The notes beneath the pieces were generated by a model. That model saw nothing but the letters and a program-made list of their open reading frames with translations, was not told where the DNA came from and did no database searches. A DNA stretch of 64,000 nucleotides from a virus: the IMG/VR virus record IMGVR_UViG_3300023202_000068, positions 89,540 through 153,539 of that record; one strand, given 5' to 3'. Below are positions 1-64,000 of the stretch, in pieces. Numbering within the stretch: position 1 is the stretch's first letter; each line of letters begins with the position of its first letter. Made by a program: the position numbers and the translations under genes.

Positions 1-398
1 GACGTAAATACGTTAGAGTGGAAAAGCCAGACAAGCCTAATTGGAAAAAGTTTTTTGATAAAATGGTAGATGACCCAGTCAATACTTGGTGTTCTGAACT
101 TATTACAATGATGTCTGACAGATACCCAATTGTATATGCTACGGGAAGACCTGCAGACTACGAGTTTGAAACCAAGGGCTGGCTGGAGAAGAACGGACTT
201 ATGCTAGGTGGGGCAAAACTATTCATGCGTGAAGCCGGAGATTATAGGTCAGATCGCATCGTTAAGCAAAACATATTGGATTTTGAAATCAAAACAAGGT
301 ATGATATATTGTTTGTAGTAGACGACAGGAAGCAAGTTGTCGATATGTGGCGCGATAATAGTTACACAGTACTACAGTGTGCGGAAGGGAATTTTTAA
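1..398 (+). CDS. 3'-phosphatase (HAD) domain of a T4 PseT-like polynucleotide kinase, cut by window edge
   Basis: The reading frame is open from position 3 upstream of the first possible internal start (GTG at 18), so the gene begins outside the window. The visible part has a HAD phosphatase layout: ATGRP near the front, MREAGDYRSD in the middle, and VVDDRKQVVDMW followed by a QCAEGNF ending. T4 polynucleotide kinase/phosphatase ends the same way (DDRTQVVEMW, then QVASGDF), so I read this as the domain that removes 3'-phosphates or 2',3'-cyclic phosphates from RNA or DNA ends. The catalytic DxDGT motif and any kinase domain would lie upstream and cannot be seen. An RNA ligase gene follows at 2343, which fits RNA end healing and sealing. 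A stand-alone HAD nucleotidase is the main alternative. Confidence 0.75.
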   Translation, partial: RKYVRVEKPDKPNWKKFFDKMVDDPVNTWCSELITMMSDRYPIVYATGRPADYEFETKGWLEKNGLMLGGAKLFMREAGDYRSDRIVKQNILDFEIKTRYDILFVVDDRKQVVDMWRDNSYTVLQCAEGNF

Positions 399-670
399 TG
401 AGTAAAAAAGATAACGAAGAATATTGGTATATAGATGAGACAGCAGGTGACGCTCGTAAATTTTTAGAGTTCGCAAGAAAACAACTTAAAAATACAACTC
501 ACAGGGGTATTTTGTATATCGGGAGTAGCCAAGAAGAAAGTTCTTTCCTTAAAGAGGCAGCTCGTCACTTCGACAATATGACCAAGCCTAATTCTTACGA
601 GATCTTTGACCTTGTACATGAACAAGACGGAACCGCAAAAGGAAAAACATGCGATACTTACTACCTTTAA
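398..670 (+). CDS. Hypothetical small protein
   Basis: The ATG at 398 overlaps the TAA of the phosphatase gene by one base and is preceded by a good ribosome site (GGAAGGGA), so it is preferred to the in-frame GTG at 377. The 90-residue product is hydrophilic and mixed in charge, with an aromatic start (EEYWYIDET). A central ILYIGSS stretch could be a beta strand and turn. I recognise no family. Its 3' end overlaps the lipoprotein gene by 22 bases, so the two are probably translationally coupled. Confidence 0.7.
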   Translation: MSKKDNEEYWYIDETAGDARKFLEFARKQLKNTTHRGILYIGSSQEESSFLKEAARHFDNMTKPNSYEIFDLVHEQDGTAKGKTCDTYYL

Positions 671-897
671 TATTCTTACTAGCCGGATGCGATAAAGTTG
701 CCACAATAGAGCCAGCTAGTGAAATGACAATAATCAGAGCTACGTGTGCTATGAACGACTTTGACGGATTTCCAAAGAAAGTTACAGGCATTGTGACACT
801 ACAGCTAAAGGGTTTTTTAACCATTAGGGTGGACAATGAAGATAATTCAGAGCACGTAGAAATTACATTTCCTAAATCTAAATGCGGAGTTAAATAA
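649..897 (+). CDS. Small lipoprotein
   Basis: The 82-residue product begins with a short hydrophobic signal ending in a lipobox, LLAGC, with the acylated cysteine at residue 14. Position +2 after the cysteine is aspartate, the classical inner-membrane retention signal for enterobacterial lipoproteins, so the mature protein may stay on the periplasmic face of the inner membrane. The mature part is about 69 residues with two further cysteines and probably beta-rich. The ribosome site AAAGGAAA precedes the ATG. Phage lipoproteins of this size include outer spanins and superinfection-exclusion proteins. The inner-membrane signal argues against a spanin, and no lysis genes are adjacent. Confidence 0.75.
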   Translation: MRYLLPLIFLLAGCDKVATIEPASEMTIIRATCAMNDFDGFPKKVTGIVTLQLKGFLTIRVDNEDNSEHVEITFPKSKCGVK

Positions 898-1220
898 TGC
901 AAAGCGAATTAATCGGAGCACTTCTAGAGACTATGGACTCAAAGATCTTTTCTTTGGTCCTACAGCTTATCGTGGTTGGTGCTATCTTTATGTGGCTAAA
1001 GGATTTTAACGGTCGTGTGGTGAACTATTTTAAACTGAGAATGTCTGAGTTTGGAAGGGGAACTAAGGTACGTATCGAGGGTATCGAAGGGTACGTAAGA
1101 CATATTGGCTTCAACGAAGTTGAAATAGTTATTAACGAAAATGAAACCCTTTTAATGCCTGTTTCTAGATTTATGTCTATCAGTAAGGTAATTATAGTGC
1201 AAGGTCCAGTGAAGCCGTGA
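897..1220 (+). CDS. Small membrane protein with an MscS-like beta domain
   Basis: The ATG overlaps the previous stop (TAATG). The N-terminal part has one hydrophobic helix at about residues 17-35. Residues about 50-95 (GRGTKVRIEGIEGYV, then VEIVINENETLLMPVSRF) resemble the beta domain of small-conductance mechanosensitive channels, where a G-D-x-V-x-V-x-G strand is followed by a strand ending in P-N-S-x-F. At 107 residues it is far shorter than MscS (about 286) and lacks the multi-helix sensor. It could be a regulator, a mini-channel subunit, or an unrelated Sm-like barrel on a membrane anchor. The fold call rests on motif similarity seen by eye. Confidence 0.6.
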   Translation: MQSELIGALLETMDSKIFSLVLQLIVVGAIFMWLKDFNGRVVNYFKLRMSEFGRGTKVRIEGIEGYVRHIGFNEVEIVINENETLLMPVSRFMSISKVIIVQGPVKP

Positions 1221-1561
1221 GATGGGAAAGGGGTAGGCAGGGTACAGGTTATTGGATATTTAAGATATTTAGTGTCTGGACCCTACATTGCGACTGTTAT
1301 TTAATTTACTACCCCACTGGCAGCTACATCCCACCGCATAAAGACCCTGCAATTGACGGGTATGAGCACCACAGAATTAACATTGTCTTGAGACAAGCTG
1401 ATAAGGGCGGCTGGTTTTGGGTTAGACAGGGTTTTGGCGTAGGCACTACGGATCGCAGTATCGTAAGGTTTAGACCAGACATACAAGAGCACAGTGTTGA
1501 TAGAGTTTTAGAAGGGTCAAGGTTAGTATTTTCCTTTGGTTGGCTTAGAAAGGCAGTGTGA
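1217..1561 (+). CDS. 2OG-Fe(II) oxygenase-like protein
   Basis: Starts at GTG 1217, overlapping the preceding TGA (GTGA); no better in-frame start is visible. The 114-residue product shows the double-stranded beta-helix pattern of 2-oxoglutarate/Fe(II) dioxygenases: YYPTGSYIPPHKDP supplies the H-x-D metal pair (H41, D43), EHSV supplies the distal histidine (H92), and GSRLVFSFGW supplies the arginine that would bind 2-oxoglutarate (R102). It is about half the usual length, so it is a minimal core. Such enzymes hydroxylate proteins or modify nucleic acids; the substrate here is unknown. The surrounding end-repair genes make a nucleic-acid substrate possible but not shown. Confidence 0.7.
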   Translation: MRWERGRQGTGYWIFKIFSVWTLHCDCYLIYYPTGSYIPPHKDPAIDGYEHHRINIVLRQADKGGWFWVRQGFGVGTTDRSIVRFRPDIQEHSVDRVLEGSRLVFSFGWLRKAV

Positions 1562-1731
1562 TGTTTAAAAGCTACTGGTTAATTGGTGTCAACCCTTCAG
1601 GTTGTGAGCATTTTGAGATTATCAACACACTACACAGCTATGATGGTAACTTTACATACCGTAGATGGTCAAAAATCTTTGAACTGTTTGGTCGTGGCTT
1701 TTATTTAAGAGGAAGGTTGTTTCGTGAATAA
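1561..1731 (+). CDS. Hypothetical 56-residue protein
   Basis: Starts at an ATG overlapping the previous stop (TGATG) and ends inside the start of the phosphoesterase gene at 1724, filling exactly the gap between two well-supported genes. The product is aromatic and basic (FTYRRWSKIF, then LFGRGFYLRGRLFRE). I recognise no family. Support is the tight coupling on both sides and the absence of a competing frame; an unused spacer is unlikely in this compact block. Confidence 0.5.
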   Translation: MFKSYWLIGVNPSGCEHFEIINTLHSYDGNFTYRRWSKIFELFGRGFYLRGRLFRE

Positions 1732-2350
1732 AAATGTATTTTTTACTTCGGACTGGCACATCGGGCACGATATGGTTATCAAGTATAGTAATCGTCCATT
1801 TAACGATTGTGAACATATGCACCGCGTACTTATTAACAACTATAACTCCACTGTAGGCAAGCACGATATTTGTTACTTCCTAGGTGATATCGGACTAGTT
1901 AACGGTGAGGTTATTAAAGAGGTGATATCTAAGCTCAACGGCACCAAGATATTAATTCAAGGCAATCACGATGCCAAGGGTAGACAGTTTTGGATGACTG
2001 CTGGGTTTGTCACGGTACTCCATTCAGCTTCCATCAGGGTAGCCAGAGAGACTGTTACGATGTCTCACTGTCCACTCCAAGGCCTATATAGAGAGGACAC
2101 GTCACAGATGCGTAATGGCGGTGAAAACTGGCATGGTGAGGCTAAACACATTAGGAATGGCTTTTCCCTACCAGATTTTGGCCAGTTCCACCTGCACGGT
2201 CACATACATAGTCCAAACGGCGGTAAGTCCAAGAGAATACTGGGAAAACAGTTTGATGTAGGCGTTGATGCAAATAAGTATAGACCCGTGTCGATTTCTG
2301 AGATAGAATCATGGGTAGCAAAGACAAAAAAGGGAGATAGGGTTGTATAA
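1724..2350 (+). CDS. Calcineurin-like metallophosphoesterase
   Basis: Starts at GTG 1724 with ribosome site AGAGGAAGG upstream. All metal-binding motifs of the calcineurin-like fold are present in order: SDWHIGH (D10, H12), LGDIG, QGNHD, SHCP and HGHIH. The 208-residue length is typical of single-domain bacterial and phage members that hydrolyse phosphomono- or phosphodiesters. The sequence does not tell substrate. It ends eight bases inside the RNA ligase gene, so the two are coupled. Together with the PseT-like phosphatase and the ligase it may act on RNA ends, as does the phosphoesterase module of bacterial Pnkp; this is an inference from position. Confidence 0.85.
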   Translation: MNKNVFFTSDWHIGHDMVIKYSNRPFNDCEHMHRVLINNYNSTVGKHDICYFLGDIGLVNGEVIKEVISKLNGTKILIQGNHDAKGRQFWMTAGFVTVLHSASIRVARETVTMSHCPLQGLYREDTSQMRNGGENWHGEAKHIRNGFSLPDFGQFHLHGHIHSPNGGKSKRILGKQFDVGVDANKYRPVSISEIESWVAKTKKGDRVV

Positions 2351-3431
2351 TCCAAACTTTGAAGCTTTAGATAGACTGCATGAGGAAGGATACTTACGTA
2401 AGTTTGTATCTAGCTGCGGTAGGCTTTTTGGTTACAACTACACAGACAAGTGTGTTTATGACAGGCATTGGAATAAGCATACTTTGAATGCGCGTGGAAC
2501 TGTTTATGAAAAAAGTACAGGAAAGGTTGTAGCCAGAGCATTTCCAAAGTTTTTTAACTTTGAAGAGCTGGCTGTTTCAAAGCAACGCGCTCTGTTAAAA
2601 GAAAAAGACTTCTATGCCTTTTGGAAAGAAGACGGTTCTCTAGGGGTTATGTATTTTTATGACGGCGATTGGCACATTAATACTCGCGGATCATTTAACT
2701 CAGAGCAAGCGGTTGAAGCTGAAAAGATTATGGAAAAATATGACTTCCACAAGCTTGATCAAACTTACACTTATCTTGTAGAAATTGTATATCCAGAGAA
2801 TAGAATTATTATGGATTATGGAGATACCAGACAGCTAGTAATGCTAACTGCGATTCACACTAGTACTGGTGTGGAAATGAAGCCTGGTGAGCTGCAGGTT
2901 TACGGCAACACCTTAAAGTTTCCAGTTTGCGACTCCCATCAGTTTGACAACATTGATCAAATAATACAGCACCAGCAAGATATGGGGAAGTTAGAAGAAG
3001 GCTACGTGGTCTTATTCCAATCTGGTGAGCGTGTAAAGTTTAAGTCCAAAGAATATATGAAACTAGCCGCTTTAATGTCGCACATGACACCTTTGCATTT
3101 TTGGAAGAATATGGTAGACGGTCGTTTTGACAAGGATTTTTTAGAGCAATTTCCAGAAGAAGTTAGACCAGAGGCTGATGAAATAGCTACTAAGTTAGTT
3201 CACAACTATCTATTTACTAAAAATGAAATAATTGAAGACTTCGTTGATTTAGATGAGGTTAATGGCTTCTTTCTTAAGGAAAATTACGACGGTAGTATAA
3301 AAAAATATTTAGGTTTGAACTTAGACCGATTTCGACATCCTAATGCTTTATTTTTAATATTAGATAATAATGAAGAAAAATTAGATAAGTATATTATGAA
3401 GCGAATTAGACCTAAGGCGAATGAGCTGTAA
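2343..3431 (+). CDS. rnlA: T4 Rnl1-type RNA ligase
   Basis: Starts at TTG 2343 behind GGGAG, overlapping the previous stop. The 362 residues match the length and motif order of T4 RNA ligase 1 (374 residues). The nucleotidyl-transfer lysine lies in KEDGS (K95), preceded by LNARGTVYE. Motif IIIa is YLVEIVYPENRI, motif IV EGYVV, and motif V VKFKSKEY. The enzyme joins 5'-phosphate to 3'-hydroxyl RNA ends using ATP. In T4 it works with PseT to repair tRNA cut by host anticodon nucleases, and a PseT-like phosphatase is encoded 2 kb upstream. The C-terminal third, helical in Rnl1, is present. High confidence in family, moderate in role. Confidence 0.9.
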   Translation: MYNPNFEALDRLHEEGYLRKFVSSCGRLFGYNYTDKCVYDRHWNKHTLNARGTVYEKSTGKVVARAFPKFFNFEELAVSKQRALLKEKDFYAFWKEDGSLGVMYFYDGDWHINTRGSFNSEQAVEAEKIMEKYDFHKLDQTYTYLVEIVYPENRIIMDYGDTRQLVMLTAIHTSTGVEMKPGELQVYGNTLKFPVCDSHQFDNIDQIIQHQQDMGKLEEGYVVLFQSGERVKFKSKEYMKLAALMSHMTPLHFWKNMVDGRFDKDFLEQFPEEVRPEADEIATKLVHNYLFTKNEIIEDFVDLDEVNGFFLKENYDGSIKKYLGLNLDRFRHPNALFLILDNNEEKLDKYIMKRIRPKANEL

Positions 3432-3441
3432 GGAGAAGTTA

Positions 3442-3819
3442 ATGAGTTTAGATATTACACTTAAAGGTAAAGAAATACCCTGTCCTGAGTGCTCTAGGTG
3501 TTGGAGTTGTGATGGTACAGGCACAGTTAGAGAATCTTTATACGAAAGCAATATAACACATAATCTAACCACCATGGCAGAGCAAGCTGGGCTTTATAAG
3601 TTTATTTGGAGACCAGAGGAAACTCACGTAACTCAAGCTGCTGACCTGATAAAGCCTTTACAAAAAGGCTTGAAGCTTTTAAAATCAGATAGAGCCCGAT
3701 TTGAGAAATTTAACCCAGAAAATGGGTGAGGTACATACGAGGGTTTAGTTGAATTTGTTGAGGCTTATTTAGCCGCATGTAAGGAAAACCCCAACACAAC
3801 AATTCATGCGTGCGGATAG
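3442..3819 (+). pseudogene. Conserved zinc-binding-type phage protein interrupted by an in-frame TGA
   Basis: The likely start is ATG 3442, seven bases after AAGGAG. The open part (95 residues) has CPEC, CWSCDGTGT, then YESNITHNLTTMAEQAG and a run up to NPENG, where TGA lies at 3727-3729. Reading through gives GTYEGLVEFVEAYL and ends at TAG 3817-3819. From memory of this family in other phages the C-terminus reads NGWG-Y then LVRFV and YL-AC, so TGA stands exactly where tryptophan (TGG) is expected. It is one base from an intact 125-residue gene. Possibilities are a recent nonsense mutation, readthrough, or a sequencing error. The two CxxC pairs suggest a zinc site; function is unknown. Confidence 0.7.
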
Positions 3820-3833
3820 ACTAGGAGATTAAG

Positions 3834-4604
3834 TTGATCATTATAGGCGATGTGCATGGAAATTTTAAAACTATGGAAGCTTTGCTCCAAAAAATTCCAA
3901 CTGAGGAATTAAAAAAGGGAGTGGTGTTCGTAGGAGATCTTATTGATCGTGGACCCATGTCTGCTGATGTGGTTGAGTTTGTAAGGACTACAGACTGGGC
4001 TCAAACTGTGCGTGGAAATCACGAGCAAATGATGATTGACGAGGGTTTAAAAGAAGCCGCGCATTTTATGAGAAACGGTACTTTCAATATGCATGTTAAT
4101 CAATACGGTGTTTACAGTAGCTTGTGGTTGGTAAATGGCGGCAAGGAAACCCTAGAGTCTTATGTCGATATTGATGAAGATACAAAAAGACCTGTATTTG
4201 ATATGGATGTTTTTATAGACCACACTGAGTGGTTAAAAAACTTACCTCTTTACTTGGAGTTTAAAGATGTTAAAAATGACAAAGGAGAGCACCTACTGGT
4301 CTCTCATTCTTCTGCTGGCACAGTGTGGAAGTGGAGCCCTGAAAGACGCAAAACAAACGCTAAGCAATTTGCTGCTCACCTTACTTGGGGTAGGCCTCGT
4401 CAGTTCAAGCCAATTGATAATATTTACAATGTGTTTGGGCATACTCCTGTTCCAAACGGTCCTAGACTTAAAAGCTTCTATGCAAATGTAGACACCGGAG
4501 CTTTTTATAAAGAACAATCGGGATATTTTAAGTTGACAGCTTTACAATTTCCTGAGATGATAGTCTACGAACAGGAAAATATAGATGATATTAGATACAG
4601 ATAA
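3834..4604 (+). CDS. PPP-family (lambda-type) serine/threonine protein phosphatase or related phosphoesterase
   Basis: Starts at TTG 3834 after TAGGAGA. The 256-residue product has the PPP signature in order: GDVHGN (residues 5-10), GDLIDRGP (34-41) and RGNHE (60-64), then VSHSSAG and an HTP motif near the C-terminus. Lambda phosphatase is about 221 residues with the same motifs and acts on phosphoproteins. Related enzymes act on diadenosine polyphosphates (ApaH) or on nucleic-acid ends (bacterial Pnkp). The insert between the NHE motif and the SHSS motif is longer than in lambda. The gene overlaps the following CYTH gene by 20 bases. A role in RNA end processing or host signalling is possible. 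Confidence 0.88.
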   Translation: MIIIGDVHGNFKTMEALLQKIPTEELKKGVVFVGDLIDRGPMSADVVEFVRTTDWAQTVRGNHEQMMIDEGLKEAAHFMRNGTFNMHVNQYGVYSSLWLVNGGKETLESYVDIDEDTKRPVFDMDVFIDHTEWLKNLPLYLEFKDVKNDKGEHLLVSHSSAGTVWKWSPERRKTNAKQFAAHLTWGRPRQFKPIDNIYNVFGHTPVPNGPRLKSFYANVDTGAFYKEQSGYFKLTALQFPEMIVYEQENIDDIRYR

Positions 4605-5211
4605 AAAGACATTAGAGTTTCATGAGTTTGAGGTCAAGTTTAGACTTGACGAATCTAAACTTAATGATTGGAAGCAACTCATAAGAGATTATGCTAATTC
4701 CGACGGTAGTGGATATAAAGACTTTGTCTACGTTGATTCTGACGACATATATTTTACTCGTGAATCTACTTCCGAAGATGTTGATTATGAATTTATCAGA
4801 TATCGCTTTTCAGATGGAGAAAAGCGTGCAGAACTTACAACAAAAAGAAAGTTGAAAGACAGTAACAATATTATTCGCAAAGAGCAGAACGTGCGAGTAG
4901 ACAATAATGATAGGGAAACAATACATGAATTTGTCACGGATGGTCTTGGCTTCGATTATAATTTTCGTATTACTAAGTATGTCCAAATTTATATTTTTAA
5001 GGACGCTACACTCCCTTTTTATACGGTTGTGGACGAAAATAAAAAGCGCGACACTTTTGTCGAAATTGAAGTCGATGAGAAACTTTTACACAGCATAACT
5101 GAAGAAGAAGCTTGGGCTATTATTAATAAGTACGAAAAGCTTCTAGAGCCTTTGGGGATTACACCTAGAAACAGACTTCGTAAGTCTTTGTTTGAGATGT
5201 ATAAGCGATAA
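4585..5211 (+). CDS. CYTH-domain protein (triphosphate tunnel metalloenzyme)
   Basis: Starts at ATG 4585 inside the phosphatase gene. The N-terminus has the hallmark ExExK (E14, E16, K18), followed by alternating charged strands such as YEFIRYRFSDG and RAELTTKRK, then VEIEVDE and a C-terminal NRLRKSLFE. This is the tunnel-barrel layout of CYTH enzymes, which include class IV adenylate cyclase, thiamine triphosphatase, inorganic tripolyphosphatase and RNA 5'-triphosphatases. Substrate cannot be told from sequence. Coupling to a PPP phosphatase and proximity to RNA ligase make an RNA 5'-triphosphatase or tripolyphosphatase role attractive, but this is inference. Confidence 0.82.
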   Translation: MILDTDKKTLEFHEFEVKFRLDESKLNDWKQLIRDYANSDGSGYKDFVYVDSDDIYFTRESTSEDVDYEFIRYRFSDGEKRAELTTKRKLKDSNNIIRKEQNVRVDNNDRETIHEFVTDGLGFDYNFRITKYVQIYIFKDATLPFYTVVDENKKRDTFVEIEVDEKLLHSITEEEAWAIINKYEKLLEPLGITPRNRLRKSLFEMYKR

Positions 5212-5314
5212 CATAGACTATATTGCACACTAAGATTTGTAAGTGACAGTGTATTGATTTTCATGGTAATTATTTTGAATCGATGAGTGCGGAAAAGTAG
5301 TAAAGATACGGACG

Positions 5315-5899
5315 ATGATGGTACAAAAACATATAGATAATATAGGTAAGTCCTATGGCTGGTTAACAATTTTAGGTGTCAGTCGCAATAAATATTACAA
5401 ATATACGTGTATATGTGAGTGCGGTAATTTGTCACAGCCCAACGCACACGCTGTATTAAATGGCTCGACAATTAGTTGTGGGTGTTATTGGGAATACAGT
5501 GTTCGTGGTGAAAAGAAAAATAAGCCTAGAAGTGATATAAAATATGGCAAAAAATCTTCTGCAGCCAATTATGTATTTCACACTTACAAGAGAAACGCTA
5601 GTAAAAGAGGTTTGATCTTTATGTTAAATAAAGATCAATTTGTTGATTTAATTGTTAAAGACTGTTGTTATTGTGGATGTAGTCCCCAGCAGGCTTCTAG
5701 GTATTGGGGTAAGGATAAAAGCCCTAAATTTATTTACAATGGTGTGGACAGGGTGGATAATAATCTAGGATACACGTTAGATAATTGCGTGGCTTGTTGT
5801 AATACCTGCAACAAAGCCAAGAGCGATAAGAGTTTAGAAGAATTCAAAGACTGGATTTGTAATTTAATAAATTTTTATAAAGGAGCAAAAATTGAATAA
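5315..5899 (+). CDS. HNH homing-type endonuclease
   Basis: Starts at ATG 5315 or 5318 without a clear ribosome site. The N-terminal half has CICECGN and CGC, a zinc-finger-like region common in phage HNH proteins that may bind DNA. The C-terminal half has CYCG, YNGVDRVDNNLGYT and NCVACCNTCNKAKSD, the usual HNH/zinc pattern of free-standing phage nucleases. It follows a 103-base non-coding gap while every neighbour overlaps or abuts, which fits insertion of a mobile intron-less homing gene between the CYTH and dTMP kinase genes. It ends eight bases inside the kinase gene. Confidence 0.85.
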   Translation: MMVQKHIDNIGKSYGWLTILGVSRNKYYKYTCICECGNLSQPNAHAVLNGSTISCGCYWEYSVRGEKKNKPRSDIKYGKKSSAANYVFHTYKRNASKRGLIFMLNKDQFVDLIVKDCCYCGCSPQQASRYWGKDKSPKFIYNGVDRVDNNLGYTLDNCVACCNTCNKAKSDKSLEEFKDWICNLINFYKGAKIE

Positions 5900-6539
5900 A
5901 AATAAAAAAACTATTCGCTTGGAAGTAGAAGGAACTGACGGTGCTGGAAAAACTACAGCGTTAAAATATGTTTTAGAAAAACTACAGCAAGCAGAGTCTA
6001 GGGTACTTGAGACTCGCGAGGTTGGGTCACCACTTATCCCAAGCTGTGTTGAACTTAGAAAACTTGTATTGAATCCAGAGTCAAATCTATCAGGATCTGC
6101 AATGGAACTTATCTTTGCCGCCATGCGCGTTGAAAATGATCGTTTTTACGAAAAAGTTTCAAATCAGTATGACTTTATCTTGTCTGATCGAGGTTGGTTT
6201 TCTCACCTTGCTTACACTGACCATAATGTCAGCGAAGATTTTACAAAAGAGTTTTACGTAGATTTTCTTGAAGACATCACAACACTTCCAGACGTTGTCC
6301 TTTACTTAAGAGTTGATGGTGAGACAGCACTTCAGAGAAGAATTCGCAGAGGTGAAGAGGCTGATGTGATTGAACTTAAAGGCCCTGAGTACCAAGAGCT
6401 TGTTAGAGGTTCTTTTGAGAAATACCTCAATCATTACAGTGACGTACAGATTATTGAAATTGACGCTACTCAAGATCTTGACAATGTAAAGAAACAGCTT
6501 GACAATGCTGTTGAGAAATTGTTACAATTAAAGTCATAG
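5892..6539 (+). CDS. tmk: Thymidylate (dTMP) kinase
   Basis: Starts at TTG 5892 behind AAAGGAG. The 215-residue product has the P-loop EGTDGAGKTT (residues 13-22), the DRGWFSHLAY segment in place of the DR(Y/F) motif, and a lid-like RRIRRGEEAD. Length and motif order match bacterial dTMP kinases, which phosphorylate dTMP to dTDP for DNA synthesis. The gene lies just upstream of MazG and, with thymidylate synthase and ribonucleotide reductase on the other strand, completes a phage dTTP supply line. A broader deoxynucleoside monophosphate kinase is possible. Confidence 0.9.
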   Translation: MNKNKKTIRLEVEGTDGAGKTTALKYVLEKLQQAESRVLETREVGSPLIPSCVELRKLVLNPESNLSGSAMELIFAAMRVENDRFYEKVSNQYDFILSDRGWFSHLAYTDHNVSEDFTKEFYVDFLEDITTLPDVVLYLRVDGETALQRRIRRGEEADVIELKGPEYQELVRGSFEKYLNHYSDVQIIEIDATQDLDNVKKQLDNAVEKLLQLKS

Positions 6540-6549
6540 GAGGTGCCAT

Positions 6550-6867
6550 ATGGCCAAGGGGATGACTGCAGCAGACATTGCTGATAAGATTATTGAGAAG
6601 AAACTTAAAGAGGAAAGATCAGCCTACGCAAGCCTGAGAGATCAGTGTGTCGCGGCGATTGACGGGATGATTGACGAACTTGGCTCTGAGGTTGAAATAG
6701 AGCTTTCAGATCGTCACATGCTCGCTCTAACTAAAGTTACAGAAGAGATGCGAGACCTAGGGTATAAATTTGCCTTTATTGAGGTTCAAGACTCTAGTGG
6801 GAACATCAAAGGTCATAAACTTAGAATTTCTATCAAACATGCAATGGGAGCGGATCTTAATGGATAA
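6550..6867 (+). CDS. Hypothetical protein
   Basis: Begins at ATG 6550 after a near-perfect ribosome site (TAGGAGGTGCC), one of the strongest in the left block. The 105 residues start with a helical, charged region (IADKIIEKKLKEERSAY) followed by alternating strand-like stretches. I recognise no family. It overlaps the MazG gene by eight bases, so it is probably made with the nucleotide enzymes, perhaps at a higher level given its translation signal. Confidence 0.75.
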   Translation: MAKGMTAADIADKIIEKKLKEERSAYASLRDQCVAAIDGMIDELGSEVEIELSDRHMLALTKVTEEMRDLGYKFAFIEVQDSSGNIKGHKLRISIKHAMGADLNG

Positions 6868-7258
6868 TAAAACTTATTTAAAATCAGCATTGAGAACTAA
6901 TAACCCAGATGAAGCTGGGATTCACAATAGACTTGTCGTTCCACAGGATATGTCTAAGAGGCAATCGCTTGACTTGTTGCACGCCTCTATGGGTTTAGTC
7001 ACAGAAGCTGGTGAGTTCCAAGACATGTTGAAGAAGCACGTATATTACGGAAAAGAACTAGATACTGTAAATTTAAAGGAAGAGATTGGAGATATACTTT
7101 GGTACTGCGCCATTGCTCTTAACGCTTTAGACAGTTCTTTTGAAGAAGTTATGGAGACTAATATAAATAAGCTTAAAGCTAGATATCCTGAAAAATTTAC
7201 ATCAGATAAGGCAATAAACAGAGATCTAGCAAAAGAGCGCAAGATTCTCGAAGAGTAG
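6860..7258 (+). CDS. MazG-like nucleoside triphosphate pyrophosphohydrolase
   Basis: The start is ATG 6860, overlapping the end of the previous gene; an upstream in-frame ATG at 6770 lies deep inside that gene and is not used here. The 132 residues contain the all-alpha NTP pyrophosphatase pattern ExxE (E49, E52 in TEAGEF) and ExxD (E75, D78 in EEIGDILWY). The C-terminal INKLKARYPEKF is also typical. MazG-type enzymes hydrolyse NTPs or dNTPs to monophosphates; in phages they may clean modified nucleotides or lower alarmone levels. It closes the left gene block. Confidence 0.85.
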   Translation: MDNKTYLKSALRTNNPDEAGIHNRLVVPQDMSKRQSLDLLHASMGLVTEAGEFQDMLKKHVYYGKELDTVNLKEEIGDILWYCAIALNALDSSFEEVMETNINKLKARYPEKFTSDKAINRDLAKERKILEE

Positions 7259-7271
7259 CAATCTTTAAACT

Positions 7272-8648
7272 ATGGCGCTTACTCAAGATGACAGGATCTC
7301 CATTTCTAAAAAGATCATTGATATTCCAAGGGAAAACGAGACAGCCGAAGGCTTGAAAGACCAGCTCGAACTACAAAGGGTTGAGCTGGAAAAACAAGAT
7401 AACGGCAACAAGTCCCTTCAAGATGATCAGACTGCACTGGTAAACGACTATCAGGCTGAGTTGTCGCGCTATGACGGCAACGGCAGGACTGAGGTGACAG
7501 AGCAAGACATGTTAGATTCTGCTAATCGCATTATCCAATGTCCATTTTTTCCAAACGATAATCAGACCTCACTTCCATCAATACCAGACGGGGTGTGGAA
7601 GTCCTTTGTACCTTTTGCTGGCGGCTTAGGGATTGGTAGGGACTATTTAGAGGCCTTTAGTACTGTTACTAGGGAACAAGACCTCATAGACGATATTAAC
7701 GATCAGATAGTCATTGTGGAGGCTGAGAACGCTGCTACCAGAAGCACGGGAGATTCGTGTGTAGGAGGTGGAACTTGTAGCCTACCTATCTATACCAATC
7801 AAACAGACTGTCAAGACAATGGCGGTACGTGGACTCCAGGTGGTCCAGACTTTATCGGTCCAGACGCACAAATGCAGCAGGCTGCGACTGATTTAAAAAA
7901 CGCCGTTCAAGCGTGGGAAGATTTTCTTAACGGCACTCTCGGTGTAATTCCTACAGACACAGACGCAGGCAGGCAAGTAGAAAACGATGCGTCAACCACT
8001 TCGGCTAACAGTGCAATATCTGATATTGACACTTGGCAAGCCCTTCAAGACTTTGACACTACTACCTCTGTACCATCTACTTGTGCTAGCTTTAACTCAA
8101 AGCCTGCAGGCGATTTTACCCCAAGTAAGTTTAGAGCTGATGAGCTTCAGACAATTAAAGACGCTATCGCAGCACGTGAGGCTTTCTTTCCAACACGTAC
8201 AGGTCAAATAAATGGCCACTTGGGTACGGTTGTACAAGATAGTAGTTCTGGTGAGATTACATCAGCAACTGGTTTTTACGGGACAAGGTTTAGATTTATT
8301 GATATGAGATTGAACGGTATGGCTGGTTCACTTTCTAAACTTAGAGGTTTGGAGCGCGGTCAAGACGCTCAGCAATCTTTGCAAAACTCCAACAACAGCG
8401 CAGGTATAGCTTTAACTACAGTCATGACTGCTAGTCAGTTTAGAGCACCTGCAACTAATACTTCTACAATCCACGTGTTAGACGGATCTGGTTTTTCACC
8501 TGGCGACTCTGCATATGTAACGTCAAACTCTCAGGCAGAAATACCTGTGGTAATCCAGACAGTTAGTGGAAATAGAATTGTGTTGGATGTAAATATTCCA
8601 GAAAAATATAGGCACACTGAAGGTGCCAGACTATATAAAGTTCTTTAG
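7272..8648 (+). CDS. Probable virion protein, coiled-coil with a cysteine module
   Basis: First gene of the structural run. The 458-residue product has a charged heptad-rich region at residues about 25-75. A short cysteine module follows near 160-190 (GDSCVGGGTC, QTDCQDNGGTW). A long helical middle precedes a C-terminal beta domain (STIHVLDGSGFSPGD, ending GARLYKVL) of the kind that closes tail or baseplate proteins. No Shine-Dalgarno sequence is visible before ATG 7272; the region contains AATCTTTA instead. Family is not recognised; a tail-associated fibre or wedge component is most likely from position. Its 3' end overlaps a convergent minus-strand gene by 18 bases. Confidence 0.65.
   Translation: MALTQDDRISISKKIIDIPRENETAEGLKDQLELQRVELEKQDNGNKSLQDDQTALVNDYQAELSRYDGNGRTEVTEQDMLDSANRIIQCPFFPNDNQTSLPSIPDGVWKSFVPFAGGLGIGRDYLEAFSTVTREQDLIDDINDQIVIVEAENAATRSTGDSCVGGGTCSLPIYTNQTDCQDNGGTWTPGGPDFIGPDAQMQQAATDLKNAVQAWEDFLNGTLGVIPTDTDAGRQVENDASTTSANSAISDIDTWQALQDFDTTTSVPSTCASFNSKPAGDFTPSKFRADELQTIKDAIAAREAFFPTRTGQINGHLGTVVQDSSSGEITSATGFYGTRFRFIDMRLNGMAGSLSKLRGLERGQDAQQSLQNSNNSAGIALTTVMTASQFRAPATNTSTIHVLDGSGFSPGDSAYVTSNSQAEIPVVIQTVSGNRIVLDVNIPEKYRHTEGARLYKVL
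8601..8628 (-). terminator. Candidate intrinsic terminator of the minus-strand island
   Basis: Read on the minus strand, GGCAC and GTGCC (8623-8627 and 8611-8615) form a five-pair stem around a seven-base loop, followed by TATATTTTTC. It lies just past the stop of the minus-strand gene at 8631 and inside the 3' coding end of the convergent structural gene. The stem is short, so strength is uncertain. Confidence 0.45.
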
Positions 8649-8933
8649 ATCTTCTAGGTCTTCTATTGAGGTAGCGGCTAGGTCGTGTGTGATAAATAAC
8701 ATGTGAGCTTCTATTCGGTTGTGAGCCTTTTCATACTCTTCTTTCGATGCATCTTCACCAGCTACTATTGATTGTTTTTTTAGCCGACTAGATTCCATCT
8801 TGCGCTTTCTCATATATTCTCTTTCAATATACTTACGCATTGTGTCTTTCAATTCTTTACTAGACATCTCAGAGTAGAAACCTTCGATTTCTAACTTATC
8901 TATGACTCCATCGACAATTTCTAGAGCGTTCAT
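8631..8933 (-). CDS. Hypothetical charged helical protein
   Basis: Last gene of the minus-strand island. The 100 residues are highly charged and probably almost wholly helical, with basic patches in the middle (REYMRKRKMESSRLKKQS) and acidic ends. I recognise no family. The ATG at 8933 overlaps the stop of the upstream small gene (ATG-A pattern). Its 3' end overlaps the convergent + gene, and a hairpin follows. Confidence 0.65.
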   Translation of the reverse strand: MNALEIVDGVIDKLEIEGFYSEMSSKELKDTMRKYIEREYMRKRKMESSRLKKQSIVAGEDASKEEYEKAHNRIEAHMLFITHDLAATSIEDLEDLKNFI

Positions 8934-9091
8934 CTGTTAGTCTTCTTAATTATAGCAGCACCGCACTTGTCACAGACAAAGTACTTACCCCTGTCTAGGA
9001 AGTTGTGTCCGGTAATACAGGGTTTACTTCTAAGTGCCATAAAAATGAAACTTGCAAGTACTGCATAAAAAAACATCACTGATAATTCCAC
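8930..9091 (-). CDS. 53-residue membrane protein with CxxC zinc motif
   Basis: Starts at GTG 9091, overlapping the TAG of the upstream gene by one base (TAGTG), and ends by overlapping the next start by four. An N-terminal hydrophobic helix (SVMFFYAVLASFIFMAL) is followed by a cytoplasmic tail with KPCITGHNF and CDKCGA, a likely C-H-C-C zinc site. The short length, membrane anchor and zinc knuckle recall small accessory phage proteins, but I cannot assign a function. The exact fit between two neighbours supports it. Confidence 0.6.
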   Translation of the reverse strand: MELSVMFFYAVLASFIFMALRSKPCITGHNFLDRGKYFVCDKCGAAIIKKTNR

Positions 9092-9468
9092 TACGAATCC
9101 TCTACACCCTCGTGGTAATCCTTAAATAGAGTCTTATGCCCACATTCTTGGTTACTACAGGCTCTGTTGTATTTTACTTTATTTCTAAGAGGCCAAATGT
9201 TAATCTGCATAATACCGCTCGCACATTTGTGACATAGCCATTTTGCCTTAGCCTTCTCAGCTTTTCTCTTTTCTTTACTCTCATGGAGCTTTCGCTCTTG
9301 TCTTTGTTTTCTAACAAGCTCTTCTAAATGTTCAAATCTTCCAACATCTACCATCTTGTTAATTTTCCTCAATTTTTTAAGTTCTTTTTTGAGGCTATCG
9401 TTTTCATGCTTCAGTTTTTCTAACAAATCATAGTCGCCACTGTGTCGGCGAGTTTTACTCTTAGCCAT
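9091..9468 (-). CDS. Coiled-coil protein with Ogr/Delta-like zinc finger, candidate late activator
   Basis: The 125-residue product has a basic start, a long heptad-like coiled coil at about residues 12-72, then a C-terminal zinc module: LCHKC, about 21 residues, then ACSNQEC, giving C-x2-C-x21-C-x4-C. P2 Ogr and P4 Delta late-gene activators have C-x2-C-x22-C-x4-C with a tyrosine three residues before the third cysteine; here that segment is YNRAC. Ogr is about 72 residues and lacks the coiled coil. The gene lies between two parts of the tail operon, which suits a regulator of structural genes. Start ATG 9468; no strong ribosome site is seen. A simple zinc ribbon of other function remains possible. 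Confidence 0.55.
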   Translation of the reverse strand: MAKSKTRRHSGDYDLLEKLKHENDSLKKELKKLRKINKMVDVGRFEHLEELVRKQRQERKLHESKEKRKAEKAKAKWLCHKCASGIMQINIWPLRNKVKYNRACSNQECGHKTLFKDYHEGVEDS

Positions 9469-9477
9469 AGTTGAGTC

Positions 9478-9645
9478 CTAAATTGCTTTTGTACCTCGAA
9501 TTACCTTGAAGTTTCTTCTGCGTTCCTCTGCCTTTTTGTTTCTCTTTCTTCTACGGTAACTGATTATAAAATTTACAAAAATAATCCCAATTGGGATCAG
9601 CGAAAGTACTGTAAGTATTACAAATGCTGGACTACTCCCTTCCAT
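9478..9645 (-). CDS. 55-residue single-pass membrane protein
   Basis: Starts at ATG 9645, overlapping the upstream gene by 14 bases, and stops at TAG 9478. A hydrophobic segment (AFVILTVLSLIPIGIIFVN, about residues 7-25) is followed by a strongly basic cytoplasmic tail (YRRRKRNKKAEERRR). By the positive-inside rule the N-terminus faces the periplasm. I recognise no family. It could be a small anchor or holin-like protein, but a single helix with no lysis neighbours is weak support for the latter. Confidence 0.6.
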   Translation of the reverse strand: MEGSSPAFVILTVLSLIPIGIIFVNFIISYRRRKRNKKAEERRRNFKVIRGTKAI

Positions 9646-9829
9646 CTATTATAACTTTTTGGATAATTTTCTTATTTTCACTGCGATTGTATTCTTTTTT
9701 GGATTTAAAGGCGGTTCCGACTGGCGGCACGGGTATACGCATCTTAGGTTTGTCTAATGATTTTAGTTGCTTAGAGAATTTTTTCTTAGCCTTAGAAGCT
9801 TTTCTGCGTCGGCTTGACATTTTACCCAT
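9632..9829 (-). CDS. Small highly basic protein
   Basis: First gene of the minus-strand island, with a strong ribosome site (CGGAGG) seven bases before ATG 9829. The 65 residues are about one third lysine and arginine (MSSRRRKASKAKKKF, later SKKEYNRSENKK), with a short proline-rich middle (RIPVPPVG). It probably binds nucleic acid or acidic partners; no family is recognised. The good translation signal and a promoter about 45 bases upstream make it real. Confidence 0.65.
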   Translation of the reverse strand: MGKMSSRRRKASKAKKKFSKQLKSLDKPKMRIPVPPVGTAFKSKKEYNRSENKKIIQKVIIDGRE

Positions 9830-9843
9830 ATTTGCCTCCGATT

Positions 9844-9869
9844 TAAAGATTGCAGTGACACAATCTTTA
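9844..9869. repeat. Inverted repeat, TAAAGATTG with 8-base spacer
   Basis: Perfect nine-base arms at 9844-9852 and 9861-9869 (TAAAGATTG and CAATCTTTA) surround eight bases. On the minus strand it lies directly downstream of the -10 box at 9871-9876, covering the expected start of the island transcript. It may be an operator or a 5' leader hairpin. The half-site AATCTTTA recurs at 7260, 20852, 24348 and 53117. Confidence 0.6.
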
Positions 9870-9870
9870 T

Positions 9871-9882
9871 ATTATATACCAA
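9871..9882 (-). promoter_or_regulatory. Promoter of the minus-strand island
   Basis: On the minus strand the bases read TTGGTATATAAT. This gives an extended -10 (TGG before the box) and a perfect TATAAT at 9876-9871. No convincing -35 was seen. It precedes ATG 9829 by about 42 bases and shares the TGGTATAT core with other sites in the window. Confidence 0.55.
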
Positions 9883-9923
9883 GTCCCTCCCTTTTAAAAT
9901 CCATAAATTTAGGTGTTTAACTA

Positions 9924-12773
9924 ATGGCTAGTCCTTTTATATCAGGTAATAATCCAAACTTCGTCGGAACAAATCGCAATGCCGATTTAGCCGCTACGGA
10001 AGAGGCACGGTTTGCTGAAGAGCAGGCACAGCGTGCGCGTGATGAGATTGCAGATAGAGAGTTAGAGCGAATTAAAAGGGAAGCTGCTCGGCGTAGAGAA
10101 CTTAGAGAGCTTCTACAGCGCACAGAGCCCACTCCGACTCCAGAACCTGCATTTAGACCACCCTGGAATGACGGTGACCAACCTAAGCAAATTCACTCTA
10201 ATAAAAATGAAGTATTTTTTGCTCCTTTCTTTATAGACCCAGATCGTTGGAATAGGTTTTTTCCCTACAGGCTCTTGATTATAGATGTTACAGACAACAA
10301 TAAAACTGTTGGTCCTGGCGGCATTGACTTTCAAGGTATTAACTCGTTTGAAGAAATTAACAGCGAAGGTGGAATTGAATACGTAATTACTCAGCAAGCT
10401 AGAAATAAGTCTTGGGAGATGGTGTTACCCATTACTCCTCAGCAACTTCAGGTTACAGATCAATACTCCATCAACACCTCTGCTACAATGAGAGGAGTTA
10501 TAGAGGAGCATAACGGTTTAAAGTTCAAGATGATCTCGGCTTCTGGTACTACAGGAATATGGCCTCTTAAGCCAACATTGGGTGACAAGGTTGAAAGACC
10601 TAGTGTTGCCGGTTCAGTTTTTGGAGGCACTATTGAGGCAGCCAATAACTTAGCTAACCAAGCTGGCTCTGTAAAATCTATAGCGACTGGTGAGCACCCT
10701 AGAAGACCTAGTAATGCTGAAAAACCAGGTGAGTCCAGTGTAGGTACAGAATTCAACACCGGATACTACCAGGCTCTTTACATGGGACAATTCCTTGAAA
10801 GATACGCTCAAGCTAAGAAAAACCCTGAATGGAAAAATTACAGATTAGCCTTCGACATGCCTAAGCAGAATCAGACTTTTGTTGTAACGCCTGTTTCTTT
10901 TTCCCTGAAGCAAGATCAACAAAGCCCAGGTGAGTACAAGTTCAACTTTCAATTCAAAGCATGGAAGAGAGTTAAGCTAAACGAGACACCGTTTGTAGAG
11001 TCTACTCAGTTGCCAGACTTAGGCGACCCAAACATATATCAAAGAGCTGTAGGAACTATTGAGCAAACTAGGAGAACTCTTGGTTCAGCCCTCAACTTAG
11101 TTAGAGCAGTAAGAAGTGACGCACAGGCGGTATTTAATAACTTGAGAGAATTATCTTTGGTTGTTAAAGATGCTGCCGGACTTGTGTTCACAGCTATTGA
11201 CTTGCCCAGGCAGATTGTTAATGACTTAAAGTCTACCATTGAAGACTCTATTGAAAATATTTCAAGCGCATTTACCCCACCTAGTGATCGGTTTAGAGAC
11301 CAGCCAGGACTTCAAGGTTCAGTCAATAAAATTACTAATGTTGGAGGCCTATCTCCTCAATCAAAAGCCGGTACAGTTGCCCAGTCAATCACTAACCAGA
11401 GAAGGGCAAATGAAGGTCTTTCAAGAGAAGCCGTACAAGCTGGAGCATTAGGGACAGACGCTGCACAAAGAACACAGGTAGATACACTTAATAATGTTTT
11501 TGAGAACCCAGAAGAAAACTTTGACTTCTTCAATACTATAAATGTTGACCAGCTTCAACTTACGCCGGAGCAACAGATAGCTATTGAGGACGATCAGGAA
11601 AGAACTTCTTTAATTACAATTAATGACTTGAGAGAGACTAAGCAAGACTTACTTACCCTTTCTAATCAAATATCTAATAACTTTGGTGCCCTAGACAGCA
11701 CTTACGCAAGTATCTTTGGACTACCAGAGCCTCAAGAGCGTTCCTTACCACTAACTGTTGAAGAAAATGAAGTTTTAGCTTCTATATTTGAAACCATACA
11801 GGTTATAGACATACTTACTTCTACAAAACAGTTCGATAGTTTAAACGAAGAGAGTTCTTTGGAATTTGTTGGAGGTATTGCTAACGAGGCTAACATTAAC
11901 TTCAACACACCTCCTTCTAAACTATTAGCGCCTGTACCGTTTGGATCAAGTATCGAAGAGATTTCAGCTAAATACTTAAGGGACGCAGATAGGTTTTTAG
12001 AAATTGCCACGTTAAACAACTTGAGATCACCTTACATTGATGAGGAAGGCTTCATCTACGATTTACTTTCAAATGCAAGTGGTAGGCAGTTTAACGTAAA
12101 CGATACGGAAGCACTTTTGTTTATCGGACAGAAAATTATTTTACAGTCTGACATAGTACCTCCGTTTTCTAGAAAAATTACAAACGTAGAGCAGATTGGC
12201 GACGGTAACTTTTTAGTAACTGTAGATGGACTTAATAACCTTGGAAATCTTACAACAGCAGACGGAGCAAGAATGCAAACCTTTCTGCCTGGTACTGTAA
12301 ATAGTCAAAATCAAATTTACATTCCAAGTGACGAACCATCTTCTGTAGAAGACGATCAGGTTTTTAACATACCTGGTGTTAGTGACAATCAACTTGCAAA
12401 ACTTTCAAAGGTAGACTTCCTACTTACGGAAGAATTTGATATTGCAATTAACAGCGTAGGTGACTTTAGACTTGCCACGGGACTAACTAACTTAGTCCAG
12501 GCATTGAAAATGAAAATTAAAACACAGCGTGGAACACTTTTGAGACATTTAGATTACGGATTGGGTCTTGAGTACGGTGTATCTGTAGCTGATATAAATA
12601 ACGGACTTATTATTAATGAACTCAACAGACTTGTAACAGAGGACGAAAGATTTCAAGCGGTGACTCAGGTGTCACTAAGGTTGTCCGGTTCTACACTCGG
12701 TATTGACATGGTAGTTCAACTTGCCAATAATAACGGTGTTTTACCAGTAAACTTTGACTTGAAAGTTTCCTAA
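9924..12773 (+). CDS. Baseplate hub/wedge protein: LysM domain plus gp25-like domain
   Basis: The 949-residue product begins with a charged coiled coil (about residues 25-70), followed by a beta-rich domain (100-400) with GYYQALYMGQFLERY and FNFQFKAWKRVKL. Around residues 672-715 is a LysM-like segment (PVPFGSSIEEISAKYL, FLEIATLNNLRSPYI), as in tail tip proteins related to T4 gp53. The last 115 residues (FDIAINSVGDF, LDYGLGLEYGV, then VSLRL and FDLKV) match gp25/lysozyme-like baseplate wedge proteins. It therefore fuses two wedge functions that are separate in many phages. It sits directly before the J-type wedge gene, as expected for a contractile baseplate. Confidence 0.75.
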   Translation: MASPFISGNNPNFVGTNRNADLAATEEARFAEEQAQRARDEIADRELERIKREAARRRELRELLQRTEPTPTPEPAFRPPWNDGDQPKQIHSNKNEVFFAPFFIDPDRWNRFFPYRLLIIDVTDNNKTVGPGGIDFQGINSFEEINSEGGIEYVITQQARNKSWEMVLPITPQQLQVTDQYSINTSATMRGVIEEHNGLKFKMISASGTTGIWPLKPTLGDKVERPSVAGSVFGGTIEAANNLANQAGSVKSIATGEHPRRPSNAEKPGESSVGTEFNTGYYQALYMGQFLERYAQAKKNPEWKNYRLAFDMPKQNQTFVVTPVSFSLKQDQQSPGEYKFNFQFKAWKRVKLNETPFVESTQLPDLGDPNIYQRAVGTIEQTRRTLGSALNLVRAVRSDAQAVFNNLRELSLVVKDAAGLVFTAIDLPRQIVNDLKSTIEDSIENISSAFTPPSDRFRDQPGLQGSVNKITNVGGLSPQSKAGTVAQSITNQRRANEGLSREAVQAGALGTDAAQRTQVDTLNNVFENPEENFDFFNTINVDQLQLTPEQQIAIEDDQERTSLITINDLRETKQDLLTLSNQISNNFGALDSTYASIFGLPEPQERSLPLTVEENEVLASIFETIQVIDILTSTKQFDSLNEESSLEFVGGIANEANINFNTPPSKLLAPVPFGSSIEEISAKYLRDADRFLEIATLNNLRSPYIDEEGFIYDLLSNASGRQFNVNDTEALLFIGQKIILQSDIVPPFSRKITNVEQIGDGNFLVTVDGLNNLGNLTTADGARMQTFLPGTVNSQNQIYIPSDEPSSVEDDQVFNIPGVSDNQLAKLSKVDFLLTEEFDIAINSVGDFRLATGLTNLVQALKMKIKTQRGTLLRHLDYGLGLEYGVSVADINNGLIINELNRLVTEDERFQAVTQVSLRLSGSTLGIDMVVQLANNNGVLPVNFDLKVS

Positions 12774-12785
12774 CTGTGGTATATG
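12754..12785 (+). promoter_or_regulatory. Extended -10 promoter before the baseplate J gene
   Basis: TGTGGTATATG at 12775-12785 gives an extended -10 and lies in the 35-base gap before the J gene. A TTGACT occurs at 12754-12759 but 20 bases away, longer than ideal. The 11-base core is identical to sites at 26170-26180 (+) and 57982-57992 (-). Confidence 0.5.
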
Positions 12786-12808
12786 TAGGGTAATAGGTAG
12801 GAGAAAAA

Positions 12809-15800
12809 ATGGCCAAATTACCAGTTCCAAAATCATACGAGCAAATATTAGGTGATATGCTTGCGACATACATCTCCAAAATTGGAGTGAATGATCTCAA
12901 TGTAGGCTCATCTGTAACTTCTTTCTTTGAAGCTATGGCACAAGCAGTCTACAGATCTTCTGGAGACACCTTCTCTATTCTCAGAGGTTTCTCTGTGGAT
13001 CGCGCTGAGGGTGAGTCTCTTAAGAGACTTGCCGAGGAAGAGCGTGTATTCCCGATACCTGCGCGTGTTGCGACTGGTCGTATAACTGTTACAGACTCAA
13101 GCTTTACAAAAATTTCTACAAAAATCTATGCAGGAACAACTCCACCAAATATCGGCTCAACCACCATCAATGTATCTGATGCTTCTGAGTTTCCAGCGAC
13201 TGGCTCTGTATTTTTAGGTAGAGGTACGCCTAATATTGAAGGACCTATTGCGTATTCAAGCGTTGATGACTTAGGTGGATTTTTTAGACTTAACCTTTCT
13301 TCTCCTACAACTAAATATCACAATAACTCTGAAACTGTAATTCTTTCACAAGGTGGGGTTAGAAACATACCTGTAGGTACTGCAGTGCAAACGGTAGGGG
13401 GCGGTTCGTCTCCACAGATAGTTTTTAGCACAACACAAGTTGCAACTATTCTTGACGGTGAAACACAGATCACAAACGTACCAGTAGCAGCACAGGAGCC
13501 TGGTATTGATGGGAACGTACCTAGAAATGCAATTACACAATTTGTAACAACACCGTTTACTGGTGCAACAGTTACAAACCCTAATCCATTTACTACAGGT
13601 CGAAACGAAGAGTCTGATGAAGAAATTAGAATTCGTATTAAAAAACAAAGAATATCTAGGGGACTTGGGACAGCCATTGCTATTGAGTCTGCTGTACAAG
13701 GAATTCAGGCAACTGATGAGAACGCAGTTGTTACATCAAACCAAATTCTTTCTACTGGCGACAAAACTACGTTATTTATCGATAACGGACAGGGGTATGA
13801 AGAAGCCACAGCAGGTATTGGCTTAGAATTTATTGTAGACTCTGCTCTTGGCGGTGAACAGTTCTTCCAGTTAGCAACAGGTGGTAATCAAACCTCTGTA
13901 GCTAAGGCTTTTTTAGAAGGCACGAACACATCTCCATTTAACATAAATCCGAACAACAGACTTGCTGTGCTAGTAGGTGGTATTCTAAGTGAACATGTTT
14001 TTGCAGAAGGTGACTTTGCCTCTAATGGCGCTGCGAATGCGTTTGAGGTTGTTGCGTCTATCAATGCAAACTCTGATTTATCTTTTTCAGCCAGAACCAT
14101 TGATAATGGAACTCGAATCACTCTTTCAGCAAAAGAAGAAACTGATGAGTTTATACAAAAGACCATACCGACCATCGGTACAGATGCTGGTATTGCAATT
14201 GGTATTGCAGACAATGAAGTTGAAACTTTAAAGTTGTTTAAAAACAAGGTAGCTCTAAGCAGAAACGGTCGAAGTGCCGTGCTTGAGTCAGAAAACCAAA
14301 GTGACTGGTCTAACACAATCACAGACGGCGACACCTTAATTGTAGGTGTAGATAGTACACAAAGTATTACATATACTTTTTCTAACGCAGACTTTGTAGC
14401 AGAGGGCACTCACTCTACTGTATCTAAAAACAATACACTTCAATCTTGGGTTAACGTAATTAACTCTAAAGTTACAGGTATTACCGCTTCAATTAACGGT
14501 AACAGAATTGTCTTGAGGTCAAACCTGGGAACTAACTCTAGAGCAGCACTAAATATCGACCCAAGTTCTACTTTAGTGTCTAAGGGTGTATTTACAGTTG
14601 GTCAGGGACTATCTGCTTCTGGTAGAGAGGCTGACTTTACACTGTCTAGAAACACAGGGCAAATTAAGCTCACTGCACCTCTAGAGCCTGGTGACAGCTT
14701 AACTGCTGGTAGCGATGCAACTCAGGCATCTATTGAAAGCTCTCAAATCTTAGGTGGTAACGTAGTATTACCTTCAGATGCAGATCTTTGGTATATGGTT
14801 GACAACTCTGCTGCTGCAATAATTCCAAATGGTGTATTGAGCGATAGCTTGATAACTATTACCAAACAGCCAGCAAACGTATTGCGAGTTAGATCAAACC
14901 TTGAAAGTGCATTTGTTAACATACAGCCTGGGGACTATGTAGTTCTGTGGAGTGACGAGGTACTACCTGTCAATAGAGTAGAAGGAAGGGTTCACGCTGT
15001 AGGGACAGAACTTGTTGCTAACGATTACTTCGAAATTAAACTAACTGTTCCTGAGTACAACGCTACTGCTGCTGAAGGACCTGTTACCTTCCTTGAGGGA
15101 CTTGCTTTTCTGAGAACTGAAGTTCCACCACAAAAAATAACAATATCTGCCGGTTCATATCAAATTAGTGAAGTTGCTGGGGAGATTAGAGATCAACTTA
15201 TTGGTGTAGACACTGCTACAGAAAACGATGAAATTATAATTGTTTCAACAAAAACCAAAAGCATCTCAGGTCACCTTTTATTATTCACTTTTAACGATGC
15301 CGCTAAGAACTTAAACTTTACAGAGGGTGATTCTGCAGCTTCACAAACTTCATTGGTTGGTTTCAAATCTGGTCAAATAAAAGGTACGGACTTTCCACTA
15401 TTTTTTCACTCAAACTTTACATCAGACCAGTTTGCCAGTCCTCCTGGTTCTTTTATAGCACAGTATGATTCTGCGCTTGACCTAGATACGGCTGGTATTG
15501 ACCCAGACGCTTTTGTTGCAATACAACATCCATACCTAAGTAATGGTTCTGAGATACTCGATGCACAAGCTGCTGATGAGAGAGTTTTAATTGACAATAT
15601 TTCTGGCAGCGCCATTGATGTTGACGACTCTAAGACTATAAGAAGAATTAGAATTGCAGACAGGTATTACCTACTAAAGACTTTGGATCTTTCACACAAT
15701 GACACAATTACTGTGATATTAGACAATGATGCTGCGAACAAAACCTTTCCAGTGCCGTTATTCAGAAGAGCCACTACAAATACAACTATGCCTATCAACG

Positions 15801-18766
15801 CAGATCAGTTTAGAGCTTACGATGCTGATGCTGGAGCCAGTGCCTCTTTCACACAATTTTTTGGTACAGACTATCCTTTTAAAAACTACAAAGTCTCAAT
15901 GCAGGCAAAGAATGCAATTGACCCAAGTGGTTCTGTAGACGAAGACGCTGTTTTATTTAGATCAGTAGTGTGGGGAAAAGCTGGTGAAAAATACAGAGTT
16001 GGTTATTTCTACCCAACAGGTCCTGATCAGGGAATTGCCAGTTCAGTTTCAGTTGGTGGAACTATTGATACAAGAATTAGCTTAAAGTCTGGTCCAGCAG
16101 TCACCAATAACATCGACGGGACTACAGAGTGGGATGTAACAATTACCCCTAACACTCCTGTTGCAGGTGTGGACGAAGTTACATACTCTTGGACCTCTAC
16201 AGGTTCTAATCCTACAATGAGTACTTTGGCTCCTGGTGACTATGTATCTATTAATAATAGCGGTGAATTTGCAGCAGCAAACCAGGGTACTTTTAGAATA
16301 TCCTCTGCCAACTCTACATCCTTTACGGTACGTAGACCGAACGGAATTGCTTCTGCACAAACTGACGTGGCAACTCTTACAAATACAACAATATCTTTGT
16401 ACGAAGACAGTGACACTACTGCGCAAGAAATTGTAGATCACGTAACTAGCGATCTTGGAGAGTTTTTAACAGCTTCTGTTCTAGAAGATAACGGAGTGAC
16501 TGGTGCTGGTGTAATTAATAAAAGTACTTTTGAGGATAATGATTTTGCTGCCGACTCTAGCTATGTACAATTAGTAGACGGTTTAAACTGGATTGAAACA
16601 AGTGACTTAGACGCTGTAGCTCCTAACTTTCAGTTTGAGTTAAAACAAACTCTAGAGCTTTCAAGCTTTAGCACTAACACTCCAGATGCATACGCTTTTA
16701 ACGACGGTGAAGATTTGCGAATTATACCTACCTCTGTACCACAAGTTTCAGACTTTATATCTGTACTAGCGGTAAGTGGAATAACAACCTTAGGTGAGGT
16801 TGAAACTACAAATAGAGAGCAGCAACTCCAACTTGCCACACAAGTATTAGGTTCTTCTGGAGCCATCCTTATATCTGGTGGTAATGGGAACCAGGCGCAG
16901 GCTTCTGTACTAGGTGTTACCCAGAGAGTTAATGGGACTGATTTTGCCAAAACTACTATAGCTAAGTCTGCTTCGGCTGGTTTTTCAGGTGACAGTTTTG
17001 TAAAATTAGAGGCTACGAATAGACAGAGGAAGCTTACAGGAATTAGTTTTACAACAAATGCCACGATTATCCCTAATCAACCAATAGCCTCTACATCTAT
17101 AGTAGAACTTGGAAACCGCGATATAACTGACAGGTACTTTGGTGAACCTAGAAACTTCATAAGACTTCGAGATAGAGCTTTCCAGGTTGAAAAACAGGGT
17201 ACACTAGTGTGTATCACTTGGGATGAGGTTACTGGTACAGACCCGACCTTCATTAAAACCGTAGAGACTAACGACTCAGGTGGTGGTGACATTACTGCAG
17301 TTTACAATGGAGACTTCAACGCTACAGAATACACAGTATCTACAGGTGATAGACGCTTTAACGAAGTGGGCATTGGTGACACGGTTACTATAGCTACTTT
17401 TACTAACGCTGGTAATAACGGTACTTTTAAAGTATTAGGTGTTTCTGACGATGGATTGACGGTTTCTGTAAATAATACAGCAGGTGTTGCAGAGACGGCA
17501 GCAATCGGTGCTGGAGATATGTCTTTTTCTGCAGAAATTAAAGAAGGAGATAATGTTGAGATTGGCGCTCCTTTTACAAACCTTAACCAGGGTACTTTTA
17601 GAGTAGTTCGAAGATTTAACAACAGCATCTATATAGAAAACGACTCTGCCGTTGAAGAAAGAGTTTTAATCACAGATAACTTGAGAAGCCTTGGTGGTGA
17701 CGCAACAACTGAGTATGATGTGACTGTACCAGGCAACATGAGAATTGAATGGAACACAAACGGAACTGCTCCTACCTTGGCTAACGCTAAGATGGGAGAT
17801 ATCGTTACAGTCGGGACGGCTTTTGCTGCAGCAAACCAAGGTACTTATATGGTAGCAAGCGCAGGCGATAACTTTATTGAAATTCAAAATTCTGCCGCTG
17901 TAGCTGAGACTGGGATTACAGTCACAGGAGTTGGCGGTGATGTGCTTGAGTCACAAATACCGGCAATGAAGTTCAGTGAGTATGAAGCAACTGCACCAGG
18001 AGATATATTTACAATTTCTGGCAATGTGCTTGGGGCTAACAACCAAGGTACTTACAATGTTACTGAAGTTCTATCTAAGAATTCAATTGTAGTAGACGAC
18101 ATACTAACCTCTCAAACTAACGTACAGTTAAATGACTTGTTTGTACAGGTATTTATTCAAGAAGGAACTTCATACACTGGTGTTAAGCGCATCAGGACTT
18201 TTGCTTGTAACCCATCTAACAGTTTACAAACTTGCCTGATTTTTGATACAAACGATCAGTTTGAAAAAATCAATGAGACTGCAGGAATTACCATTTCCAT
18301 GGCAAGTAAGTTGGAGTTCCCAGAGACTACGGTAACTGGTTTCGATTCATACAAGTACCACACAGGACTACTAGCTGAGGCTAATAGAACTGTATATGGT
18401 GATCCAAGGGATACAACTACATACCCAGGAGTCGCTGCTGCAGGTGCTGAGATCTTTATCGAACCACCATTAGTCAAGAGAATTCAGGTTTCTATAAACA
18501 TTAGAGTTAACACAGGTGTTCCTTTCGCTAGAGTGACTGAAGAAGTTAGAAACGCAATTGCAGCTTTGATTAACTCAGCTCCTCTTGGAGAGTCTATTGC
18601 GATTTCAGACATCATTGCTAGTGTAAACTCAATACCAGGTGTGAAAGCTGTATCGATTAGCTCACCTGCTTATGATCAGAATAACGACGTTATTGTGGTG
18701 AACCCAGCAGAGAAGCCATCGGTACTAGACATTGTTAACGATATTACTGTAAGTAAGGTTGAATAA
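12809..18766 (+). CDS. Giant baseplate J-type wedge protein
   Basis: The 1985-residue product is flanked by J-type ends. The N-terminus (GSSVTSFFEAMAQAVYR) and residues about 255-300 (GRNEESDEEIRIRIKKQ, RGLGTAIAIESAVQGI) match P2 J, Mu gp47 and T4 gp6-like wedge proteins. The C-terminus (VRNAIAALINSAPLGESI, IASVNSIPGVKAVSIS) is equally typical. P2 J is about 300 residues and T4 gp6 about 660, so some 1,300 residues are inserted. The insert is beta-rich, without cysteine clusters, and contains repeated modules around NQGTF/Y between residues about 1110 and 1780. The start follows TAGGAG. It forms the ring of the baseplate; the insert may be surface-exposed decoration. Confidence 0.88.
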   Translation: MAKLPVPKSYEQILGDMLATYISKIGVNDLNVGSSVTSFFEAMAQAVYRSSGDTFSILRGFSVDRAEGESLKRLAEEERVFPIPARVATGRITVTDSSFTKISTKIYAGTTPPNIGSTTINVSDASEFPATGSVFLGRGTPNIEGPIAYSSVDDLGGFFRLNLSSPTTKYHNNSETVILSQGGVRNIPVGTAVQTVGGGSSPQIVFSTTQVATILDGETQITNVPVAAQEPGIDGNVPRNAITQFVTTPFTGATVTNPNPFTTGRNEESDEEIRIRIKKQRISRGLGTAIAIESAVQGIQATDENAVVTSNQILSTGDKTTLFIDNGQGYEEATAGIGLEFIVDSALGGEQFFQLATGGNQTSVAKAFLEGTNTSPFNINPNNRLAVLVGGILSEHVFAEGDFASNGAANAFEVVASINANSDLSFSARTIDNGTRITLSAKEETDEFIQKTIPTIGTDAGIAIGIADNEVETLKLFKNKVALSRNGRSAVLESENQSDWSNTITDGDTLIVGVDSTQSITYTFSNADFVAEGTHSTVSKNNTLQSWVNVINSKVTGITASINGNRIVLRSNLGTNSRAALNIDPSSTLVSKGVFTVGQGLSASGREADFTLSRNTGQIKLTAPLEPGDSLTAGSDATQASIESSQILGGNVVLPSDADLWYMVDNSAAAIIPNGVLSDSLITITKQPANVLRVRSNLESAFVNIQPGDYVVLWSDEVLPVNRVEGRVHAVGTELVANDYFEIKLTVPEYNATAAEGPVTFLEGLAFLRTEVPPQKITISAGSYQISEVAGEIRDQLIGVDTATENDEIIIVSTKTKSISGHLLLFTFNDAAKNLNFTEGDSAASQTSLVGFKSGQIKGTDFPLFFHSNFTSDQFASPPGSFIAQYDSALDLDTAGIDPDAFVAIQHPYLSNGSEILDAQAADERVLIDNISGSAIDVDDSKTIRRIRIADRYYLLKTLDLSHNDTITVILDNDAANKTFPVPLFRRATTNTTMPINADQFRAYDADAGASASFTQFFGTDYPFKNYKVSMQAKNAIDPSGSVDEDAVLFRSVVWGKAGEKYRVGYFYPTGPDQGIASSVSVGGTIDTRISLKSGPAVTNNIDGTTEWDVTITPNTPVAGVDEVTYSWTSTGSNPTMSTLAPGDYVSINNSGEFAAANQGTFRISSANSTSFTVRRPNGIASAQTDVATLTNTTISLYEDSDTTAQEIVDHVTSDLGEFLTASVLEDNGVTGAGVINKSTFEDNDFAADSSYVQLVDGLNWIETSDLDAVAPNFQFELKQTLELSSFSTNTPDAYAFNDGEDLRIIPTSVPQVSDFISVLAVSGITTLGEVETTNREQQLQLATQVLGSSGAILISGGNGNQAQASVLGVTQRVNGTDFAKTTIAKSASAGFSGDSFVKLEATNRQRKLTGISFTTNATIIPNQPIASTSIVELGNRDITDRYFGEPRNFIRLRDRAFQVEKQGTLVCITWDEVTGTDPTFIKTVETNDSGGGDITAVYNGDFNATEYTVSTGDRRFNEVGIGDTVTIATFTNAGNNGTFKVLGVSDDGLTVSVNNTAGVAETAAIGAGDMSFSAEIKEGDNVEIGAPFTNLNQGTFRVVRRFNNSIYIENDSAVEERVLITDNLRSLGGDATTEYDVTVPGNMRIEWNTNGTAPTLANAKMGDIVTVGTAFAAANQGTYMVASAGDNFIEIQNSAAVAETGITVTGVGGDVLESQIPAMKFSEYEATAPGDIFTISGNVLGANNQGTYNVTEVLSKNSIVVDDILTSQTNVQLNDLFVQVFIQEGTSYTGVKRIRTFACNPSNSLQTCLIFDTNDQFEKINETAGITISMASKLEFPETTVTGFDSYKYHTGLLAEANRTVYGDPRDTTTYPGVAAAGAEIFIEPPLVKRIQVSINIRVNTGVPFARVTEEVRNAIAALINSAPLGESIAISDIIASVNSIPGVKAVSISSPAYDQNNDVIVVNPAEKPSVLDIVNDITVSKVE
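16200..18120 (+). repeat. Five degenerate protein-level repeat modules in the J protein
   Basis: Five segments share the plan G-D-x-V-x-I, 5-8 residues, N-Q/N-G-T-F/Y, a strand, then N-x-x-A-V-A-E-T. Their NQGT-like cores are encoded near 16278 (AAANQGTF), 17410 (AGNNGTF), 17585 (NLNQGTF), 17833 (AAANQGTY) and 18040 (GANNQGTY). A sixth lies near 19573 in the next gene (PANQGTY). Similarity is clear in protein and patchy in DNA, so the duplications are old. Confidence 0.7.
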
Positions 18767-20379
18767 TGGCTGACGATTTAGAACTTGCAAAAATTAGATT
18801 AAGAGCTTACTTGAACGCTAGTATTAGAGGACCTAATACAGATGCGGTTATTGAGGCTTTGTCTACAGGTGCCTGTCACTTGATAGATAATGCAGAGGCT
18901 GTTAATGATTCACTATACATTGTAACTGCACAACAGAGATATCTTGATCAAAGATTAGCAGATAGGGATCTAACTAGACCGGACAATGTAGGGCTATCTG
19001 ACGAAGTGTTTCGTGAGATCGGTATTGAAGTTTCTAACAGAAAACAAGTAAGAGACTTAATACTTAATCTACTTAGAATTGTGTACGGAGAAGAGTTTAC
19101 AAGAGCTACTCTAAACTCAACTGAGTTTGAAACTTTTGCACTACAAGACGGTGACAACTTAATTCTTCAGTTTGATGACCAAGACCCTGTTGAGATATTC
19201 TTTGCTACTGAGCAGTTTACCAATATCAATGCAGCTACAGCACAAGAGGTAGCTGACTCAATTACAAGAGAGATTCGTAGGCTTGGAAGAACAGGCTCTG
19301 CAATCTCAAGAGATGACGGTGCTGGCGGCTTTGTACAATTAATTTCTGAAACAGACGGTCCCTCTTCTACTATTAGAGTTCTAGGTGGAAGAGCGCAAAA
19401 TGAACTTAAGTTTGAAAGCATTAGACCTACGTCTGGTGTTGCAGCAACTCAGTGGACTATAGAACCTGTAGCTGGTGGAGCTGTAAGGGCACGCTGGACT
19501 GGTGGTCCAAACCCATCCATAGGTAAGGTTAAAGTTAACGATTATGTTAACATTTTCGGCTCAGCTTTTGACCCAGCCAACCAAGGTACATACACGATTA
19601 CTGGTGTGCAGAGTGGATTGATTAATGATGCCTTTGTAGAGTTTGAAAACCCTAACGCTGTAGCAGAGACTCAGCTTCAAGGTACTTCTGATGGTGTGTT
19701 GTTCTTCAACCCTGTAAGATCTACCATTAACAGTAAGACAAACTTTGCAACACTCTATCAAGTGTCTGCGAGTGTTTTAGAAATATTCGTACCTGCAACT
19801 ACTAGGGTTGTTCGGAGACAAAGACAAGGTGCGGCACACATACAAGACGGCGTAGCATCTACAGAGGGCAATGAAGGTCCATATGTATACGATACTACTA
19901 AGGGCTTTACGATTGCAGAGCCTGAGGCAAATACCATTAACACTGTAGACTCAGGTAGCTCTAACATTATCCAAGTTGACGATGCCTCTGACGTACCTGA
20001 TGAGACTGGTTTTTTAATATTTGGCTTCGGTACTTCAAGAGAAGAAGGTCCTGTACCTTATATTTCTAGACCATCCTCCAATACTTTAATTATCGACCCA
20101 TCTTATACTTTTAAAAACGTGCATCCAGCAGGAACTAATATTTCACTGGTAGCTCAGAACTTTGCTGTGCAGATATCCAAGGATGGTCAAGACTACCCGT
20201 TTTACCTGACAGATGTGGTGTCTGGTCGAGTATATATGGAAGAGTTAATAGAACTTGTGGCTGCTACTGGTATTAATGTAGTTGTTACAATCCTGTATCC
20301 AAACGATGAAGGTTTAGGTAAATGGGGTGATGCAAATAATTCAGAGAAATTTTATGTCTGGGGTCCAGATCCATCTTAG
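18766..20379 (+). CDS. Baseplate-associated protein carrying one J-type repeat module
   Basis: The ATG overlaps the J stop by one base (TAATG). The 537-residue product starts with a helical region (RLRAYLNASIRGPNTDAVIE) and continues beta-rich. Near residues 245-310 it has one copy of the repeat module found in the J protein (DYVNIFGSAFDPANQGTY, then NPNAVAET). The C-terminal part has NIIQVDDASDVPDETGFL and DYPFYLTDVVSGRVYM. In J-type modules this is the position of P2 I-like or fibre-connector genes, so it probably links the wedge to fibres. No family is assigned. Confidence 0.7.
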   Translation: MADDLELAKIRLRAYLNASIRGPNTDAVIEALSTGACHLIDNAEAVNDSLYIVTAQQRYLDQRLADRDLTRPDNVGLSDEVFREIGIEVSNRKQVRDLILNLLRIVYGEEFTRATLNSTEFETFALQDGDNLILQFDDQDPVEIFFATEQFTNINAATAQEVADSITREIRRLGRTGSAISRDDGAGGFVQLISETDGPSSTIRVLGGRAQNELKFESIRPTSGVAATQWTIEPVAGGAVRARWTGGPNPSIGKVKVNDYVNIFGSAFDPANQGTYTITGVQSGLINDAFVEFENPNAVAETQLQGTSDGVLFFNPVRSTINSKTNFATLYQVSASVLEIFVPATTRVVRRQRQGAAHIQDGVASTEGNEGPYVYDTTKGFTIAEPEANTINTVDSGSSNIIQVDDASDVPDETGFLIFGFGTSREEGPVPYISRPSSNTLIIDPSYTFKNVHPAGTNISLVAQNFAVQISKDGQDYPFYLTDVVSGRVYMEELIELVAATGINVVVTILYPNDEGLGKWGDANNSEKFYVWGPDPS

Positions 20380-20387
20380 GAGAGTAA

Positions 20388-20813
20388 ATGGCTAAATCAA
20401 TTATGTTAACAGGCGCTCAGGTCAAGCTGTACATCGCCGGTAAGCTTTACCCAGAAGTTCAAAACTTGAGCTATACGATTGATTATGGTGAGCAGGAGAT
20501 TTACGGTATTGACTCTATATTCCCTCAAGAGGTGCGTACTACGCGCATGTCCGTACAGGGAGCTGTATCAGGGGTTCGAGTGAAGTTCAGCGGTGGAACC
20601 CAAGGAGCCAACGCTAGACCTCGTATAAATGAGATCTTTAATTCTCCATACGTGGCTATCAGAGTTCAAGATAGATTTACACAACAAGATATAGTTTTTA
20701 TACCACAGGCAAAAATTACAAGTGAGCAGGTGACTGTTCCGGCAAAAGGTGTTGTGAAATTGAATTTTAGTTTTAAAGGAATCATCCCATATCAAGAAAT
20801 TGATATTAGCTAG
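20388..20813 (+). CDS. Tail-tube-like protein (candidate)
   Basis: The 141-residue product follows AGGAG closely. It reads as a compact beta barrel: TGAQVKLYIAG, EVQNLSYTIDYGEQEIYG, IDSIFPQEV, TTRMSVQGAVSGVRV, then a C-terminal KGVVKLNFSFKGI. The strand order and the FPQEV element resemble tail tube or tube-initiator proteins of contractile tails. Its place after the baseplate wedge genes suits a tube-initiating or hub cap role. I did not recognise it outright, so the fold is inference. Confidence 0.5.
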   Translation: MAKSIMLTGAQVKLYIAGKLYPEVQNLSYTIDYGEQEIYGIDSIFPQEVRTTRMSVQGAVSGVRVKFSGGTQGANARPRINEIFNSPYVAIRVQDRFTQQDIVFIPQAKITSEQVTVPAKGVVKLNFSFKGIIPYQEIDIS

Positions 20814-20826
20814 TAATAACAAGGAG

Positions 20827-20854
20827 TTGTGTAGAAGTTGGGGTAAATTATAAT
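20827..20854 (+). promoter_or_regulatory. Sigma70-type promoter before the first fibre gene
   Basis: TTGTGT (20827-20832) and a perfect TATAAT (20849-20854) are 16 bases apart in the 93-base gap before the gene at 20907. The -10 lies inside a 21-base sequence repeated at 24341. Confidence 0.5.
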
Positions 20855-20865
20855 CTTTAAAGTAT
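20845..20865 (+). repeat. 21-base direct repeat, copy 1
   Basis: Identical to 24341-24361 over 21 bases; the core is TATAATCTTTAAAG, containing the palindrome CTTTAAAG. Both copies lie in gaps upstream of fibre genes, and AGAAGTT occurs a few bases before each. It includes a -10 box here, so it may be a promoter-linked operator. Confidence 0.8.
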
Positions 20866-20906
20866 CCCCCTTTCACAATTCCACTATATAATATGAAGGT
20901 AAACAA

Positions 20907-23675
20907 ATGGCTGTAAGACGCTCGCAAAATTGGCTGAATCAACAGAGGGTGGACGTACCAAACCTACGCTCCATTGAGTCTGCTGTTCGCACCGACTTCG
21001 ACGAGATGATTGGTGCCTTTGCCATAGGTGAAGGTAAATCCTACATAATTCGTGGTTTCGACATTAACATGGTAGGGGCTGTAGGCTCATCTGCCAACAG
21101 TCTACAGATGATCGTAGACGGTGCATCTTTATTTCACGGTGCATCAGACCTTGCAGGTACTTTTTTTCAGGTACCTGAAGGTACGGTAAACGAGGTTTTA
21201 AGCTCTACAACCAACACTAGAGTTGAAGGTGCTTTTACTCCAAATGCCTTAAACTACGTAGGAATTGAGTTTACCAGAGAAGTTGACAACAACACTTCTT
21301 CTCAGATTTTTCTTTGGAACCCGACTAATAGAACGGAAATCTCAAAGACTGCCCCACTAGCTCAAACATTTGACTATAAAATTGTAATTAGTTCATCTGT
21401 GTGGGACTCAAACGTCCTACCTATTTCAATCGTAAATACAGATGTATCTAACAACGTATCGACAGTTCAAGACAGCAGACCTATGCTCTTCAGACTTGGA
21501 ACTGGCGGAGTAAACACTCCAAACCCATTTAACAGATATCCTTGGACAAACCACGCTGAAGGAAGAGAGGAAAACCCATTTGTAAGTGGATCTTCCACTT
21601 CACCTTTTAGAGGTGGAGATAAGCAGCTTCTACACTTTAAAGAGTGGGCTGATGCTGTAATGTCTAGTCTACTTGAGGTTAAGGGTACTACATACTGGTA
21701 TTCTGAAAACAAAGGTGGCTCCATTGTAAAACTTCGTGGTGATATTTCATTACTACAACTTACAGGCTCTGGAAAGTTTTCACACAGTGCAAGTGTCCCT
21801 GGACAGATGAACTGGGATAACGACATATTCCTTAACTACATTGGCTCTAGGCTTAAGTATAAGATAAACGCTAATGAATTATCTACAGACGTAACACTTG
21901 CAGACAATGCCGTAGCCTACATCAACTTAGTTCGTGGTATTCAAATTACCCCTTCACTAGTTTTCACTAATGGTTCTCCGATAATCACATCGGTTGGAGC
22001 AGTTTCGTGGACTGGAGATGTTCAAGCTGGTGATTATATTAAAGTTGCTGCTGAAGATGACACAGAATACTTTGAAATTTTATCAGTAGATTCTGCATCA
22101 CAAATTACTCTTGTTGAAAACTTTGACGGTGACTCAACAGGTTCTGCAGGAACCCTAGCTACCTATGCTTTTGGTACCTACGAGGCAAATGCCGCACCTA
22201 GTACAGACAGACATATTAGAATTGTAGATAGGAAAGACGTACCTTTCGAAGAAGATGTTTACTGGTTATTCTACAGAGATGACAACGGTGGTTCTGCAGC
22301 TAAGATCTACCTTCGTGGTTCAAACGGTGGTGAGTTAGAGCAGGGTGAGGACAGAGAGATATCTGACAACACTACCCTTGACGTTCTAGACTACATGGGA
22401 TCACAGTCAGAGACCGATACAACTCCAGACTACACAAACGCAATTGTCGTAGGTGTTGCTGAAGAAACTACAATCACAATGCCTGGAATTGGAGCTACAT
22501 CTTCTGGTGATAGATTCCACTTGAACTCTGCAAACGACTTAAATCAGTTCTACGTATACGCAACTGTTGACGCAGCTCCTGCAGACCCTGCACCTGCTGA
22601 CCTAACACCTATTGAAGTAGAAATACTAAGTACAGATACTAACTTACAACAGGCTGCTAAGTATGCAGCGGCTATTGACGCCATCGGGTTCTTTAACGCA
22701 GTAGATAATCTTGACGGTACAGTAACGATCACCAACTCACAGGTTGGAGACACTTCTGATGCTACAGACATCGATATGCCTGCAGGTTTCAGTATTAACA
22801 TTGACACTCAAGGTATTGGGGCTTTTAACCAAGTACTAATCGATGATGAAAACCTTACACAAGGTTTGAAGAGAGTCGATGAAGCTATTAAGATATTAAA
22901 CGCTTCAAACGATGTAGAGCCATACGAAGAGAGAATTGACTTAATTGCAGGTGCTCCTGCAAACGATAGAGAGTTGACAGCTCCTGTTGCAGCTACTACG
23001 CCGATTAAGATCCCTAGAAACACAAGAAACGGAGACATCCAAGAAAGCTACGTTATTAACGGTGCTGACCTGGTTCTGTTCCTAAATGGTCAAAGACTAG
23101 AGCTTGGTAAGGACTACGTTGAAGATACAGCGACTACTTTTAGTCTAACATTTGACCTTATAGAGCTAGATACTTTAACCGTAACTAAAGCTGAAACTAT
23201 CGGCGGTGGTTTAGGAAGTGGTGGTTCTTCAACTGGAGTTAATCTAGGTGCAGCCCAGTCTGCAGACGTTTTCAAGCAAACTGTTGGAAGTCAACTTCAG
23301 TTTAGAAGGCTGGCTGCTGGTTCTGGTATTACCATTACAGAGAACGCTGACAACATTACACTAGCTTCAACTCCTGCGGTAGCCAATAGCACTATTAGAA
23401 CTGTAACGGTCAATGATAGTGTTACAACTGCTGACGATGTTGTACTAGTTGCAAACTCAGGTTCTGACATAACACTCACCCTACCAGACGCAACAACTGC
23501 TCAGGGTAAGAAATTTGATATTAAGAAAATTGACGCTGGAAACACACTATTTATCAAGTCAGTCTCAGGACAGACTTTAGACGGTGTTAACATTGACGCG
23601 GCACCACAAGCGGTAACAGTTCAGTATGAAAATACAACTATTATCAGTAACGGTGCTAACTGGTTCGTATTGTAA
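20907..23675 (+). CDS. Large tail fibre protein
   Basis: The 922-residue product is beta-rich and almost free of cysteine, with fibre-like segments such as TYWYSENKGGSIVKLRGD and VEEDVYWLFYRDD-type strands. The middle is hydrophilic, and a glycine-rich hinge (GGGLGSGGSSTG) near residue 770 precedes a C-terminal domain (GSGITITENADNITLA, DITLTLPDATTAQGKKFDIKKI) common to phage fibre ends. It is the first and largest gene of the fibre cluster and follows a promoter, so it may be the fibre base that attaches to the baseplate. Confidence 0.75.
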   Translation: MAVRRSQNWLNQQRVDVPNLRSIESAVRTDFDEMIGAFAIGEGKSYIIRGFDINMVGAVGSSANSLQMIVDGASLFHGASDLAGTFFQVPEGTVNEVLSSTTNTRVEGAFTPNALNYVGIEFTREVDNNTSSQIFLWNPTNRTEISKTAPLAQTFDYKIVISSSVWDSNVLPISIVNTDVSNNVSTVQDSRPMLFRLGTGGVNTPNPFNRYPWTNHAEGREENPFVSGSSTSPFRGGDKQLLHFKEWADAVMSSLLEVKGTTYWYSENKGGSIVKLRGDISLLQLTGSGKFSHSASVPGQMNWDNDIFLNYIGSRLKYKINANELSTDVTLADNAVAYINLVRGIQITPSLVFTNGSPIITSVGAVSWTGDVQAGDYIKVAAEDDTEYFEILSVDSASQITLVENFDGDSTGSAGTLATYAFGTYEANAAPSTDRHIRIVDRKDVPFEEDVYWLFYRDDNGGSAAKIYLRGSNGGELEQGEDREISDNTTLDVLDYMGSQSETDTTPDYTNAIVVGVAEETTITMPGIGATSSGDRFHLNSANDLNQFYVYATVDAAPADPAPADLTPIEVEILSTDTNLQQAAKYAAAIDAIGFFNAVDNLDGTVTITNSQVGDTSDATDIDMPAGFSINIDTQGIGAFNQVLIDDENLTQGLKRVDEAIKILNASNDVEPYEERIDLIAGAPANDRELTAPVAATTPIKIPRNTRNGDIQESYVINGADLVLFLNGQRLELGKDYVEDTATTFSLTFDLIELDTLTVTKAETIGGGLGSGGSSTGVNLGAAQSADVFKQTVGSQLQFRRLAAGSGITITENADNITLASTPAVANSTIRTVTVNDSVTTADDVVLVANSGSDITLTLPDATTAQGKKFDIKKIDAGNTLFIKSVSGQTLDGVNIDAAPQAVTVQYENTTIISNGANWFVL

Positions 23676-23684
23676 GGGGTTACA

Positions 23685-24116
23685 GTGACTTTTAGACCAT
23701 ACAATCAACTTACAGCATCAGGTGTAACAGACACTAGACCTAACAACACTGGAGTTACCATACCAAAGGCAACGCCAGTTAGGATGAACTCTAGCGGTGA
23801 ACTTGATTTTGTAAACGTATCTGTCGAGTCTGAGGTTTTTGGAATCTCTGGAGTAACTAACTCTGATATAGCCAACGGTAGCTCTGGAAACTTAAACAGT
23901 GCAGGTAAGGTTAGTAACATAACAACTTCCGGTGCTTTTGGAGATCTTCTCTATATATCTAAGTCTGGAGGGTTGACAGAAGTGAAGCCAAGCATAGGTG
24001 TTGCTGGCTTTGTGGCTGGAGACTTCGTAGTTTCAATAGGAGTTATAGGTAAGAATGAGAGTGACCCATTGTTAAAAGATTTAATTGTTAACGTAGACAT
24101 CAAAGGACAACTGTAG
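23685..24116 (+). CDS. Fibre-associated beta protein
   Basis: Starts at GTG 23685 with AAGGGG upstream. The 143 residues are beta-rich: an N-terminal N-T-G-V-T-I-P-K-A-T-P-V strand, then GELDFVNVSVESEVFGISG and KVSNITTSGAFGDLLYIS, ending FVVSIGVIGKNE. The pattern resembles the small barrel at the C-terminus of the fibre encoded at 24386 (HGIITATAHGLAIGQPCFL), so the two may share a fold. It is probably a virion decoration or fibre tip protein. Confidence 0.6.
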   Translation: MTFRPYNQLTASGVTDTRPNNTGVTIPKATPVRMNSSGELDFVNVSVESEVFGISGVTNSDIANGSSGNLNSAGKVSNITTSGAFGDLLYISKSGGLTEVKPSIGVAGFVAGDFVVSIGVIGKNESDPLLKDLIVNVDIKGQL

Positions 24117-24349
24117 TGGCTGGTCGGCATAAAAGAAGAAAAAGAAGCGTTGATATAGAGTCTATGACTACAGATCAGCTCAAAAGGCTGGAAGAAGACA
24201 TGGGTAAACAACTGGCTAAGATATTTGACAATGCTAATGTTGAGGCAAATAAGTTACTAAATGTATATGGTCTTGAGACCAAAATTGCCTATGAAATTAG
24301 TAAGAAAAGTGAAAAAAGTACAAAAAACAAAGAAGTTAGAAAATTATAA
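24116..24349 (+). CDS. Small basic helical protein in the fibre cluster
   Basis: Starts at GTG 24116 inside the previous TAG (TAGTG overlap). The 77 residues open with a basic run (GRHKRRKRSVD) and continue as a charged helix (TTDQLKRLEEDMGKQLAKI) with a lysine-rich end. I recognise no family. It may be a fibre chaperone or a structural linker; the last codons run into the second copy of the 21-base repeat. Confidence 0.6.
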   Translation: MAGRHKRRKRSVDIESMTTDQLKRLEEDMGKQLAKIFDNANVEANKLLNVYGLETKIAYEISKKSEKSTKNKEVRKL

Positions 24350-24361
24350 TCTTTAAAGTAT
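24341..24361 (+). repeat. 21-base direct repeat, copy 2
   Basis: Identical to 20845-20865. It begins in the last codons of the small basic gene and lies 25 bases before TTG 24386. It contains TATAAT, but no -35 hexamer is seen at the proper distance, so promoter activity would need an activator. Confidence 0.8.
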
Positions 24362-24385
24362 AAGTTATCGTAGGGAGATTTTAAA

Positions 24386-26167
24386 TTGGCAGACATATCG
24401 ATTTTAAGTAGGTTAATCAACGGGATACAAAGAAACGTAGATTTATCTGCAAACACTTTAGTAGTCCAGTCACTAAAACTAGGTACTTCAGAGCTTACAA
24501 AGACCCAATTGGATCTTTTGGTCCTGACCACTGACTCAGCCACGGCTGTTGACGCTAGTGCTCAACACAATCATGACGGTAGATATAGGACTCAATCAGA
24601 ACTTAGTGCTACTGGTGGAGCGGCATTAATTGGCGCTGACGATACCGGATACACCAATGTTTCAGGCGCTACTATTCAGGCAATACTAGACTCAGTAGAC
24701 TCAGCACTATCAACTGCTGGTGGAAACACTTTTACTGACGATGTATTTCGTATTCAAGACGACGGCGACAATACAAAAGAAATTGCATTTCAAGCATCTG
24801 CAATAACGACTGCTACTACTAGAACTGTTACAATGCCTGACGCCGATGTTGACCTCGGTCAAATATCTACAAACGCTACAGATATTGGTAACTTAGAGTC
24901 TGCACTGGGGAATTCAAACCCTGCAAACATGGGCACTTACACCGGATCTGTTTTAAGTGACGATCAAACGGCTAAGCAAAATTTACAAGAATTAGAAACA
25001 TACGCAGAAAATACAAGATCTTTAATCAACAACTTTGAGTGGCAAGCATCTGCAGCAGACTATATTGTCGATAACACCGTTGCACCTCCTACAGAAGTGT
25101 CTGGTGACAGGTATGTTTTATCTCATGACGGTGGAGCACCTAACGCAGATTGGGACGGAGCTTCCGCTGGTGATATTGTTGAGTTTGACGGCACTAGCTG
25201 GGTAGCTACTACACCTACCCTTGGTATGTTCATCTCTGTTGACGACGATCAATCTATCGTTTATCAGTGGGGTGGGACTTCTTGGGCTGACAAGGCTTTC
25301 GAGGCTACTACGGCTTCTACAGGTCTTACAAAATCTGGCTTTGACATTCAACTAGCAGATGCATCTGCAGCAAATGGTATTGCAGTTTCAAGTGGTGCGA
25401 TTAGTGTTTCACTAGCTGCAGACCCAGGATTAGAGTTTTCTTCTGGAAGTTTACAAGTTCTTGTAGACCCTGCAGGTGCTCTTGAAAAAGTTGCAGCAGG
25501 ATTAGACGTTGCAGACTTAGGAATTGATACGGCGAGATTAGCGGCTACTGCGGTAACTGCTGCCAAGTTAGGTTCTGATGTAGCTGGTGATGGCTTGCAA
25601 GGTGGAAACGGTTCTGCAATTGCAGTTGATGCTTCAGAAATTGCAGGTGATGGCCTAGAAGACGATGGTTCTGAAAACTTAAGAATCGCTACTAGTGCTT
25701 ACGACGGTGAAACCATTACTGGTGGAGGCGGATCTGCTGCGGCTGTACAACACGCTCCTGCAGTACAAGGTGTAGAAGTTGCAGGTGAGGCAATGGGTAC
25801 AGGACTTATCGCTGTTAGATATGGAAATAGTACACTAGATACCCCTGAAACTGCAGGTAGAGTTTACTTGGCAGACCCAACAGAGTTGACGCTAGTTAAA
25901 GCTGGTGGAAACCAAGATGCATTTCACGCAATTGGGTTGGCTATCGCAGCTTCAGAAACTGCCGGTACAGACATTAATGTTGTTAAACATGGAATTATTA
26001 CAGCTACAGCTCACGGCTTAGCAATTGGTCAACCTTGTTTTCTAGACGATGATGGTGCGGTTACTTCAACACCACCAAGTGCTAGCGGTGAAGCATCTGT
26101 AAAATTAGGTATACCTAGAGATGCAAATACGATTGATGTTAACATTCAAATCATGGGTGTCAACTAA
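24386..26167 (+). CDS. Tail fibre protein
   Basis: Starts at TTG 24386 behind TAGGGAGA. The 593 residues contain stock fibre elements: HNHDGRYRTQSEL near residue 52, DVFRIQDDGDNTKEIAF followed by TRTVTMPDADVDLG near 117-155, then alanine- and glycine-rich low-complexity strands (GNGSAIAVDASEIAGDGLED). The C-terminal 110 residues form a compact domain (GLIAVRYGNS, GRVYLADPTELTLV, DAFHAIGLAIA, VVKHGIITATAHGLAIG) found at the tips of several phage fibres. It probably forms a trimer in the adsorption apparatus. Confidence 0.8.
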   Translation: MADISILSRLINGIQRNVDLSANTLVVQSLKLGTSELTKTQLDLLVLTTDSATAVDASAQHNHDGRYRTQSELSATGGAALIGADDTGYTNVSGATIQAILDSVDSALSTAGGNTFTDDVFRIQDDGDNTKEIAFQASAITTATTRTVTMPDADVDLGQISTNATDIGNLESALGNSNPANMGTYTGSVLSDDQTAKQNLQELETYAENTRSLINNFEWQASAADYIVDNTVAPPTEVSGDRYVLSHDGGAPNADWDGASAGDIVEFDGTSWVATTPTLGMFISVDDDQSIVYQWGGTSWADKAFEATTASTGLTKSGFDIQLADASAANGIAVSSGAISVSLAADPGLEFSSGSLQVLVDPAGALEKVAAGLDVADLGIDTARLAATAVTAAKLGSDVAGDGLQGGNGSAIAVDASEIAGDGLEDDGSENLRIATSAYDGETITGGGGSAAAVQHAPAVQGVEVAGEAMGTGLIAVRYGNSTLDTPETAGRVYLADPTELTLVKAGGNQDAFHAIGLAIAASETAGTDINVVKHGIITATAHGLAIGQPCFLDDDGAVTSTPPSASGEASVKLGIPRDANTIDVNIQIMGVN

Positions 26168-26168
26168 T

Positions 26169-26180
26169 TTGTGGTATATG
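26169..26180 (+). promoter_or_regulatory. Extended -10 promoter before the distal fibre genes
   Basis: TTGTGGTATATG lies in the 30-base gap before ATG 26198. The same 12 bases occur on the minus strand at 57982-57993. No good -35 was found. It would allow separate control of the fibre genes from 26198 onward. Confidence 0.5.
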
Positions 26181-26197
26181 GGAAGTATGGAGAATAA

Positions 26198-26515
26198 ATG
26201 GCAAAACTAGAATTAATTGGAGGCATACCCAGGATGAGACCAGAGTCTGCCAATCCAGCCATTTATGATGAAACCCTAGAGATTGTGGGTAGCGGCGCAG
26301 GTGCAGGTCAGTTGAACGGACCTATCAGCGCAGGAACTCCAATTACACTACCATCTTCTAAGACTTACACAGGTGACGAGCTTGAGGTATACTTGGAAAG
26401 CGATAGATTAATACCAATTTTTGATTATTCATATAGTTCAGCCACACAGATCGCCTTTACGTTTGAGATAAAGGTTGGAGACGTGATTAGGTTGAGAATA
26501 GATAGAGGCGCATAA
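26198..26515 (+). CDS. Small fibre-associated beta protein
   Basis: The 105 residues include NPAIYDETLEIVG, ITLPSSKTYTGDELEVYLE and a C-terminal IKVGDVIRLRI. The last part resembles the recurrent fibre element in which a named strand set describes an attached glyphic loop (compare VLFLNGQRLELGKDYVE in the fibre at 20907). It is probably a beta-sandwich subunit of the fibre network. No family is assigned. A ribosome site (TGGAG) precedes the ATG by seven bases. Confidence 0.6.
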   Translation: MAKLELIGGIPRMRPESANPAIYDETLEIVGSGAGAGQLNGPISAGTPITLPSSKTYTGDELEVYLESDRLIPIFDYSYSSATQIAFTFEIKVGDVIRLRIDRGA

Positions 26516-26517
26516 AC

Positions 26518-28530
26518 ATGGCTAGAACGATTACTGATTCAAGACAGATAGCTTTAAGAAGGTTCTTAGAGCAGCTTGGAAATCGCACACACCACGACGG
26601 CACTACAGATGCCAAACCTGCTGGTGTATCTGAGTTAGACAATCTATTAGACTCTATTGACTTAGAGTTAACACCTCCACTAAAGCTTGACGCTTCAAAC
26701 CCAGCAAATCTTACGATCAACGTAGGCGCTGCTATTGTAACTAACACAGAAACAAACAGAAACAGAACAATCCCACACGTAGGAAGTTTACTTCCTAATG
26801 ACTTTACATCGGGAACAGTTGTATTTCCATCCTCTAGTGGTGGAAATATTACCATTACACCTGGTAACGACTCTATATTAACAGTACCTAGTAATGAATA
26901 TGTTAGTGTTTTACTTTATTTAGACCCAAATGGAGATCTAAATGTACTTGTAGGTGAGTCAAATGCTGTTGAGGCAGATGCAAGTGTACTTCCACCACCC
27001 ACAAACACCCTTCCGATAGGGTACGTTACCCTTTTCAACAATGCCGGTACTATAGACAATGTTGAACAGACAAAGATATTCCAATTTGGAACTGGTGCTG
27101 GCGGCGGCGGTGGAGCTGGAGATTCTTTCAGCTTTGAAGATACGATAACAGATAGACTTTGTGATTCAATTTTTGAAGCAGCCACACCTTACATTGCTGA
27201 AAGAGAACAAGACGAGCTAATCGATGTTTCCAGTACAGGGGCATTTGATCTGGTGTCTAACAGGTTTAAGTTAGAATCTATTGGAGAAACTCTAGTATCA
27301 GAGGCACTGTTGGATGATGATTTTTTAGCATCAGAACTTGCAATCGATAAAGCAGAAGTGTTGTTGAAGTTTGACAGTGAAGGACTTGATACGGCAGCAG
27401 TAGTTGAGCTGAGTCGTAACGGTGGTACTGAGTGGCAAGCTGTTACTATGGAAAGAATAGATACCAGTAATGTATTTAGGGGGCTTTTAGAGTTTGAAGC
27501 TGAAGCTGCTAATCAGACAATAGTAGAATATGCCAGTTCAAACATTGATTCAACTGAAGTTTTAACAGATACACTAGAGCGCGTAGGTCAAATATTCACG
27601 TTAGCTAACACCACACAACTGAGAGATATAGAATTATACTTGGAAAAAACAGGTACACCAATTGGTAACTACAGCGTAAGGGTTGTTAAGGATAATTCTG
27701 GAGACCCTAGTACAGACGCAAATGATCTTGTTTATGAAAGCGCACCACAAAATATAGAAGACTTAACGGCAGGAAATAATACGATTAATGTAGGACTTGC
27801 ATCGGTTTTACCAGCAGGTGACTATCACATTGTTATAGTTACAGATGCTACTTACAGACAGCTAAGTTACAACGCTGGTGTTGATGAGATTGCTGTGAGA
27901 ACAGATGCTTCATCTCCTGGCATTACTGAAGCAAATACATATTCTGCATCTGCTTGGTCTGCCTTGACTGGAGAAGCTGTTCCTCATAAGATTGACGGCA
28001 TTGAATTAGACTTAAGACTTAGGGTTACCAGTTCGGTTGTAGATGTTTTACTAGAGGGCTTTGGTGTCCTTTATGAACAAAATATAGGCAACTTAGCTAC
28101 GGCATCTATAGTTGATGGTATTACAAAAGTAAGTTTTAAGGCAGTGGCTGACAATTCAAATAGTTTTGCCCTACCATTTACTCCAAATCCAGATACATTA
28201 GTGGCTTATTTACTTGGGTCTGGAATGAGTTTTAGATATGGAGACTTTAGTGTTCAAGGCAATACTGTAATTTTTGCACAAGACCAATTTAACAATGGTG
28301 GGTTAGAAAAGACTCAAACGGTTATATTCGATCAGCTTCGAGGCGGAGCTTTTGATAATAGTGATGTCAATAGATTATTAATTGCTGCCAACCACCTTGG
28401 TAATGAAGACGGTGGACCTAATGATTTAAGCGTTGCAGGTCGAGGATTGTTCCTTAGAAGCGCAGACGGAACCAAGTGGGAAGTGACGGTGTTAGACGAT
28501 GGCAGTATTGAAACTGTGGAGGTAGTATAA
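26518..28530 (+). CDS. Tail fibre protein
   Basis: The 670-residue product starts with a helical anchor (DSRQIALRRFLEQLGNRTHHDGT) shared in style with other phage fibres. A beta region follows (NLTINVGAAIVTN, NITITPGNDSIL), then a glycine hinge (GAGGGGGAG) near residue 197. A receptor-type region has IELYLEKTGTPIGNYSVRV and LPAGDYHIVIV, a pattern seen in carbohydrate-binding sandwiches. The C-terminus ends DGTKWEVTVLDDGSIETV, a common fibre end. It overlaps the next gene by one base. Confidence 0.78.
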   Translation: MARTITDSRQIALRRFLEQLGNRTHHDGTTDAKPAGVSELDNLLDSIDLELTPPLKLDASNPANLTINVGAAIVTNTETNRNRTIPHVGSLLPNDFTSGTVVFPSSSGGNITITPGNDSILTVPSNEYVSVLLYLDPNGDLNVLVGESNAVEADASVLPPPTNTLPIGYVTLFNNAGTIDNVEQTKIFQFGTGAGGGGGAGDSFSFEDTITDRLCDSIFEAATPYIAEREQDELIDVSSTGAFDLVSNRFKLESIGETLVSEALLDDDFLASELAIDKAEVLLKFDSEGLDTAAVVELSRNGGTEWQAVTMERIDTSNVFRGLLEFEAEAANQTIVEYASSNIDSTEVLTDTLERVGQIFTLANTTQLRDIELYLEKTGTPIGNYSVRVVKDNSGDPSTDANDLVYESAPQNIEDLTAGNNTINVGLASVLPAGDYHIVIVTDATYRQLSYNAGVDEIAVRTDASSPGITEANTYSASAWSALTGEAVPHKIDGIELDLRLRVTSSVVDVLLEGFGVLYEQNIGNLATASIVDGITKVSFKAVADNSNSFALPFTPNPDTLVAYLLGSGMSFRYGDFSVQGNTVIFAQDQFNNGGLEKTQTVIFDQLRGGAFDNSDVNRLLIAANHLGNEDGGPNDLSVAGRGLFLRSADGTKWEVTVLDDGSIETVEVV

Positions 28531-29543
28531 TGGCTATCTTAAGAGATGATAGAAAAAATTACATTATCAATGGGGCATTTGATTTTTTTCAAAGAGCTGT
28601 TTCTAATTCTGGATCTGGATCTTTAGCGTCTAATTATGAAACATATGTAGGACCTGATAGGTTTTCAGTCGTCAGAATTGGCCTTGGTGCCGCAGGCGAT
28701 GAATTTCAAAGATCAAGTGCAGTTCCAAATGATAATTTTAGATACAGCTTAAATGCTTCAAGGGGTGTGAGTTCAGCTTCAGACTCTCTTTACATTGCTC
28801 AAAAAATAGAATCCGACAACGCAAAAGAGTTAGCAGGAAAAACGTGTTCTGTCTCTTTTTGGTGTTATGCAGGTACGAACGTAGATCAAATGACACTTAG
28901 ACTAGGCTATCCAGCGAATATAGATGATTATCCAGGTACAACTACATTTGCAACTGTAGATTTAAGTTCTCAAATAGTGAATGATTCTTGGGTGCTATAT
29001 AAAGCTGAAAACATCAGCGTGGATGTATTATCTAGCAGAGGTATACAGGTAAGAATCCAGTTTGAAAATACAACTGGAACTGGTGACATTGGTATGAATA
29101 TCACTGGAGTAATACTAAATGAAGGAGATGTTTGTTCACCATTTAAAACGGCAGGTAAAAACACAGCAGAGGAATTATCATTCTGTCAAAGATATTACGA
29201 AAAAAGTTATAATATCGGCGTTTCTGAAGGTGCCACAACATCTACACGAGGAGCTTTTGCAGGCTATAAAGCTGACCTAAATAATCCTGGTGCAACACGC
29301 TTTTACTTAAATATAGATTTTTTATCTAGAAAAAGAGCGACACCCACTGTTTCATTTTGGGGCCATAGAAGTACGTATGCGTCTAACACAATCAATAGAT
29401 ACAATGCTAATGAGAATATAAGTGTCAATACTTCTAACACACTTGTAGCTGAAATTGGTGTCAGGGGCTATTTAGACGCCAGCCCTACAAGCTTGCAAGA
29501 TAGCGCTTACTTAACTCACTGGGCAGCGGACGCGGAGCTATAA
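28530..29543 (+). CDS. Receptor-binding-type tail protein, paralogue 1
   Basis: The 337 residues begin RKNYIINGAFDFFQRAV, with VGPDRFSVVRI soon after. A jelly-roll-like middle (CSVSFWCYAG) is followed by EELSFCQRYYEKSY, and the protein ends in ADAEL. The same series of marks occurs in the products at 32173 and 33286, so these are paralogues. The NGxFDFxQR start and CQRY motif are familiar from receptor-binding or carbohydrate-binding modules on tail tips. The divergent C-terminal third is the likely specificity region. It overlaps both neighbours by one base. Confidence 0.78.
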   Translation: MAILRDDRKNYIINGAFDFFQRAVSNSGSGSLASNYETYVGPDRFSVVRIGLGAAGDEFQRSSAVPNDNFRYSLNASRGVSSASDSLYIAQKIESDNAKELAGKTCSVSFWCYAGTNVDQMTLRLGYPANIDDYPGTTTFATVDLSSQIVNDSWVLYKAENISVDVLSSRGIQVRIQFENTTGTGDIGMNITGVILNEGDVCSPFKTAGKNTAEELSFCQRYYEKSYNIGVSEGATTSTRGAFAGYKADLNNPGATRFYLNIDFLSRKRATPTVSFWGHRSTYASNTINRYNANENISVNTSNTLVAEIGVRGYLDASPTSLQDSAYLTHWAADAEL

Positions 29544-30325
29544 TGGGACAAAGATTTTTAGAAGACAAAATTACAGCATTATCTGAGAGTTCTGGAACTA
29601 TAACTTTAGCTTCTGGGGCTAGACTTACAATTGGCGGTCAACAGTATGTTACTGCTGGAGCTTTGAATGTAGCTGCTGATTTAAGTAATGCCAATACTAG
29701 ATATCAAATATATGCGGTTAGAAACGCAGGTGCCACAGAACTAGTAGTGAGTAGTAACGAGAATTCAGTTGGTCCTGCAGGACACAACGCCTGGAAATTA
29801 GTTGGTAGTTATTACTCTAACGGAGAATCAACTGTGGCTTTTGGTAGTTTTGTTAACATTGAAGGCTCTCCAACAACAAAAGGCGGTGTTGAATTTGAAT
29901 TAGTACCCACTATTGGGACTCTTTCTTCCTCAGCAGTTATTGAGGCAGAATGGAGGCGTGAAGGGGATATATGTCAAATTATGATTAGTTTGGAAGATGC
30001 CTCTCCCACTGGAGCGTCTAATGGATCGGGAAATGTAACTTTTGAGGCACCATTTGATGCAGCCAGCATCTCTAGAAACACCTCTAATATTGGCCATGGT
30101 GTTATCACTTTTGATGATACTGCTTCAGCTAATGGGATGGCTTCTATGTTAGGGTCAAATGGGTTATGGGCAACATCTTGTTTTAAAGATAGTGGAAATG
30201 GAACTGCAGATTTTGTTGGAAATTTTAATAACAGTATTATTGATTTAACACAGTTAAATAGGTTGGGATATGAGTTGGAATATGCAGTAGATGGCTGGGA
30301 CGCAACACCAATTAAGGACTTATAA
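29543..30325 (+). CDS. Tail fibre/receptor-binding accessory protein
   Basis: The 260-residue product opens with GTITLASGARLTIGGQQY and NANTRYQIYAV, then KLVGSYYSNGESTVAFGSF, an element that often follows a collar or connector in phage fibre proteins. The second half (AEWRREGDICQIMISLED, ATSCFKDSGNGTADFVG) looks like a surface beta-sandwich. It lies between the first receptor-binding paralogue and another fibre gene with the same one-base stop-start overlaps, so they are probably made in fixed proportion. Confidence 0.68.
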   Translation: MGQRFLEDKITALSESSGTITLASGARLTIGGQQYVTAGALNVAADLSNANTRYQIYAVRNAGATELVVSSNENSVGPAGHNAWKLVGSYYSNGESTVAFGSFVNIEGSPTTKGGVEFELVPTIGTLSSSAVIEAEWRREGDICQIMISLEDASPTGASNGSGNVTFEAPFDAASISRNTSNIGHGVITFDDTASANGMASMLGSNGLWATSCFKDSGNGTADFVGNFNNSIIDLTQLNRLGYELEYAVDGWDATPIKDL

Positions 30326-31674
30326 TGAGTATTACAGGTAAGAATACAAAATCTATTAGAAAAAAAGATGTTAAGGAAAGCAAAAGTCTTTCAAGTGGCT
30401 TTGTTAAACTTACATTTGCACATGAGGCATCTGCTGGAGAAACTGGAATTAATCTAGGCTCATTAGTAACACCTGCAAGCTGGACATCACAAGGAAACAC
30501 ACAACCATCCACACAAAGACTTCTTGAAGCCAAGCTTTTTCAATTCAAAGACAATTTAAAGATAGTTTCCTCTCTTCGTGGTGAGTTGATGAAGATTTCA
30601 TACAGAGTATCTTCTAACTCACAAATTACATTCAACGGATTTGCCGCTGAAGAAGGTGAGATATTTGAAGGAACTATAGACTCAAACCCAGTCAGTGGTA
30701 TCCAGGTAATTGATGCAAAACAGCCAGTTGCCGATGGTGATCTTGCAGATGGAGATACAGACTTCCCGATTGGCTTCACAACTAGAACTAATGCAGATCA
30801 AATTGTAGTTTTTAGAAACGGACTAGAACAAAAGAGAAACTCAAACAATAGCTCAACCGTTACAGACGGCAACTACTACGTTGTAGACAACGGCTCTGGA
30901 TATGGGTCTCTTATTAGGTTTAACGTAGCTGCTTCTGGTTCTAACGACTATGTTAAAGTTACAGCAATCGGTGGTGTTGTAGAAAGCCCCACTAATTCAA
31001 CTTGGGATGAGCTTGAAAAAGTACAAGGTCAGATTGACGCAATTGTACCTACGGTATCTGCACTCGCAGGTGTGCCTGAAACAGACTTTCAAGCCGCACC
31101 TAATAATGTTGACCTTAGACAGTTTGGTGCTGTTTTGAATGGGCTTCTAGATGTAAGAGTTCCTATTGTTTCAGATTGGGTTAGCTTTACACCAACTGGT
31201 ACATGGACTAATACGACATACAGCGGAAGATGGAGACAGGTTTTAGATCACTACGAAATTGAGTATGAAATAGATATTACCGGAGCACCTGCTGGTGGAA
31301 TTCAAGACCTATCAATCCCGGTAGGTGAAAACATTGACTTTACGGGTCTAGCTTATTCAGATATAGGAATTAGTGTTGGTTGGGGCACCAGTACAGCAAA
31401 TGCGCAGTCTTCAGGATTTAATATATATGGCTACATAAATTCAGGATTTGGTGATATTGTAAGGCTTAGAGCTGAAAGAATTGACGTGAATGGACCAAAT
31501 GGTGAAGAAACCCCTAGGGAAGACAATTTAGGTAGCGGTGGATATGAAATGAACAGTGTATCTAACAACTGGAATTCAAATGACAAGATAAGCCTAAAAG
31601 TGACTATACCTATACAAGGTCTCAATTCACACCAAACTCTTAAAGAGCACCTAGAAGATAAGGGGATTTTATAA
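30325..31674 (+). CDS. Tail fibre protein with receptor-like C-terminal domain
   Basis: The 449 residues begin with a basic stretch (GKNTKSIRKKDVKE) and a beta region. Near residues 155-185 is a connector (IGFTTRTNADQIVVFRNGLE) like the one in the fibre at 20907 (LVLFLNGQRLELG). The last 170 residues (DWVSFTPTGTWTNTTYSGRW, DHYEIEYEIDITG, KISLKVTIPI) resemble the terminal domain of the protein at 29543. It ends with a helix (SHQTLKEHLEDKGIL). Together these point to an outer fibre segment. Confidence 0.72.
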   Translation: MSITGKNTKSIRKKDVKESKSLSSGFVKLTFAHEASAGETGINLGSLVTPASWTSQGNTQPSTQRLLEAKLFQFKDNLKIVSSLRGELMKISYRVSSNSQITFNGFAAEEGEIFEGTIDSNPVSGIQVIDAKQPVADGDLADGDTDFPIGFTTRTNADQIVVFRNGLEQKRNSNNSSTVTDGNYYVVDNGSGYGSLIRFNVAASGSNDYVKVTAIGGVVESPTNSTWDELEKVQGQIDAIVPTVSALAGVPETDFQAAPNNVDLRQFGAVLNGLLDVRVPIVSDWVSFTPTGTWTNTTYSGRWRQVLDHYEIEYEIDITGAPAGGIQDLSIPVGENIDFTGLAYSDIGISVGWGTSTANAQSSGFNIYGYINSGFGDIVRLRAERIDVNGPNGEETPREDNLGSGGYEMNSVSNNWNSNDKISLKVTIPIQGLNSHQTLKEHLEDKGIL

Positions 31675-32171
31675 TGGCTTTGATAAAAATACCGATAATT
31701 AATGAAGTAAAAATAGATGCAAGCCAAGTCGGTGACGTTGTAGAGTCTATGCTTACTGAAACTCAGTTTCAAGCTATAAGAGGCAGCAACTGGGTATTAA
31801 TGGATGGGAGAAATGTTGCAGGTACTACTTATGCAAATATCACAGGTAATAGCACAATTCCAGATGCTAGAGGTGTTGCACTAAGAGGTAAGAACAACGG
31901 CAGATCTAATTCTACTGGAAACCAAAGTGGCGATTTAGCATTAGGCACTTATCAAGCAGATGAATTTGAATCACACGATCACATTATGAACGGTGAGTAT
32001 TTTAACTCTACTGGGGCTGCTGCAGGAAACCAATACAATAATCCAAGTAAGGTATCAGGTGGGGCAGGTGCCACTAACTTTACTTTTAACAGGAATGCAA
32101 TGGAATCTGAGGGCGGCAACGAAACCAGAATGCGTAACATTACCGTTAACATTTTTATAAAGGTAGACTAA
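31674..32171 (+). CDS. Tail collar-domain protein
   Basis: The 165 residues match short tail-collar or tip proteins: SQVGDVVESMLTETQFQ, NWVLMDGRNVAGTTY, STIPDARGVALRGKNNG, GTYQADEFESHDH, and the end GGNETRMRNITVNIFIKVD. The H-x-H element and the final NETR-RN-TVN-FIK stretch are typical of fibres whose tip binds metal along the trimer axis. It is probably a fibre tip or an attachment collar. It starts one base into the previous stop. Confidence 0.82.
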   Translation: MALIKIPIINEVKIDASQVGDVVESMLTETQFQAIRGSNWVLMDGRNVAGTTYANITGNSTIPDARGVALRGKNNGRSNSTGNQSGDLALGTYQADEFESHDHIMNGEYFNSTGAAAGNQYNNPSKVSGGAGATNFTFNRNAMESEGGNETRMRNITVNIFIKVD

Positions 32172-32172
32172 T

Positions 32173-33276
32173 ATGAGCTTGACACCGAGACTGGATAAAT
32201 TAGATCAAAACCTGCTAATTAATGGCAACTTCGCCTTTAATCAAAGAGGCGATGATACGAATGTAGACGACAATAGGTATGTATTGGATCGCTGGATTAT
32301 TCAAAGAGAGAGTGCAGCTTCAACTATTTTAGAGGTTACACAAGAAAGCGGTGATGTACCATTAAATTCTAATAGTAGACATTCAATGAAAGTAAATGTT
32401 GGCACTGCATCTGGCGCACCGGCAATAGCAGCTAGAAGAGTTAAGCTTTCTCAATATGTTGAAGGACATATGATGCCTCAAGTAATAGGTAAAAGAGCTA
32501 AGTTAAGATTTTGGGTTAAGTCAAATCTAGCACAGACTTTTGCCTTCGGCATAAGGTCAAACGGCTCTGGGGTGCACTATTTTTTAACAGAGTACACTAT
32601 CAATGCAGCAGATACTTGGGAGTTGAAAGAAATATTACTTCCAGAGTTTGTTTCGTCTATTGATTGGCAGGCAAATACAAACAATAGAGCAGCACTTTTT
32701 GATTGGGCTTTAGATGTGGGTACAGATTTTCATGGCGCAACAAACACGGCTTTTCAACCAGGAACTGCTCAAGCTCCGACAGGCTATGACACTCAGTTCT
32801 GTGATACTTTAAATAACTACATGCAAATCGCAGATGTAGTAGTTATGCCATATGAGATTAACTCACCGGCTCCAGGTATTGAAGGGTTTACATACGCTGG
32901 TAGAAACTATATGGAAGAATTTCAGCTTTGTCAAAGATATCTATATGTTCCGTATGATCCCGAAGTAGGGTCAATACAACACATCGGTCACGGTAGAAAC
33001 TTTGCGAGCAATCAGGGTAATATATCTTTAGAGTTTCCAGTAAAAATGAGAGCTGTCCCAACTTTGATTACAGGAGGAACAATTTCTGATTTTAAGGCCC
33101 ATAATGGAACAGGTTCGGGTGACATTAGTATAACCAGTTTTACCCAAGGAAACACAGGGCCCTTAAGGTCGAATATAAATGTATTCGCTTCTCCAATGAA
33201 TGCTGGAGGGGCCTGTACTACCAGAAGAATCCCCACAGGCACTCCAGGCTTTTTATACTTTGACGCAGAACTATAA
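32173..33276 (+). CDS. Receptor-binding-type tail protein, paralogue 2
   Basis: The 367 residues start with LDQNLLINGNFAFNQRGDD and YVLDRWIIQ, have KLRFWVKSNLAQTFAFGIR and NAADTWELKEI in the jelly-roll middle, then MEEFQLCQRYLYVPY, and end FDAEL. This is the layout of the products at 28530 and 33286. The C-terminal half (GRNFASNQGNISLEF and beyond) is unlike theirs. Two bases separate it from the collar gene, and a good ribosome site precedes the next paralogue. Confidence 0.78.
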   Translation: MSLTPRLDKLDQNLLINGNFAFNQRGDDTNVDDNRYVLDRWIIQRESAASTILEVTQESGDVPLNSNSRHSMKVNVGTASGAPAIAARRVKLSQYVEGHMMPQVIGKRAKLRFWVKSNLAQTFAFGIRSNGSGVHYFLTEYTINAADTWELKEILLPEFVSSIDWQANTNNRAALFDWALDVGTDFHGATNTAFQPGTAQAPTGYDTQFCDTLNNYMQIADVVVMPYEINSPAPGIEGFTYAGRNYMEEFQLCQRYLYVPYDPEVGSIQHIGHGRNFASNQGNISLEFPVKMRAVPTLITGGTISDFKAHNGTGSGDISITSFTQGNTGPLRSNINVFASPMNAGGACTTRRIPTGTPGFLYFDAEL

Positions 33277-33285
33277 GGAATTATT

Positions 33286-34308
33286 ATGGCTAAAACACCA
33301 GAAATTGACTTAAGACAAGATTATCAAAGAAACTATATTATCAATGGTAATTTTGACTTTTGGCAAAGAGGAACAGGGCCTATTTCTGTATCCGGTGCGG
33401 CCAACCCTACCTATGCTGCTGATAGATTCTTTATAGCAGGTAATGGTGCTAGTGCTGTTGAAATGAATAGGTCTACAGACATACCTACAGAAGCTGAATC
33501 TAAATTTCAATCAAACTATTCCCTATTTGTAGATGTAACTACGGCAGACGCATCACCGACATCGGGAGATCGCAGGTGGATGGGATACAGAGTTGAAGGT
33601 ACTGACATGCAGGGGTTACTTGGCAAAAACATATCTGTATCTTTTTGGGTAAAGGCCACTAAGGCTGGGATTAATTCTTTGGCGTTTAGAAATCAATCTA
33701 CAGATAGATCATACGTAGCCGAATACACCATCAACTCTCCAAATACTTGGGAAAATAAAGTTATAACTATCCCTTTCGTAAACTCAGGATCTTGGGATGT
33801 AGATAACACATTGGGGTTGGAAATAGCATGGCCATTAATGCCGGATGCTGCGCTTGAAACATCAACCATTGGTGAGTGGCAAAGTGGGAACTTTTTAGCA
33901 TCTTCAAATCAAGTAAATCACATGGACAGCACCGCTAACGAATTCAGAATCGCACAAGTTCAACTTATAGAAGGGTCTGAAGATCTTCCGTTTAGGAGAG
34001 CTGGTAGGAACATTGGTGAAGAATTTTCAATGTGCCAAAGATACTTTCAGAAAGTGGTAGGTCGTTGGTATGGAGTTGCTCCAAATACAGGTAGAACTAG
34101 AAACAATGTTACTTACGCTACCCAAATGAGGGCTATACCTACAGCAACAAAAGACGCAGCACTATCAACAAATAGCACAAGGTATCCTGCTGGAAATTCT
34201 GAAGTAGCAAACATAGATGAATCTTCAGTCATGACTCGTTGGATTCCCAACAGTACTGGTGGAAATGATGGGTGGTCTTTATTTCTTGATTTAGAAGCAG
34301 AACTTTAA
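33286..34308 (+). CDS. Receptor-binding-type tail protein, paralogue 3
   Basis: The 340 residues begin RNYIINGNFDFWQRGTG, with YAADRFFIAG, ISVSFWVKATKAGINS and NSPNTWENKVITI, then GEEFSMCQRYFQKVVG, and end LEAEL. N-terminal similarity to the products at 28530 and 32173 is clear; the last 90 residues diverge. The ribosome site AAGGAA precedes ATG 33286. As last of the three paralogues it may be an alternative adhesin or form a mixed assembly. Confidence 0.78.
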   Translation: MAKTPEIDLRQDYQRNYIINGNFDFWQRGTGPISVSGAANPTYAADRFFIAGNGASAVEMNRSTDIPTEAESKFQSNYSLFVDVTTADASPTSGDRRWMGYRVEGTDMQGLLGKNISVSFWVKATKAGINSLAFRNQSTDRSYVAEYTINSPNTWENKVITIPFVNSGSWDVDNTLGLEIAWPLMPDAALETSTIGEWQSGNFLASSNQVNHMDSTANEFRIAQVQLIEGSEDLPFRRAGRNIGEEFSMCQRYFQKVVGRWYGVAPNTGRTRNNVTYATQMRAIPTATKDAALSTNSTRYPAGNSEVANIDESSVMTRWIPNSTGGNDGWSLFLDLEAEL

Positions 34309-34356
34309 CCTTATACAAAATAAGTAAATGGCAAAATTAGCCAGAAGGAGAATAAA

Positions 34357-34986
34357 ATGGCAAGAATAGCAATTGTAATGAAAGTAACACAAGGACCTTG
34401 GACTGAAGGTCAAATCGCAACATGGTATGACGCAGAAGCACCTAATCAAAAAGGATATGGTGGACCATGGGGTAACGCCTCTATGTCTGAACACGTTCAA
34501 CTAGGTGAAGGTCTAGATGAGAGAAAAGTTGTTTCAGAACTAGTTCCAGATACATGGACTAAAGAGGGTGAAAGCGATGTTACTGAAGACCCAAATGATC
34601 TAGAGTGGACATTTGTTCCAGAACATTATGCACTAGTAGAGGATGCGACTAAGGCTTCTGAAGTAGACGCTGCCGACGCAGACGCTGCCGTAAGAGGTGC
34701 TTTAAGATCAGCAATGGCTCTTGGCAATCAAATTATCGAAGACTTTGCAGCAGAGAATATTGTACTTGGAATTACTGCAGATGGAATGACTGGTGATGTT
34801 TTGACAGCTATGGCACCTGTAATGGATGCACTTAGAACTGGCTCACTTCACGAGGCAATTGCAAGAGCAAAGGCAATTCCAGCAGAAGATAAAGATGTAA
34901 AATATGTTACAGATGCAAGGTTACTTGAAGCTGTAAACAGAATGGAAGAGCACTTAGGAATTGACCCTATCTCTGCAACTCTGTAG
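34357..34986 (+). CDS. Conserved-looking acidic protein ending the structural run
   Basis: The 209-residue product follows AGAAGGAG. It has an aromatic N-terminal part (KVTQGPWTEGQIATWYD, GYGGPWGNASMSEHV), an acidic middle (TEDPNDLEWTF) and a helical C-terminal half (GALRSAMALGNQIIEDFAAENI, LHEAIARAKAIP). I recall proteins of this style at the ends of fibre clusters, but I assign no function; a fibre assembly chaperone is one possibility. The gene stops one base before a convergent gene. Confidence 0.65.
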   Translation: MARIAIVMKVTQGPWTEGQIATWYDAEAPNQKGYGGPWGNASMSEHVQLGEGLDERKVVSELVPDTWTKEGESDVTEDPNDLEWTFVPEHYALVEDATKASEVDAADADAAVRGALRSAMALGNQIIEDFAAENIVLGITADGMTGDVLTAMAPVMDALRTGSLHEAIARAKAIPAEDKDVKYVTDARLLEAVNRMEEHLGIDPISATL

Positions 34987-34987
34987 G

Positions 34988-35833
34988 TTACACTGTCATC
35001 TTAAGAGATTTTAAATATAAAGGTTTATACTTAATATCAAGGCTGAAATCATCAGCCTTGAATTTTTTTGAGGTCGGCTTATATATAAGGTTAGGGATTT
35101 CGTAAGTACCTTTTTTAGGATTTAGCTTGTTTGCCATCTCCTTAACGTCAGGTTCGTGATTTGGGTACACATGACAGTCCCCACCAATCCATGTAAAAGT
35201 TCCAGGCTTTCTCCCAGACCGATGGGATAAATAAAGCATAAGAGCCCAGTACTGAATCCAATTATGCGGTACACCGAGAACCATATCACAACTTCTTTGA
35301 TACATAGTAAGGTGAACAGAGTCGTTGGACGGCTCTACAAAGGCTTGTATCACGGTACCATGGCAATTTGTAATCGGAGTATTTGCATCCAACATGTCTG
35401 CAGTGTTCCACGTGGTAATTACGTTTCTGCGACTTCCAGGGTCATTGGTTAAAGTATCAATCATATATTCAACTTGATCTACGCTGTTGCTAATGCCAAA
35501 GAAATTTCTGAGCTGTCTTGAGTAGTTATTTGGGATAAACCCGTCATTATCAGCCCAAGGCTTCCACCAGCTATGTACTTTCTTATCCAAGTCATTGATA
35601 TTGTTACTGCCAGATAAAAACCACTCAAACTCTCTAAGTGCATTTTTCCAAGCAGTTCTTCTGACAGTTACAAGTGGAGTCTGGGTAAAAGTTACCATAG
35701 AGTTTAAAAGACGCTTTGTTGTTGCGTTTCTCGTTTGAACTTCAGAGCCAACTTTTACGATTGAGTTCAGGTGGTGCATGAAGATCTGATCAACGGGGTT
35801 AGACCGTCTCATCGTAGAGTTAATACTACCCAT
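34988..35833 (-). CDS. thyA: Thymidylate synthase family protein
   Basis: The 281 residues contain the ThyA motifs in order: SRRNVITTWN (arginines 135-136), TNCHGTVIQAFV with nucleophile C157, MYQRSCDMVLGVPHNWIQYW, and GGDCHVYPNH. The asparagine after VPH (N191) corresponds to the residue that selects uracil in thymidylate synthase; dCMP hydroxymethylases have aspartate there. It should methylate dUMP to dTMP with methylene-tetrahydrofolate. A dUMP hydroxymethylase, also a ThyA homologue, cannot be excluded. Its 3' end contains the terminator of the opposing operon. It overlaps an upstream small gene by eight bases. Confidence 0.88.
   Translation of the reverse strand: MGSINSTMRRSNPVDQIFMHHLNSIVKVGSEVQTRNATTKRLLNSMVTFTQTPLVTVRRTAWKNALREFEWFLSGSNNINDLDKKVHSWWKPWADNDGFIPNNYSRQLRNFFGISNSVDQVEYMIDTLTNDPGSRRNVITTWNTADMLDANTPITNCHGTVIQAFVEPSNDSVHLTMYQRSCDMVLGVPHNWIQYWALMLYLSHRSGRKPGTFTWIGGDCHVYPNHEPDVKEMANKLNPKKGTYEIPNLIYKPTSKKFKADDFSLDIKYKPLYLKSLKMTV
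35038..35069 (+). terminator. Strong intrinsic terminator of the structural operon
   Basis: CAAGGCTGA (35038-35046), loop AATCA, and TCAGCCTTG (35052-35060) form a perfect nine-pair stem followed by AATTTTTTT. It lies about 50 bases past the last structural gene and inside the 3' coding end of the convergent thymidylate synthase gene, which it overlaps without breaking the frame. Confidence 0.85.
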
Positions 35834-36002
35834 TAGAAACCTCAGTCAAGTCGCCTTCTAAAGAAAAGCTGAAGTAAACACCTGCAGTTGTTTCGATAAA
35901 CAAGGTGTCTTTTTCTTCATTGTCTAGCTCTTCGAAGTCGATCTCCGCTTTTTCCAGTAAATTTCTAATAACCTCTAGGTCTGTAGATACTACTGCACTC
36001 AT
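35826..36002 (-). CDS. Hypothetical acidic 58-residue protein
   Basis: Starts at ATG 36002, overlapping the aminotransferase stop (ATGA), and ends within the start of the thymidylate synthase gene. The product is acidic and helical at first (STDLEVIRNLLEKAEID) with a strand-like end (AGVYFSFSLEGD). It fills the only gap between two firm genes, with four- and eight-base overlaps, so it is probably real. No family is recognised. Confidence 0.6.
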   Translation of the reverse strand: MSAVVSTDLEVIRNLLEKAEIDFEELDNEEKDTLFIETTAGVYFSFSLEGDLTEVSNG

Positions 36003-36961
36003 ACCCTATCCTCCTTTAAAATAGATTGAATCGCCTCTTGCGTAACTTTTCTTGTTTGTCCTAAACTAATTCTAATAGTTTCATGATCTAACTGTGTATA
36101 TATTACACCAGCATTCTTTAAAATATCAAGTGCTTTAGAGTCTGGCTTTACACACCAAAACATACCTACATTTGGTATCTCTTGACCATCGAATAAGTGC
36201 ATAATTTCCTGCATATCTTCCTTGTTATCTGCCAAGGCGTAGTGTCCACGTCTGATAAACTGATCTAAGTCTATGGTGCTAAGAATATTCATCACTAAGA
36301 GCTGGCTAGGCTGCGATATGGTCACCGTATCGGCCCTTAAGACGGTGCTAACTTCACCGTATAGGTTATCACTATTAGTGGCAAACCACCCAATACGAGC
36401 CCCAGGAATACCTAAGAGCTTGCTTGTAGAGCCTATCATGGCATCGTGCTTTGGATACTTGTTTAAGTCTGCGTTGTAAATCTTACTGTGATAAACAGCG
36501 TCCCAATAAACAATCCCACTATCCTTTGTGCTTTGATTACCCATGGGGTTACCAGGAGAATCAATCAGATAAAATATCTTATCGTTTTTTTCCATGTCGG
36601 ACATTAAGGGACCGTTTTTAACACGCATGAGGTTTGAATACTTAACCATGTTGTCATAGAGTGGGTAGCCATACTTGTTCATCCCAACCCACCCGTAACC
36701 TTCTTCTTTGGAGTATCTGAAAACACAGTTAATAGCGTGAGTGGCTCCAGCAGTAATTAATACATGTTTATACTCAAATCCAGTGGTGGTCTTAATTACG
36801 TCTTTAATTTGATCTTGTAAGACTTTAAAGCCTTCAGTAGAGCCGTAATCTAAGTGTCCTGTGTCTGGTCCCATAATCACAGGTCCAACCATACTTCCCA
36901 TTAGCTCCATTAAAAAGTAAGGATTACCCCAGCCCAGATCAAAGGTCTTTTTCTTGTCCAC
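35999..36961 (-). CDS. PLP-dependent aminotransferase (fold type I)
   Basis: The 320-residue product shows the class I/II aminotransferase core: TAGATHAINCVFRY, the cofactor-loop SPGNPMG (N138), YWDAVYH (D154 and Y157), and GSTSKLLGIPGARIGW with the Schiff-base lysine K181 and R189. A C-terminal RISLG supplies the carboxylate-type arginine. At 320 residues it is somewhat shorter than the usual 390, mainly at the N-terminus. Such enzymes are rare in phages. Its neighbours are thymidylate synthase and a ClpP-like protease. It may act in amino-acid metabolism or in making a modified base; the sequence does not decide. Confidence 0.85.
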   Translation of the reverse strand: MDKKKTFDLGWGNPYFLMELMGSMVGPVIMGPDTGHLDYGSTEGFKVLQDQIKDVIKTTTGFEYKHVLITAGATHAINCVFRYSKEEGYGWVGMNKYGYPLYDNMVKYSNLMRVKNGPLMSDMEKNDKIFYLIDSPGNPMGNQSTKDSGIVYWDAVYHSKIYNADLNKYPKHDAMIGSTSKLLGIPGARIGWFATNSDNLYGEVSTVLRADTVTISQPSQLLVMNILSTIDLDQFIRRGHYALADNKEDMQEIMHLFDGQEIPNVGMFWCVKPDSKALDILKNAGVIYTQLDHETIRISLGQTRKVTQEAIQSILKEDRV

Positions 36962-37445
36962 TCGCCTTCTCCTTCATCTCTTTAACGACAACATCCACCT
37001 CTCTTAAGTGAAACTGCTTCTTAATGTCAAAGATCTTTTCAACCAACTCTTCCATAGCCTCGTTTGTCATATCATGAGCCTTAGCAAGGTCAGCTACCTT
37101 TTCGTTCCTGTAAGTCTTATACCTTTTGTCCCTGTCGAGATCAGATAACATCTGTCTTAAAACATGCGGTACTATGTAATCTTTCCACTCAGGAACCCAA
37201 CCTGTTTTTTTACAAACCTTAACCATCTTGCCAGCTATCGGCAAATCAATCCACTCGTGCAAGTCACCATTCTTTATCATTTCATCGCGCTTTTTATTTA
37301 ACTCATTATACGTGGCTTTAGCTTGCATTTGAATTTGAAACATTTTCAAAGCAACAATAGATCTCTTTAAGAAGAAGAAAAACATGTAGAAGAGAAAGCC
37401 CATCATGGCTGCAGACATTAAAATTAAACTAGTAAGTTCGTCCAT
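36939..37445 (-). CDS. Membrane-anchored helical protein
   Basis: The 168 residues start with one long hydrophobic segment rich in phenylalanine and methionine (LILMSAAMMGFLFYMFFFF). A basic, helical cytoplasmic part follows, with a short aromatic loop (KKTGWVPEWKDYIVP). I recognise no family. The ATG overlaps the stop of the ClpP-like gene (TAATG), and the 3' end overlaps the aminotransferase start by 23 bases. It may tether a cytoplasmic complex to the membrane. Confidence 0.7.
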   Translation of the reverse strand: MDELTSLILMSAAMMGFLFYMFFFFLKRSIVALKMFQIQMQAKATYNELNKKRDEMIKNGDLHEWIDLPIAGKMVKVCKKTGWVPEWKDYIVPHVLRQMLSDLDRDKRYKTYRNEKVADLAKAHDMTNEAMEELVEKIFDIKKQFHLREVDVVVKEMKEKASGQEKDL

Positions 37446-38074
37446 TATACCACCTCGTCAATTACGCCATGCTCTAAGCACTCATCTGCAAACAAGAAAT
37501 GGTCTAGGTGTTTTCCAAACTCAAGCCAAAATTCCTTAGGCTTATTGCTCATCTCACCCATCCACTTAGCCCACAACTCTTCTTCCCTATCAGCTTGACC
37601 TACGTAGTTCTTAATTTCTGAATGTCTACCACCCACGTCGTAGCTAGACTCATGGTGCATGAAGGTCGCATATTCACTCATTTTCCTAGCATCACCACAG
37701 GCTAGAATAATAGTAGCTGCAGACATAATACAACCATACCCTACAGTGGTAATGTAGCACTTTGAACTTTTCAACCTACCAACAATAGCCAGGGCTTCGT
37801 ATACAGACCCACCTTCTGAGAAAATCTTAATCGTAACACCTTTTTTACTACCACGCTCAAACTCACTCATGGCGGCATCTATAATGTCAAACATTGGATA
37901 CTCGATAGGTCCAGTCAGTGTGATAGTTCTATCTTTAAAGTTCACACCTCTGTCAAATAGATATTCAAGATGCATAGCGGTTTGAGACAGCTTAGTATCT
38001 GTAGCCTTGACAGCAGAAAATACGTTAGAGTTCCTTTGCGGATTTGGTCGTTTTGTTTTATGTTTCATATTCAC
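37445..38074 (-). CDS. ClpP-like serine protease
   Basis: The 209-residue product has the ClpP/crotonase fold signs: ITLTGPIEYPMFD, IFSEGGSVYEALAIVGRL, then GYGCIMSAATIILACG, where S118 takes the nucleophile place by spacing (Ser to the following Gly is nine residues, as in E. coli ClpP). FMHHESSY supplies the histidine (H140 or H141). FADECLEHGVIDEV matches the usual C-terminal helix. A phage ClpP is often a prohead protease; here it lies among replication genes with no head genes near, so its target is unknown. The consensus GxAAS is replaced by GCIMS. Confidence 0.82.
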   Translation of the reverse strand: MNMKHKTKRPNPQRNSNVFSAVKATDTKLSQTAMHLEYLFDRGVNFKDRTITLTGPIEYPMFDIIDAAMSEFERGSKKGVTIKIFSEGGSVYEALAIVGRLKSSKCYITTVGYGCIMSAATIILACGDARKMSEYATFMHHESSYDVGGRHSEIKNYVGQADREEELWAKWMGEMSNKPKEFWLEFGKHLDHFLFADECLEHGVIDEVV

Positions 38075-38922
38075 CTGTCTTTATACGCTGATCTAATGCA
38101 GTTAAGTAGTTCGCTTTTTTTGAAATCATTAGACTCAACAAAATACTTATCACATATACCTTCAGCAGTTTCTGGGCTTACTCCGTTAAGAGCCATAAAG
38201 CTCGCAACACTAAACCAAGACTCGTTTCTGTTTTCCTGAACCCCTTCTCTTAGTCTTTGTAATTTTTTTATAACAGAAATGGGGAGTTCAGATTCCCCAA
38301 TTAGTTTATCATACTCTTTTATCTTCGGTTTTGCAATAACTGGTTTTTTATCAATATGCTGAGCTAGCCAGTTGTTTACGTCATCTTGTGTCACTCTACC
38401 ACCTATTTCTATAAGAGCTTGCATCATAGCTTTACCATTTTTTCTACGATTACCTGGAAATCTTACACCTCTAGATGGAGTCTTATTTTGCTGATCTGCC
38501 ATCTTAAGTACATTTAATATCCATTGATTCACAAAGCGCCATACGTTTTCACCATAGTCTTGATCTACCGCAATTACAAAGTGAACAGACTTATTGCCTG
38601 AAAACACACACGCAGAGTAGGGTATCCCACTATCCTTTATATACTTAACCTGCTCTATAGCCTCACCCTCGTCAAGCTCGATCATAAAATTACGATGAGC
38701 TGTGACGTTAGAGTCTCTTTTGTATCCGTTTATAGGGTTAATACCTACAAGTTGAATATCAGTCTCTGAGATCACAAAGGCTTTCTCAGGAGTTTGTAGG
38801 GGTATCCTTTCACCTATCTCATGCTGCTCAATACTGTGAGCACCATACGAACCACTGGTGACACAGATTGTCTCACCAGGATTATACAGTAGGTTTAAGA
38901 ATTGCTGTTGTTGTTCTGTCAT
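38071..38922 (-). CDS. DNA primase, archaeo-eukaryotic (AEP-like) type
   Basis: The 283-residue product carries an acidic strand in RNFMIELDEGEAIE and, about 25 residues on, VFSGNKSVHFVIAVD, which matches the AEP primase pattern of an acidic metal motif followed by S/G-x-K-S-x-H (K111, S112, H114). TPSRGVRFPGNRRK resembles the nucleotide-binding end of such primases. The C-terminal 80 residues are helical and could contact the helicase, whose gene lies one gene upstream. It would make primers for the replication fork. Metal residues are not the canonical DxD, so activity is inferred. Confidence 0.72.
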   Translation of the reverse strand: MTEQQQQFLNLLYNPGETICVTSGSYGAHSIEQHEIGERIPLQTPEKAFVISETDIQLVGINPINGYKRDSNVTAHRNFMIELDEGEAIEQVKYIKDSGIPYSACVFSGNKSVHFVIAVDQDYGENVWRFVNQWILNVLKMADQQNKTPSRGVRFPGNRRKNGKAMMQALIEIGGRVTQDDVNNWLAQHIDKKPVIAKPKIKEYDKLIGESELPISVIKKLQRLREGVQENRNESWFSVASFMALNGVSPETAEGICDKYFVESNDFKKSELLNCIRSAYKDR

Positions 38923-39329
38923 AGTTTTATAGTTTTCTTATATTCCTTAATTTGCTTTTCGTTTGCCTTTTGCTTCATAAGGGTGATAAAAGTCAGCGCG
39001 ATATCAGACTTAAGCCTGTCGTGGTCTGGAAACATTTGAAGGAGATCTGGCCTTGATGCTTGAAAGGCTTCCTTGAAGATAATCTTAGAGTGTCTCTTTG
39101 CAGCTCTCATGGCAAGGGAAGATCCTTTTCTGACCTCTTCGTACAAGCTCAGTCCAAACCAGAGTCTAAAGTGAATGCGAGATAGTAGGAAATACAAAGC
39201 TTGATTATCCCACTCTCGTACAATATTTTTTTGCATCTTATGGATGGTCTTTAGTAAAAACCTCTTAACAAAGCCGAACTCAGAAAGTTTGCGCTTAACT
39301 TTAGTCATTTTAGTTACCTGGTTTGACAT
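38919..39329 (-). CDS. Hypothetical basic helical replication-cluster protein
   Basis: Two starts are credible: ATG 39329 (ten bases after AAGGGAG) and ATG 39308 (just past the helicase stop). I give the first; a longer frame to 39395 would lie deep in the helicase gene. The product of about 136 residues is strongly basic and helical (VKRFLLKTIHKMQKNIVREW, later AMRAAKRHSKIIFKEAFQ). It overlaps the primase gene by four bases. A helicase loader or DNA-binding factor would fit the position but is not shown. Confidence 0.6.
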   Translation of the reverse strand: MSNQVTKMTKVKRKLSEFGFVKRFLLKTIHKMQKNIVREWDNQALYFLLSRIHFRLWFGLSLYEEVRKGSSLAMRAAKRHSKIIFKEAFQASRPDLLQMFPDHDRLKSDIALTFITLMKQKANEKQIKEYKKTIKL

Positions 39330-40428
39330 CTTTGAGTAACTCCCTTTGTGCGAGTTCAGCTTTTGCCATCTGAACCTCTTGTTTAAATTTCTCATCGTAT
39401 ATGACGTATTTACCTTTTGAAAATCCTACAGTAATAGTGGCACCATTGTGCTCACTCCACCTTGTCTTGTGAGTGATAAAATCAGTCGCTCTAGCCTCGT
39501 AGTTAGGCCTAGCTTCCATAATGCATGTGGCAGGCTTCGTTATAGTCTTACGTCCTTCAAAGCGATCCTCGTAAGCCAGACCCTCTTTACTGTCAGGCTT
39601 GAGCTGCCCCATTAAAACTATAGGTGGACACTTCTTCTTTTTTGAAACATTTTCAATATAGTAGTAGAATTTTTCTTGAACCTGCCATGTAGGGGCATCA
39701 GCCATCTCAGATGACTGATTTACTTTTTGAGCATAGTCAATCAGGATTACATCAAAATTACCCTCGTCAGTCGCATTTTCTAGGTATCCACACATGGTCT
39801 CTAAAACACTCATTCCACCAGTGGACTTTGTATGCTCATCGTCGATTACAATCATTCCCTTATTAGCAAGGATTTTAATGTGCTCATTATACATGTCTCT
39901 ATCTTCTGGAGTCATATTCCTATGGTCAGAGTATGACTTGTCCTTAATCAAAGCAGTAACCCTGTTGTACACGTCAGCACGCCTTTCCTCGTTTGACAAT
40001 ATCAAAACTCTCTTATTATCTAGGAGGCACTTCCAGGCAATGTTAGCCGTGGAGGTAGACTTACCCTTACCAGTACGAGCCCCTATGAGAATAACTTGGT
40101 TGGGCATGAAAGGTACAATCCCGTCAAAACTATCGTTAATGAAGTTCATTGACTCTTCACGAGCAGAGTCTAGGTATTGAGTATTGTGATCGACAGTTTC
40201 GTTTACATATTTTTCAACGTCAAAATTGAAGTCAGCATTACGAGCCCTTTTGCTCATTTCCTTTTGCTGCTCCATCATGCGGTATTGAGAGTCTAACTTG
40301 TGTTTCTTAATCTCAAAGCTTTTACGATTATATTCAGCCTCTTCAATCTTTTGAGATTCGATAAGGTCATCAACACCGGCTAAAATATCTTTTACGTCGT
40401 CTTTAAGACTCTCGTTGCTTATCTTCAA
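39310..40428 (-). CDS. DnaB-like replicative helicase
   Basis: The 372-residue product has a helical N-terminal part (residues 1-100) and a RecA-fold core with Walker A GARTGKGKST (116-125), ILSNEERR, and Walker B VILIDYAQ (aspartate 231). A later motif, PIVLMGQLKPDSKEG, matches the H4/arginine-bearing region of DnaB and T4 gp41. It lacks the full N-terminal domain of cellular DnaB (about 470 residues), like many phage helicases. It should unwind DNA 5' to 3' with the nearby primase, SSB and polymerase. Confidence 0.85.
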   Translation of the reverse strand: MKISNESLKDDVKDILAGVDDLIESQKIEEAEYNRKSFEIKKHKLDSQYRMMEQQKEMSKRARNADFNFDVEKYVNETVDHNTQYLDSAREESMNFINDSFDGIVPFMPNQVILIGARTGKGKSTSTANIAWKCLLDNKRVLILSNEERRADVYNRVTALIKDKSYSDHRNMTPEDRDMYNEHIKILANKGMIVIDDEHTKSTGGMSVLETMCGYLENATDEGNFDVILIDYAQKVNQSSEMADAPTWQVQEKFYYYIENVSKKKKCPPIVLMGQLKPDSKEGLAYEDRFEGRKTITKPATCIMEARPNYEARATDFITHKTRWSEHNGATITVGFSKGKYVIYDEKFKQEVQMAKAELAQRELLKDVKPGN

Positions 40429-40792
40429 AATAATCCCTCATGTCTTCTTTTAAATCTTCACGAGTATAACTGTCAGGGTGACTCTCGGAAATAGAAAGAA
40501 TGTAAGGGTCGTACTCTTTGACCTTCTTACTTTTTTCTTGTTTCACTACAACTGTGAAGATAGATTCTACACTGGCCCCTACTAGCTTATTTAGGTACAG
40601 ATTCACCTCATCATCTGCAGGTAATTCACCCACCCTTACTGCGTTCTTAAAAACTTCAATATTAACACTCTCAATGGTACTTAGCTTTCTTCGAATAGAA
40701 GTAAGGGTAGTTAAGAGAAGCATGTGTCTCTCATAAATCGAGCGACCTTGAAACTTCTCTGTAAGCTCTTTTTGTTTGGGTGATAGATCCAT
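40403..40792 (-). CDS. Hypothetical protein upstream of the helicase
   Basis: The 129 residues are hydrophilic and helical, starting SPKQKELTEKFQGRSIYE and ending in an acidic tail (TREDLKEDMRDYFEDKQRES). I recognise no family. It overlaps the helicase gene by 26 bases and follows the gene at 40801 by eight, so it is part of the same transcription unit. A helicase partner is possible from place only. Confidence 0.65.
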   Translation of the reverse strand: MDLSPKQKELTEKFQGRSIYERHMLLLTTLTSIRRKLSTIESVNIEVFKNAVRVGELPADDEVNLYLNKLVGASVESIFTVVVKQEKSKKVKEYDPYILSISESHPDSYTREDLKEDMRDYFEDKQRES

Positions 40793-40800
40793 GTGTTACA

Positions 40801-41685
40801 TCATACCATAAAATTATTAGTTCGTAACATCTTTTTTGCGAGTGCAACTTGTTCATTATATCCGGTTTTACCTTCGTAATTATCTATGAACTTTTGCAGT
40901 GTAATTTTTTTACCTCGACCAGACATTTTATTAAATCTACTTTTAAAGTGACTTATCTCCTGCTCTTCTTCGATTGCAATAATTCTAGACTCAGGGTCTT
41001 TCAGATCATCGCTCATCTGATACTCTACAATATCCTCATAGTCACTCTTAGAGATGCCTTGCGTAAGTATTTCAATTTTGAATATTTTAAAGCCATCATC
41101 GTCTACAGTCTGCTGTTCACCAAGAGTTCTCGCACGCTTCATTGACTCTTTAAATTCTTTTTTAGTTACAACTCTGTAGCCGTAGTGACCAGGTCTTGCC
41201 ATAATCTCTTCTTCACTGGCTGGACGTGAGTCTGGGGTAAAGGCAAAGGTTCCATACCGATCTCTACCGCACACGATGTCGCGAGATTTACGGGCACACA
41301 CAGCAGCACAGTGAAGTAGCTTTTGTCTGATAAATGTAATCATCTGGTTTTGCTCGGCTTTTTTAAAGTCTTCAGCCTTAGGCTCTGCACCTTTATTCAT
41401 TCGCTTGAAGTACTTAGTAAACTTTTCTCTTTGTTCTTCTTTGTTTCGAATACTATATAGATTCATATAGGCAAGGGCGTACATTGAGGAGATGGACTTA
41501 ATATCCTCTTCATCTAAGCCAGCCTTGGCAAAATTGTACCGTAACTTGTCATACATGATATGTCCGGTAATTTCTATAATGTGCTTGAATTCTTTTAGGT
41601 ATTCGCCTTTAAGCGGTCCTGCACGAGAGATGTAATCATGTCTTATGCAAAGCAGTTCAAAGTCGTCTTTATAATTCTTCCTCAC
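40801..41685 (-). CDS. Hypothetical protein with a sigma region 2-like segment
   Basis: The 294 residues include, near 33-75, ITGHIMYDKLRYNFAKAGLD, then EEDIKSISSMYALAYMNLY. This resembles sigma factor region 2, where a helix ends in G-L-D-x-E-D-L and leads into a second helix with aromatic residues. A later helix (RQKLLHCAAVCARKSRDIVCG) and a C-terminal basic part (RGKKITLQKFIDNYEGKTG) could serve region 4-like contact. It might be a phage sigma factor of the T4 gp55 kind. The likeness is loose, so I leave the name open. Confidence 0.4.
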   Translation of the reverse strand: MRKNYKDDFELLCIRHDYISRAGPLKGEYLKEFKHIIEITGHIMYDKLRYNFAKAGLDEEDIKSISSMYALAYMNLYSIRNKEEQREKFTKYFKRMNKGAEPKAEDFKKAEQNQMITFIRQKLLHCAAVCARKSRDIVCGRDRYGTFAFTPDSRPASEEEIMARPGHYGYRVVTKKEFKESMKRARTLGEQQTVDDDGFKIFKIEILTQGISKSDYEDIVEYQMSDDLKDPESRIIAIEEEQEISHFKSRFNKMSGRGKKITLQKFIDNYEGKTGYNEQVALAKKMLRTNNFMV

Positions 41686-41700
41686 CTACGCTCCATTTGT

Positions 41701-42057
41701 TTAAAATAATAATATAGCACCGTCCTCGTCTATTTCCAATCCATGAGGGGTTATAGCGTCAGACAATTCCATATTGCTTTCATCGTCTGTATCTGCGTTT
41801 TTAATATCATATTTAATACTTACCTCGGTGTAGTCGTCTTTAACCTTATCATAGTACTCAATATCCAAAGTAATTTTTTGGTCTGGGAGAATGGGTGTAA
41901 AACTCTTAATTCCCCATTCTTTAGTCTCAATGTGCATTTCCCACTTAACTTTTACATCTGCAATACTTTCAATGTCAATCCACTCAACACCTATTAAGTC
42001 GGCAATCCCATCAGACCAAGAATCAATCTCAACTTCCGTCGTAAATTTTAAAACCAT
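41701..42057 (-). CDS. Hypothetical acidic beta-rich protein
   Basis: The start chosen is ATG 42057, five bases after AGAGGGAG, rather than upstream in-frame starts inside the neighbouring gene. The 118 residues alternate charged and hydrophobic positions (VLKFTTEVEIDSW, KITLDIEYYDKV, TEVSIKYDIKN), suggesting a small beta barrel, and end with an acidic tail. No family is recognised. It overlaps the exported small protein by 29 bases. Confidence 0.6.
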   Translation of the reverse strand: MVLKFTTEVEIDSWSDGIADLIGVEWIDIESIADVKVKWEMHIETKEWGIKSFTPILPDQKITLDIEYYDKVKDDYTEVSIKYDIKNADTDDESNMELSDAITPHGLEIDEDGAILLF

Positions 42058-42268
42058 TTTTCTCTCCCTCTGTAAAACAAGCGAACAAACCCTTATCTGT
42101 CCACTTCCCACCTGATTTAATAGTACAATTAACCATGTACATTGCGCAAGCTTCTTTTTCAGAATTGGTAGTATTTTCCATAAAACAAAGTTTAGCTATG
42201 GATTCTACTAGAATTTTCTCTTGTTCAGCTTGTGCAAATGACATTAAAAGTGTAAATAATATATACAT
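42029..42268 (-). CDS. Small probably exported cysteine-containing protein
   Basis: The 79 residues begin with a short hydrophobic segment ending in an A-x-A site (MYILFTLLMSFAQA), like a signal peptide without the usual basic start. The mature part has four cysteines (KLCFMENTT, KEACAMYMVNC, LFACFTEG), which could form two disulfides in the periplasm. No family is recognised. AGGGAATT precedes the ATG. It lies just past the terminator of the DUF932 gene, so it may be the first gene after a transcription break. Confidence 0.6.
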   Translation of the reverse strand: MYILFTLLMSFAQAEQEKILVESIAKLCFMENTTNSEKEACAMYMVNCTIKSGGKWTDKGLFACFTEGEKNGFKIYDGS

Positions 42269-42280
42269 AATTCCCTCATT

Positions 42281-42312
42281 GAAAATGGCAGGCCCTAAGA
42301 CCTGCCCTTACA
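42281..42312 (-). terminator. Intrinsic terminator of the DUF932 gene
   Basis: On the minus strand GGCAGG, an eight-base loop, and CCTGCC form a six-pair GC-rich stem (42287-42306), followed by ATTTTC. It lies about 27 bases past the stop at 42333. Confidence 0.7.
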
Positions 42313-42332
42313 AAAAACTTTTAGAGTATTAA

Positions 42333-43304
42333 TTATCCTACCATCTTAATTGCTGTGTCAAGAGCTTTTTGGTTTAAGACCGAAGAGTCACCAAACCACA
42401 TCTTGTCTAGTCTAGCTTGAGCATCATCGCCACGCTCATACCCTAGGTATTCATTGACCGCGTTGTAGGCTGCCCAGTAAGTACCACGTACACCTGGAAG
42501 CTGTGCTCCACGTCCAGTCTCGAAGAGATTCAAGACTTTAGGAAGAACGTCACGAGCTGGTCTTTTACCTTCTTTTTCCATTTGCTCATACTTAGGTCCT
42601 ACAAAGATAAGTTTTACATATTTTTCAAGATCAGCTTGGTTAATGTCAGTTTGAGCAAGCTTTCTATATTGATCAGCATTTGCTTCAAAAGTCTGATTAG
42701 CAAGATTCATAATGTCAGCTACTTGAGACAAGTTTTCGTTCAAGTTTTTAGTGTGCTTAAGTCTAATCAAAGATGACTTTGAGTGGCTGTGAGCAAAACT
42801 TAGAGTGTTATTACATACAACTCTAATTGGTGTAAAACCAGCACGTACACTCATAGTTCCATCATGACTGTTTGAGAGAAGAATGAACTTTTCTACTTCA
42901 TCACCCTTAACAATTTCTGAAGGTGCTTTGTTAATCTTAGCCAAAACCCAAACACGCTTACCTTGGCGAAGAGCGCCTGCAGTATTAAGAGTTGCAGCGT
43001 TGTTCTCAAGGAATGGGTTAAAGAAGTTAAAAGCATCGATATTCTGTAAAGGCTGGTAGTTAGCCCCAACAACACCAAGAATTGATTGGTCAGTTCCTCT
43101 AACAACAGCTTTGTTAGGAGCTTTTTGACCGTCAGCTAAAAACAGCTCTTTCATCTCTACTTTCCAGTTGAGATTTGCTGCTACAATAGCTTCTTCAATT
43201 GAAGGAGTGCCCTCAACTTTTTGTCCACAACCGTGCCAAGGTGTGTCTCCTACGTAAAACATTGAAGCTTGACCTTTTTCGTTTATTTCTAATTCGTGAG
43301 CCAT
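42333..43304 (-). CDS. DUF932 (phage/plasmid-type) protein
   Basis: The start is ATG 43304 after CGGAGG; an in-frame start at 43364 would lie within the promoter. The 323 residues fit the DUF932/TIGR03299 family: GQASMFYVGDTPWHGCG at the front, TDQSILGVVGANYQPLQN, LSNSHDGTMSVRAGFTPIRVVCNNTL in the middle, and GVRGTYWAAYNAVNEYL near the end. The family is common on phages and plasmids and is sometimes linked to replication, but its biochemical role is unsettled. It is a single-gene unit with its own promoter and terminator, which suggests high or separately timed expression. Confidence 0.85.
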   Translation of the reverse strand: MAHELEINEKGQASMFYVGDTPWHGCGQKVEGTPSIEEAIVAANLNWKVEMKELFLADGQKAPNKAVVRGTDQSILGVVGANYQPLQNIDAFNFFNPFLENNAATLNTAGALRQGKRVWVLAKINKAPSEIVKGDEVEKFILLSNSHDGTMSVRAGFTPIRVVCNNTLSFAHSHSKSSLIRLKHTKNLNENLSQVADIMNLANQTFEANADQYRKLAQTDINQADLEKYVKLIFVGPKYEQMEKEGKRPARDVLPKVLNLFETGRGAQLPGVRGTYWAAYNAVNEYLGYERGDDAQARLDKMWFGDSSVLNQKALDTAIKMVG

Positions 43305-43335
43305 AATTTCCTCCGTTATTGGTTGGTATATTCTT

Positions 43336-43364
43336 ATACTAGTACAAGTTCTTACGTAAGTCAA
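43336..43364 (-). promoter_or_regulatory. Sigma70-type promoter of the DUF932 gene
   Basis: On the minus strand TTGACT (43364-43359) and TAGTAT (43341-43336) are 17 bases apart, ending 32 bases before ATG 43304. The 126-base gap in which it lies is the longest in the window. Confidence 0.65.
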
Positions 43365-43377
43365 GAAAAAAGTACAA

Positions 43378-43432
43378 GAAAATGCGAAGCCTCAAAATGA
43401 GACTCCGCTGGCCATAAGGAGGTGGCATTTTT
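43378..43432 (-). terminator. Intrinsic terminator of the UvsX gene
   Basis: On the minus strand GGAGTCTC and GAGGCTTC (43406-43399 and 43393-43386) pair over eight positions including G-U pairs around a five-base loop. They are followed by GCATTTTC. An outer pair of arms (GCATTTT 43425-43431 and AAAATGC 43379-43385) could enlarge it and would include part of the UvsX stop codon. Confidence 0.65.
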
Positions 43433-44477
43433 ACGAATCAGTAGATCCGTAAATCTTTGAAATTAGGTCACTTTTTAACTTCTCGTCGTCACGAATGGCT
43501 GCGGCAACGGCTTTCTTGCCCTTAAACGTCTGTTCACCTATCTTCCATGTTAGGTTGTTTACACGCTCAATCAGTCCTAGATTACCAGCCAATACCATGA
43601 CTTCTTCTTCTGTATTAATAATGCCCTTGTTGTAATCGAAGGTAATTTGCCCAGTCCTTCCGGCAACACCACGAGAACTCTCAGACATCTGCACGTATAT
43701 TTTATGCGCAGTTACTTCTTTTTTGTCTTTAAAATCCTTCACGTCAGCTTCAAACTTTTCACCAGTAATTGAAGTGTGAGTATCAGCTCTGTTGTTGTTA
43801 CGAGTTACTTTCATGTAATACTCATAAGTGTGCTTTTGATGCCAACCACCAGCCATCTTCTCTTTTGGACCGTACATGCCAGCGTCAAGGTTTCCACGCA
43901 CGTGCGCGGTTGAAATAAGTGCAATTCTATTTCTTCTTAAGAAAGGCATAATTGCAGTCAAACCTTTTTGGATAGTCATAGCGTGATCACCCATTTGGTG
44001 ATCAGTAACTGAGTTTGCATTACCAGCCTTTACACCTTGAATGCCTTGAAGTGAATCGATGATGATTAGTTTTAACTTCATACCATCTTCAACCATTGGC
44101 TGAATGTCTTTAAGTATAGAGTCAAAGATCTCATCAGGTCTATTGGTGTTAAAAGCCATATACCTGTCTGGGTCTATATTCCAGTGTGAGTCTTCAGTCC
44201 CAACAGATCTCATCTCAGTATCATACTTGATAGCCACTGCTTCTGGGTCCATTGCGTGCAGTCCTTGCACAAATGCATTGGTAACAATTGACTTACCAGC
44301 CTTAGGTGGTCCCCACAAGAGTAGGAATTCTTGAAACGGTAGTCCAGGGCTTTTACTGAAAGTCCAGTTAAGACTTGGAGACACCGTTTGAATAAAGTTG
44401 CCTGGAGCGTATGGGTCATACTCTCTATCAACTGCACCATCAAGCTTGCTAAGTTGCTTCATCCATTTATTCGCCAT
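43431..44477 (-). CDS. uvsX: UvsX/RecA-type recombinase
   Basis: The 348 residues show the RecA core: Walker A GPPKAGKS (56-63), the DTEMRSVG segment after it, Walker B LKLIIIDSLQGI, and ISTAHVRGNLDAGMYGPKEK followed by GGWHQKHTYEYYMKV. Length and motif spacing are closer to T4 UvsX (391) than to bacterial RecA, with a shortened C-terminus. It should pair homologous DNA for recombination-dependent replication and repair. Nearby genes for a gp32-like SSB and a UvsY-like candidate complete the set. A strong ribosome site (AAGGAG) precedes ATG 44477. Confidence 0.88.
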   Translation of the reverse strand: MANKWMKQLSKLDGAVDREYDPYAPGNFIQTVSPSLNWTFSKSPGLPFQEFLLLWGPPKAGKSIVTNAFVQGLHAMDPEAVAIKYDTEMRSVGTEDSHWNIDPDRYMAFNTNRPDEIFDSILKDIQPMVEDGMKLKLIIIDSLQGIQGVKAGNANSVTDHQMGDHAMTIQKGLTAIMPFLRRNRIALISTAHVRGNLDAGMYGPKEKMAGGWHQKHTYEYYMKVTRNNNRADTHTSITGEKFEADVKDFKDKKEVTAHKIYVQMSESSRGVAGRTGQITFDYNKGIINTEEEVMVLAGNLGLIERVNNLTWKIGEQTFKGKKAVAAAIRDDEKLKSDLISKIYGSTDS

Positions 44478-44639
44478 TTATTCTCCTTCAACTTCTTCAG
44501 CGCCGTAGTCTGCTTGACTCTCGGCACCTTCTCTCCAATTTTGATACGCTTCTTCTTCTGCATCTTCAAGCGTATCAGCTTCTATTGTCTCTTCGTGGAC
44601 TCCGTATCCATAATCCCAATGTATTTTATACTTGGGCAT
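44478..44639 (-). CDS. Small acidic protein upstream of UvsX
   Basis: Starts at ATG 44639 and stops at 44478, one base before the UvsX start. The 53 residues are very acidic after a short aromatic start (KYKIHWDYGYGVHEET, then LEDAEEEAYQNW). No family is recognised. The end of its coding sequence carries the ribosome site of UvsX (AAGGAG), so the two are coupled. Short acidic proteins sometimes mimic DNA, but there is no further support for that here. Confidence 0.6.
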   Translation of the reverse strand: MPKYKIHWDYGYGVHEETIEADTLEDAEEEAYQNWREGAESQADYGAEEVEGE

Positions 44640-44642
44640 GGT

Positions 44643-44927
44643 TTATCCGAAGATATTGTTAGACGGTGCCGCTTCCACTTCAGAGCTTTCTGTATTAGGG
44701 TTGCTCCCAATCATTTGCTCTGTATAGCTAGGCTCATTGTACCTTGTACTGTCGAGTGTCTCTGTAGTATTTTCACTGTTATATCTGTTTACGTGGTTGT
44801 ATACAGTTTTAACAGAAACACCTAGAAGACCAGCAGCTTTTGCCTTGCTTCCGCCAGCCGCATCGATAGCCGCCAACACGTGATTCTTTACAATTTCTTC
44901 CAAGGTTGGAAATTTTTCGTCTTGCAT
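44643..44927 (-). CDS. Fis-type helix-turn-helix protein
   Basis: The 94-residue product carries, at residues 8-50, LEEIVKNHVLAAIDAAGGSK, then KAAGLLGVSVKTVYNHVNRY. This is the four-helix HTH of Fis and of the C-terminal domain of NtrC-type activators (A-A-x-x-L-G-x-S-x-x-T-x-x). The remaining 44 residues are low-complexity and acidic (NTTETLDSTRYNEPS, then SSEVEAAPS), probably disordered. It would bind DNA as a dimer. Its position in the recombination cluster suits an architectural factor or a transcription regulator; no sigma54 domain is present. Confidence 0.8.
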   Translation of the reverse strand: MQDEKFPTLEEIVKNHVLAAIDAAGGSKAKAAGLLGVSVKTVYNHVNRYNSENTTETLDSTRYNEPSYTEQMIGSNPNTESSEVEAAPSNNIFG

Positions 44928-44938
44928 TTTACTACTCC

Positions 44939-45448
44939 TTAGTATTTATTTGGATTAATTCCACTTCTAATTACGATATCCATAGACTTTCTCATATACC
45001 TACAGACGTTTTCAAACACTTTAATCTTGCCTTCCATGAGAGACTCCAATGCTTTAAGTTGATTCATTCTTTCAATAGCTTCGACATAATCTGTCTGTCG
45101 CTCTAAAAATGCCTCACGGTTGGTCGCATTGTCGTTTAGCTTACTCTCTTTAATAAAGGCAGGGTATTCGTCAAGAATATAAATAGACTTCACCTGTCTA
45201 ATACGGCGATCAGCCTGGGTAATCTCATAGCCAATCGCTGCCAAGTTTTTCTTAGCCTCTCTGTATCCTTCGTTGAAGATGAATTCTAGCTCTGTATAAG
45301 TAGCAGGGTTTACAACCTTTGCTTCTAAAAGCCTTTCTTCACCTTCTCGAATCTTTCCCATATCAATATCAATTGCTGGACGATTCTGTGATGGTGGAAT
45401 CGTCAGCTTAGATTGATCGGTAAAGTTTACAGGGAGATTACTGTCCAT
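44939..45448 (-). CDS. Helical protein, UvsY-like recombination mediator candidate
   Basis: The start is ATG 45448, nine bases after GGAG and overlapping the SSB gene; an in-frame TTG at 45463 is less likely. The 169 residues are helical from about residue 25. The C-terminal half (DNATNREAFLERQTDYVEA, then MNQLKALESLMEGKIKVF) recalls the layout of T4 UvsY, the mediator that loads UvsX on gp32-coated DNA. UvsY is 137 residues. The call rests on this likeness and on sitting between the SSB and UvsX genes; sequence identity is not claimed. Confidence 0.45.
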   Translation of the reverse strand: MDSNLPVNFTDQSKLTIPPSQNRPAIDIDMGKIREGEERLLEAKVVNPATYTELEFIFNEGYREAKKNLAAIGYEITQADRRIRQVKSIYILDEYPAFIKESKLNDNATNREAFLERQTDYVEAIERMNQLKALESLMEGKIKVFENVCRYMRKSMDIVIRSGINPNKY

Positions 45449-46505
45449 TAGGTTCTGCTCCAATTGACGCTAAGAAGTCCTCGTTAGACATTGAAGATCC
45501 TGGTGCCGGAGTTGCCGCAGCCGGTGCAGGAGTCTCTGTAGGCGTTGAATCTGCCTCCTGAGTTCCTAGATCAGCAGATGTCGCAGTCGTCTGAGAGAGT
45601 TCTTCTTGAGCACTAGGTGCTGAAGTGGAAAGATCTCCAAGATCTACCTGAGTATTTGGTGCTGTATTTGTCGGTGCAGGTGTGCTTGCACTTTTTACAA
45701 CATCTTCTACAGAAGCAGGTTTTGACTTATCACCTTTGTACTTAGCGATAATGCGATCTAAATCTTCAGGCCCACCGTTTACGATTTCAGAGATTTCTTC
45801 TGAAGTCGGTGCAGGATACATGTTATTAAGCTCAAAAGCTTCAGCATCAAGGCGTGAGATAAACCCAGCATCCATTGTGTGAGATACTTCCTGCTCAATC
45901 AACATAGTCTGACCGTTGACGTTTGCCTGTACTTTTTGCTTGTAAAGATCGACTTTATAAATTGTATCGCGACCTTTTCCAGTACGATAGAAGTTAATGT
46001 AAAGACCGTTCTCTATTGCAAGAGGGTTCTTAGCTTCTTTTTCTCGAAGTGACTTGATAATATCGTCAAGTTGAAGTTTGGCTTTGTGTCCAATCTTAAG
46101 AAGACCGATTTCACCATTAAGGTTTACAGCATTTACATAGTGCTTACCTTCGATGTTAAATCTCATAGACAACTCACGAACTTGCTTAACTTGCTCTTGA
46201 GTGGCTTGTCCAGCCTTAAATTTATCTACAATATCAGATTGAGCTTTTCTAAGCTGCTCAACACGCTGATACGCTGCAGACTCAACTTCAACCATTTTAG
46301 TCTCGCGATTTACAACTCTGCAATCTTGAAAGAGCTTCATGCGTCCTTCAGAATTCTTATAACCCCAGCAAACTTTATAATACTTGGACCAGATGCCCTT
46401 GTCTGCCAACTCACCAAGTGCTGGAAGGATACGGTAAACATTGTCACCATCTTCCATCTTGAAGAATTTCTTACTACTACCTAACTTTGCTTCTCCTACT
46501 TTCAT
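45438..46505 (-). CDS. gp32-like single-stranded DNA-binding protein
   Basis: The 355 residues open with a basic leader (KVGEAKLGSSKKFFKMEDGD) and the gp32 type OB start (NVYRILPALGELADKG, IWSKYYKVCWGY). KHYVNAVNLNGEIGLLKIG and NGLYINFYRTGKGRDTIY give further OB strands. After residue 260 the chain is low-complexity, rich in alanine, threonine and proline, and ends MSNEDFLASIGAEPNGQ. The acidic, flexible tail is typical of SSBs and binds partners. It is longer than T4 gp32 (301) because of this tail. It coats DNA at the fork and in recombination. Confidence 0.82.
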   Translation of the reverse strand: MKVGEAKLGSSKKFFKMEDGDNVYRILPALGELADKGIWSKYYKVCWGYKNSEGRMKLFQDCRVVNRETKMVEVESAAYQRVEQLRKAQSDIVDKFKAGQATQEQVKQVRELSMRFNIEGKHYVNAVNLNGEIGLLKIGHKAKLQLDDIIKSLREKEAKNPLAIENGLYINFYRTGKGRDTIYKVDLYKQKVQANVNGQTMLIEQEVSHTMDAGFISRLDAEAFELNNMYPAPTSEEISEIVNGGPEDLDRIIAKYKGDKSKPASVEDVVKSASTPAPTNTAPNTQVDLGDLSTSAPSAQEELSQTTATSADLGTQEADSTPTETPAPAAATPAPGSSMSNEDFLASIGAEPNGQ

Positions 46506-46506
46506 T

Positions 46507-47283
46507 CTAAACTCCTTGCATATTTTTTTTGATTCGGACTAATGTTTCCTCTACGGATTTTTTCGTCACTTTAGTTATACTATTTATAGACTTGTTTGTC
46601 AAACTTTCATTTTCTGTTTTACCAGCAGTAATTAAAAATAGGTTTTTTGTAATTCTTGCAAGACCTCCGATTAATTCTTGGGTTAGGGTTTCATCTTCTG
46701 TGTAAAGTACGATAGGAACAACTTTCCCAGCGTAGTCTTGGTTGACTGATTGAATAGAGACTTTTTCGATAGCATCAAGACCAACGACTTCTGAGCCTAC
46801 CTTTTCATTGATAGCTCTTTTGGTCATGTCTAAAGCTGCCTCTTCTGAAGCGATTAGCCTCTTATACTTAGCTTCAAAATAAAGGGGTTGGTAACTTGTA
46901 ATATCTACCTCTACCGCTCTGTCTTCGAACCTTGCTGCCAAGTGCTCAAAGAACTCTCTTGAGGCGTTTTTATTCATGTAAATTCGACTAGGTACTTTTT
47001 CTAAAATACTAGAGTAAAAATCATCGGCTTGAAAAGAAAAGCAGTCGAAATACTTAGTTGCGCTCTTAGCAAACTTTTCACCCTCAGGACCCGATGCGAT
47101 CATAAAAAGAGCGTTAGCCATAATCTCTTTTCTGTAATCCATATATAGAGATTTAAGTTGCTCTTTAGCTTGAGAGATTTTACCAAGTCTAACTCTACGA
47201 GTGTTTACATCTGTACCTGGATCTTGTTCAGCCACAGCCTTGGTTTTCTTAATCTGCTCCATTACGTTTTGTATACCGCTCAT
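46507..47283 (-). CDS. Hypothetical protein upstream of the SSB
   Basis: The 258 residues are hydrophilic with helical N-terminal and mixed C-terminal parts: KISQAKEQLKSLYMDYRKEI, RAVEVDITSYQPLYFEAKYK, then VVPIVLYTEDETLTQELIGG. No family is recognised. It ends one base before the SSB start and overlaps the gene upstream by 35 bases, so it is in the same operon. It may serve in recombination or replication, but only from place. Confidence 0.65.
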   Translation of the reverse strand: MSGIQNVMEQIKKTKAVAEQDPGTDVNTRRVRLGKISQAKEQLKSLYMDYRKEIMANALFMIASGPEGEKFAKSATKYFDCFSFQADDFYSSILEKVPSRIYMNKNASREFFEHLAARFEDRAVEVDITSYQPLYFEAKYKRLIASEEAALDMTKRAINEKVGSEVVGLDAIEKVSIQSVNQDYAGKVVPIVLYTEDETLTQELIGGLARITKNLFLITAGKTENESLTNKSINSITKVTKKSVEETLVRIKKNMQGV

Positions 47284-47521
47284 CTTGACTTTCTCCTATT
47301 CCTAAATAGTGTAATACTTTTTCGTCAGTATTTAATTTATTTCTAGCTTGCTCCATCATGTTAACACCCATGATGTTATTTTTAAACTGCTTTTCAATCT
47401 TAAATCTTTTGTCGTATTCAACATTTAAAAACAGTTTCTCTTCATCAGAGGAAATTGACACCTTATGTATCAACATTTCACTCATGTCATGTGCCTCTAT
47501 CAATCTCTTATACCCTGCCAT
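47249..47521 (-). CDS. Hypothetical small protein
   Basis: The 90 residues begin AGYKRLIEAHDMSEMLIH, with a strand-rich part (KVSISSDEEKLFLNVEYDK) and a helical C-terminus containing LNTDEKVLHYLGIGE. No family is recognised. It overlaps the next gene by 35 bases and starts seven bases after the protease gene. The longest overlap of this region makes one of the two starts open to revision. Confidence 0.6.
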   Translation of the reverse strand: MAGYKRLIEAHDMSEMLIHKVSISSDEEKLFLNVEYDKRFKIEKQFKNNIMGVNMMEQARNKLNTDEKVLHYLGIGESQDERYTKRNGAD

Positions 47522-47527
47522 ATACCA

Positions 47528-48451
47528 TCACTTCTTCCAGTTTCTAATAATTTTTGCCGTAACCTTCGGTGTAGCTTGACTCGTCCCTGTCATATACCCT
47601 GCCTGATTATTGGGTAATATAGAAAGGACTTCTGTGCCATCTTCGAAAAAACTAAATGCAGCCCCGTAGTTAGAGGTTTCATGTCTCTCATATCTTTTTT
47701 TAACTACAGACCTACCGTCTCTTTGTAACTTTCTTTCTTCTATTAAGTCATAATTCATAACTGCAATTATTCTAGGGTCATAGGATGCTGGGTAATATCC
47801 AACTGCCTCATCTTGAATTTTAAACAAATGCTTATTCATGTAGTTAATTTTACTCTTATAGACCGTATATCCATTGTCTGCAGTGTACTGGTACAAAGTC
47901 TTGGCACTTATAACATGACTGTCTACCTTCGTACTCTCATTGCCTGCAGCCGCTACAACAACTATCCCTTGATCAAGGGCACGCTTTACAGCTACGTATT
48001 CAGGGTAGAAAAACTCTGTACCACCGGCGCTATAATTTATGATATCAACACCTAGAGAGGTAACGTAATTAAAAGCTTCAACAGTTGCCCTTACTTGTTC
48101 TGGACCGTACAGCCCTTTGCGGTAAGTTTTTACAACTATAATGCAATAGTCTATATCTTTTGATAGCTGAGCGATAATACCGGCTACGTGTGTACCGTGC
48201 CCGTGATTGTCATAGATAGTCCCTGACTTAGTAAAATCCTTGTGACCTTTAGGGCAAAGCTTAGGTCTTACAAGGCCGCTTCCTGCTTTTTTCCATTTTG
48301 ATTTAAAGTCAAAGCCAGTATCCAGAACGGCTACCTTAATAGTAGTAGAACTCACCTTAGGAGGCGAGGAGGTCTGCTGAGCTTCCGATAGGGGGAAGGT
48401 TAGGAAGCCCAGCGACAATATGAATGCTAAAATCTTAATAGTCTTTTTCAT
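47528..48451 (-). CDS. Exported subtilisin-like serine protease (S8)
   Basis: The start is ATG 48451; a start at 48472 would add seven residues ahead of a typical signal peptide (KKTIKILAFILSLGFLTF, cleavage near residue 24). The complete catalytic set is visible: VLDTGFD (D44), NHGHGTHVAG (H85), AAAGNES (oxyanion N171) and GYMTGTSQATP (S291). At 307 residues with no long prodomain it is a compact subtilase for the periplasm or outside. Phage subtilases with a signal peptide are unusual. It could cleave envelope or competitor proteins, or act at lysis. It lies in an operon of replication genes and overlaps the upstream gene by 17 bases. Confidence 0.9.
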   Translation of the reverse strand: MKKTIKILAFILSLGFLTFPLSEAQQTSSPPKVSSTTIKVAVLDTGFDFKSKWKKAGSGLVRPKLCPKGHKDFTKSGTIYDNHGHGTHVAGIIAQLSKDIDYCIIVVKTYRKGLYGPEQVRATVEAFNYVTSLGVDIINYSAGGTEFFYPEYVAVKRALDQGIVVVAAAGNESTKVDSHVISAKTLYQYTADNGYTVYKSKINYMNKHLFKIQDEAVGYYPASYDPRIIAVMNYDLIEERKLQRDGRSVVKKRYERHETSNYGAAFSFFEDGTEVLSILPNNQAGYMTGTSQATPKVTAKIIRNWKK

Positions 48452-48764
48452 AATTATAGTAGTAGTCTGCACTTGCAGATTCCTTTACAGAGTCTATGAT
48501 AAAAGGTTCAATGTCAAGTGAAGAAATTTCAAGAAACATTTTTTTCGCCAACTCTATGTCAAATTTACACTTAGCGTAAAGCTTACCTACAACCGTGCGA
48601 GCAATTCTTTCGCTGTTGTCAAACCTAGAGCCGCGCATAATCATTAATCGGTGATCTACTTCACCATCAGCAAGTTCTATGATATTTTCCTTCATGAAAT
48701 CAATCTTACCCTTAAGAAGAGTAAGCTTGTCTTGATCGAATTGTGTAATGTCTACAGAAACCAT
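48435..48764 (-). CDS. Hypothetical protein, first gene after a promoter
   Basis: The start is ATG 48764, six bases after GGGAGG; an in-frame start at 48782 would overlap the promoter. The 109 residues are mostly helical (DQDKLTLLKGKIDFMKENII, AKKMFLEISSLDIEPFIID) and end in a run of tyrosines (ADYYYNYEKDY). No family is recognised. It is separated from the polymerase gene by 45 bases that hold a sigma70-type promoter, so it starts the transcription unit that runs to UvsX. Confidence 0.65.
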   Translation of the reverse strand: MVSVDITQFDQDKLTLLKGKIDFMKENIIELADGEVDHRLMIMRGSRFDNSERIARTVVGKLYAKCKFDIELAKKMFLEISSLDIEPFIIDSVKESASADYYYNYEKDY

Positions 48765-48784
48765 TGAAACCTCCCTATACACTT

Positions 48785-48813
48785 ATTACAACACAAGGTG
48801 GTGGGCAAGTCAA
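48785..48813 (-). promoter_or_regulatory. Sigma70-type promoter of the SSB-UvsX unit
   Basis: On the minus strand TTGACT (48813-48808) and TGTAAT (48790-48785) are 17 bases apart, with ATG 48764 about 20 bases on. The -35 overlaps the last codons of the polymerase gene. Confidence 0.65.
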
Positions 48814-51800
48814 GATAAAATTGTAGGTTCTTCAATAAAAGTGTTTTGGATGTTTGTGTAGGACTTCCCTGGTTTTTTACTGTATAAAAAATAGACAATT
48901 GCACCTTTCTTTAACGCTGGGTCGTAGTCTAACTTACCTGATTCGAAGTTAGGCCATATTACTTTTTCAGACACATAGCCCGAAGAATCTATAATCATTT
49001 TAAAGGCTTGGCGCTCACCGCCCTTATACGTAAACACATCTGTATCCATAATGTAGCCAGGAGTCACAAAGTAGACTTCTTTGCTCAGGTCAGCATTGTC
49101 GATGCGCTGAAGGTGTTCTCCGTCCAATAATCTATACTCAGCAACACCATTGGTCAATGTCATTCCATTGCCATTTGTGATGATTTTCATACTTGAGCTA
49201 GCTTTTAGAGACTTAATCAGATCTAAGTTCATAGTCGGAAAAACTGATTTTTTTATTTGAAAGGCCTTTTTCGAATTAATACCTATAAAGTCTTCTGGGA
49301 CCTCGGCTGGCTTTGGACCTTTTTTCTTCAACCTTTCAATTTGACCAGTGATAGATTTGCGCTTCTTTTCAAATTCTCCAGCCTCATGGTTTTCCATTAG
49401 GTCACGCAGTGCTTGGTGTTTTTCTGAAAGTTTATTTTCAAAAGCGACTCTTTGTACCGCTTCTTCATAGAGGTTTAGCTTGGTTAGGTCTGCCAGTCCA
49501 GGTTCAAATAAAGAGTCTAGTGCCCCTACATATATGAGCTTCCTAGAGAGTGCGGGTCCACAAACTTTCTTCTTTACAAAATCATCTAAATTAACATAGG
49601 GTCTTTTAGATATAATCTTCTCAGCATAGCTAGTTCCTAAGCCACTGATAACAGAAAGCTTATTGCGAATCTTGCCTATGTCGTAGTCAATCTCCATTTG
49701 TTCTGTTGAAGTATTAACGTCTGGTGGTAAAACCATATCTTTAACATACTTGTAGAATACTTCGTTAATCTCTTTATCATCGGCGTTTGATAGTACAGCA
49801 GCCCACCACTCAAGTGGATAGTGATACTTTAAGAAGGCACATGCGTATGAGATAACAGAGTATGCAACGGCATGGGACTTGTTGAAACCATATCTGGCAA
49901 AAGTCTCCATCATATCCCAGATTTGCTCTGCTGTTGCGGCGTCAACTTTCTTAGAAGCCCCTTCAATAAACACAGGTTTTAATGAGTCAATTAGCTTCTT
50001 TTTCTTCTTACCCACAGCGATTCGCACGTTTTCTGCGTCGATTACGTTCATACCGGCTAATTCTTTAGCAAGCTTTGTAACCTGCTCTTGAAAAACCAGT
50101 ACTCCATAGGTCTCTGGTAACATTTCATCTAGTATTGGAAGTTCACCCTTTGACTCTCCACGTTTACGATATGCATATTCTTGTGCCATGTTTCTACCAG
50201 TTGCTTCATCAATAAAATCTAATGGTCCTGGTCTCCCTAACGATGTGATGACAGCACAATCTATGACCGATTCAGGCATGATGTCTTGAACAAGTGGGGT
50301 AGCAGTTACTGAATTTAGCTGAAAAACAGTCTCAGTCTTGCCTTCCCATAGCATTTTGAATACATTTTCGTCTACAGGTAGGTCCCATGCATACGTCTTC
50401 TCCCCATTATGTGTGAAATATCCCGTAGGCATCTCTGTGTCTTTGTTCTTTTTATTGAGGTATTTTAGGCAAAGGTTTACATCTTTTAACGCTGCAACAA
50501 CTAAGAAGTCATACTTAATTAGACCTGCGGCCTCACAGTCTTTATGTGTCGGCTGGGTTACACGTCTAACGCCGCCCACTTCCATAATCGGAACTGTTTC
50601 TTCAATATCTGCGTCTGAGATTACATATGCACAAGCATGTCTTGAGTCCTGTCTGGATAAAGAAAGTGCACGTTTTACAATATTCCACTCATCAGGTCTA
50701 TCTTCAGAGTACTTCTTTAAGTCTGGGTTGATGTCAATCAGACCATCAACGTGTGCGCCGTCTTTTTCGTATCCGAAAACAAAGTCTTGATCACTCACTC
50801 CTTGAGGCGTATTAGGTAGAGACTTTGACAAGGCTTGTATTTCAGGCTCTAGAGTTCCACCGTTCATAAACCTATTAGCATCAAGAATGGCTGATTTAAT
50901 TCGTAACAAGGTTCTAGTGGAGACTTGAGCTGCTTTTTTGCCGTACTTATTAAATAGGTAGCCAGAATTATTATCCTTACCTACAAGTGGTATTCGAGAC
51001 TCTAAGTCACAATCGATATCTGGCAAGTTACCAGACTGAACACGGTCAATGGTTAAGAATCTTGAAGATGATAGTCCGTATTTGATAGGGTCAACGTGAG
51101 TAATACCGATTAGGTAGGAGATTAAAAAACCACCTGCAGAACCACGAGCAGGGCCTGTTAAGTGACCGTTTTTAGCGTAGAAATCATAAATGTCTGTAAT
51201 AGGAAGGAAGTATGGGATTAGATCAATAATGCCGTTCTTAGTAAGTAGCTCAAACTCTTCTCTAAATTGAGTTACATACCTTTCATCGTCCCACTTCATT
51301 CTACCCATCTCTTTAATTCGAGCCACTAGTAGTTTTTGCGGGTCACCTTCAGGTATAGGAAGTCTGTAGTCATAGTCGAGACTAAAGTCTTTAAAGCTCT
51401 CAGCCCACAACTCAGAGTTTTTAATTAAGTGATCAGGGTCTTCCCCTAAAGATCTGATGTAATCAACAACTTCAGACTCTTGAGTTGATCTGATATGTTG
51501 GGCTTGGTAGATACGCTTTTCATCCCCTAGCTTCATATCCTGTACGACCTTATCACCAGGGTCACTGTAAAAAGCATAGTTATTAATTAAGAGGAATCTG
51601 TACATTTGGTGTTGGTGCGCCATTTCAATAATAAATTTATTAGCTTCCGTTTGTACGTCTCGCATCTCTTGAAACTTGCTTGTAACTTCTACATTAGATA
51701 TGTCTTGAAACTCTTCTTTAATTTGATAGCGAATATTATTAACATACACAGCCTTGAGCTGTTTATGACCACGCTTTGATAGTTCGTTGGCTCTTGAGTT

Positions 51801-52445
51801 ATTCCACTTGTTAGTTTCCACACGATTTAGGGCTGGTATCTCAATATCGACACCGCCAGCCTGCAGCTTCATTACGTTCTGCCAATACTTGTCTTGTTGA
51901 TATGGAATAATGGAAGGCCAATATCTCCCTGAGGGAAACATTTGAGTTAGCTTTTTAAAATAAGCTTCGGCAACGTCTCTTCTGTCTACTAGTAAGTGCT
52001 TAGTTACGATATCTTCAACATCTGCTGTTGTAAGAGTTACATTAAGGGTCGATAGATATTCCAGGTCTTTCCAGTTGTGCAGGTTGAACATTTCACCATT
52101 CACCTCTACCTGCGGCCTGTCGGTCTCTGAGACGAGTTTTACGAGTGCCTGGTATGCTGGCTGGTCCACAGCGTGAACGATGAATTTGGAGTACCTGAAG
52201 GCTTCTGAGGGTGTACCCTGAGCAAGGTTACACGTAGGGTCTTTAAAATAAAGCTCAACCCCTGCTATAAATTTTACATCATTTTTCTTAGCGTAGTTAT
52301 AACCTCTAATTATTGACTTTAGGTGACCAGTATCGGTGCACGCAAAATAATTAACACCAAGACTGACTGTCTTGTCGATCATAGACTCAATAGTTGAGCC
52401 TGATAGGTGTGATTCTGGGTGGTTTACTGGACTAATGTAGCTCAT
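48810..52445 (-). CDS. dnaE: DNA polymerase III alpha subunit (C family)
   Basis: The 1211-residue product has a PHP-like N-terminus and the C-family palm. GPARGSAGGFLISYLIG is near residue 430, followed by PDIDCDLESR with two catalytic aspartates near 475. Further C-family marks are RPGPLDFI, LPETYGVLVFQEQV and YGFNKSHAVAYSVISY. At the N-terminus HPESHLSG and CTDTGH replace the usual metal-binding HxHxxYS and TDHG, so the PHP site looks degenerate. A separate DnaQ-type exonuclease gene overlaps its start by four bases and would proofread. No clear clamp-binding site was sought. It is the replicative polymerase. Confidence 0.92.
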   Translation of the reverse strand: MSYISPVNHPESHLSGSTIESMIDKTVSLGVNYFACTDTGHLKSIIRGYNYAKKNDVKFIAGVELYFKDPTCNLAQGTPSEAFRYSKFIVHAVDQPAYQALVKLVSETDRPQVEVNGEMFNLHNWKDLEYLSTLNVTLTTADVEDIVTKHLLVDRRDVAEAYFKKLTQMFPSGRYWPSIIPYQQDKYWQNVMKLQAGGVDIEIPALNRVETNKWNNSRANELSKRGHKQLKAVYVNNIRYQIKEEFQDISNVEVTSKFQEMRDVQTEANKFIIEMAHQHQMYRFLLINNYAFYSDPGDKVVQDMKLGDEKRIYQAQHIRSTQESEVVDYIRSLGEDPDHLIKNSELWAESFKDFSLDYDYRLPIPEGDPQKLLVARIKEMGRMKWDDERYVTQFREEFELLTKNGIIDLIPYFLPITDIYDFYAKNGHLTGPARGSAGGFLISYLIGITHVDPIKYGLSSSRFLTIDRVQSGNLPDIDCDLESRIPLVGKDNNSGYLFNKYGKKAAQVSTRTLLRIKSAILDANRFMNGGTLEPEIQALSKSLPNTPQGVSDQDFVFGYEKDGAHVDGLIDINPDLKKYSEDRPDEWNIVKRALSLSRQDSRHACAYVISDADIEETVPIMEVGGVRRVTQPTHKDCEAAGLIKYDFLVVAALKDVNLCLKYLNKKNKDTEMPTGYFTHNGEKTYAWDLPVDENVFKMLWEGKTETVFQLNSVTATPLVQDIMPESVIDCAVITSLGRPGPLDFIDEATGRNMAQEYAYRKRGESKGELPILDEMLPETYGVLVFQEQVTKLAKELAGMNVIDAENVRIAVGKKKKKLIDSLKPVFIEGASKKVDAATAEQIWDMMETFARYGFNKSHAVAYSVISYACAFLKYHYPLEWWAAVLSNADDKEINEVFYKYVKDMVLPPDVNTSTEQMEIDYDIGKIRNKLSVISGLGTSYAEKIISKRPYVNLDDFVKKKVCGPALSRKLIYVGALDSLFEPGLADLTKLNLYEEAVQRVAFENKLSEKHQALRDLMENHEAGEFEKKRKSITGQIERLKKKGPKPAEVPEDFIGINSKKAFQIKKSVFPTMNLDLIKSLKASSSMKIITNGNGMTLTNGVAEYRLLDGEHLQRIDNADLSKEVYFVTPGYIMDTDVFTYKGGERQAFKMIIDSSGYVSEKVIWPNFESGKLDYDPALKKGAIVYFLYSKKPGKSYTNIQNTFIEEPTILS

Positions 52446-53086
52446 TGACTCTCGATGATTTTGAGAAGGTTGTTTTCAGACGTTTGATTAATCAATACGT
52501 CTTTTTTTACCTGCGTAATAAGTTCACGCATTTTGCGGTAAACTTGAATATTCATTTTAACATCACCCATGGCATTATGGGCATCTATTTCAGGAATATT
52601 GAAATAATCAGCAAGTCCTGTTAGTCTGGTATTCATACTCTTGGGTAAGATACCTACGTCTTGTAAAAATGTGGTGACGTTTGTTGTGTCTAATTGGTGG
52701 TAATGGATTAGCTTGTCCCATGTTTCTTTAGGCATAAGTTGGTGCCAGATAAAGCGATTATCAAAGTCAATGTTGTGTCCACAAGGTCTAAAGTGCTTTC
52801 TCTTACCCTTTATCTTGTGTTTTTCTAAAAAAGCTAATAACTTAGCCTGACCTTCCTTGTACGTGAGTGTAGCGGGGTCATTTAAGTGTTCTTGTAAATT
52901 AATCCCGTTAATCTTTAGGGCCTCTACATCTACACTTAGATCTTTTAAATCTGCAGGTTTTAGTTGCAAATAAAGTGAGTCGATTGTTTTTAAATTTTCA
53001 TCGCACACGTCGAAGTACGCTGTAAGCAAAGATTGCTTGTCGTGGTATAAGCCACCTGTCTCACAGTCATAAAACATTAACCACAT
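52442..53086 (-). CDS. DnaQ-type 3'-5' exonuclease (DEDDh)
   Basis: The start is ATG 53086, six bases after CAGGAGG; an upstream in-frame start at 53110 is not needed. The 214 residues carry Exo I MFYDCETGG (D7, E9), Exo II in HNIDFDNRFIWH, and Exo III IDAHNAMGDVKMN with the histidine and aspartate of the DEDDh class. It should remove mismatched 3' ends, acting as proofreader for the polymerase encoded next to it. The gene is driven by an extended -10 promoter 45 bases upstream. Confidence 0.87.
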   Translation of the reverse strand: MWLMFYDCETGGLYHDKQSLLTAYFDVCDENLKTIDSLYLQLKPADLKDLSVDVEALKINGINLQEHLNDPATLTYKEGQAKLLAFLEKHKIKGKRKHFRPCGHNIDFDNRFIWHQLMPKETWDKLIHYHQLDTTNVTTFLQDVGILPKSMNTRLTGLADYFNIPEIDAHNAMGDVKMNIQVYRKMRELITQVKKDVLINQTSENNLLKIIESQ

Positions 53087-53116
53087 AGTTACCTCCTGTT
53101 TCACAAACAAAATAAT

Positions 53117-53139
53117 AATCTTTATAAGTGTACCACAAA
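53117..53139 (-). promoter_or_regulatory. Extended -10 promoter of the exonuclease-polymerase unit
   Basis: On the minus strand the bases read TTTGTGGTACAC (53139-53128), then TTATAAAGATT. This is a variant of the GTGGTATAT core and, like the promoter at 9871, is followed at once by ATAAAGATT. The site lies in a 67-base gap shared with the divergent GIY-YIG gene. Confidence 0.5.
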
Positions 53140-53153
53140 ATTAAGGATAAAAA

Positions 53154-53747
53154 ATGAGTAAATATTACATTTATTACCACAGAGATCCCCGACCAGAACA
53201 TAAGGGTTGGAAGCGATATATTGGTAAGGGTAGTGGTAGCAGAGCTTTTGATTTTAAAAACAGAAAAGCCAAGCACCTGCATTGGATACAAAAATTAGAA
53301 AAGAGTGGGTTAAAACCCATTGTTGAAATAGTTGAAAATTTTGATAAAGAATCGGATGCATACAAAAGAGAAAAAGAATTAATTAAAAAATATAGGGATT
53401 TGGGATACAACCTATGTAACTTAACAAACGGTGGAGAAGGTGGTGGTGGAGAAGCCGTTGTGGAGTCTAATAAGAGGCGTAGGGGAGAAAGAAGGTGTAA
53501 TAAATCAAGGTTTGGTAATAAACACGCACTAGGTAGCAAGAGAACACCAGAGCAGATAAAAAAAATGTCTGAGGTAGCGAGAGGTAATAAAAATAGAGCC
53601 AGAAAAATAAAATGCTTAAATAACAATAAAATATACGAATCGGTAAAATCTGCTAGTGAAACTCTAGGGTTAGATAATAGGTCGCTACATCGCGTGCTAA
53701 AGGGAGAGTGGTCGCACACAAAGGGGTATAAGTTTAAATACATCTAG
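53154..53747 (+). CDS. GIY-YIG homing-type endonuclease
   Basis: The 197 residues start YYIYYHRDP and have RYIGKGSGSRAFD, the GIY-YIG core, then ELIKKYRDLGYNLCNLTNGG with the catalytic region. After a basic linker comes a NUMOD-like segment (KHALGSKRTPEQIKKMSEVA) and a C-terminal IENR-type HTH (VKSASETLGLDNRSLHRVL). This is the domain order of Seg-type free-standing homing nucleases. It is the only + strand gene between 35 and 64 kb, inserted between the exonuclease gene and the small gene at 53744, whose 3' end it overlaps by four bases. Confidence 0.88.
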   Translation: MSKYYIYYHRDPRPEHKGWKRYIGKGSGSRAFDFKNRKAKHLHWIQKLEKSGLKPIVEIVENFDKESDAYKREKELIKKYRDLGYNLCNLTNGGEGGGGEAVVESNKRRRGERRCNKSRFGNKHALGSKRTPEQIKKMSEVARGNKNRARKIKCLNNNKIYESVKSASETLGLDNRSLHRVLKGEWSHTKGYKFKYI

Positions 53748-53959
53748 AGTCCTATAAGTTTTTTAATTTTACCAATAGCAGATTGATACGTTTGCTCAAT
53801 CTCTTCTTCAGTCATTAATAATAACTTACTCATACGCTTGTCGTCAACCCCATCTGGGTTTTTTTCTAATAATTTATTGAGGGAATTACCCAGGCGTGGG
53901 CAATAGATAAAATCATCGTCTTTTGCAATTTTTTTACGAAGCTGGTCTGCGTTTTTCAT
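53744..53959 (-). CDS. Small conserved-looking helical protein
   Basis: The 71 residues include DDDFIYCPRLGNSLNKLLEK and PDGVDDKRMSKLLLMTEEEI, a pattern I believe recurs in other large phages, though I cannot name it. The chain is helical with one cysteine. ATG 53959 overlaps the upstream stop by four bases. It may be a small regulator or a subunit of the replication machinery; there is no direct evidence. Confidence 0.6.
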   Translation of the reverse strand: MKNADQLRKKIAKDDDFIYCPRLGNSLNKLLEKNPDGVDDKRMSKLLLMTEEEIEQTYQSAIGKIKKLIGL

Positions 53960-54360
53960 GTACTACCTTTTACCTTACGCTTTTTCTGGTCGAAGAATAA
54001 AACGACTTTTTGACTTTCGACGAATTTCTTGTGAGCATCGTAGTCAATTTTGTAGGTATCAAACTTCCTGTAAAGTTTATCCAGTCTGTCTGTTGTAATT
54101 TTTATCTCGTATTTTTTTTGACTTATTCTCTTGTCGATATATTCAAGTTCTTCTAAGGTTCTTCTGTACTGTACAACCATGGCGATTACTTTTTCTAACT
54201 TAAGAATGCGAAGGTTTTCATTTAGAGTAGCCTGAACTATCTCCATATACTCAAGATCTTTATTCATCATGAATAAGTCTCTTTCGTGAATATCTATATC
54301 AAGCTCTATACCTATTAGGTTGTCGCGCAGTTGTTTGAGCTTCACTAGGTCTTCTCTCAT
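53956..54360 (-). CDS. Coiled-coil protein
   Basis: The 134 residues are almost wholly heptad-like helix (REDLVKLKQLRDNLIGIE, LEELEYIDKRISQKKYEI) with a basic C-terminus (FFDQKKRKVKGST). No family is recognised. The ATG is preceded by a 70-base gap with a GTGGTATAT-type promoter. It begins a short unit of two genes that is then met by the opposing GIY-YIG gene. Confidence 0.65.
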   Translation of the reverse strand: MREDLVKLKQLRDNLIGIELDIDIHERDLFMMNKDLEYMEIVQATLNENLRILKLEKVIAMVVQYRRTLEELEYIDKRISQKKYEIKITTDRLDKLYRKFDTYKIDYDAHKKFVESQKVVLFFDQKKRKVKGST

Positions 54361-54401
54361 TAGGTGGTTCCATTATTATATACAAAATTGTACCTCCTAA
54401 T

Positions 54402-54413
54402 GATATACCACGC
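54402..54413 (-). promoter_or_regulatory. Extended -10 promoter
   Basis: On the minus strand the bases read GCGTGGTATATC (54413-54402), followed by an unused AGGAGG. The GTGGTATAT core is the same as at 12776 and 26171. Start ATG 54360 lies about 40 bases on. Confidence 0.5.
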
Positions 54414-54430
54414 TTTATGAGTTTTTTTGA

Positions 54431-56266
54431 CTAATCTTCAAGTCGCCAAGAAATGCGACCGTCTTTTGATCGGATCATATTAACTAGTTGTCTTGAGCCG
54501 TTAGGATATTGTAGGCACATAGTGTTTGTCCAAGATGAAGGACCTGTGTTGTAGTGAAGTTTAAGCTTAGTAGACGTACCTACCTGGTAAACTTCCCTCA
54601 TAATACCTGCAGTGTGTGAGTGCCCCACCGTAGCTTTATAATAAGCTTTCTCAAGGTTAGGTAGTGAGCCTCTAGAGCCATTAGCTCCCTTGTCACCGTG
54701 CGCACCGTTTTCTATGCCGTAAATCTTATAGTCTTCATCTCTGTTCAACCAGTTGATGTCTGTGGCTCTCTCATAGCCCAACTGCTCTTCAATTAAAACT
54801 CTCAACGGATCTTTACCATCCATATAAGCTTTAACTAAGTCTAGAGAGTCATATAGGTTTGCTGGGTCATCTTTCCAGCGACCTTCTTTGATGTAGCGAT
54901 CTAGAGCTTCATCATGATTAGACTTTACAACAGTCAGCTTATCTACGCGTTCACGCCACTCTGTAAGCCAATCACGGGTAATCTCACCCTCACCAACTAG
55001 AGTGTGTCTTTCTTCTCTAGCAAGTATTGCACGAATTACAGGGTCTTGTTCATGGTGGTTATTAAACCTACAGTCAAAAAGATCGTGCACTACAATTTCT
55101 GTAGAATTTGCATACTCTACAATTTCTTGTAAACACTTGTCAACGCTTAAGTCGTGAGAGCCCACGTGGGTGTCTCCGAAAATAGCTGCAGACTCTTCAA
55201 CTTCAGTGACAGTGCCGTCAGGGTTATATTTCCAACCTAAATCGATAAATGAACCGTCGTCATCTGCTTGAATTTGTCGAAAGTGAAATAGTTTGTTATC
55301 TGCAATTTCTACAATGATAGCGCCAATAACGTGATCAAAGTCAGCTAGGTATGACGTTCTCTTACTCATTGAAAGATCTGTTGAGTAGTCACGCTTAGTA
55401 ATTGCACCAGTGGTCATAAGAGCACGTGGAATCTTAGTATTAGAGTTTGCAACAAACTTAAGATATTGTTTCGGGGATGCCAGGGCTGTAGAGCCTTTGG
55501 CCTGTGCAATCCTGTCAAGTCCGGTAATTGGATTAACCTGCTTTGCACTTACACGAATACTAGATAGGTAAAACTTTTCATTCAAGTATAGATCGTCAAA
55601 GACAATGTTTGAGCTTCTAAGCTTTCTATCAAGTTCCCAGTCGAATATTGAGTTTCTACTAGCCACGTCTTCACATGGTAAAATTAACAACATAGAGTCT
55701 TCAACTTCATTGTGGGTCTGAATAGCGTTAAGAAAGTTTTCTTCTACTTCCTTACCAGACACAGCAGCAGTAATTATAAAGCGTTTTTTATTCTTGACTG
55801 ACTTCTGAACACCTTTGAAGTAATCTCTAGTAAAAATAGAGTCATTTACAAGATCGTCAAATATCTCAGGAAATTCTTCCTTAGCGGCAAAGTACAGCCC
55901 CATACGACCACCAAACAGTTTATTAATACTATTTGAGGTGATACCTTTTGACTTAAGAACTTTAATACTAGGGGTAATACCGTGCTCTTCAACATAAGCT
56001 CGGTAAATCTCCAGTATAGAGTTTTTAGTAATATCTTCAAGTTCTTCTGGACTTAGCTTTGATTCTTCACTAGGAAAGTAAAGTTCACGAGCGTTAGAGA
56101 ATCCACCAAGCTCATTAAGCTGCTTCTTATTTAGTCTTGGCAAGTCATTGTCAACTGCGTGACGTAACCATCTGTCACGAGTCAACTGATTTGGATTACA
56201 CTTTATTTGATCAGCAACCAGTTGTAGTGACTGCTTAAATCGCTGTATAAGCTCTTTATTTGTCAT
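54431..56266 (-). CDS. T5 A1-like metallophosphoesterase
   Basis: The 611 residues have a helical N-terminal part (with HGITPSIKVLKSKGITSNSI near 95-115). A metallophosphoesterase domain starts near 365: FGDTHVGSHD, HDLFDCRFNNHHEQ, VKSNHDEALDRY, then HGDKGANGSRGS and VGHSHTAG, and YNTGPSSWTN near the end. This motif set, with its GARGS- and GHSHS-like pieces, recalls the T5 A1 protein, which is needed for host DNA breakdown and two-step DNA entry. It is known in several large phages. A DNase or phosphatase function is likely; the specific A1 role is inference. Confidence 0.65.
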   Translation of the reverse strand: MTNKELIQRFKQSLQLVADQIKCNPNQLTRDRWLRHAVDNDLPRLNKKQLNELGGFSNARELYFPSEESKLSPEELEDITKNSILEIYRAYVEEHGITPSIKVLKSKGITSNSINKLFGGRMGLYFAAKEEFPEIFDDLVNDSIFTRDYFKGVQKSVKNKKRFIITAAVSGKEVEENFLNAIQTHNEVEDSMLLILPCEDVASRNSIFDWELDRKLRSSNIVFDDLYLNEKFYLSSIRVSAKQVNPITGLDRIAQAKGSTALASPKQYLKFVANSNTKIPRALMTTGAITKRDYSTDLSMSKRTSYLADFDHVIGAIIVEIADNKLFHFRQIQADDDGSFIDLGWKYNPDGTVTEVEESAAIFGDTHVGSHDLSVDKCLQEIVEYANSTEIVVHDLFDCRFNNHHEQDPVIRAILAREERHTLVGEGEITRDWLTEWRERVDKLTVVKSNHDEALDRYIKEGRWKDDPANLYDSLDLVKAYMDGKDPLRVLIEEQLGYERATDINWLNRDEDYKIYGIENGAHGDKGANGSRGSLPNLEKAYYKATVGHSHTAGIMREVYQVGTSTKLKLHYNTGPSSWTNTMCLQYPNGSRQLVNMIRSKDGRISWRLED

Positions 56267-56274
56267 GTACCGTC

Positions 56275-56958
56275 CTAAGCCTGTGGAGCCTCTAGATCAA
56301 CGTCTTTTGGCTCTTCTGAAGCGGCCACTTCTTCGGCCACACCACTCCCTTCATCTGAAGATTGTGGTTCTTCAAAGTTTTTCTCTATCTCAGGGATAGT
56401 ATACACTTCATTGATCTGCAAGTCAAGTGCGTCACTTTCTTCATAGAAAACAACTACATCGCCGACTTTCTTACCCTTAAGTTTTTCTTGATTTTCCTCA
56501 GTCATACTGGGCATTGCAAACTGCACTCTTGGGTTAACTTCGTTACCCTCTTTGTCGATTTCAGAACCAACAACAAAAGATCTGTCGCCAATTTCAGAGT
56601 CGTTATCTGGGGTAAGGGCTTCTAGCTCTACAAGCTTAGCTACTTTTTGCTTAAGCTGATTAACAGAGTAATCTAGCATTTTCTTAGAAACATAGTCGTT
56701 TGTGTCAGTGGCTTCAATTGTAGCATCTACACGAGTCCTTACATCTACAAGACTTTTCTGGAGTTTACTGAACTCATCTGCAACGGCTCCCATTTTTTCA
56801 TTTTGATTTTCTTGGAGCTGAGATAAAGCCTGGTTTACACTGCTGGTTAAACCTTCAAGGCTTTGCTTAATCGACATCACATTCTGCTCAAGATTTAAGA
56901 TTCTTTGTGCAGCGTTTGGTTGTTTAGCAGGAATTTTTCCTTGAGACTTATTTTTCAT
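56275..56958 (-). CDS. Coiled-coil protein with acidic tail
   Basis: The 227 residues run from a basic start (KNKSQGKIPAKQPNAAQR) into heptad repeats (LNLEQNVMSIKQSLEGLTSS, then NQALSQLQEN), then a small strand-rich part (KVGDVVVFYEESDALDLQ) and an acidic end (EEVAASEEPKDVDLEAP). No family is recognised. It abuts the next gene with an overlapping stop and start and probably forms a complex with it. Confidence 0.65.
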   Translation of the reverse strand: MKNKSQGKIPAKQPNAAQRILNLEQNVMSIKQSLEGLTSSVNQALSQLQENQNEKMGAVADEFSKLQKSLVDVRTRVDATIEATDTNDYVSKKMLDYSVNQLKQKVAKLVELEALTPDNDSEIGDRSFVVGSEIDKEGNEVNPRVQFAMPSMTEENQEKLKGKKVGDVVVFYEESDALDLQINEVYTIPEIEKNFEEPQSSDEGSGVAEEVAASEEPKDVDLEAPQA

Positions 56959-57962
56959 TATTCTGACTCCTTAGTCGATACATTGCCTTGTACCAAGGCG
57001 TTAGCTAAAATTTCTTTAAATTGTGTCATTTGATTTTGAGAACCAGACCTCATGGTTTGTTGGGTCATATATGTGGCTGCAAGCTGATCTGCAGTAGGCA
57101 TTGGCGCTGCATTTTCTGGTCTTGGCTTTGGCTGATACTTTGCGTTAACCTGCTTGACTCTTTCAGCTCTTTCTTTTGCAGTCATCTCGTGAAGAGGTTT
57201 GCCTGTAGAATTTTCAATATCTTCTTTAGCCAGCGCAATAATCTCAGCTTCAGTTAAGTTTCTTTTTGACAAAACACCGTCAGATTTAATCTTGTTTCTC
57301 ACAGTATTGTTCTTCTTAGGTTTACTCTTAGGCTGGGTCTGCAAAGGCTTTTCTTGCTGAGGAGGTTGTTTTGGACTTTTCTTTTTAGATACCTGCTTAG
57401 TCTTCTTAGGTGCGGTCTTTTGTTTAACTAGAGGCTTAAGGCCTTGAGGACGCAACTTAGGCTGTACAGGTCTAGGTCCTGGCTCGGTATCCTCTTCTTC
57501 TCGCTCAGCCTTAATACTAGCGCCTTTAGTTCCCTTATAGGCTAAGGCTTTTAAAAAATCTAGCTCTACATGATTTAGGGGTAACTCAGGGCCTTCTTTT
57601 CTTTGTACGGGCTGTCTCATTCCCATTAAAACTTCAAGTCTTGAGACGATATAGTATTTCAACTCATTCTGAACGCGCTCAATAGCTTGAGGACTAGCCT
57701 CAACACCTTCAAATAAGTTGTGATTAATAAGCATTTCATAAAGCTTAGCCTGCTCTAGTCTAATGCGAGCATTAAAGATAGTACTAGCCTGATGCTCATT
57801 TAGGTCATAGGCAGATTCTTCAACAAGCTCTTCAATCTCTTCTTCTGAAGCTTCAACTAGATCTGGTTGTTCAGCGAGTTGCTGCGCAAGCTCTTCGACT
57901 TCTTCTACGTCTTCTAGCATGTCTAATTCTGAAGCTGTGTCATCCCAAAAATCGTTATTCAT
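56958..57962 (-). CDS. Low-complexity K/P/Q-rich protein with acidic N-terminus
   Basis: The 334 residues have three zones. The acidic start (DMLEDVEEVEELAQQLAEQP) is followed by a helical core (residues about 55-150). A lysine-, proline- and glutamine-rich linker (APKKTKQVSKKKSPKQPPQQ) covers about 165-230, before a helical end (MTAKERAERVKQVNAKYQ). The composition suggests a flexible scaffold or nucleic-acid-associated protein. No family is recognised. It follows a strong promoter with two -10-like boxes. Confidence 0.65.
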   Translation of the reverse strand: MNNDFWDDTASELDMLEDVEEVEELAQQLAEQPDLVEASEEEIEELVEESAYDLNEHQASTIFNARIRLEQAKLYEMLINHNLFEGVEASPQAIERVQNELKYYIVSRLEVLMGMRQPVQRKEGPELPLNHVELDFLKALAYKGTKGASIKAEREEEDTEPGPRPVQPKLRPQGLKPLVKQKTAPKKTKQVSKKKSPKQPPQQEKPLQTQPKSKPKKNNTVRNKIKSDGVLSKRNLTEAEIIALAKEDIENSTGKPLHEMTAKERAERVKQVNAKYQPKPRPENAAPMPTADQLAATYMTQQTMRSGSQNQMTQFKEILANALVQGNVSTKESE

Positions 57963-57981
57963 AGTCTCCTCTTTCTAGAAA

Positions 57982-58020
57982 CATATACCACAACTATAAC
58001 ATTTGGGTAGTAATTGTCAA
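57982..58020 (-). promoter_or_regulatory. Composite promoter: sigma70 type plus extended -10
   Basis: On the minus strand TTGACA (58020-58015) is a perfect -35, 16 bases from TATAGT (57998-57993). TTGTGGTATATG (57993-57982) then follows as a second, extended -10. An AGGAG ribosome site precedes ATG 57962. It drives the genes from 57962 leftward. Confidence 0.7.
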
Positions 58021-58039
58021 TACAATAATGTATATTGTA
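58021..58039. repeat. Inverted repeat next to the promoter at 58 kb
   Basis: TACAATA (58021-58027), five bases, and TATTGTA (58033-58039) form perfect seven-base arms immediately upstream of the -35 box at 58015-58020. It is AT-only apart from one pair, so it is a poor terminator for the nrdA gene ending at 58049; an operator is more likely. Confidence 0.5.
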
Positions 58040-58048
58040 ATATTTGCA

Positions 58049-59752
58049 TTAACCTTCGCAAGCCTTGCAATTATCTTCTTCTTTATCTGCTGTAATACCA
58101 GGCATGGTTCTTACATAGTAGAGAGATTTAAGTCTTTGTTGTTCAAAGGCGTGTTTATGTACCTCATGAATCCAAGACTCCTCTTCATTAGCGTCGAAGA
58201 ATAGATTGAGTGACTGACCTTGACATATCCACTTCTGTCTTTGCTCTGCTAGGTCGATAAGAGTTTTTTGATTAATCTCATACGCAGTTTTAAATACATC
58301 TTTTTCTTCATCACTTAAAAAGTCTAGATGCTGAACGGAACCTTTATTGTAAGATATTGAGTCCATAGTTGCATCGTTGTACTTATTACGCTCTTTCATT
58401 ATCTTGAGTAAAACGGGATTGATTCTTTCTACAGCGCCAACCTTGGCAAGCTTTTGTGTATACACGTTTGCTATGACTGGCTCAATACCTTGACTTACAG
58501 CACCAGCTATAAAAGCAGATGAAGTATTCGGAGCAACGGCTAGTAGGTGTGTGTTTCTCATGCCAGTGCCTTTGCACCAGTCGGGCTCACCAAGTTCTTT
58601 AGCCATCCATTGTGAAGCTTTTACAGCTTCTTCTTTTACATGTTTAAAGATTTGAGTATTAGCCATTCTCGCATCAAAGCTATCCATAGAAAAGCCCTTG
58701 CTTTGAAGGTATGTGTGAAAGCCCAGTACACCTAAGCCAAGTGCCCTTGATTTTTTTGCAGAGGCAACTACACGCTCAATACCTTTAATATCCTTACCTC
58801 TTTGTAGGAGTTCTTCATTAACACAGTCTAAAAATACAATAGCATCCTGTACTGCATTAGTATCCTTCCACTCATCAAACTTGGCTGCATTCATTGAACA
58901 CAGTACACAAGCTAGTGTGTAGTCAGAATCAGTGTGTTGAAAAATCTCAGTACACAAGTTTGACTGCTTAGTAGATAGTCCAAGCTTTTCATACTGGGGA
59001 GGGTCTTGCCTTCTAGCATTGTCTATAAAGATAATGTAGGGTTTACCCTTTTTAGCTCTCCACGTGAGTATAGTCTTATACCTAGACCAGGCGTCTTGAT
59101 CACCTTTTTTAAGAGCATCCCTAACAGAATCATCGCAAATTACACCTAGGTGTAGCTTTTCATATTTTTCCATCATAGGTAAGACTTCCATCAGATCTTT
59201 TTGCCAGAAGTCGATATATATAGCCGTAGAGCCCCTTCGAAGCCCACCTTGATTTACTTTATTCTGTGAGTCCCAGTATTTGAATACCCAATGACCTGTA
59301 GGGTTTGTATGTCCACCGCCAGCTATAGGTTCATAGCCGCCACGAAGGTCTAAGAAAGCAGCGGTTCCAAAGCCATACTTTGAGAGCATTTCAATTTCGT
59401 GACCAGTGTAAGATATATCCCACATAGTATCGTCAACATAGCTTGCGGAGCAGCTAACGGGAAGTCCACGATCTGTACCTAGGTTACCCATTACAGGCGT
59501 ACTAGCTGCTAGCCAGCCTTTCCAGAATAGACTGAAAAACTTATTCTCCCACTTCTTTCTGTCTTTAGGCATGTGAGCTGCTGCAGTCTTTGCCATTAGC
59601 CTATAACGCTCACGAGGATTTTTATCTAATAAGTAAGACTCTTTAAGCATGGCGTAAGACATCCAGTTCATCCAATCTGGTGCCTGCCCCTCTGCCTGTA
59701 GTTTTTTTAGTTCTTGTTTAATCTTATCCTTTTCTGGACTTTTATTACTCAT
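58049..59752 (-). CDS. nrdA: Ribonucleotide reductase class I, large (alpha) subunit
   Basis: The start is ATG 59752 after GGAGAGG; an in-frame ATG at 59764 lacks a ribosome site. The 567 residues carry all active-site parts: PVSCSASY (redox cysteine), SNLCTEI (thiyl cysteine and glutamate), CVLCSMN (second redox cysteine), and SLYYVRT (paired tyrosines for radical transfer). The C-terminal NCKACEG gives the shuttle cysteines. It is shorter than E. coli NrdA (761), having lost the N-terminal ATP-cone, so overall activity would not be inhibited by dATP through that site. It reduces NDPs together with NrdB encoded upstream. Confidence 0.93.
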   Translation of the reverse strand: MSNKSPEKDKIKQELKKLQAEGQAPDWMNWMSYAMLKESYLLDKNPRERYRLMAKTAAAHMPKDRKKWENKFFSLFWKGWLAASTPVMGNLGTDRGLPVSCSASYVDDTMWDISYTGHEIEMLSKYGFGTAAFLDLRGGYEPIAGGGHTNPTGHWVFKYWDSQNKVNQGGLRRGSTAIYIDFWQKDLMEVLPMMEKYEKLHLGVICDDSVRDALKKGDQDAWSRYKTILTWRAKKGKPYIIFIDNARRQDPPQYEKLGLSTKQSNLCTEIFQHTDSDYTLACVLCSMNAAKFDEWKDTNAVQDAIVFLDCVNEELLQRGKDIKGIERVVASAKKSRALGLGVLGFHTYLQSKGFSMDSFDARMANTQIFKHVKEEAVKASQWMAKELGEPDWCKGTGMRNTHLLAVAPNTSSAFIAGAVSQGIEPVIANVYTQKLAKVGAVERINPVLLKIMKERNKYNDATMDSISYNKGSVQHLDFLSDEEKDVFKTAYEINQKTLIDLAEQRQKWICQGQSLNLFFDANEEESWIHEVHKHAFEQQRLKSLYYVRTMPGITADKEEDNCKACEG

Positions 59753-60062
59753 TACCCTCTCCATAACTATCTTTTTTAGATAAATTTTCTGATGCCCACA
59801 ATGCTTGTAAATTGCTATAGTGACAAGCCTTGTTTAAATCTTTTTTGTTTTTTAAATCAAATTTATTTAAAGGCTTAATATGGTCTATATGCCAGTCAAT
59901 GGAATCTTCTATTAAAGATTTTCGATTTATATTATAATATTTTTTTCTATATGCAGATTTACATTTTTTACATTGAGATACTAACCCATCCTTTTGGGCT
60001 TTACTTTTGTGAAACTCTGAGGTATTTTTGGTTACCCCACACCCTGTACAGTACTTTACCAT
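59745..60062 (-). CDS. Small HNH endonuclease between nrdB and nrdA
   Basis: The 105 residues start with a zinc finger-like part (KYCTGCGVTKNTSEFHKSKA, QCKKCKSAYRKKYY) and continue with an HNH core (WHIDHIKPLNKFD, ACHYSNLQALWASENLSK). Such short zinc-plus-HNH proteins are common free-standing nucleases in phages. It overlaps nrdB by seven bases and nrdA by eight, replacing what should be a simple nrdB-nrdA junction. This suggests a homing insertion that has been fitted to the operon. Confidence 0.82.
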   Translation of the reverse strand: MVKYCTGCGVTKNTSEFHKSKAQKDGLVSQCKKCKSAYRKKYYNINRKSLIEDSIDWHIDHIKPLNKFDLKNKKDLNKACHYSNLQALWASENLSKKDSYGEGNE

Positions 60063-61024
60063 TTTTTAATCTTGTCAAATGACCAATTATTATTATAACT
60101 TGTTGGATTCCTGTCGAAGAAATCAGTCATTTCAATCTGGTTAATTCTTTTATAGAACCACCTAGCGATTGGATTATAGGTTACTTCATAGATTGGGCTA
60201 AGTCCAATGTCTTTAAGTTTTTTGTTAATTCTACTTTGTACAAAATTCTTAAGTTGCGTATCAGTAATACCCTCTATCCTACCCCTAGCAAAGATATTAT
60301 CAATAATCTTTTCCTCAAGCTTGTAGCACTCTTTTGCGACCTTAATGATTTCTTTTTTTAAAGACTTAACGTCAACTTTATATTCTTTGCAAAACTGGTT
60401 AAATAACCACGAGTCTGCTTCGGCATGTAGGGCTTCGTCTCTTACTGAATATGATAGTCCAGTAAATACATTCTTTAACTTATTCTTAGGTGGGTTTTGA
60501 AAACTCATTAGGAAGGCGAATGAAGAATATAAGACAACACCTTCTATAAAAGAAAAAGTCGCTAAAGATAGGGCTAGGTTTTCATTACCTGGTTTGTTCC
60601 CAAGCTCTAATTTTTCTTCAATGAAGTCCATACGCTTCTTCATTGCTGGGTCATCCATGAAAGACAAGTAGAACTCTTTATTAGAAAGATTTAGTGCATC
60701 ATTTAACTTGTCATAAAACAGTGCGTGCTCAACTTCCATAGCGGCAAAAACTTCTGCCATCATTCTAACTTCAGGTTTTGGGAAGTTTTTATAGACAACG
60801 TCCAACCAGTAGTTGGCAACATGTACTTCATATGTTGTAAATAGCTTCAGCACGGTGTTAATACCATGCTTTTCAGACTCTGAGAATTCAGTATTATACT
60901 GCATCAGGTCTGAGTCTACTTCAATTTGACTGTGTGTCCAGTGGTGATCATTTTGAGCCTTAGCATATTTATATGCTTCATCGTACTCAAAAGGACGAAA
61001 ATTAGGTCGCTTGTCCTTGAGCAT
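60056..61024 (-). CDS. nrdB: Ribonucleotide reductase class I, small (beta) subunit
   Basis: The 322 residues are helical with the di-metal ligands E66 (TTYEVHVANYW), E97 and H100 (AAMEVEHALFY), E161 (FSFIEGVV), E197 and H200 (RDEALHAE). The radical tyrosine Y104 sits four residues after H100, as Y122 follows H118 in E. coli. E66 replaces the usual aspartate D84. The C-terminus (NNNWSFDKIKKW) would dock on NrdA. It generates the tyrosyl radical needed by NrdA. ATG 61024 follows AGGAGG closely. Confidence 0.92.
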   Translation of the reverse strand: MLKDKRPNFRPFEYDEAYKYAKAQNDHHWTHSQIEVDSDLMQYNTEFSESEKHGINTVLKLFTTYEVHVANYWLDVVYKNFPKPEVRMMAEVFAAMEVEHALFYDKLNDALNLSNKEFYLSFMDDPAMKKRMDFIEEKLELGNKPGNENLALSLATFSFIEGVVLYSSFAFLMSFQNPPKNKLKNVFTGLSYSVRDEALHAEADSWLFNQFCKEYKVDVKSLKKEIIKVAKECYKLEEKIIDNIFARGRIEGITDTQLKNFVQSRINKKLKDIGLSPIYEVTYNPIARWFYKRINQIEMTDFFDRNPTSYNNNWSFDKIKKW

Positions 61025-61033
61025 TACCCCTCC

Positions 61034-61852
61034 TTAAAATTTAAAAATACGTCTAGATACTAACACAGATATAAAAAGCAATAGAACACGAAAACCTGCT
61101 CTACCGTACATTTTGTACCTTTCTACTTCTGATACACTTTCGTTTTTACCAGAAGCCTGTTCTTCCTTTAGTTTTATTAATTTTTCTAGGAGTGCTTGTT
61201 TCTCAATAGAAACGCGAGAGTAATTTCGAGGCCAGTCTTTTTTCTGATAGTAAGCCATTTGATCTTCTTTAGTCCTGACTTGCTCTTCAATTAATGAAAT
61301 TTGTTGAGCGATAGACGCATTCTCAGAAATAGTGCGCGTACCGATATCCAGGGTTTGTGAAGTAATTACAAAAAGCATTAGCGTAAAAATTCCTACTCGT
61401 AACATCGAAACCCACGCTAGTTCAAGTTTCGACTTCGTTTGATAAGCACTCAAGAAAATGAAGCACACCTCAGTCAGTATAGCTTTAACATACGTCTTTG
61501 TTGTAATAATTCCATCTAAAGCGTAAAATGCCAAAGCCTCACTAACCAAAAAACCAGTTATTGTCGCCAATAACAAAAAGTATAGCGTATACTTATAGTT
61601 AGATAGGATGAGCTTCTTGATAGCACGACTGATTTTCTTCTTATGCCATCTCTCTAAAGATTGTGGGTTTAGTGCTGTATATGCAGAGAACGTACTATCG
61701 TTTAAAATGAGTTGAACAAGTTTATTTAATTTATCTAAAAAAGATAACTCTTCTTCTTCAACATCTACCTCTGCAGCCTGATATTGGGAGCGCATACTTT
61801 GTATTTGCTCTAGAATAAGTTTACCGTTTTCTACTTTTTCTTTTTCGCTCAT
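61034..61852 (-). CDS. Multi-pass membrane protein with a coiled coil
   Basis: The 272 residues have an acidic N-terminal part (VDVEEEELSFLDKL), basic helix (RWHKKKISRAIKKLI), three hydrophobic helices at about 88-110, 123-140 and 150-166, then a long coiled coil (ISLIEEQVRTKEDQMAYYQ), and a last hydrophobic helix with RRIFKF at the end. No family is recognised. It could anchor replication proteins at the membrane or disturb the host envelope. It overlaps the upstream HNH gene by 32 bases. Confidence 0.68.
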   Translation of the reverse strand: MSEKEKVENGKLILEQIQSMRSQYQAAEVDVEEEELSFLDKLNKLVQLILNDSTFSAYTALNPQSLERWHKKKISRAIKKLILSNYKYTLYFLLLATITGFLVSEALAFYALDGIITTKTYVKAILTEVCFIFLSAYQTKSKLELAWVSMLRVGIFTLMLFVITSQTLDIGTRTISENASIAQQISLIEEQVRTKEDQMAYYQKKDWPRNYSRVSIEKQALLEKLIKLKEEQASGKNESVSEVERYKMYGRAGFRVLLLFISVLVSRRIFKF

Positions 61853-62414
61853 TTTTCTTTCGCTCTTTTTCAGCTACATACTCAGTGTATGAGATCTTAA
61901 GTTCATCCATCATCTTATCTATCTGCTCACCTGTGTGATCTTTTAAGTTTACCACTTTGGCTAGCTCACGTCTAATATAGTTTTCTTCGTCAGTTTTCTT
62001 CTTGTGGCAACTGTGATTGCCGTCGTTGTACTTCATAGGTGTTGAGCATAAGATTTGAAGATTTTCCTTTTTACAAAAAATATTGCGTGAAATAATAGAA
62101 ACCCACTCATGGAAAATCATTTTAGATTCAGTCTCCCATAGAGGGACAACTGTATCAATGTGATCTACCTGAACCCACTTTTGTGGAAACAGTTCTTTAC
62201 AAGCAGCGCATCTATATCTCACTTGAGGACGCTTACCTGGTGTACCGTCTTTTTTCAAAGCCGGTGGTAGCTCAACACGGGCTGCCTGCATAGTTTCTCG
62301 CATTTGTGGTGAAAGCCTGAAGGCCTTTCTTAAAGCACCCTTAATGCGTCCACGCTCTTCTACCCATCTACCATTTTCATCGTAGAGAGGTTTGTCTTTT
62401 TTCTTAGATGCCAT
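61821..62414 (-). CDS. HNH endonuclease-like protein
   Basis: The start is ATG 62414, overlapping the previous gene; a TTG at 62435 is possible. The 197 residues are basic, with KALRKAFRLSPQM-type helix, then YRCAACKELFP, KWVQVDHIDTVVP, and KENLQILCSTPMKYNDGNH, CHKKKT, an HNH core with two CxxC-type pairs. The C-terminus is strongly basic (KERKKNERKRKSRKR). It may be a homing nuclease or a phage DNA-processing enzyme. Unlike the other endonuclease genes it is well embedded among overlapping genes, so a resident function is possible. Confidence 0.78.
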   Translation of the reverse strand: MASKKKDKPLYDENGRWVEERGRIKGALRKAFRLSPQMRETMQAARVELPPALKKDGTPGKRPQVRYRCAACKELFPQKWVQVDHIDTVVPLWETESKMIFHEWVSIISRNIFCKKENLQILCSTPMKYNDGNHSCHKKKTDEENYIRRELAKVVNLKDHTGEQIDKMMDELKISYTEYVAEKERKKNERKRKSRKR

Positions 62415-62697
62415 CGACTTCTTTAAGCTCTTCAATTCGGATATTGATGTAGGCTAGTTTTTCCTTAAGAGCCTTGATTGCATCGTTATACGGCTTAGCC
62501 AACTCACGTGCTCTCTCTTGTGCTTCCTGAAGACCTTCGTCCTCTTTTTTACCTAACTCAGCCTCTTCACGGTACTTAGCGTAAATCAATAGGTTTTGAT
62601 CTAAAGATTCCTTACCAGAACCCTGGAGTGAATCTACAAATTCAGGATATTCCTTTTCCACTTTAGTCTTCAAGGCTTCTTTTTTATCGTTGTTCAT
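62404..62697 (-). CDS. Hypothetical helical protein
   Basis: The 97 residues are charged and helical (KKEALKTKVEKEYPEFVDSL, then ALKEKLAYINIRIEELKEVD), with heptad character in the last part. No family is recognised. It overlaps both neighbours by a few bases, which supports the frame. Confidence 0.65.
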   Translation of the reverse strand: MNNDKKEALKTKVEKEYPEFVDSLQGSGKESLDQNLLIYAKYREEAELGKKEDEGLQEAQERARELAKPYNDAIKALKEKLAYINIRIEELKEVDGI

Positions 62698-63044
62698 TTC
62701 TTCTCCGTTTGTTTGAGGTCAAATTTTGGCATTTTTTTAAGACAATCTTTGCTATATAGGTGTGATATCGTAGCTTCAATTAAGCAAAAGTTTGCAGCTT
62801 CATATGTAGATATTTCACGATGGCTATTGTTAAAGGCCTTTGGAAAACCCTGGTCTTTAAAAAGCTGAATACCACTTTCCTTAATAGCATCAAAGTCGCC
62901 TTTATCAAGCTTCATCGGTGTTGTGCTTAGGTGCATATACTTGTCAAACAAGAGCAGAAGGGCCTTCTTCTTACCCTCAGGCAACATGTTGTGTATTTCC
63001 CTAAAGAACTGGTTGATCTCTTGTTCCAAATCGTCTTTCAACAT
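62694..63044 (-). CDS. Hypothetical helical protein
   Basis: The 116 residues begin LKDDLEQEINQFFREIHNM and PEGKKKALLLLFDKYMHL, then have an acidic and aromatic middle and a cysteine-bearing C-terminal helix (NFCLIEATISHLYSKDCLKK). No family is recognised. It lies directly after the SbcC-like gene with a 14-base gap that holds AAGG, and overlaps the next gene by four bases. Confidence 0.65.
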   Translation of the reverse strand: MLKDDLEQEINQFFREIHNMLPEGKKKALLLLFDKYMHLSTTPMKLDKGDFDAIKESGIQLFKDQGFPKAFNNSHREISTYEAANFCLIEATISHLYSKDCLKKMPKFDLKQTEKK

Positions 63045-63058
63045 CCCTGCATACCTTC

Positions 63059-64000
63059 CTAAATTATAGTACTTGTTTCTCCTGATCTTACGACTGTAAC
63101 AACATCGCCGACCATTTCTTTAAGCTCCGTACTGTGATCTACCATAATAATCTTCTTATTTGTATCAATTTGCTTTAAAATCTCTAAACAATTCTCTCTA
63201 CACACAGAGTCAAGTCCATCAAAGGGCTCATCTATAATGTAGAAGTTAGCACCTTTACCAGCACGTGTTTCTATCACATCAATAACTGCTAAGTCAACGG
63301 CTAAATCAATGGCAGTGCGCTCACCGCCAGATAGTGACTTGATAGGTATAGACTCTCCATCTAGGTTAAGAATACCTGTCACTTCATCTTTAAGACTACC
63401 GTCTTTATTTTCTTTGCAGCCTTCAAAATATATTGTAGCACTAGACATGTTAGGAATGCCAGATAAAATTTCAGTTGCCATATCTCCAATAAGATCTAGG
63501 GTTTCTTGAAACGTCTGAAGTGTGTATGTTGTAATAAGTCTACGGGTCTCATCAGCTACATTAATTTTCTGCTTTAGCTTTATCTGCTGCTTCTTAGCGT
63601 CGTTAATAGAAGCGGTTTTTTCTTGAACAAGCTCTGCCAGTCTTGAAATCTCTCTGTTGTAAACTTGTAAGTTTTTCTTATAACTTTCATATTCGTGATT
63701 CTTTGTGTTATATTGAAGCTTGACCTCACTATGGAGCTGGGTCTGCCTAGCAATATCACCGTCATACATAGACCTAATCGCCGACTGCTTTTTGTTGTAT
63801 TCCTTCAGTTCTTCCGCATACTTAGCAATTTGCAAATTGTGAAGCTCTTGTTCTTTAGCCTGTTCAGACTGAATTTGCTCATCGTAATACTCGACCTTTT
63901 GCTTGGCCTCTACATACATAGTCTGAAGTCTTTTTGCGTTAGACACGACCGACTCTTGATTATCAAGTTTATTCTTAATATCTAAAGCTTGGGTTGTTAG
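63059..64000 (-). CDS. SbcC/Rad50/gp46-type recombination ATPase, C-terminal part
   Basis: The frame stays open to the window edge, so the N-terminal half and the Walker A site lie outside. The visible part has the second coiled-coil arm (residues up to about 190 of the fragment) and the ATPase C-lobe: signature SLSGGERTAIDLAVDLAV, Walker B FYIIDEPFDGLDS, and H-loop MVDHSTE. With its nuclease partner (SbcD or T4 gp47, presumably encoded nearby) it would resect DNA ends for recombination-dependent replication. No zinc hook is visible in this part. Confidence 0.87.
   Translation of the reverse strand, partial: LTTQALDIKNKLDNQESVVSNAKRLQTMYVEAKQKVEYYDEQIQSEQAKEQELHNLQIAKYAEELKEYNKKQSAIRSMYDGDIARQTQLHSEVKLQYNTKNHEYESYKKNLQVYNREISRLAELVQEKTASINDAKKQQIKLKQKINVADETRRLITTYTLQTFQETLDLIGDMATEILSGIPNMSSATIYFEGCKENKDGSLKDEVTGILNLDGESIPIKSLSGGERTAIDLAVDLAVIDVIETRAGKGANFYIIDEPFDGLDSVCRENCLEILKQIDTNKKIIMVDHSTELKEMVGDVVTVVRSGETSTII

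Follow-up and report, generated by a model that had tools for sequence, protein, structure and literature searches.

A compact, putatively exported subtilase in the replication gene cluster of an uncultured Mx1-like phage

Secreted subtilisins such as BPN' need a prodomain for folding. BPN' and Carlsberg are S8 peptidases with an I9 prodomain, and they share the catalytic Asp/His/Asn/Ser residues, the fold and a (here predicted) Sec leader with the phage enzyme described below. Deletion of residues 75-83 greatly speeds both the folding and the unfolding of subtilisin, and variants of this Δ75-83 type can do without the prodomain in folding; a 22-87 disulfide makes folding a further 700-850-fold faster (PMC4865297).

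Subtilases are already known from phages. Fifteen annotated phage records match at E<=1e-5, and all 18 aligned members of the group treated here match PHROG 3677 (best E=4.7e-60), a 1125-position profile labelled only 'protease'. Moorella phage MTATph1 and Bacillus phages BSP12 and KLEB27-3 also encode S8 enzymes, of an intracellular type, and in two of the three these are found near replication genes. The MTATph1 gene (L011, 5809-6795) lies beside helicase, RuvC and DNA polymerase genes, and that of KLEB27-3 (L013, 3926-4750) beside SSB and RecA. No description of exported phage subtilases devoid of both prodomain and calcium loop was found in the part of the literature that was covered.

The stretch of DNA analysed here, the window, is 64,000 nucleotides long and corresponds to positions 89540-153539 of a virus record of 153,539 bases. 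The best annotated relative of this virus is Myxococcus phage Mx1, with 51% identity for the major capsid protein (MCP), 47% for the portal and 35% for DnaE. Terminase, RNR, GroEL and nicotinamide phosphoribosyltransferase (NAMPT) are shared as well, and both phages display the core gene order DnaE-p258-SSB-p174-UvsX. The homologous MCP and this gene order place the virus among the Mx1-like phages, and judged from these sequences it is a distant relative of Mx1. Mx1 itself does not have the subtilase; there p258 is found directly after DnaE. The phage GroEL (record 15148-16953) is 43% identical to that of Mx1, while NAMPT (record 70481-71848) is 51% identical to the Mx1 protein. A ClpP-like protease (window 37445-38074, Pfam E=2.2e-19) is encoded downstream of primase/helicase genes, and a homologue is found in the corresponding position in Mx1.

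Table 1. Features of the subtilase locus (window coordinates)
Feature	Position	Strand	Evidence or remark
DnaE-type DNA polymerase III alpha, upstream neighbour	48810..52445	-	Pfam/PHROG; 35% identity to Mx1 DnaE
p115, small ORF, 17-nt overlap with subtilase start	48435..48782	-	homologue only in L121/L105
Predicted signal peptide, residues 1-24 (...PLSEA/QQ), without lipobox in the window copy	48380..48451	-	sequence
Compact S8-family subtilase of 307 aa, predicted to be exported	47528..48451	-	PF00082, PHROG 3677, AF2 model, Foldseek
Catalytic Asp44 (AVLDTG)	48320..48322	-	invariant in 61/61 homologues
Cys66, proposed disulfide partner of Cys103; precedes GHKDF motif	48254..48256	-	pair in 51/61 homologues
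Catalytic His85 (HGTHVAG)	48197..48199	-	invariant in 61/61 homologues
Cys103, at site of shortened calcium-A loop (BPN' ~75-83)	48143..48145	-	spacing comparison
Oxyanion-hole Asn171 (AAAGNE)	47939..47941	-	60/60 rows that have a residue at this site
Catalytic Ser291 (GTSQATP); 16 residues to C-terminus	47579..47581	-	60/60 rows that have a residue at this site
p90, small protein adjoining subtilase in many syntenic loci, without signal peptide	47249..47521	-	
p258, 258-aa conserved protein downstream of subtilase	46507..47283	-	abuts DnaE in most subtilase-lacking relatives
ssDNA-binding protein (SSB)	45438..46505	-	PHROG 1192 E=2.4e-9; homologous to Mx1 SSB
p174, conserved module member	44939..45463	-	
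UvsX/RecA-like recombinase	43431..44477	-	PHROG 97 E=8.7e-23
Terminator-like hairpin after UvsX	43384..43408	-	11-bp stem then T-rich tail

The subtilase (Table 1) starts with the ATG at 48451 and comprises 307 amino acids. It matches PF00082 (Peptidase_S8) with 80.6 bits (E=1.6e-22; Pfam cut-off 21.8) and PHROG 3677 with E=2.5e-34, and a phmmer comparison with subtilisin BPN' gives E=2e-15. The AlphaFold2 model (pLDDT 82) has a subtilisin fold, with a Foldseek match to subtilisin at E=5e-14 and PDB subtilisins at E about 1e-14. The Asp/His/Ser triad and the oxyanion Asn are all found in S8 motifs and are invariant in an 18-member alignment. When IMG/VR was searched with a subtilase alignment, 260 loci were confirmed; the best 80 were retained, and merging of copies left 61 exported-type proteins. 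In these 61 non-redundant homologues from the best 80 of 260 loci the four residues are unchanged, the exception being one truncated row. The original prediction described a phage-encoded compact subtilase with a signal peptide and an intact Asp-His-Asn-Ser set. The residues are indeed present, compactness turns out to be common to the whole homologue group, and the analysis likewise predicts export. Catalytic inactivity, which had been named as a finding that would speak against the proposal, is at the level of sequence contradicted by residues that do not vary across about 60 divergent homologues. The window subtilase is very probably an active exported protease.

The export call is based on hydropathy and a predicted helix. 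The leader, MKKTIKILAFILSLGFLTFPLSEA followed by QQ, is by hydropathy predicted to be a type-I-like signal peptide, and in the AlphaFold model it forms a lone helix comprising residues 2-17. Intracellular subtilisins have no export leader, while the window subtilase has a hydrophobic one. Such a leader is also found in 60 of the 61 exported homologues (from the best 80 of 260 loci) versus none of ten intracellular-type phage subtilases, and a crude signal-peptide test was positive for 48 of 66 subtilases versus 9.5% of 1436 neighbouring ORFs. Thirteen of the 61 homologues from the same best 80 loci have a lipobox, in no case with Asp at +2. According to the +2 rule of E. coli, the outer membrane is favoured for a lipoprotein without Asp at this position. 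It could alternatively be imagined that the N-terminus is a mere anchor, and that the catalytic domain stays inside the cell, where the protease, either cytoplasmic or anchored in the membrane, would target replication proteins or those of the host. A gene situated between DnaE and SSB would suit such a role, as would the unrelated intracellular-type subtilases near replication genes in MTATph1 and KLEB27-3. However, the short positive n-region and the hydrophobic run predict that the catalytic domain is outside, the lipoboxes in 13 homologues point the same way, and the co-occurring cysteine pair described below suits an oxidising compartment. Moreover, the intracellular-type phage enzymes are leaderless and are found elsewhere on the tree, and a cytoplasmic role seems improbable.

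The catalytic Asp is residue 44 of the precursor and lies 20 residues past the predicted cut, which leaves no room for a prodomain. An I9 propeptide would occupy about 77 residues between the leader and the catalytic domain, and Pfam gave no I9 match in the window subtilase. The absence of a long prodomain, as first proposed, is thus borne out by the position of Asp44, and it is a family trait: a median of 32 residues separates the start Met from the catalytic Asp in the exported group, versus 157 in cellular subtilases. The exported enzymes are also truncated at the other end, with a median of 19 residues after the catalytic Ser versus 314. Between the catalytic His and the residue corresponding to BPN' Lys94, 60 of 63 cellular subtilases have a spacing of 30-31, and 12 of 14 intracellular-type phage subtilases one of 30. 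In 61 of 64 exported or other rows the spacing is 21-28, and in the exported clade it is mostly 21-27. The 7-8 residues that are gone from the exported group correspond to the calcium-A loop region (BPN' 75-83), and the window subtilase does not have this high-affinity loop. Both Cys66 and Cys103 are found in 51 of the 61 homologues (from the best 80 of 260 loci), the remaining ten being without the pair. This co-occurrence suggests a disulfide, Cys103 aligning near BPN' 89 and not exactly with position 87. The window subtilase thus displays the full anatomy of the exported group, namely a leader straight before the core, a short calcium-A loop, the cysteine pair and a truncated C-terminus.

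The absence of the calcium-A loop, which the original prediction did not mention, offers a reason for the prodomain being unnecessary, and by analogy we infer that what frees the Δ75-83 subtilisins from the prodomain also lets the phage enzyme fold without a propeptide. The model of one homologue, L111 (pLDDT 92.7), superposes on the Δ75-83 subtilisins (e.g., 1suc, 1sue, 1gns) with an rmsd of 2.4-2.8 and a target TM of 0.68-0.70, while the fit to the 275-residue BPN' is poorer (rmsd mostly 3.6-4.2, TM 0.63-0.65). Its top matches by E-value are deseasin MCP-01 and a lanthipeptide protease. A requirement for the disulfide may further delay activity until the protein has been exported. The other suggestion made for the missing prodomain, that the enzyme is activated elsewhere, found no support, as neither an I9-like prodomain nor an inhibitor was seen to be co-encoded. 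The only frequent neighbour, p90, was considered as a prodomain or inhibitor acting in trans and rejected, as it has no leader, occurs at a protease-free locus (G007), and was not seen beside exported subtilases at other loci.

DnaE, the subtilase, SSB, and UvsX are all encoded on one strand. No strong terminator was found between DnaE and the subtilase, where one weak terminator-like match lies inside p115, and the hairpin after UvsX is the probable end of the operon. With DnaE upstream and SSB and UvsX downstream, the subtilase is probably co-transcribed with these genes, and its assignment to a replication-phase operon in the original prediction is supported. The p90 family comprises proteins of 80-100 amino acids that appear to be cytoplasmic, with the pattern N..SGRIFVEF...G.L..QKSF and no match in Pfam, PHROG, or NCBIfam; they are encoded directly after the subtilase in L102, L104, L106, L109, L111, L137, L142, and others. 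Between UvsX and p174 a 94-aa protein is encoded (44643-44927) whose weak NCBIfam matches (E about 3e-4) indicate a resemblance to the Fis-type DNA-binding end of sigma-54 regulators. DnaE is split by an ORF of ~290-360 amino acids in several relatives (L108 1547-6400, L112 3634-8600, L263, L264, and L259), and in G007 it is 1542 amino acids long. Such interrupted or long DnaE genes suggest inteins or homing elements.

Single-protein searches of viral and genome contigs using the window subtilase gave no match, and the same was the case for a search using DnaE. Relatives were instead recovered using capsid and subtilase alignments. The MCP alignment search identified 68 relatives in IMG/VR, and an S8 gene was found in 17 of 50 MCP-related records that were checked. 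All ten relatives of at least 150 kb with an MCP identity of at least 65% encode the subtilase, in the order DnaE - subtilase - (small ORFs) - p258 - SSB, and with UvsX downstream. Among 11 more distant near-complete records it is present in four, at this place or elsewhere, and absent in seven. Ten loci lacking the subtilase mostly have p258 immediately after DnaE, then SSB, p174, and UvsX. In G007 DnaE is followed by two small ORFs, one of which is p90, and then by p258, while in G027 neither p258 nor SSB was recognised downstream of DnaE. Since G007 has no subtilase despite an MCP identity of 67%, the gene is dispensable for some relatives. When the subtilase-bearing loci are compared to those where DnaE and p258 are directly adjacent, the subtilase gene seems to have been inserted at one fixed junction, then inherited, and at times lost or moved.

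A tree of 141 sequences was made by a quick IQ-TREE run with SH-aLRT support and without bootstraps. One branch splits 63 exported phage proteins from the rest (SH-aLRT 98), and a 59-sequence core of this group has a support of 99. The other side of the branch holds 63 cellular proteins, 14 intracellular-type phage proteins, and the stray, long-branched phage protein L014. The exported phage enzymes are separate from the intracellular-type phage subtilases and from the sampled cellular ones, which come from three phyla and were picked by similarity. An MCP profile gave 11 strong and six weak matches among 40 subtilase-bearing records, many of the others being short fragments, while the three intracellular-type records gave none. 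The exported group thus largely belongs to Mx1-like phages and their distant kin.

Across 18 syntenic loci the subtilase distances track those of DnaE (Mantel r=0.61) and SSB (r=0.66; p=0.0005), while the core genes track one another more tightly (r 0.79-0.87). For the close pair L130/L135 the subtilase has a dN/dS of about 0.22 and a synonymous divergence above that of DnaE, which agrees with purifying selection and a degree of allele exchange. No recent cellular source was found in 58 + 149 + 145 genomes of three phyla, where the best cellular score was 156 bits versus 190-274 for phage copies in MAGs. That other phages carry unrelated subtilases, and that some relatives are without the gene, might be taken to mean that it is a functionless recent host-gene capture, a moron or passenger. 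This is very hard to reconcile with invariant catalytic residues, conserved synteny, distances following DnaE and SSB, a dN/dS of about 0.2 in the close pair and the lack of a close cellular relative among the genomes of the three phyla. A recent unexpressed acquisition, the second finding named beforehand as speaking against the proposal, is contradicted by the same observations, including the synteny in ten out of ten near-complete close relatives. The compact enzyme has been kept in dozens of uncultured relatives and so probably serves a genuine function on the surface of infected cells.

Three MAGs contain capsid genes of the clade, namely Planctomycetaceae UBA969, Saccharibacteria, and Deltaproteobacteria bog_1112. 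The last contains two different phage contigs (L210 and L211) with DnaE-subtilase-SSB, and this co-binning gives a weak hint of a deltaproteobacterium-like host lineage; none of the other genomes among the 58 of its phylum has a clear clade capsid gene. A candidate lysis cluster on the minus strand (record 51991-53257 in G000; 12991-14257 in L005) encodes four small proteins that carry leaders or membrane segments. The weak match of one of these to Rz-like spanins (E=7.8e-4) argues for a diderm host.

The exported subtilase might also be a lysis accessory, helping to breach the envelope (e.g., outer-membrane lipoproteins or an S-layer) late in infection. It is predicted to be exported, some homologues would be lipidated like o-spanins, and early translation might be combined with late action. 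However, the gene is in the replication operon, about 85 kb (record) from the cluster of small membrane proteins, relatives without it persist, and early, unregulated proteolysis of the envelope could make the cell lyse too soon. Digestion of host surface layers, of competitor or of predator proteins, and help in release were the roles first suggested for the enzyme. A role in release is less likely because the Rz-like spanin candidate cassette is found elsewhere in the genome, and a spanin role for the subtilase itself was disfavoured since this separate cassette exists. Taken together, we find a contribution to lysis unlikely.

The best overall explanation, to which we assign a probability of roughly 0.5, is a self-folding, active subtilase that is exported during replication and cuts host envelope proteins. 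It would be made in the replication phase alongside DnaE, SSB, and UvsX and exported by Sec, whereupon the leader would be removed or, in some homologues, the protein lipidated. The core, having no calcium loop and no propeptide, would then fold directly in the periplasm, whose oxidising milieu would let the disulfide form, and activity would be turned on only after export, sparing the cytoplasm. The subtilase would trim envelope proteins at the periplasm or outer membrane, and the outcome could be an infected cell that is refractory to further phage owing to receptor or envelope shaving, or an envelope remodelled during takeover. Superinfection exclusion or takeover remodelling is tentatively favoured over lysis because it fits best with timing, location, and the occasional lipid anchor. 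The large genome encodes nucleotide and NAD metabolism genes, and the protease might thus instead degrade periplasmic or extracellular protein to feed synthesis. Such scavenging would depend on a single small enzyme with little time to act, a linked peptide transporter was not seen, and the lipid anchor in some copies would indicate a local target, all of which make it a poor candidate. The more specific proposal, that a phage-specific lineage has dropped the prodomain and the calcium-A loop, uses a disulfide, becomes active after export and protects the infected cell by shaving receptors or envelope proteins, is a speculative one.

If the proposed role is correct, the DNA-replication operon of an entire group of uncultured Mx1-like phages has retained a protease aimed at the envelope, outside the usual lysis and virion protease roles. 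The best curated NCBIfam matches, the T7SS mycosin (TIGR03921) and QhpE (NF049966), are not equivalents, as the scores are 54 versus a cut-off of 279 bits and 36 versus 165 bits, respectively. QhpE is likewise a compact subtilase, but it acts in the cytoplasm (PMC7876137). IetS and the PADLOC subtilase defence proteins gave partial weak matches only. The intracellular-type phage subtilases differ in having no leader, a full calcium-A loop (12 of 14 at 30 residues) and a separate place in the tree. When compared to BPN' and Carlsberg, the phage subtilase has no prodomain, a shortened calcium-A loop, and a cysteine pair, and the C-terminal helices are missing. The engineered BPN' Δ75-83 enzymes (PDB 1sue, 1suc, 1gns) likewise are without the calcium-A loop and fit the L111 model more closely than wild-type BPN' does, and some versions have a disulfide added to the same N-terminal region (PMC4865297). 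They are man-made while the phage family is natural, and the disulfides correspond only approximately in position. A natural exported group without prodomain and calcium-A loop would, if confirmed, be a direct and testable case of a folding rule from protein engineering, with members that are small. Should the more specific proposal above also hold, nature would have a parallel to the subtilisins engineered to do without a prodomain, and superinfection would be excluded by proteolysis.
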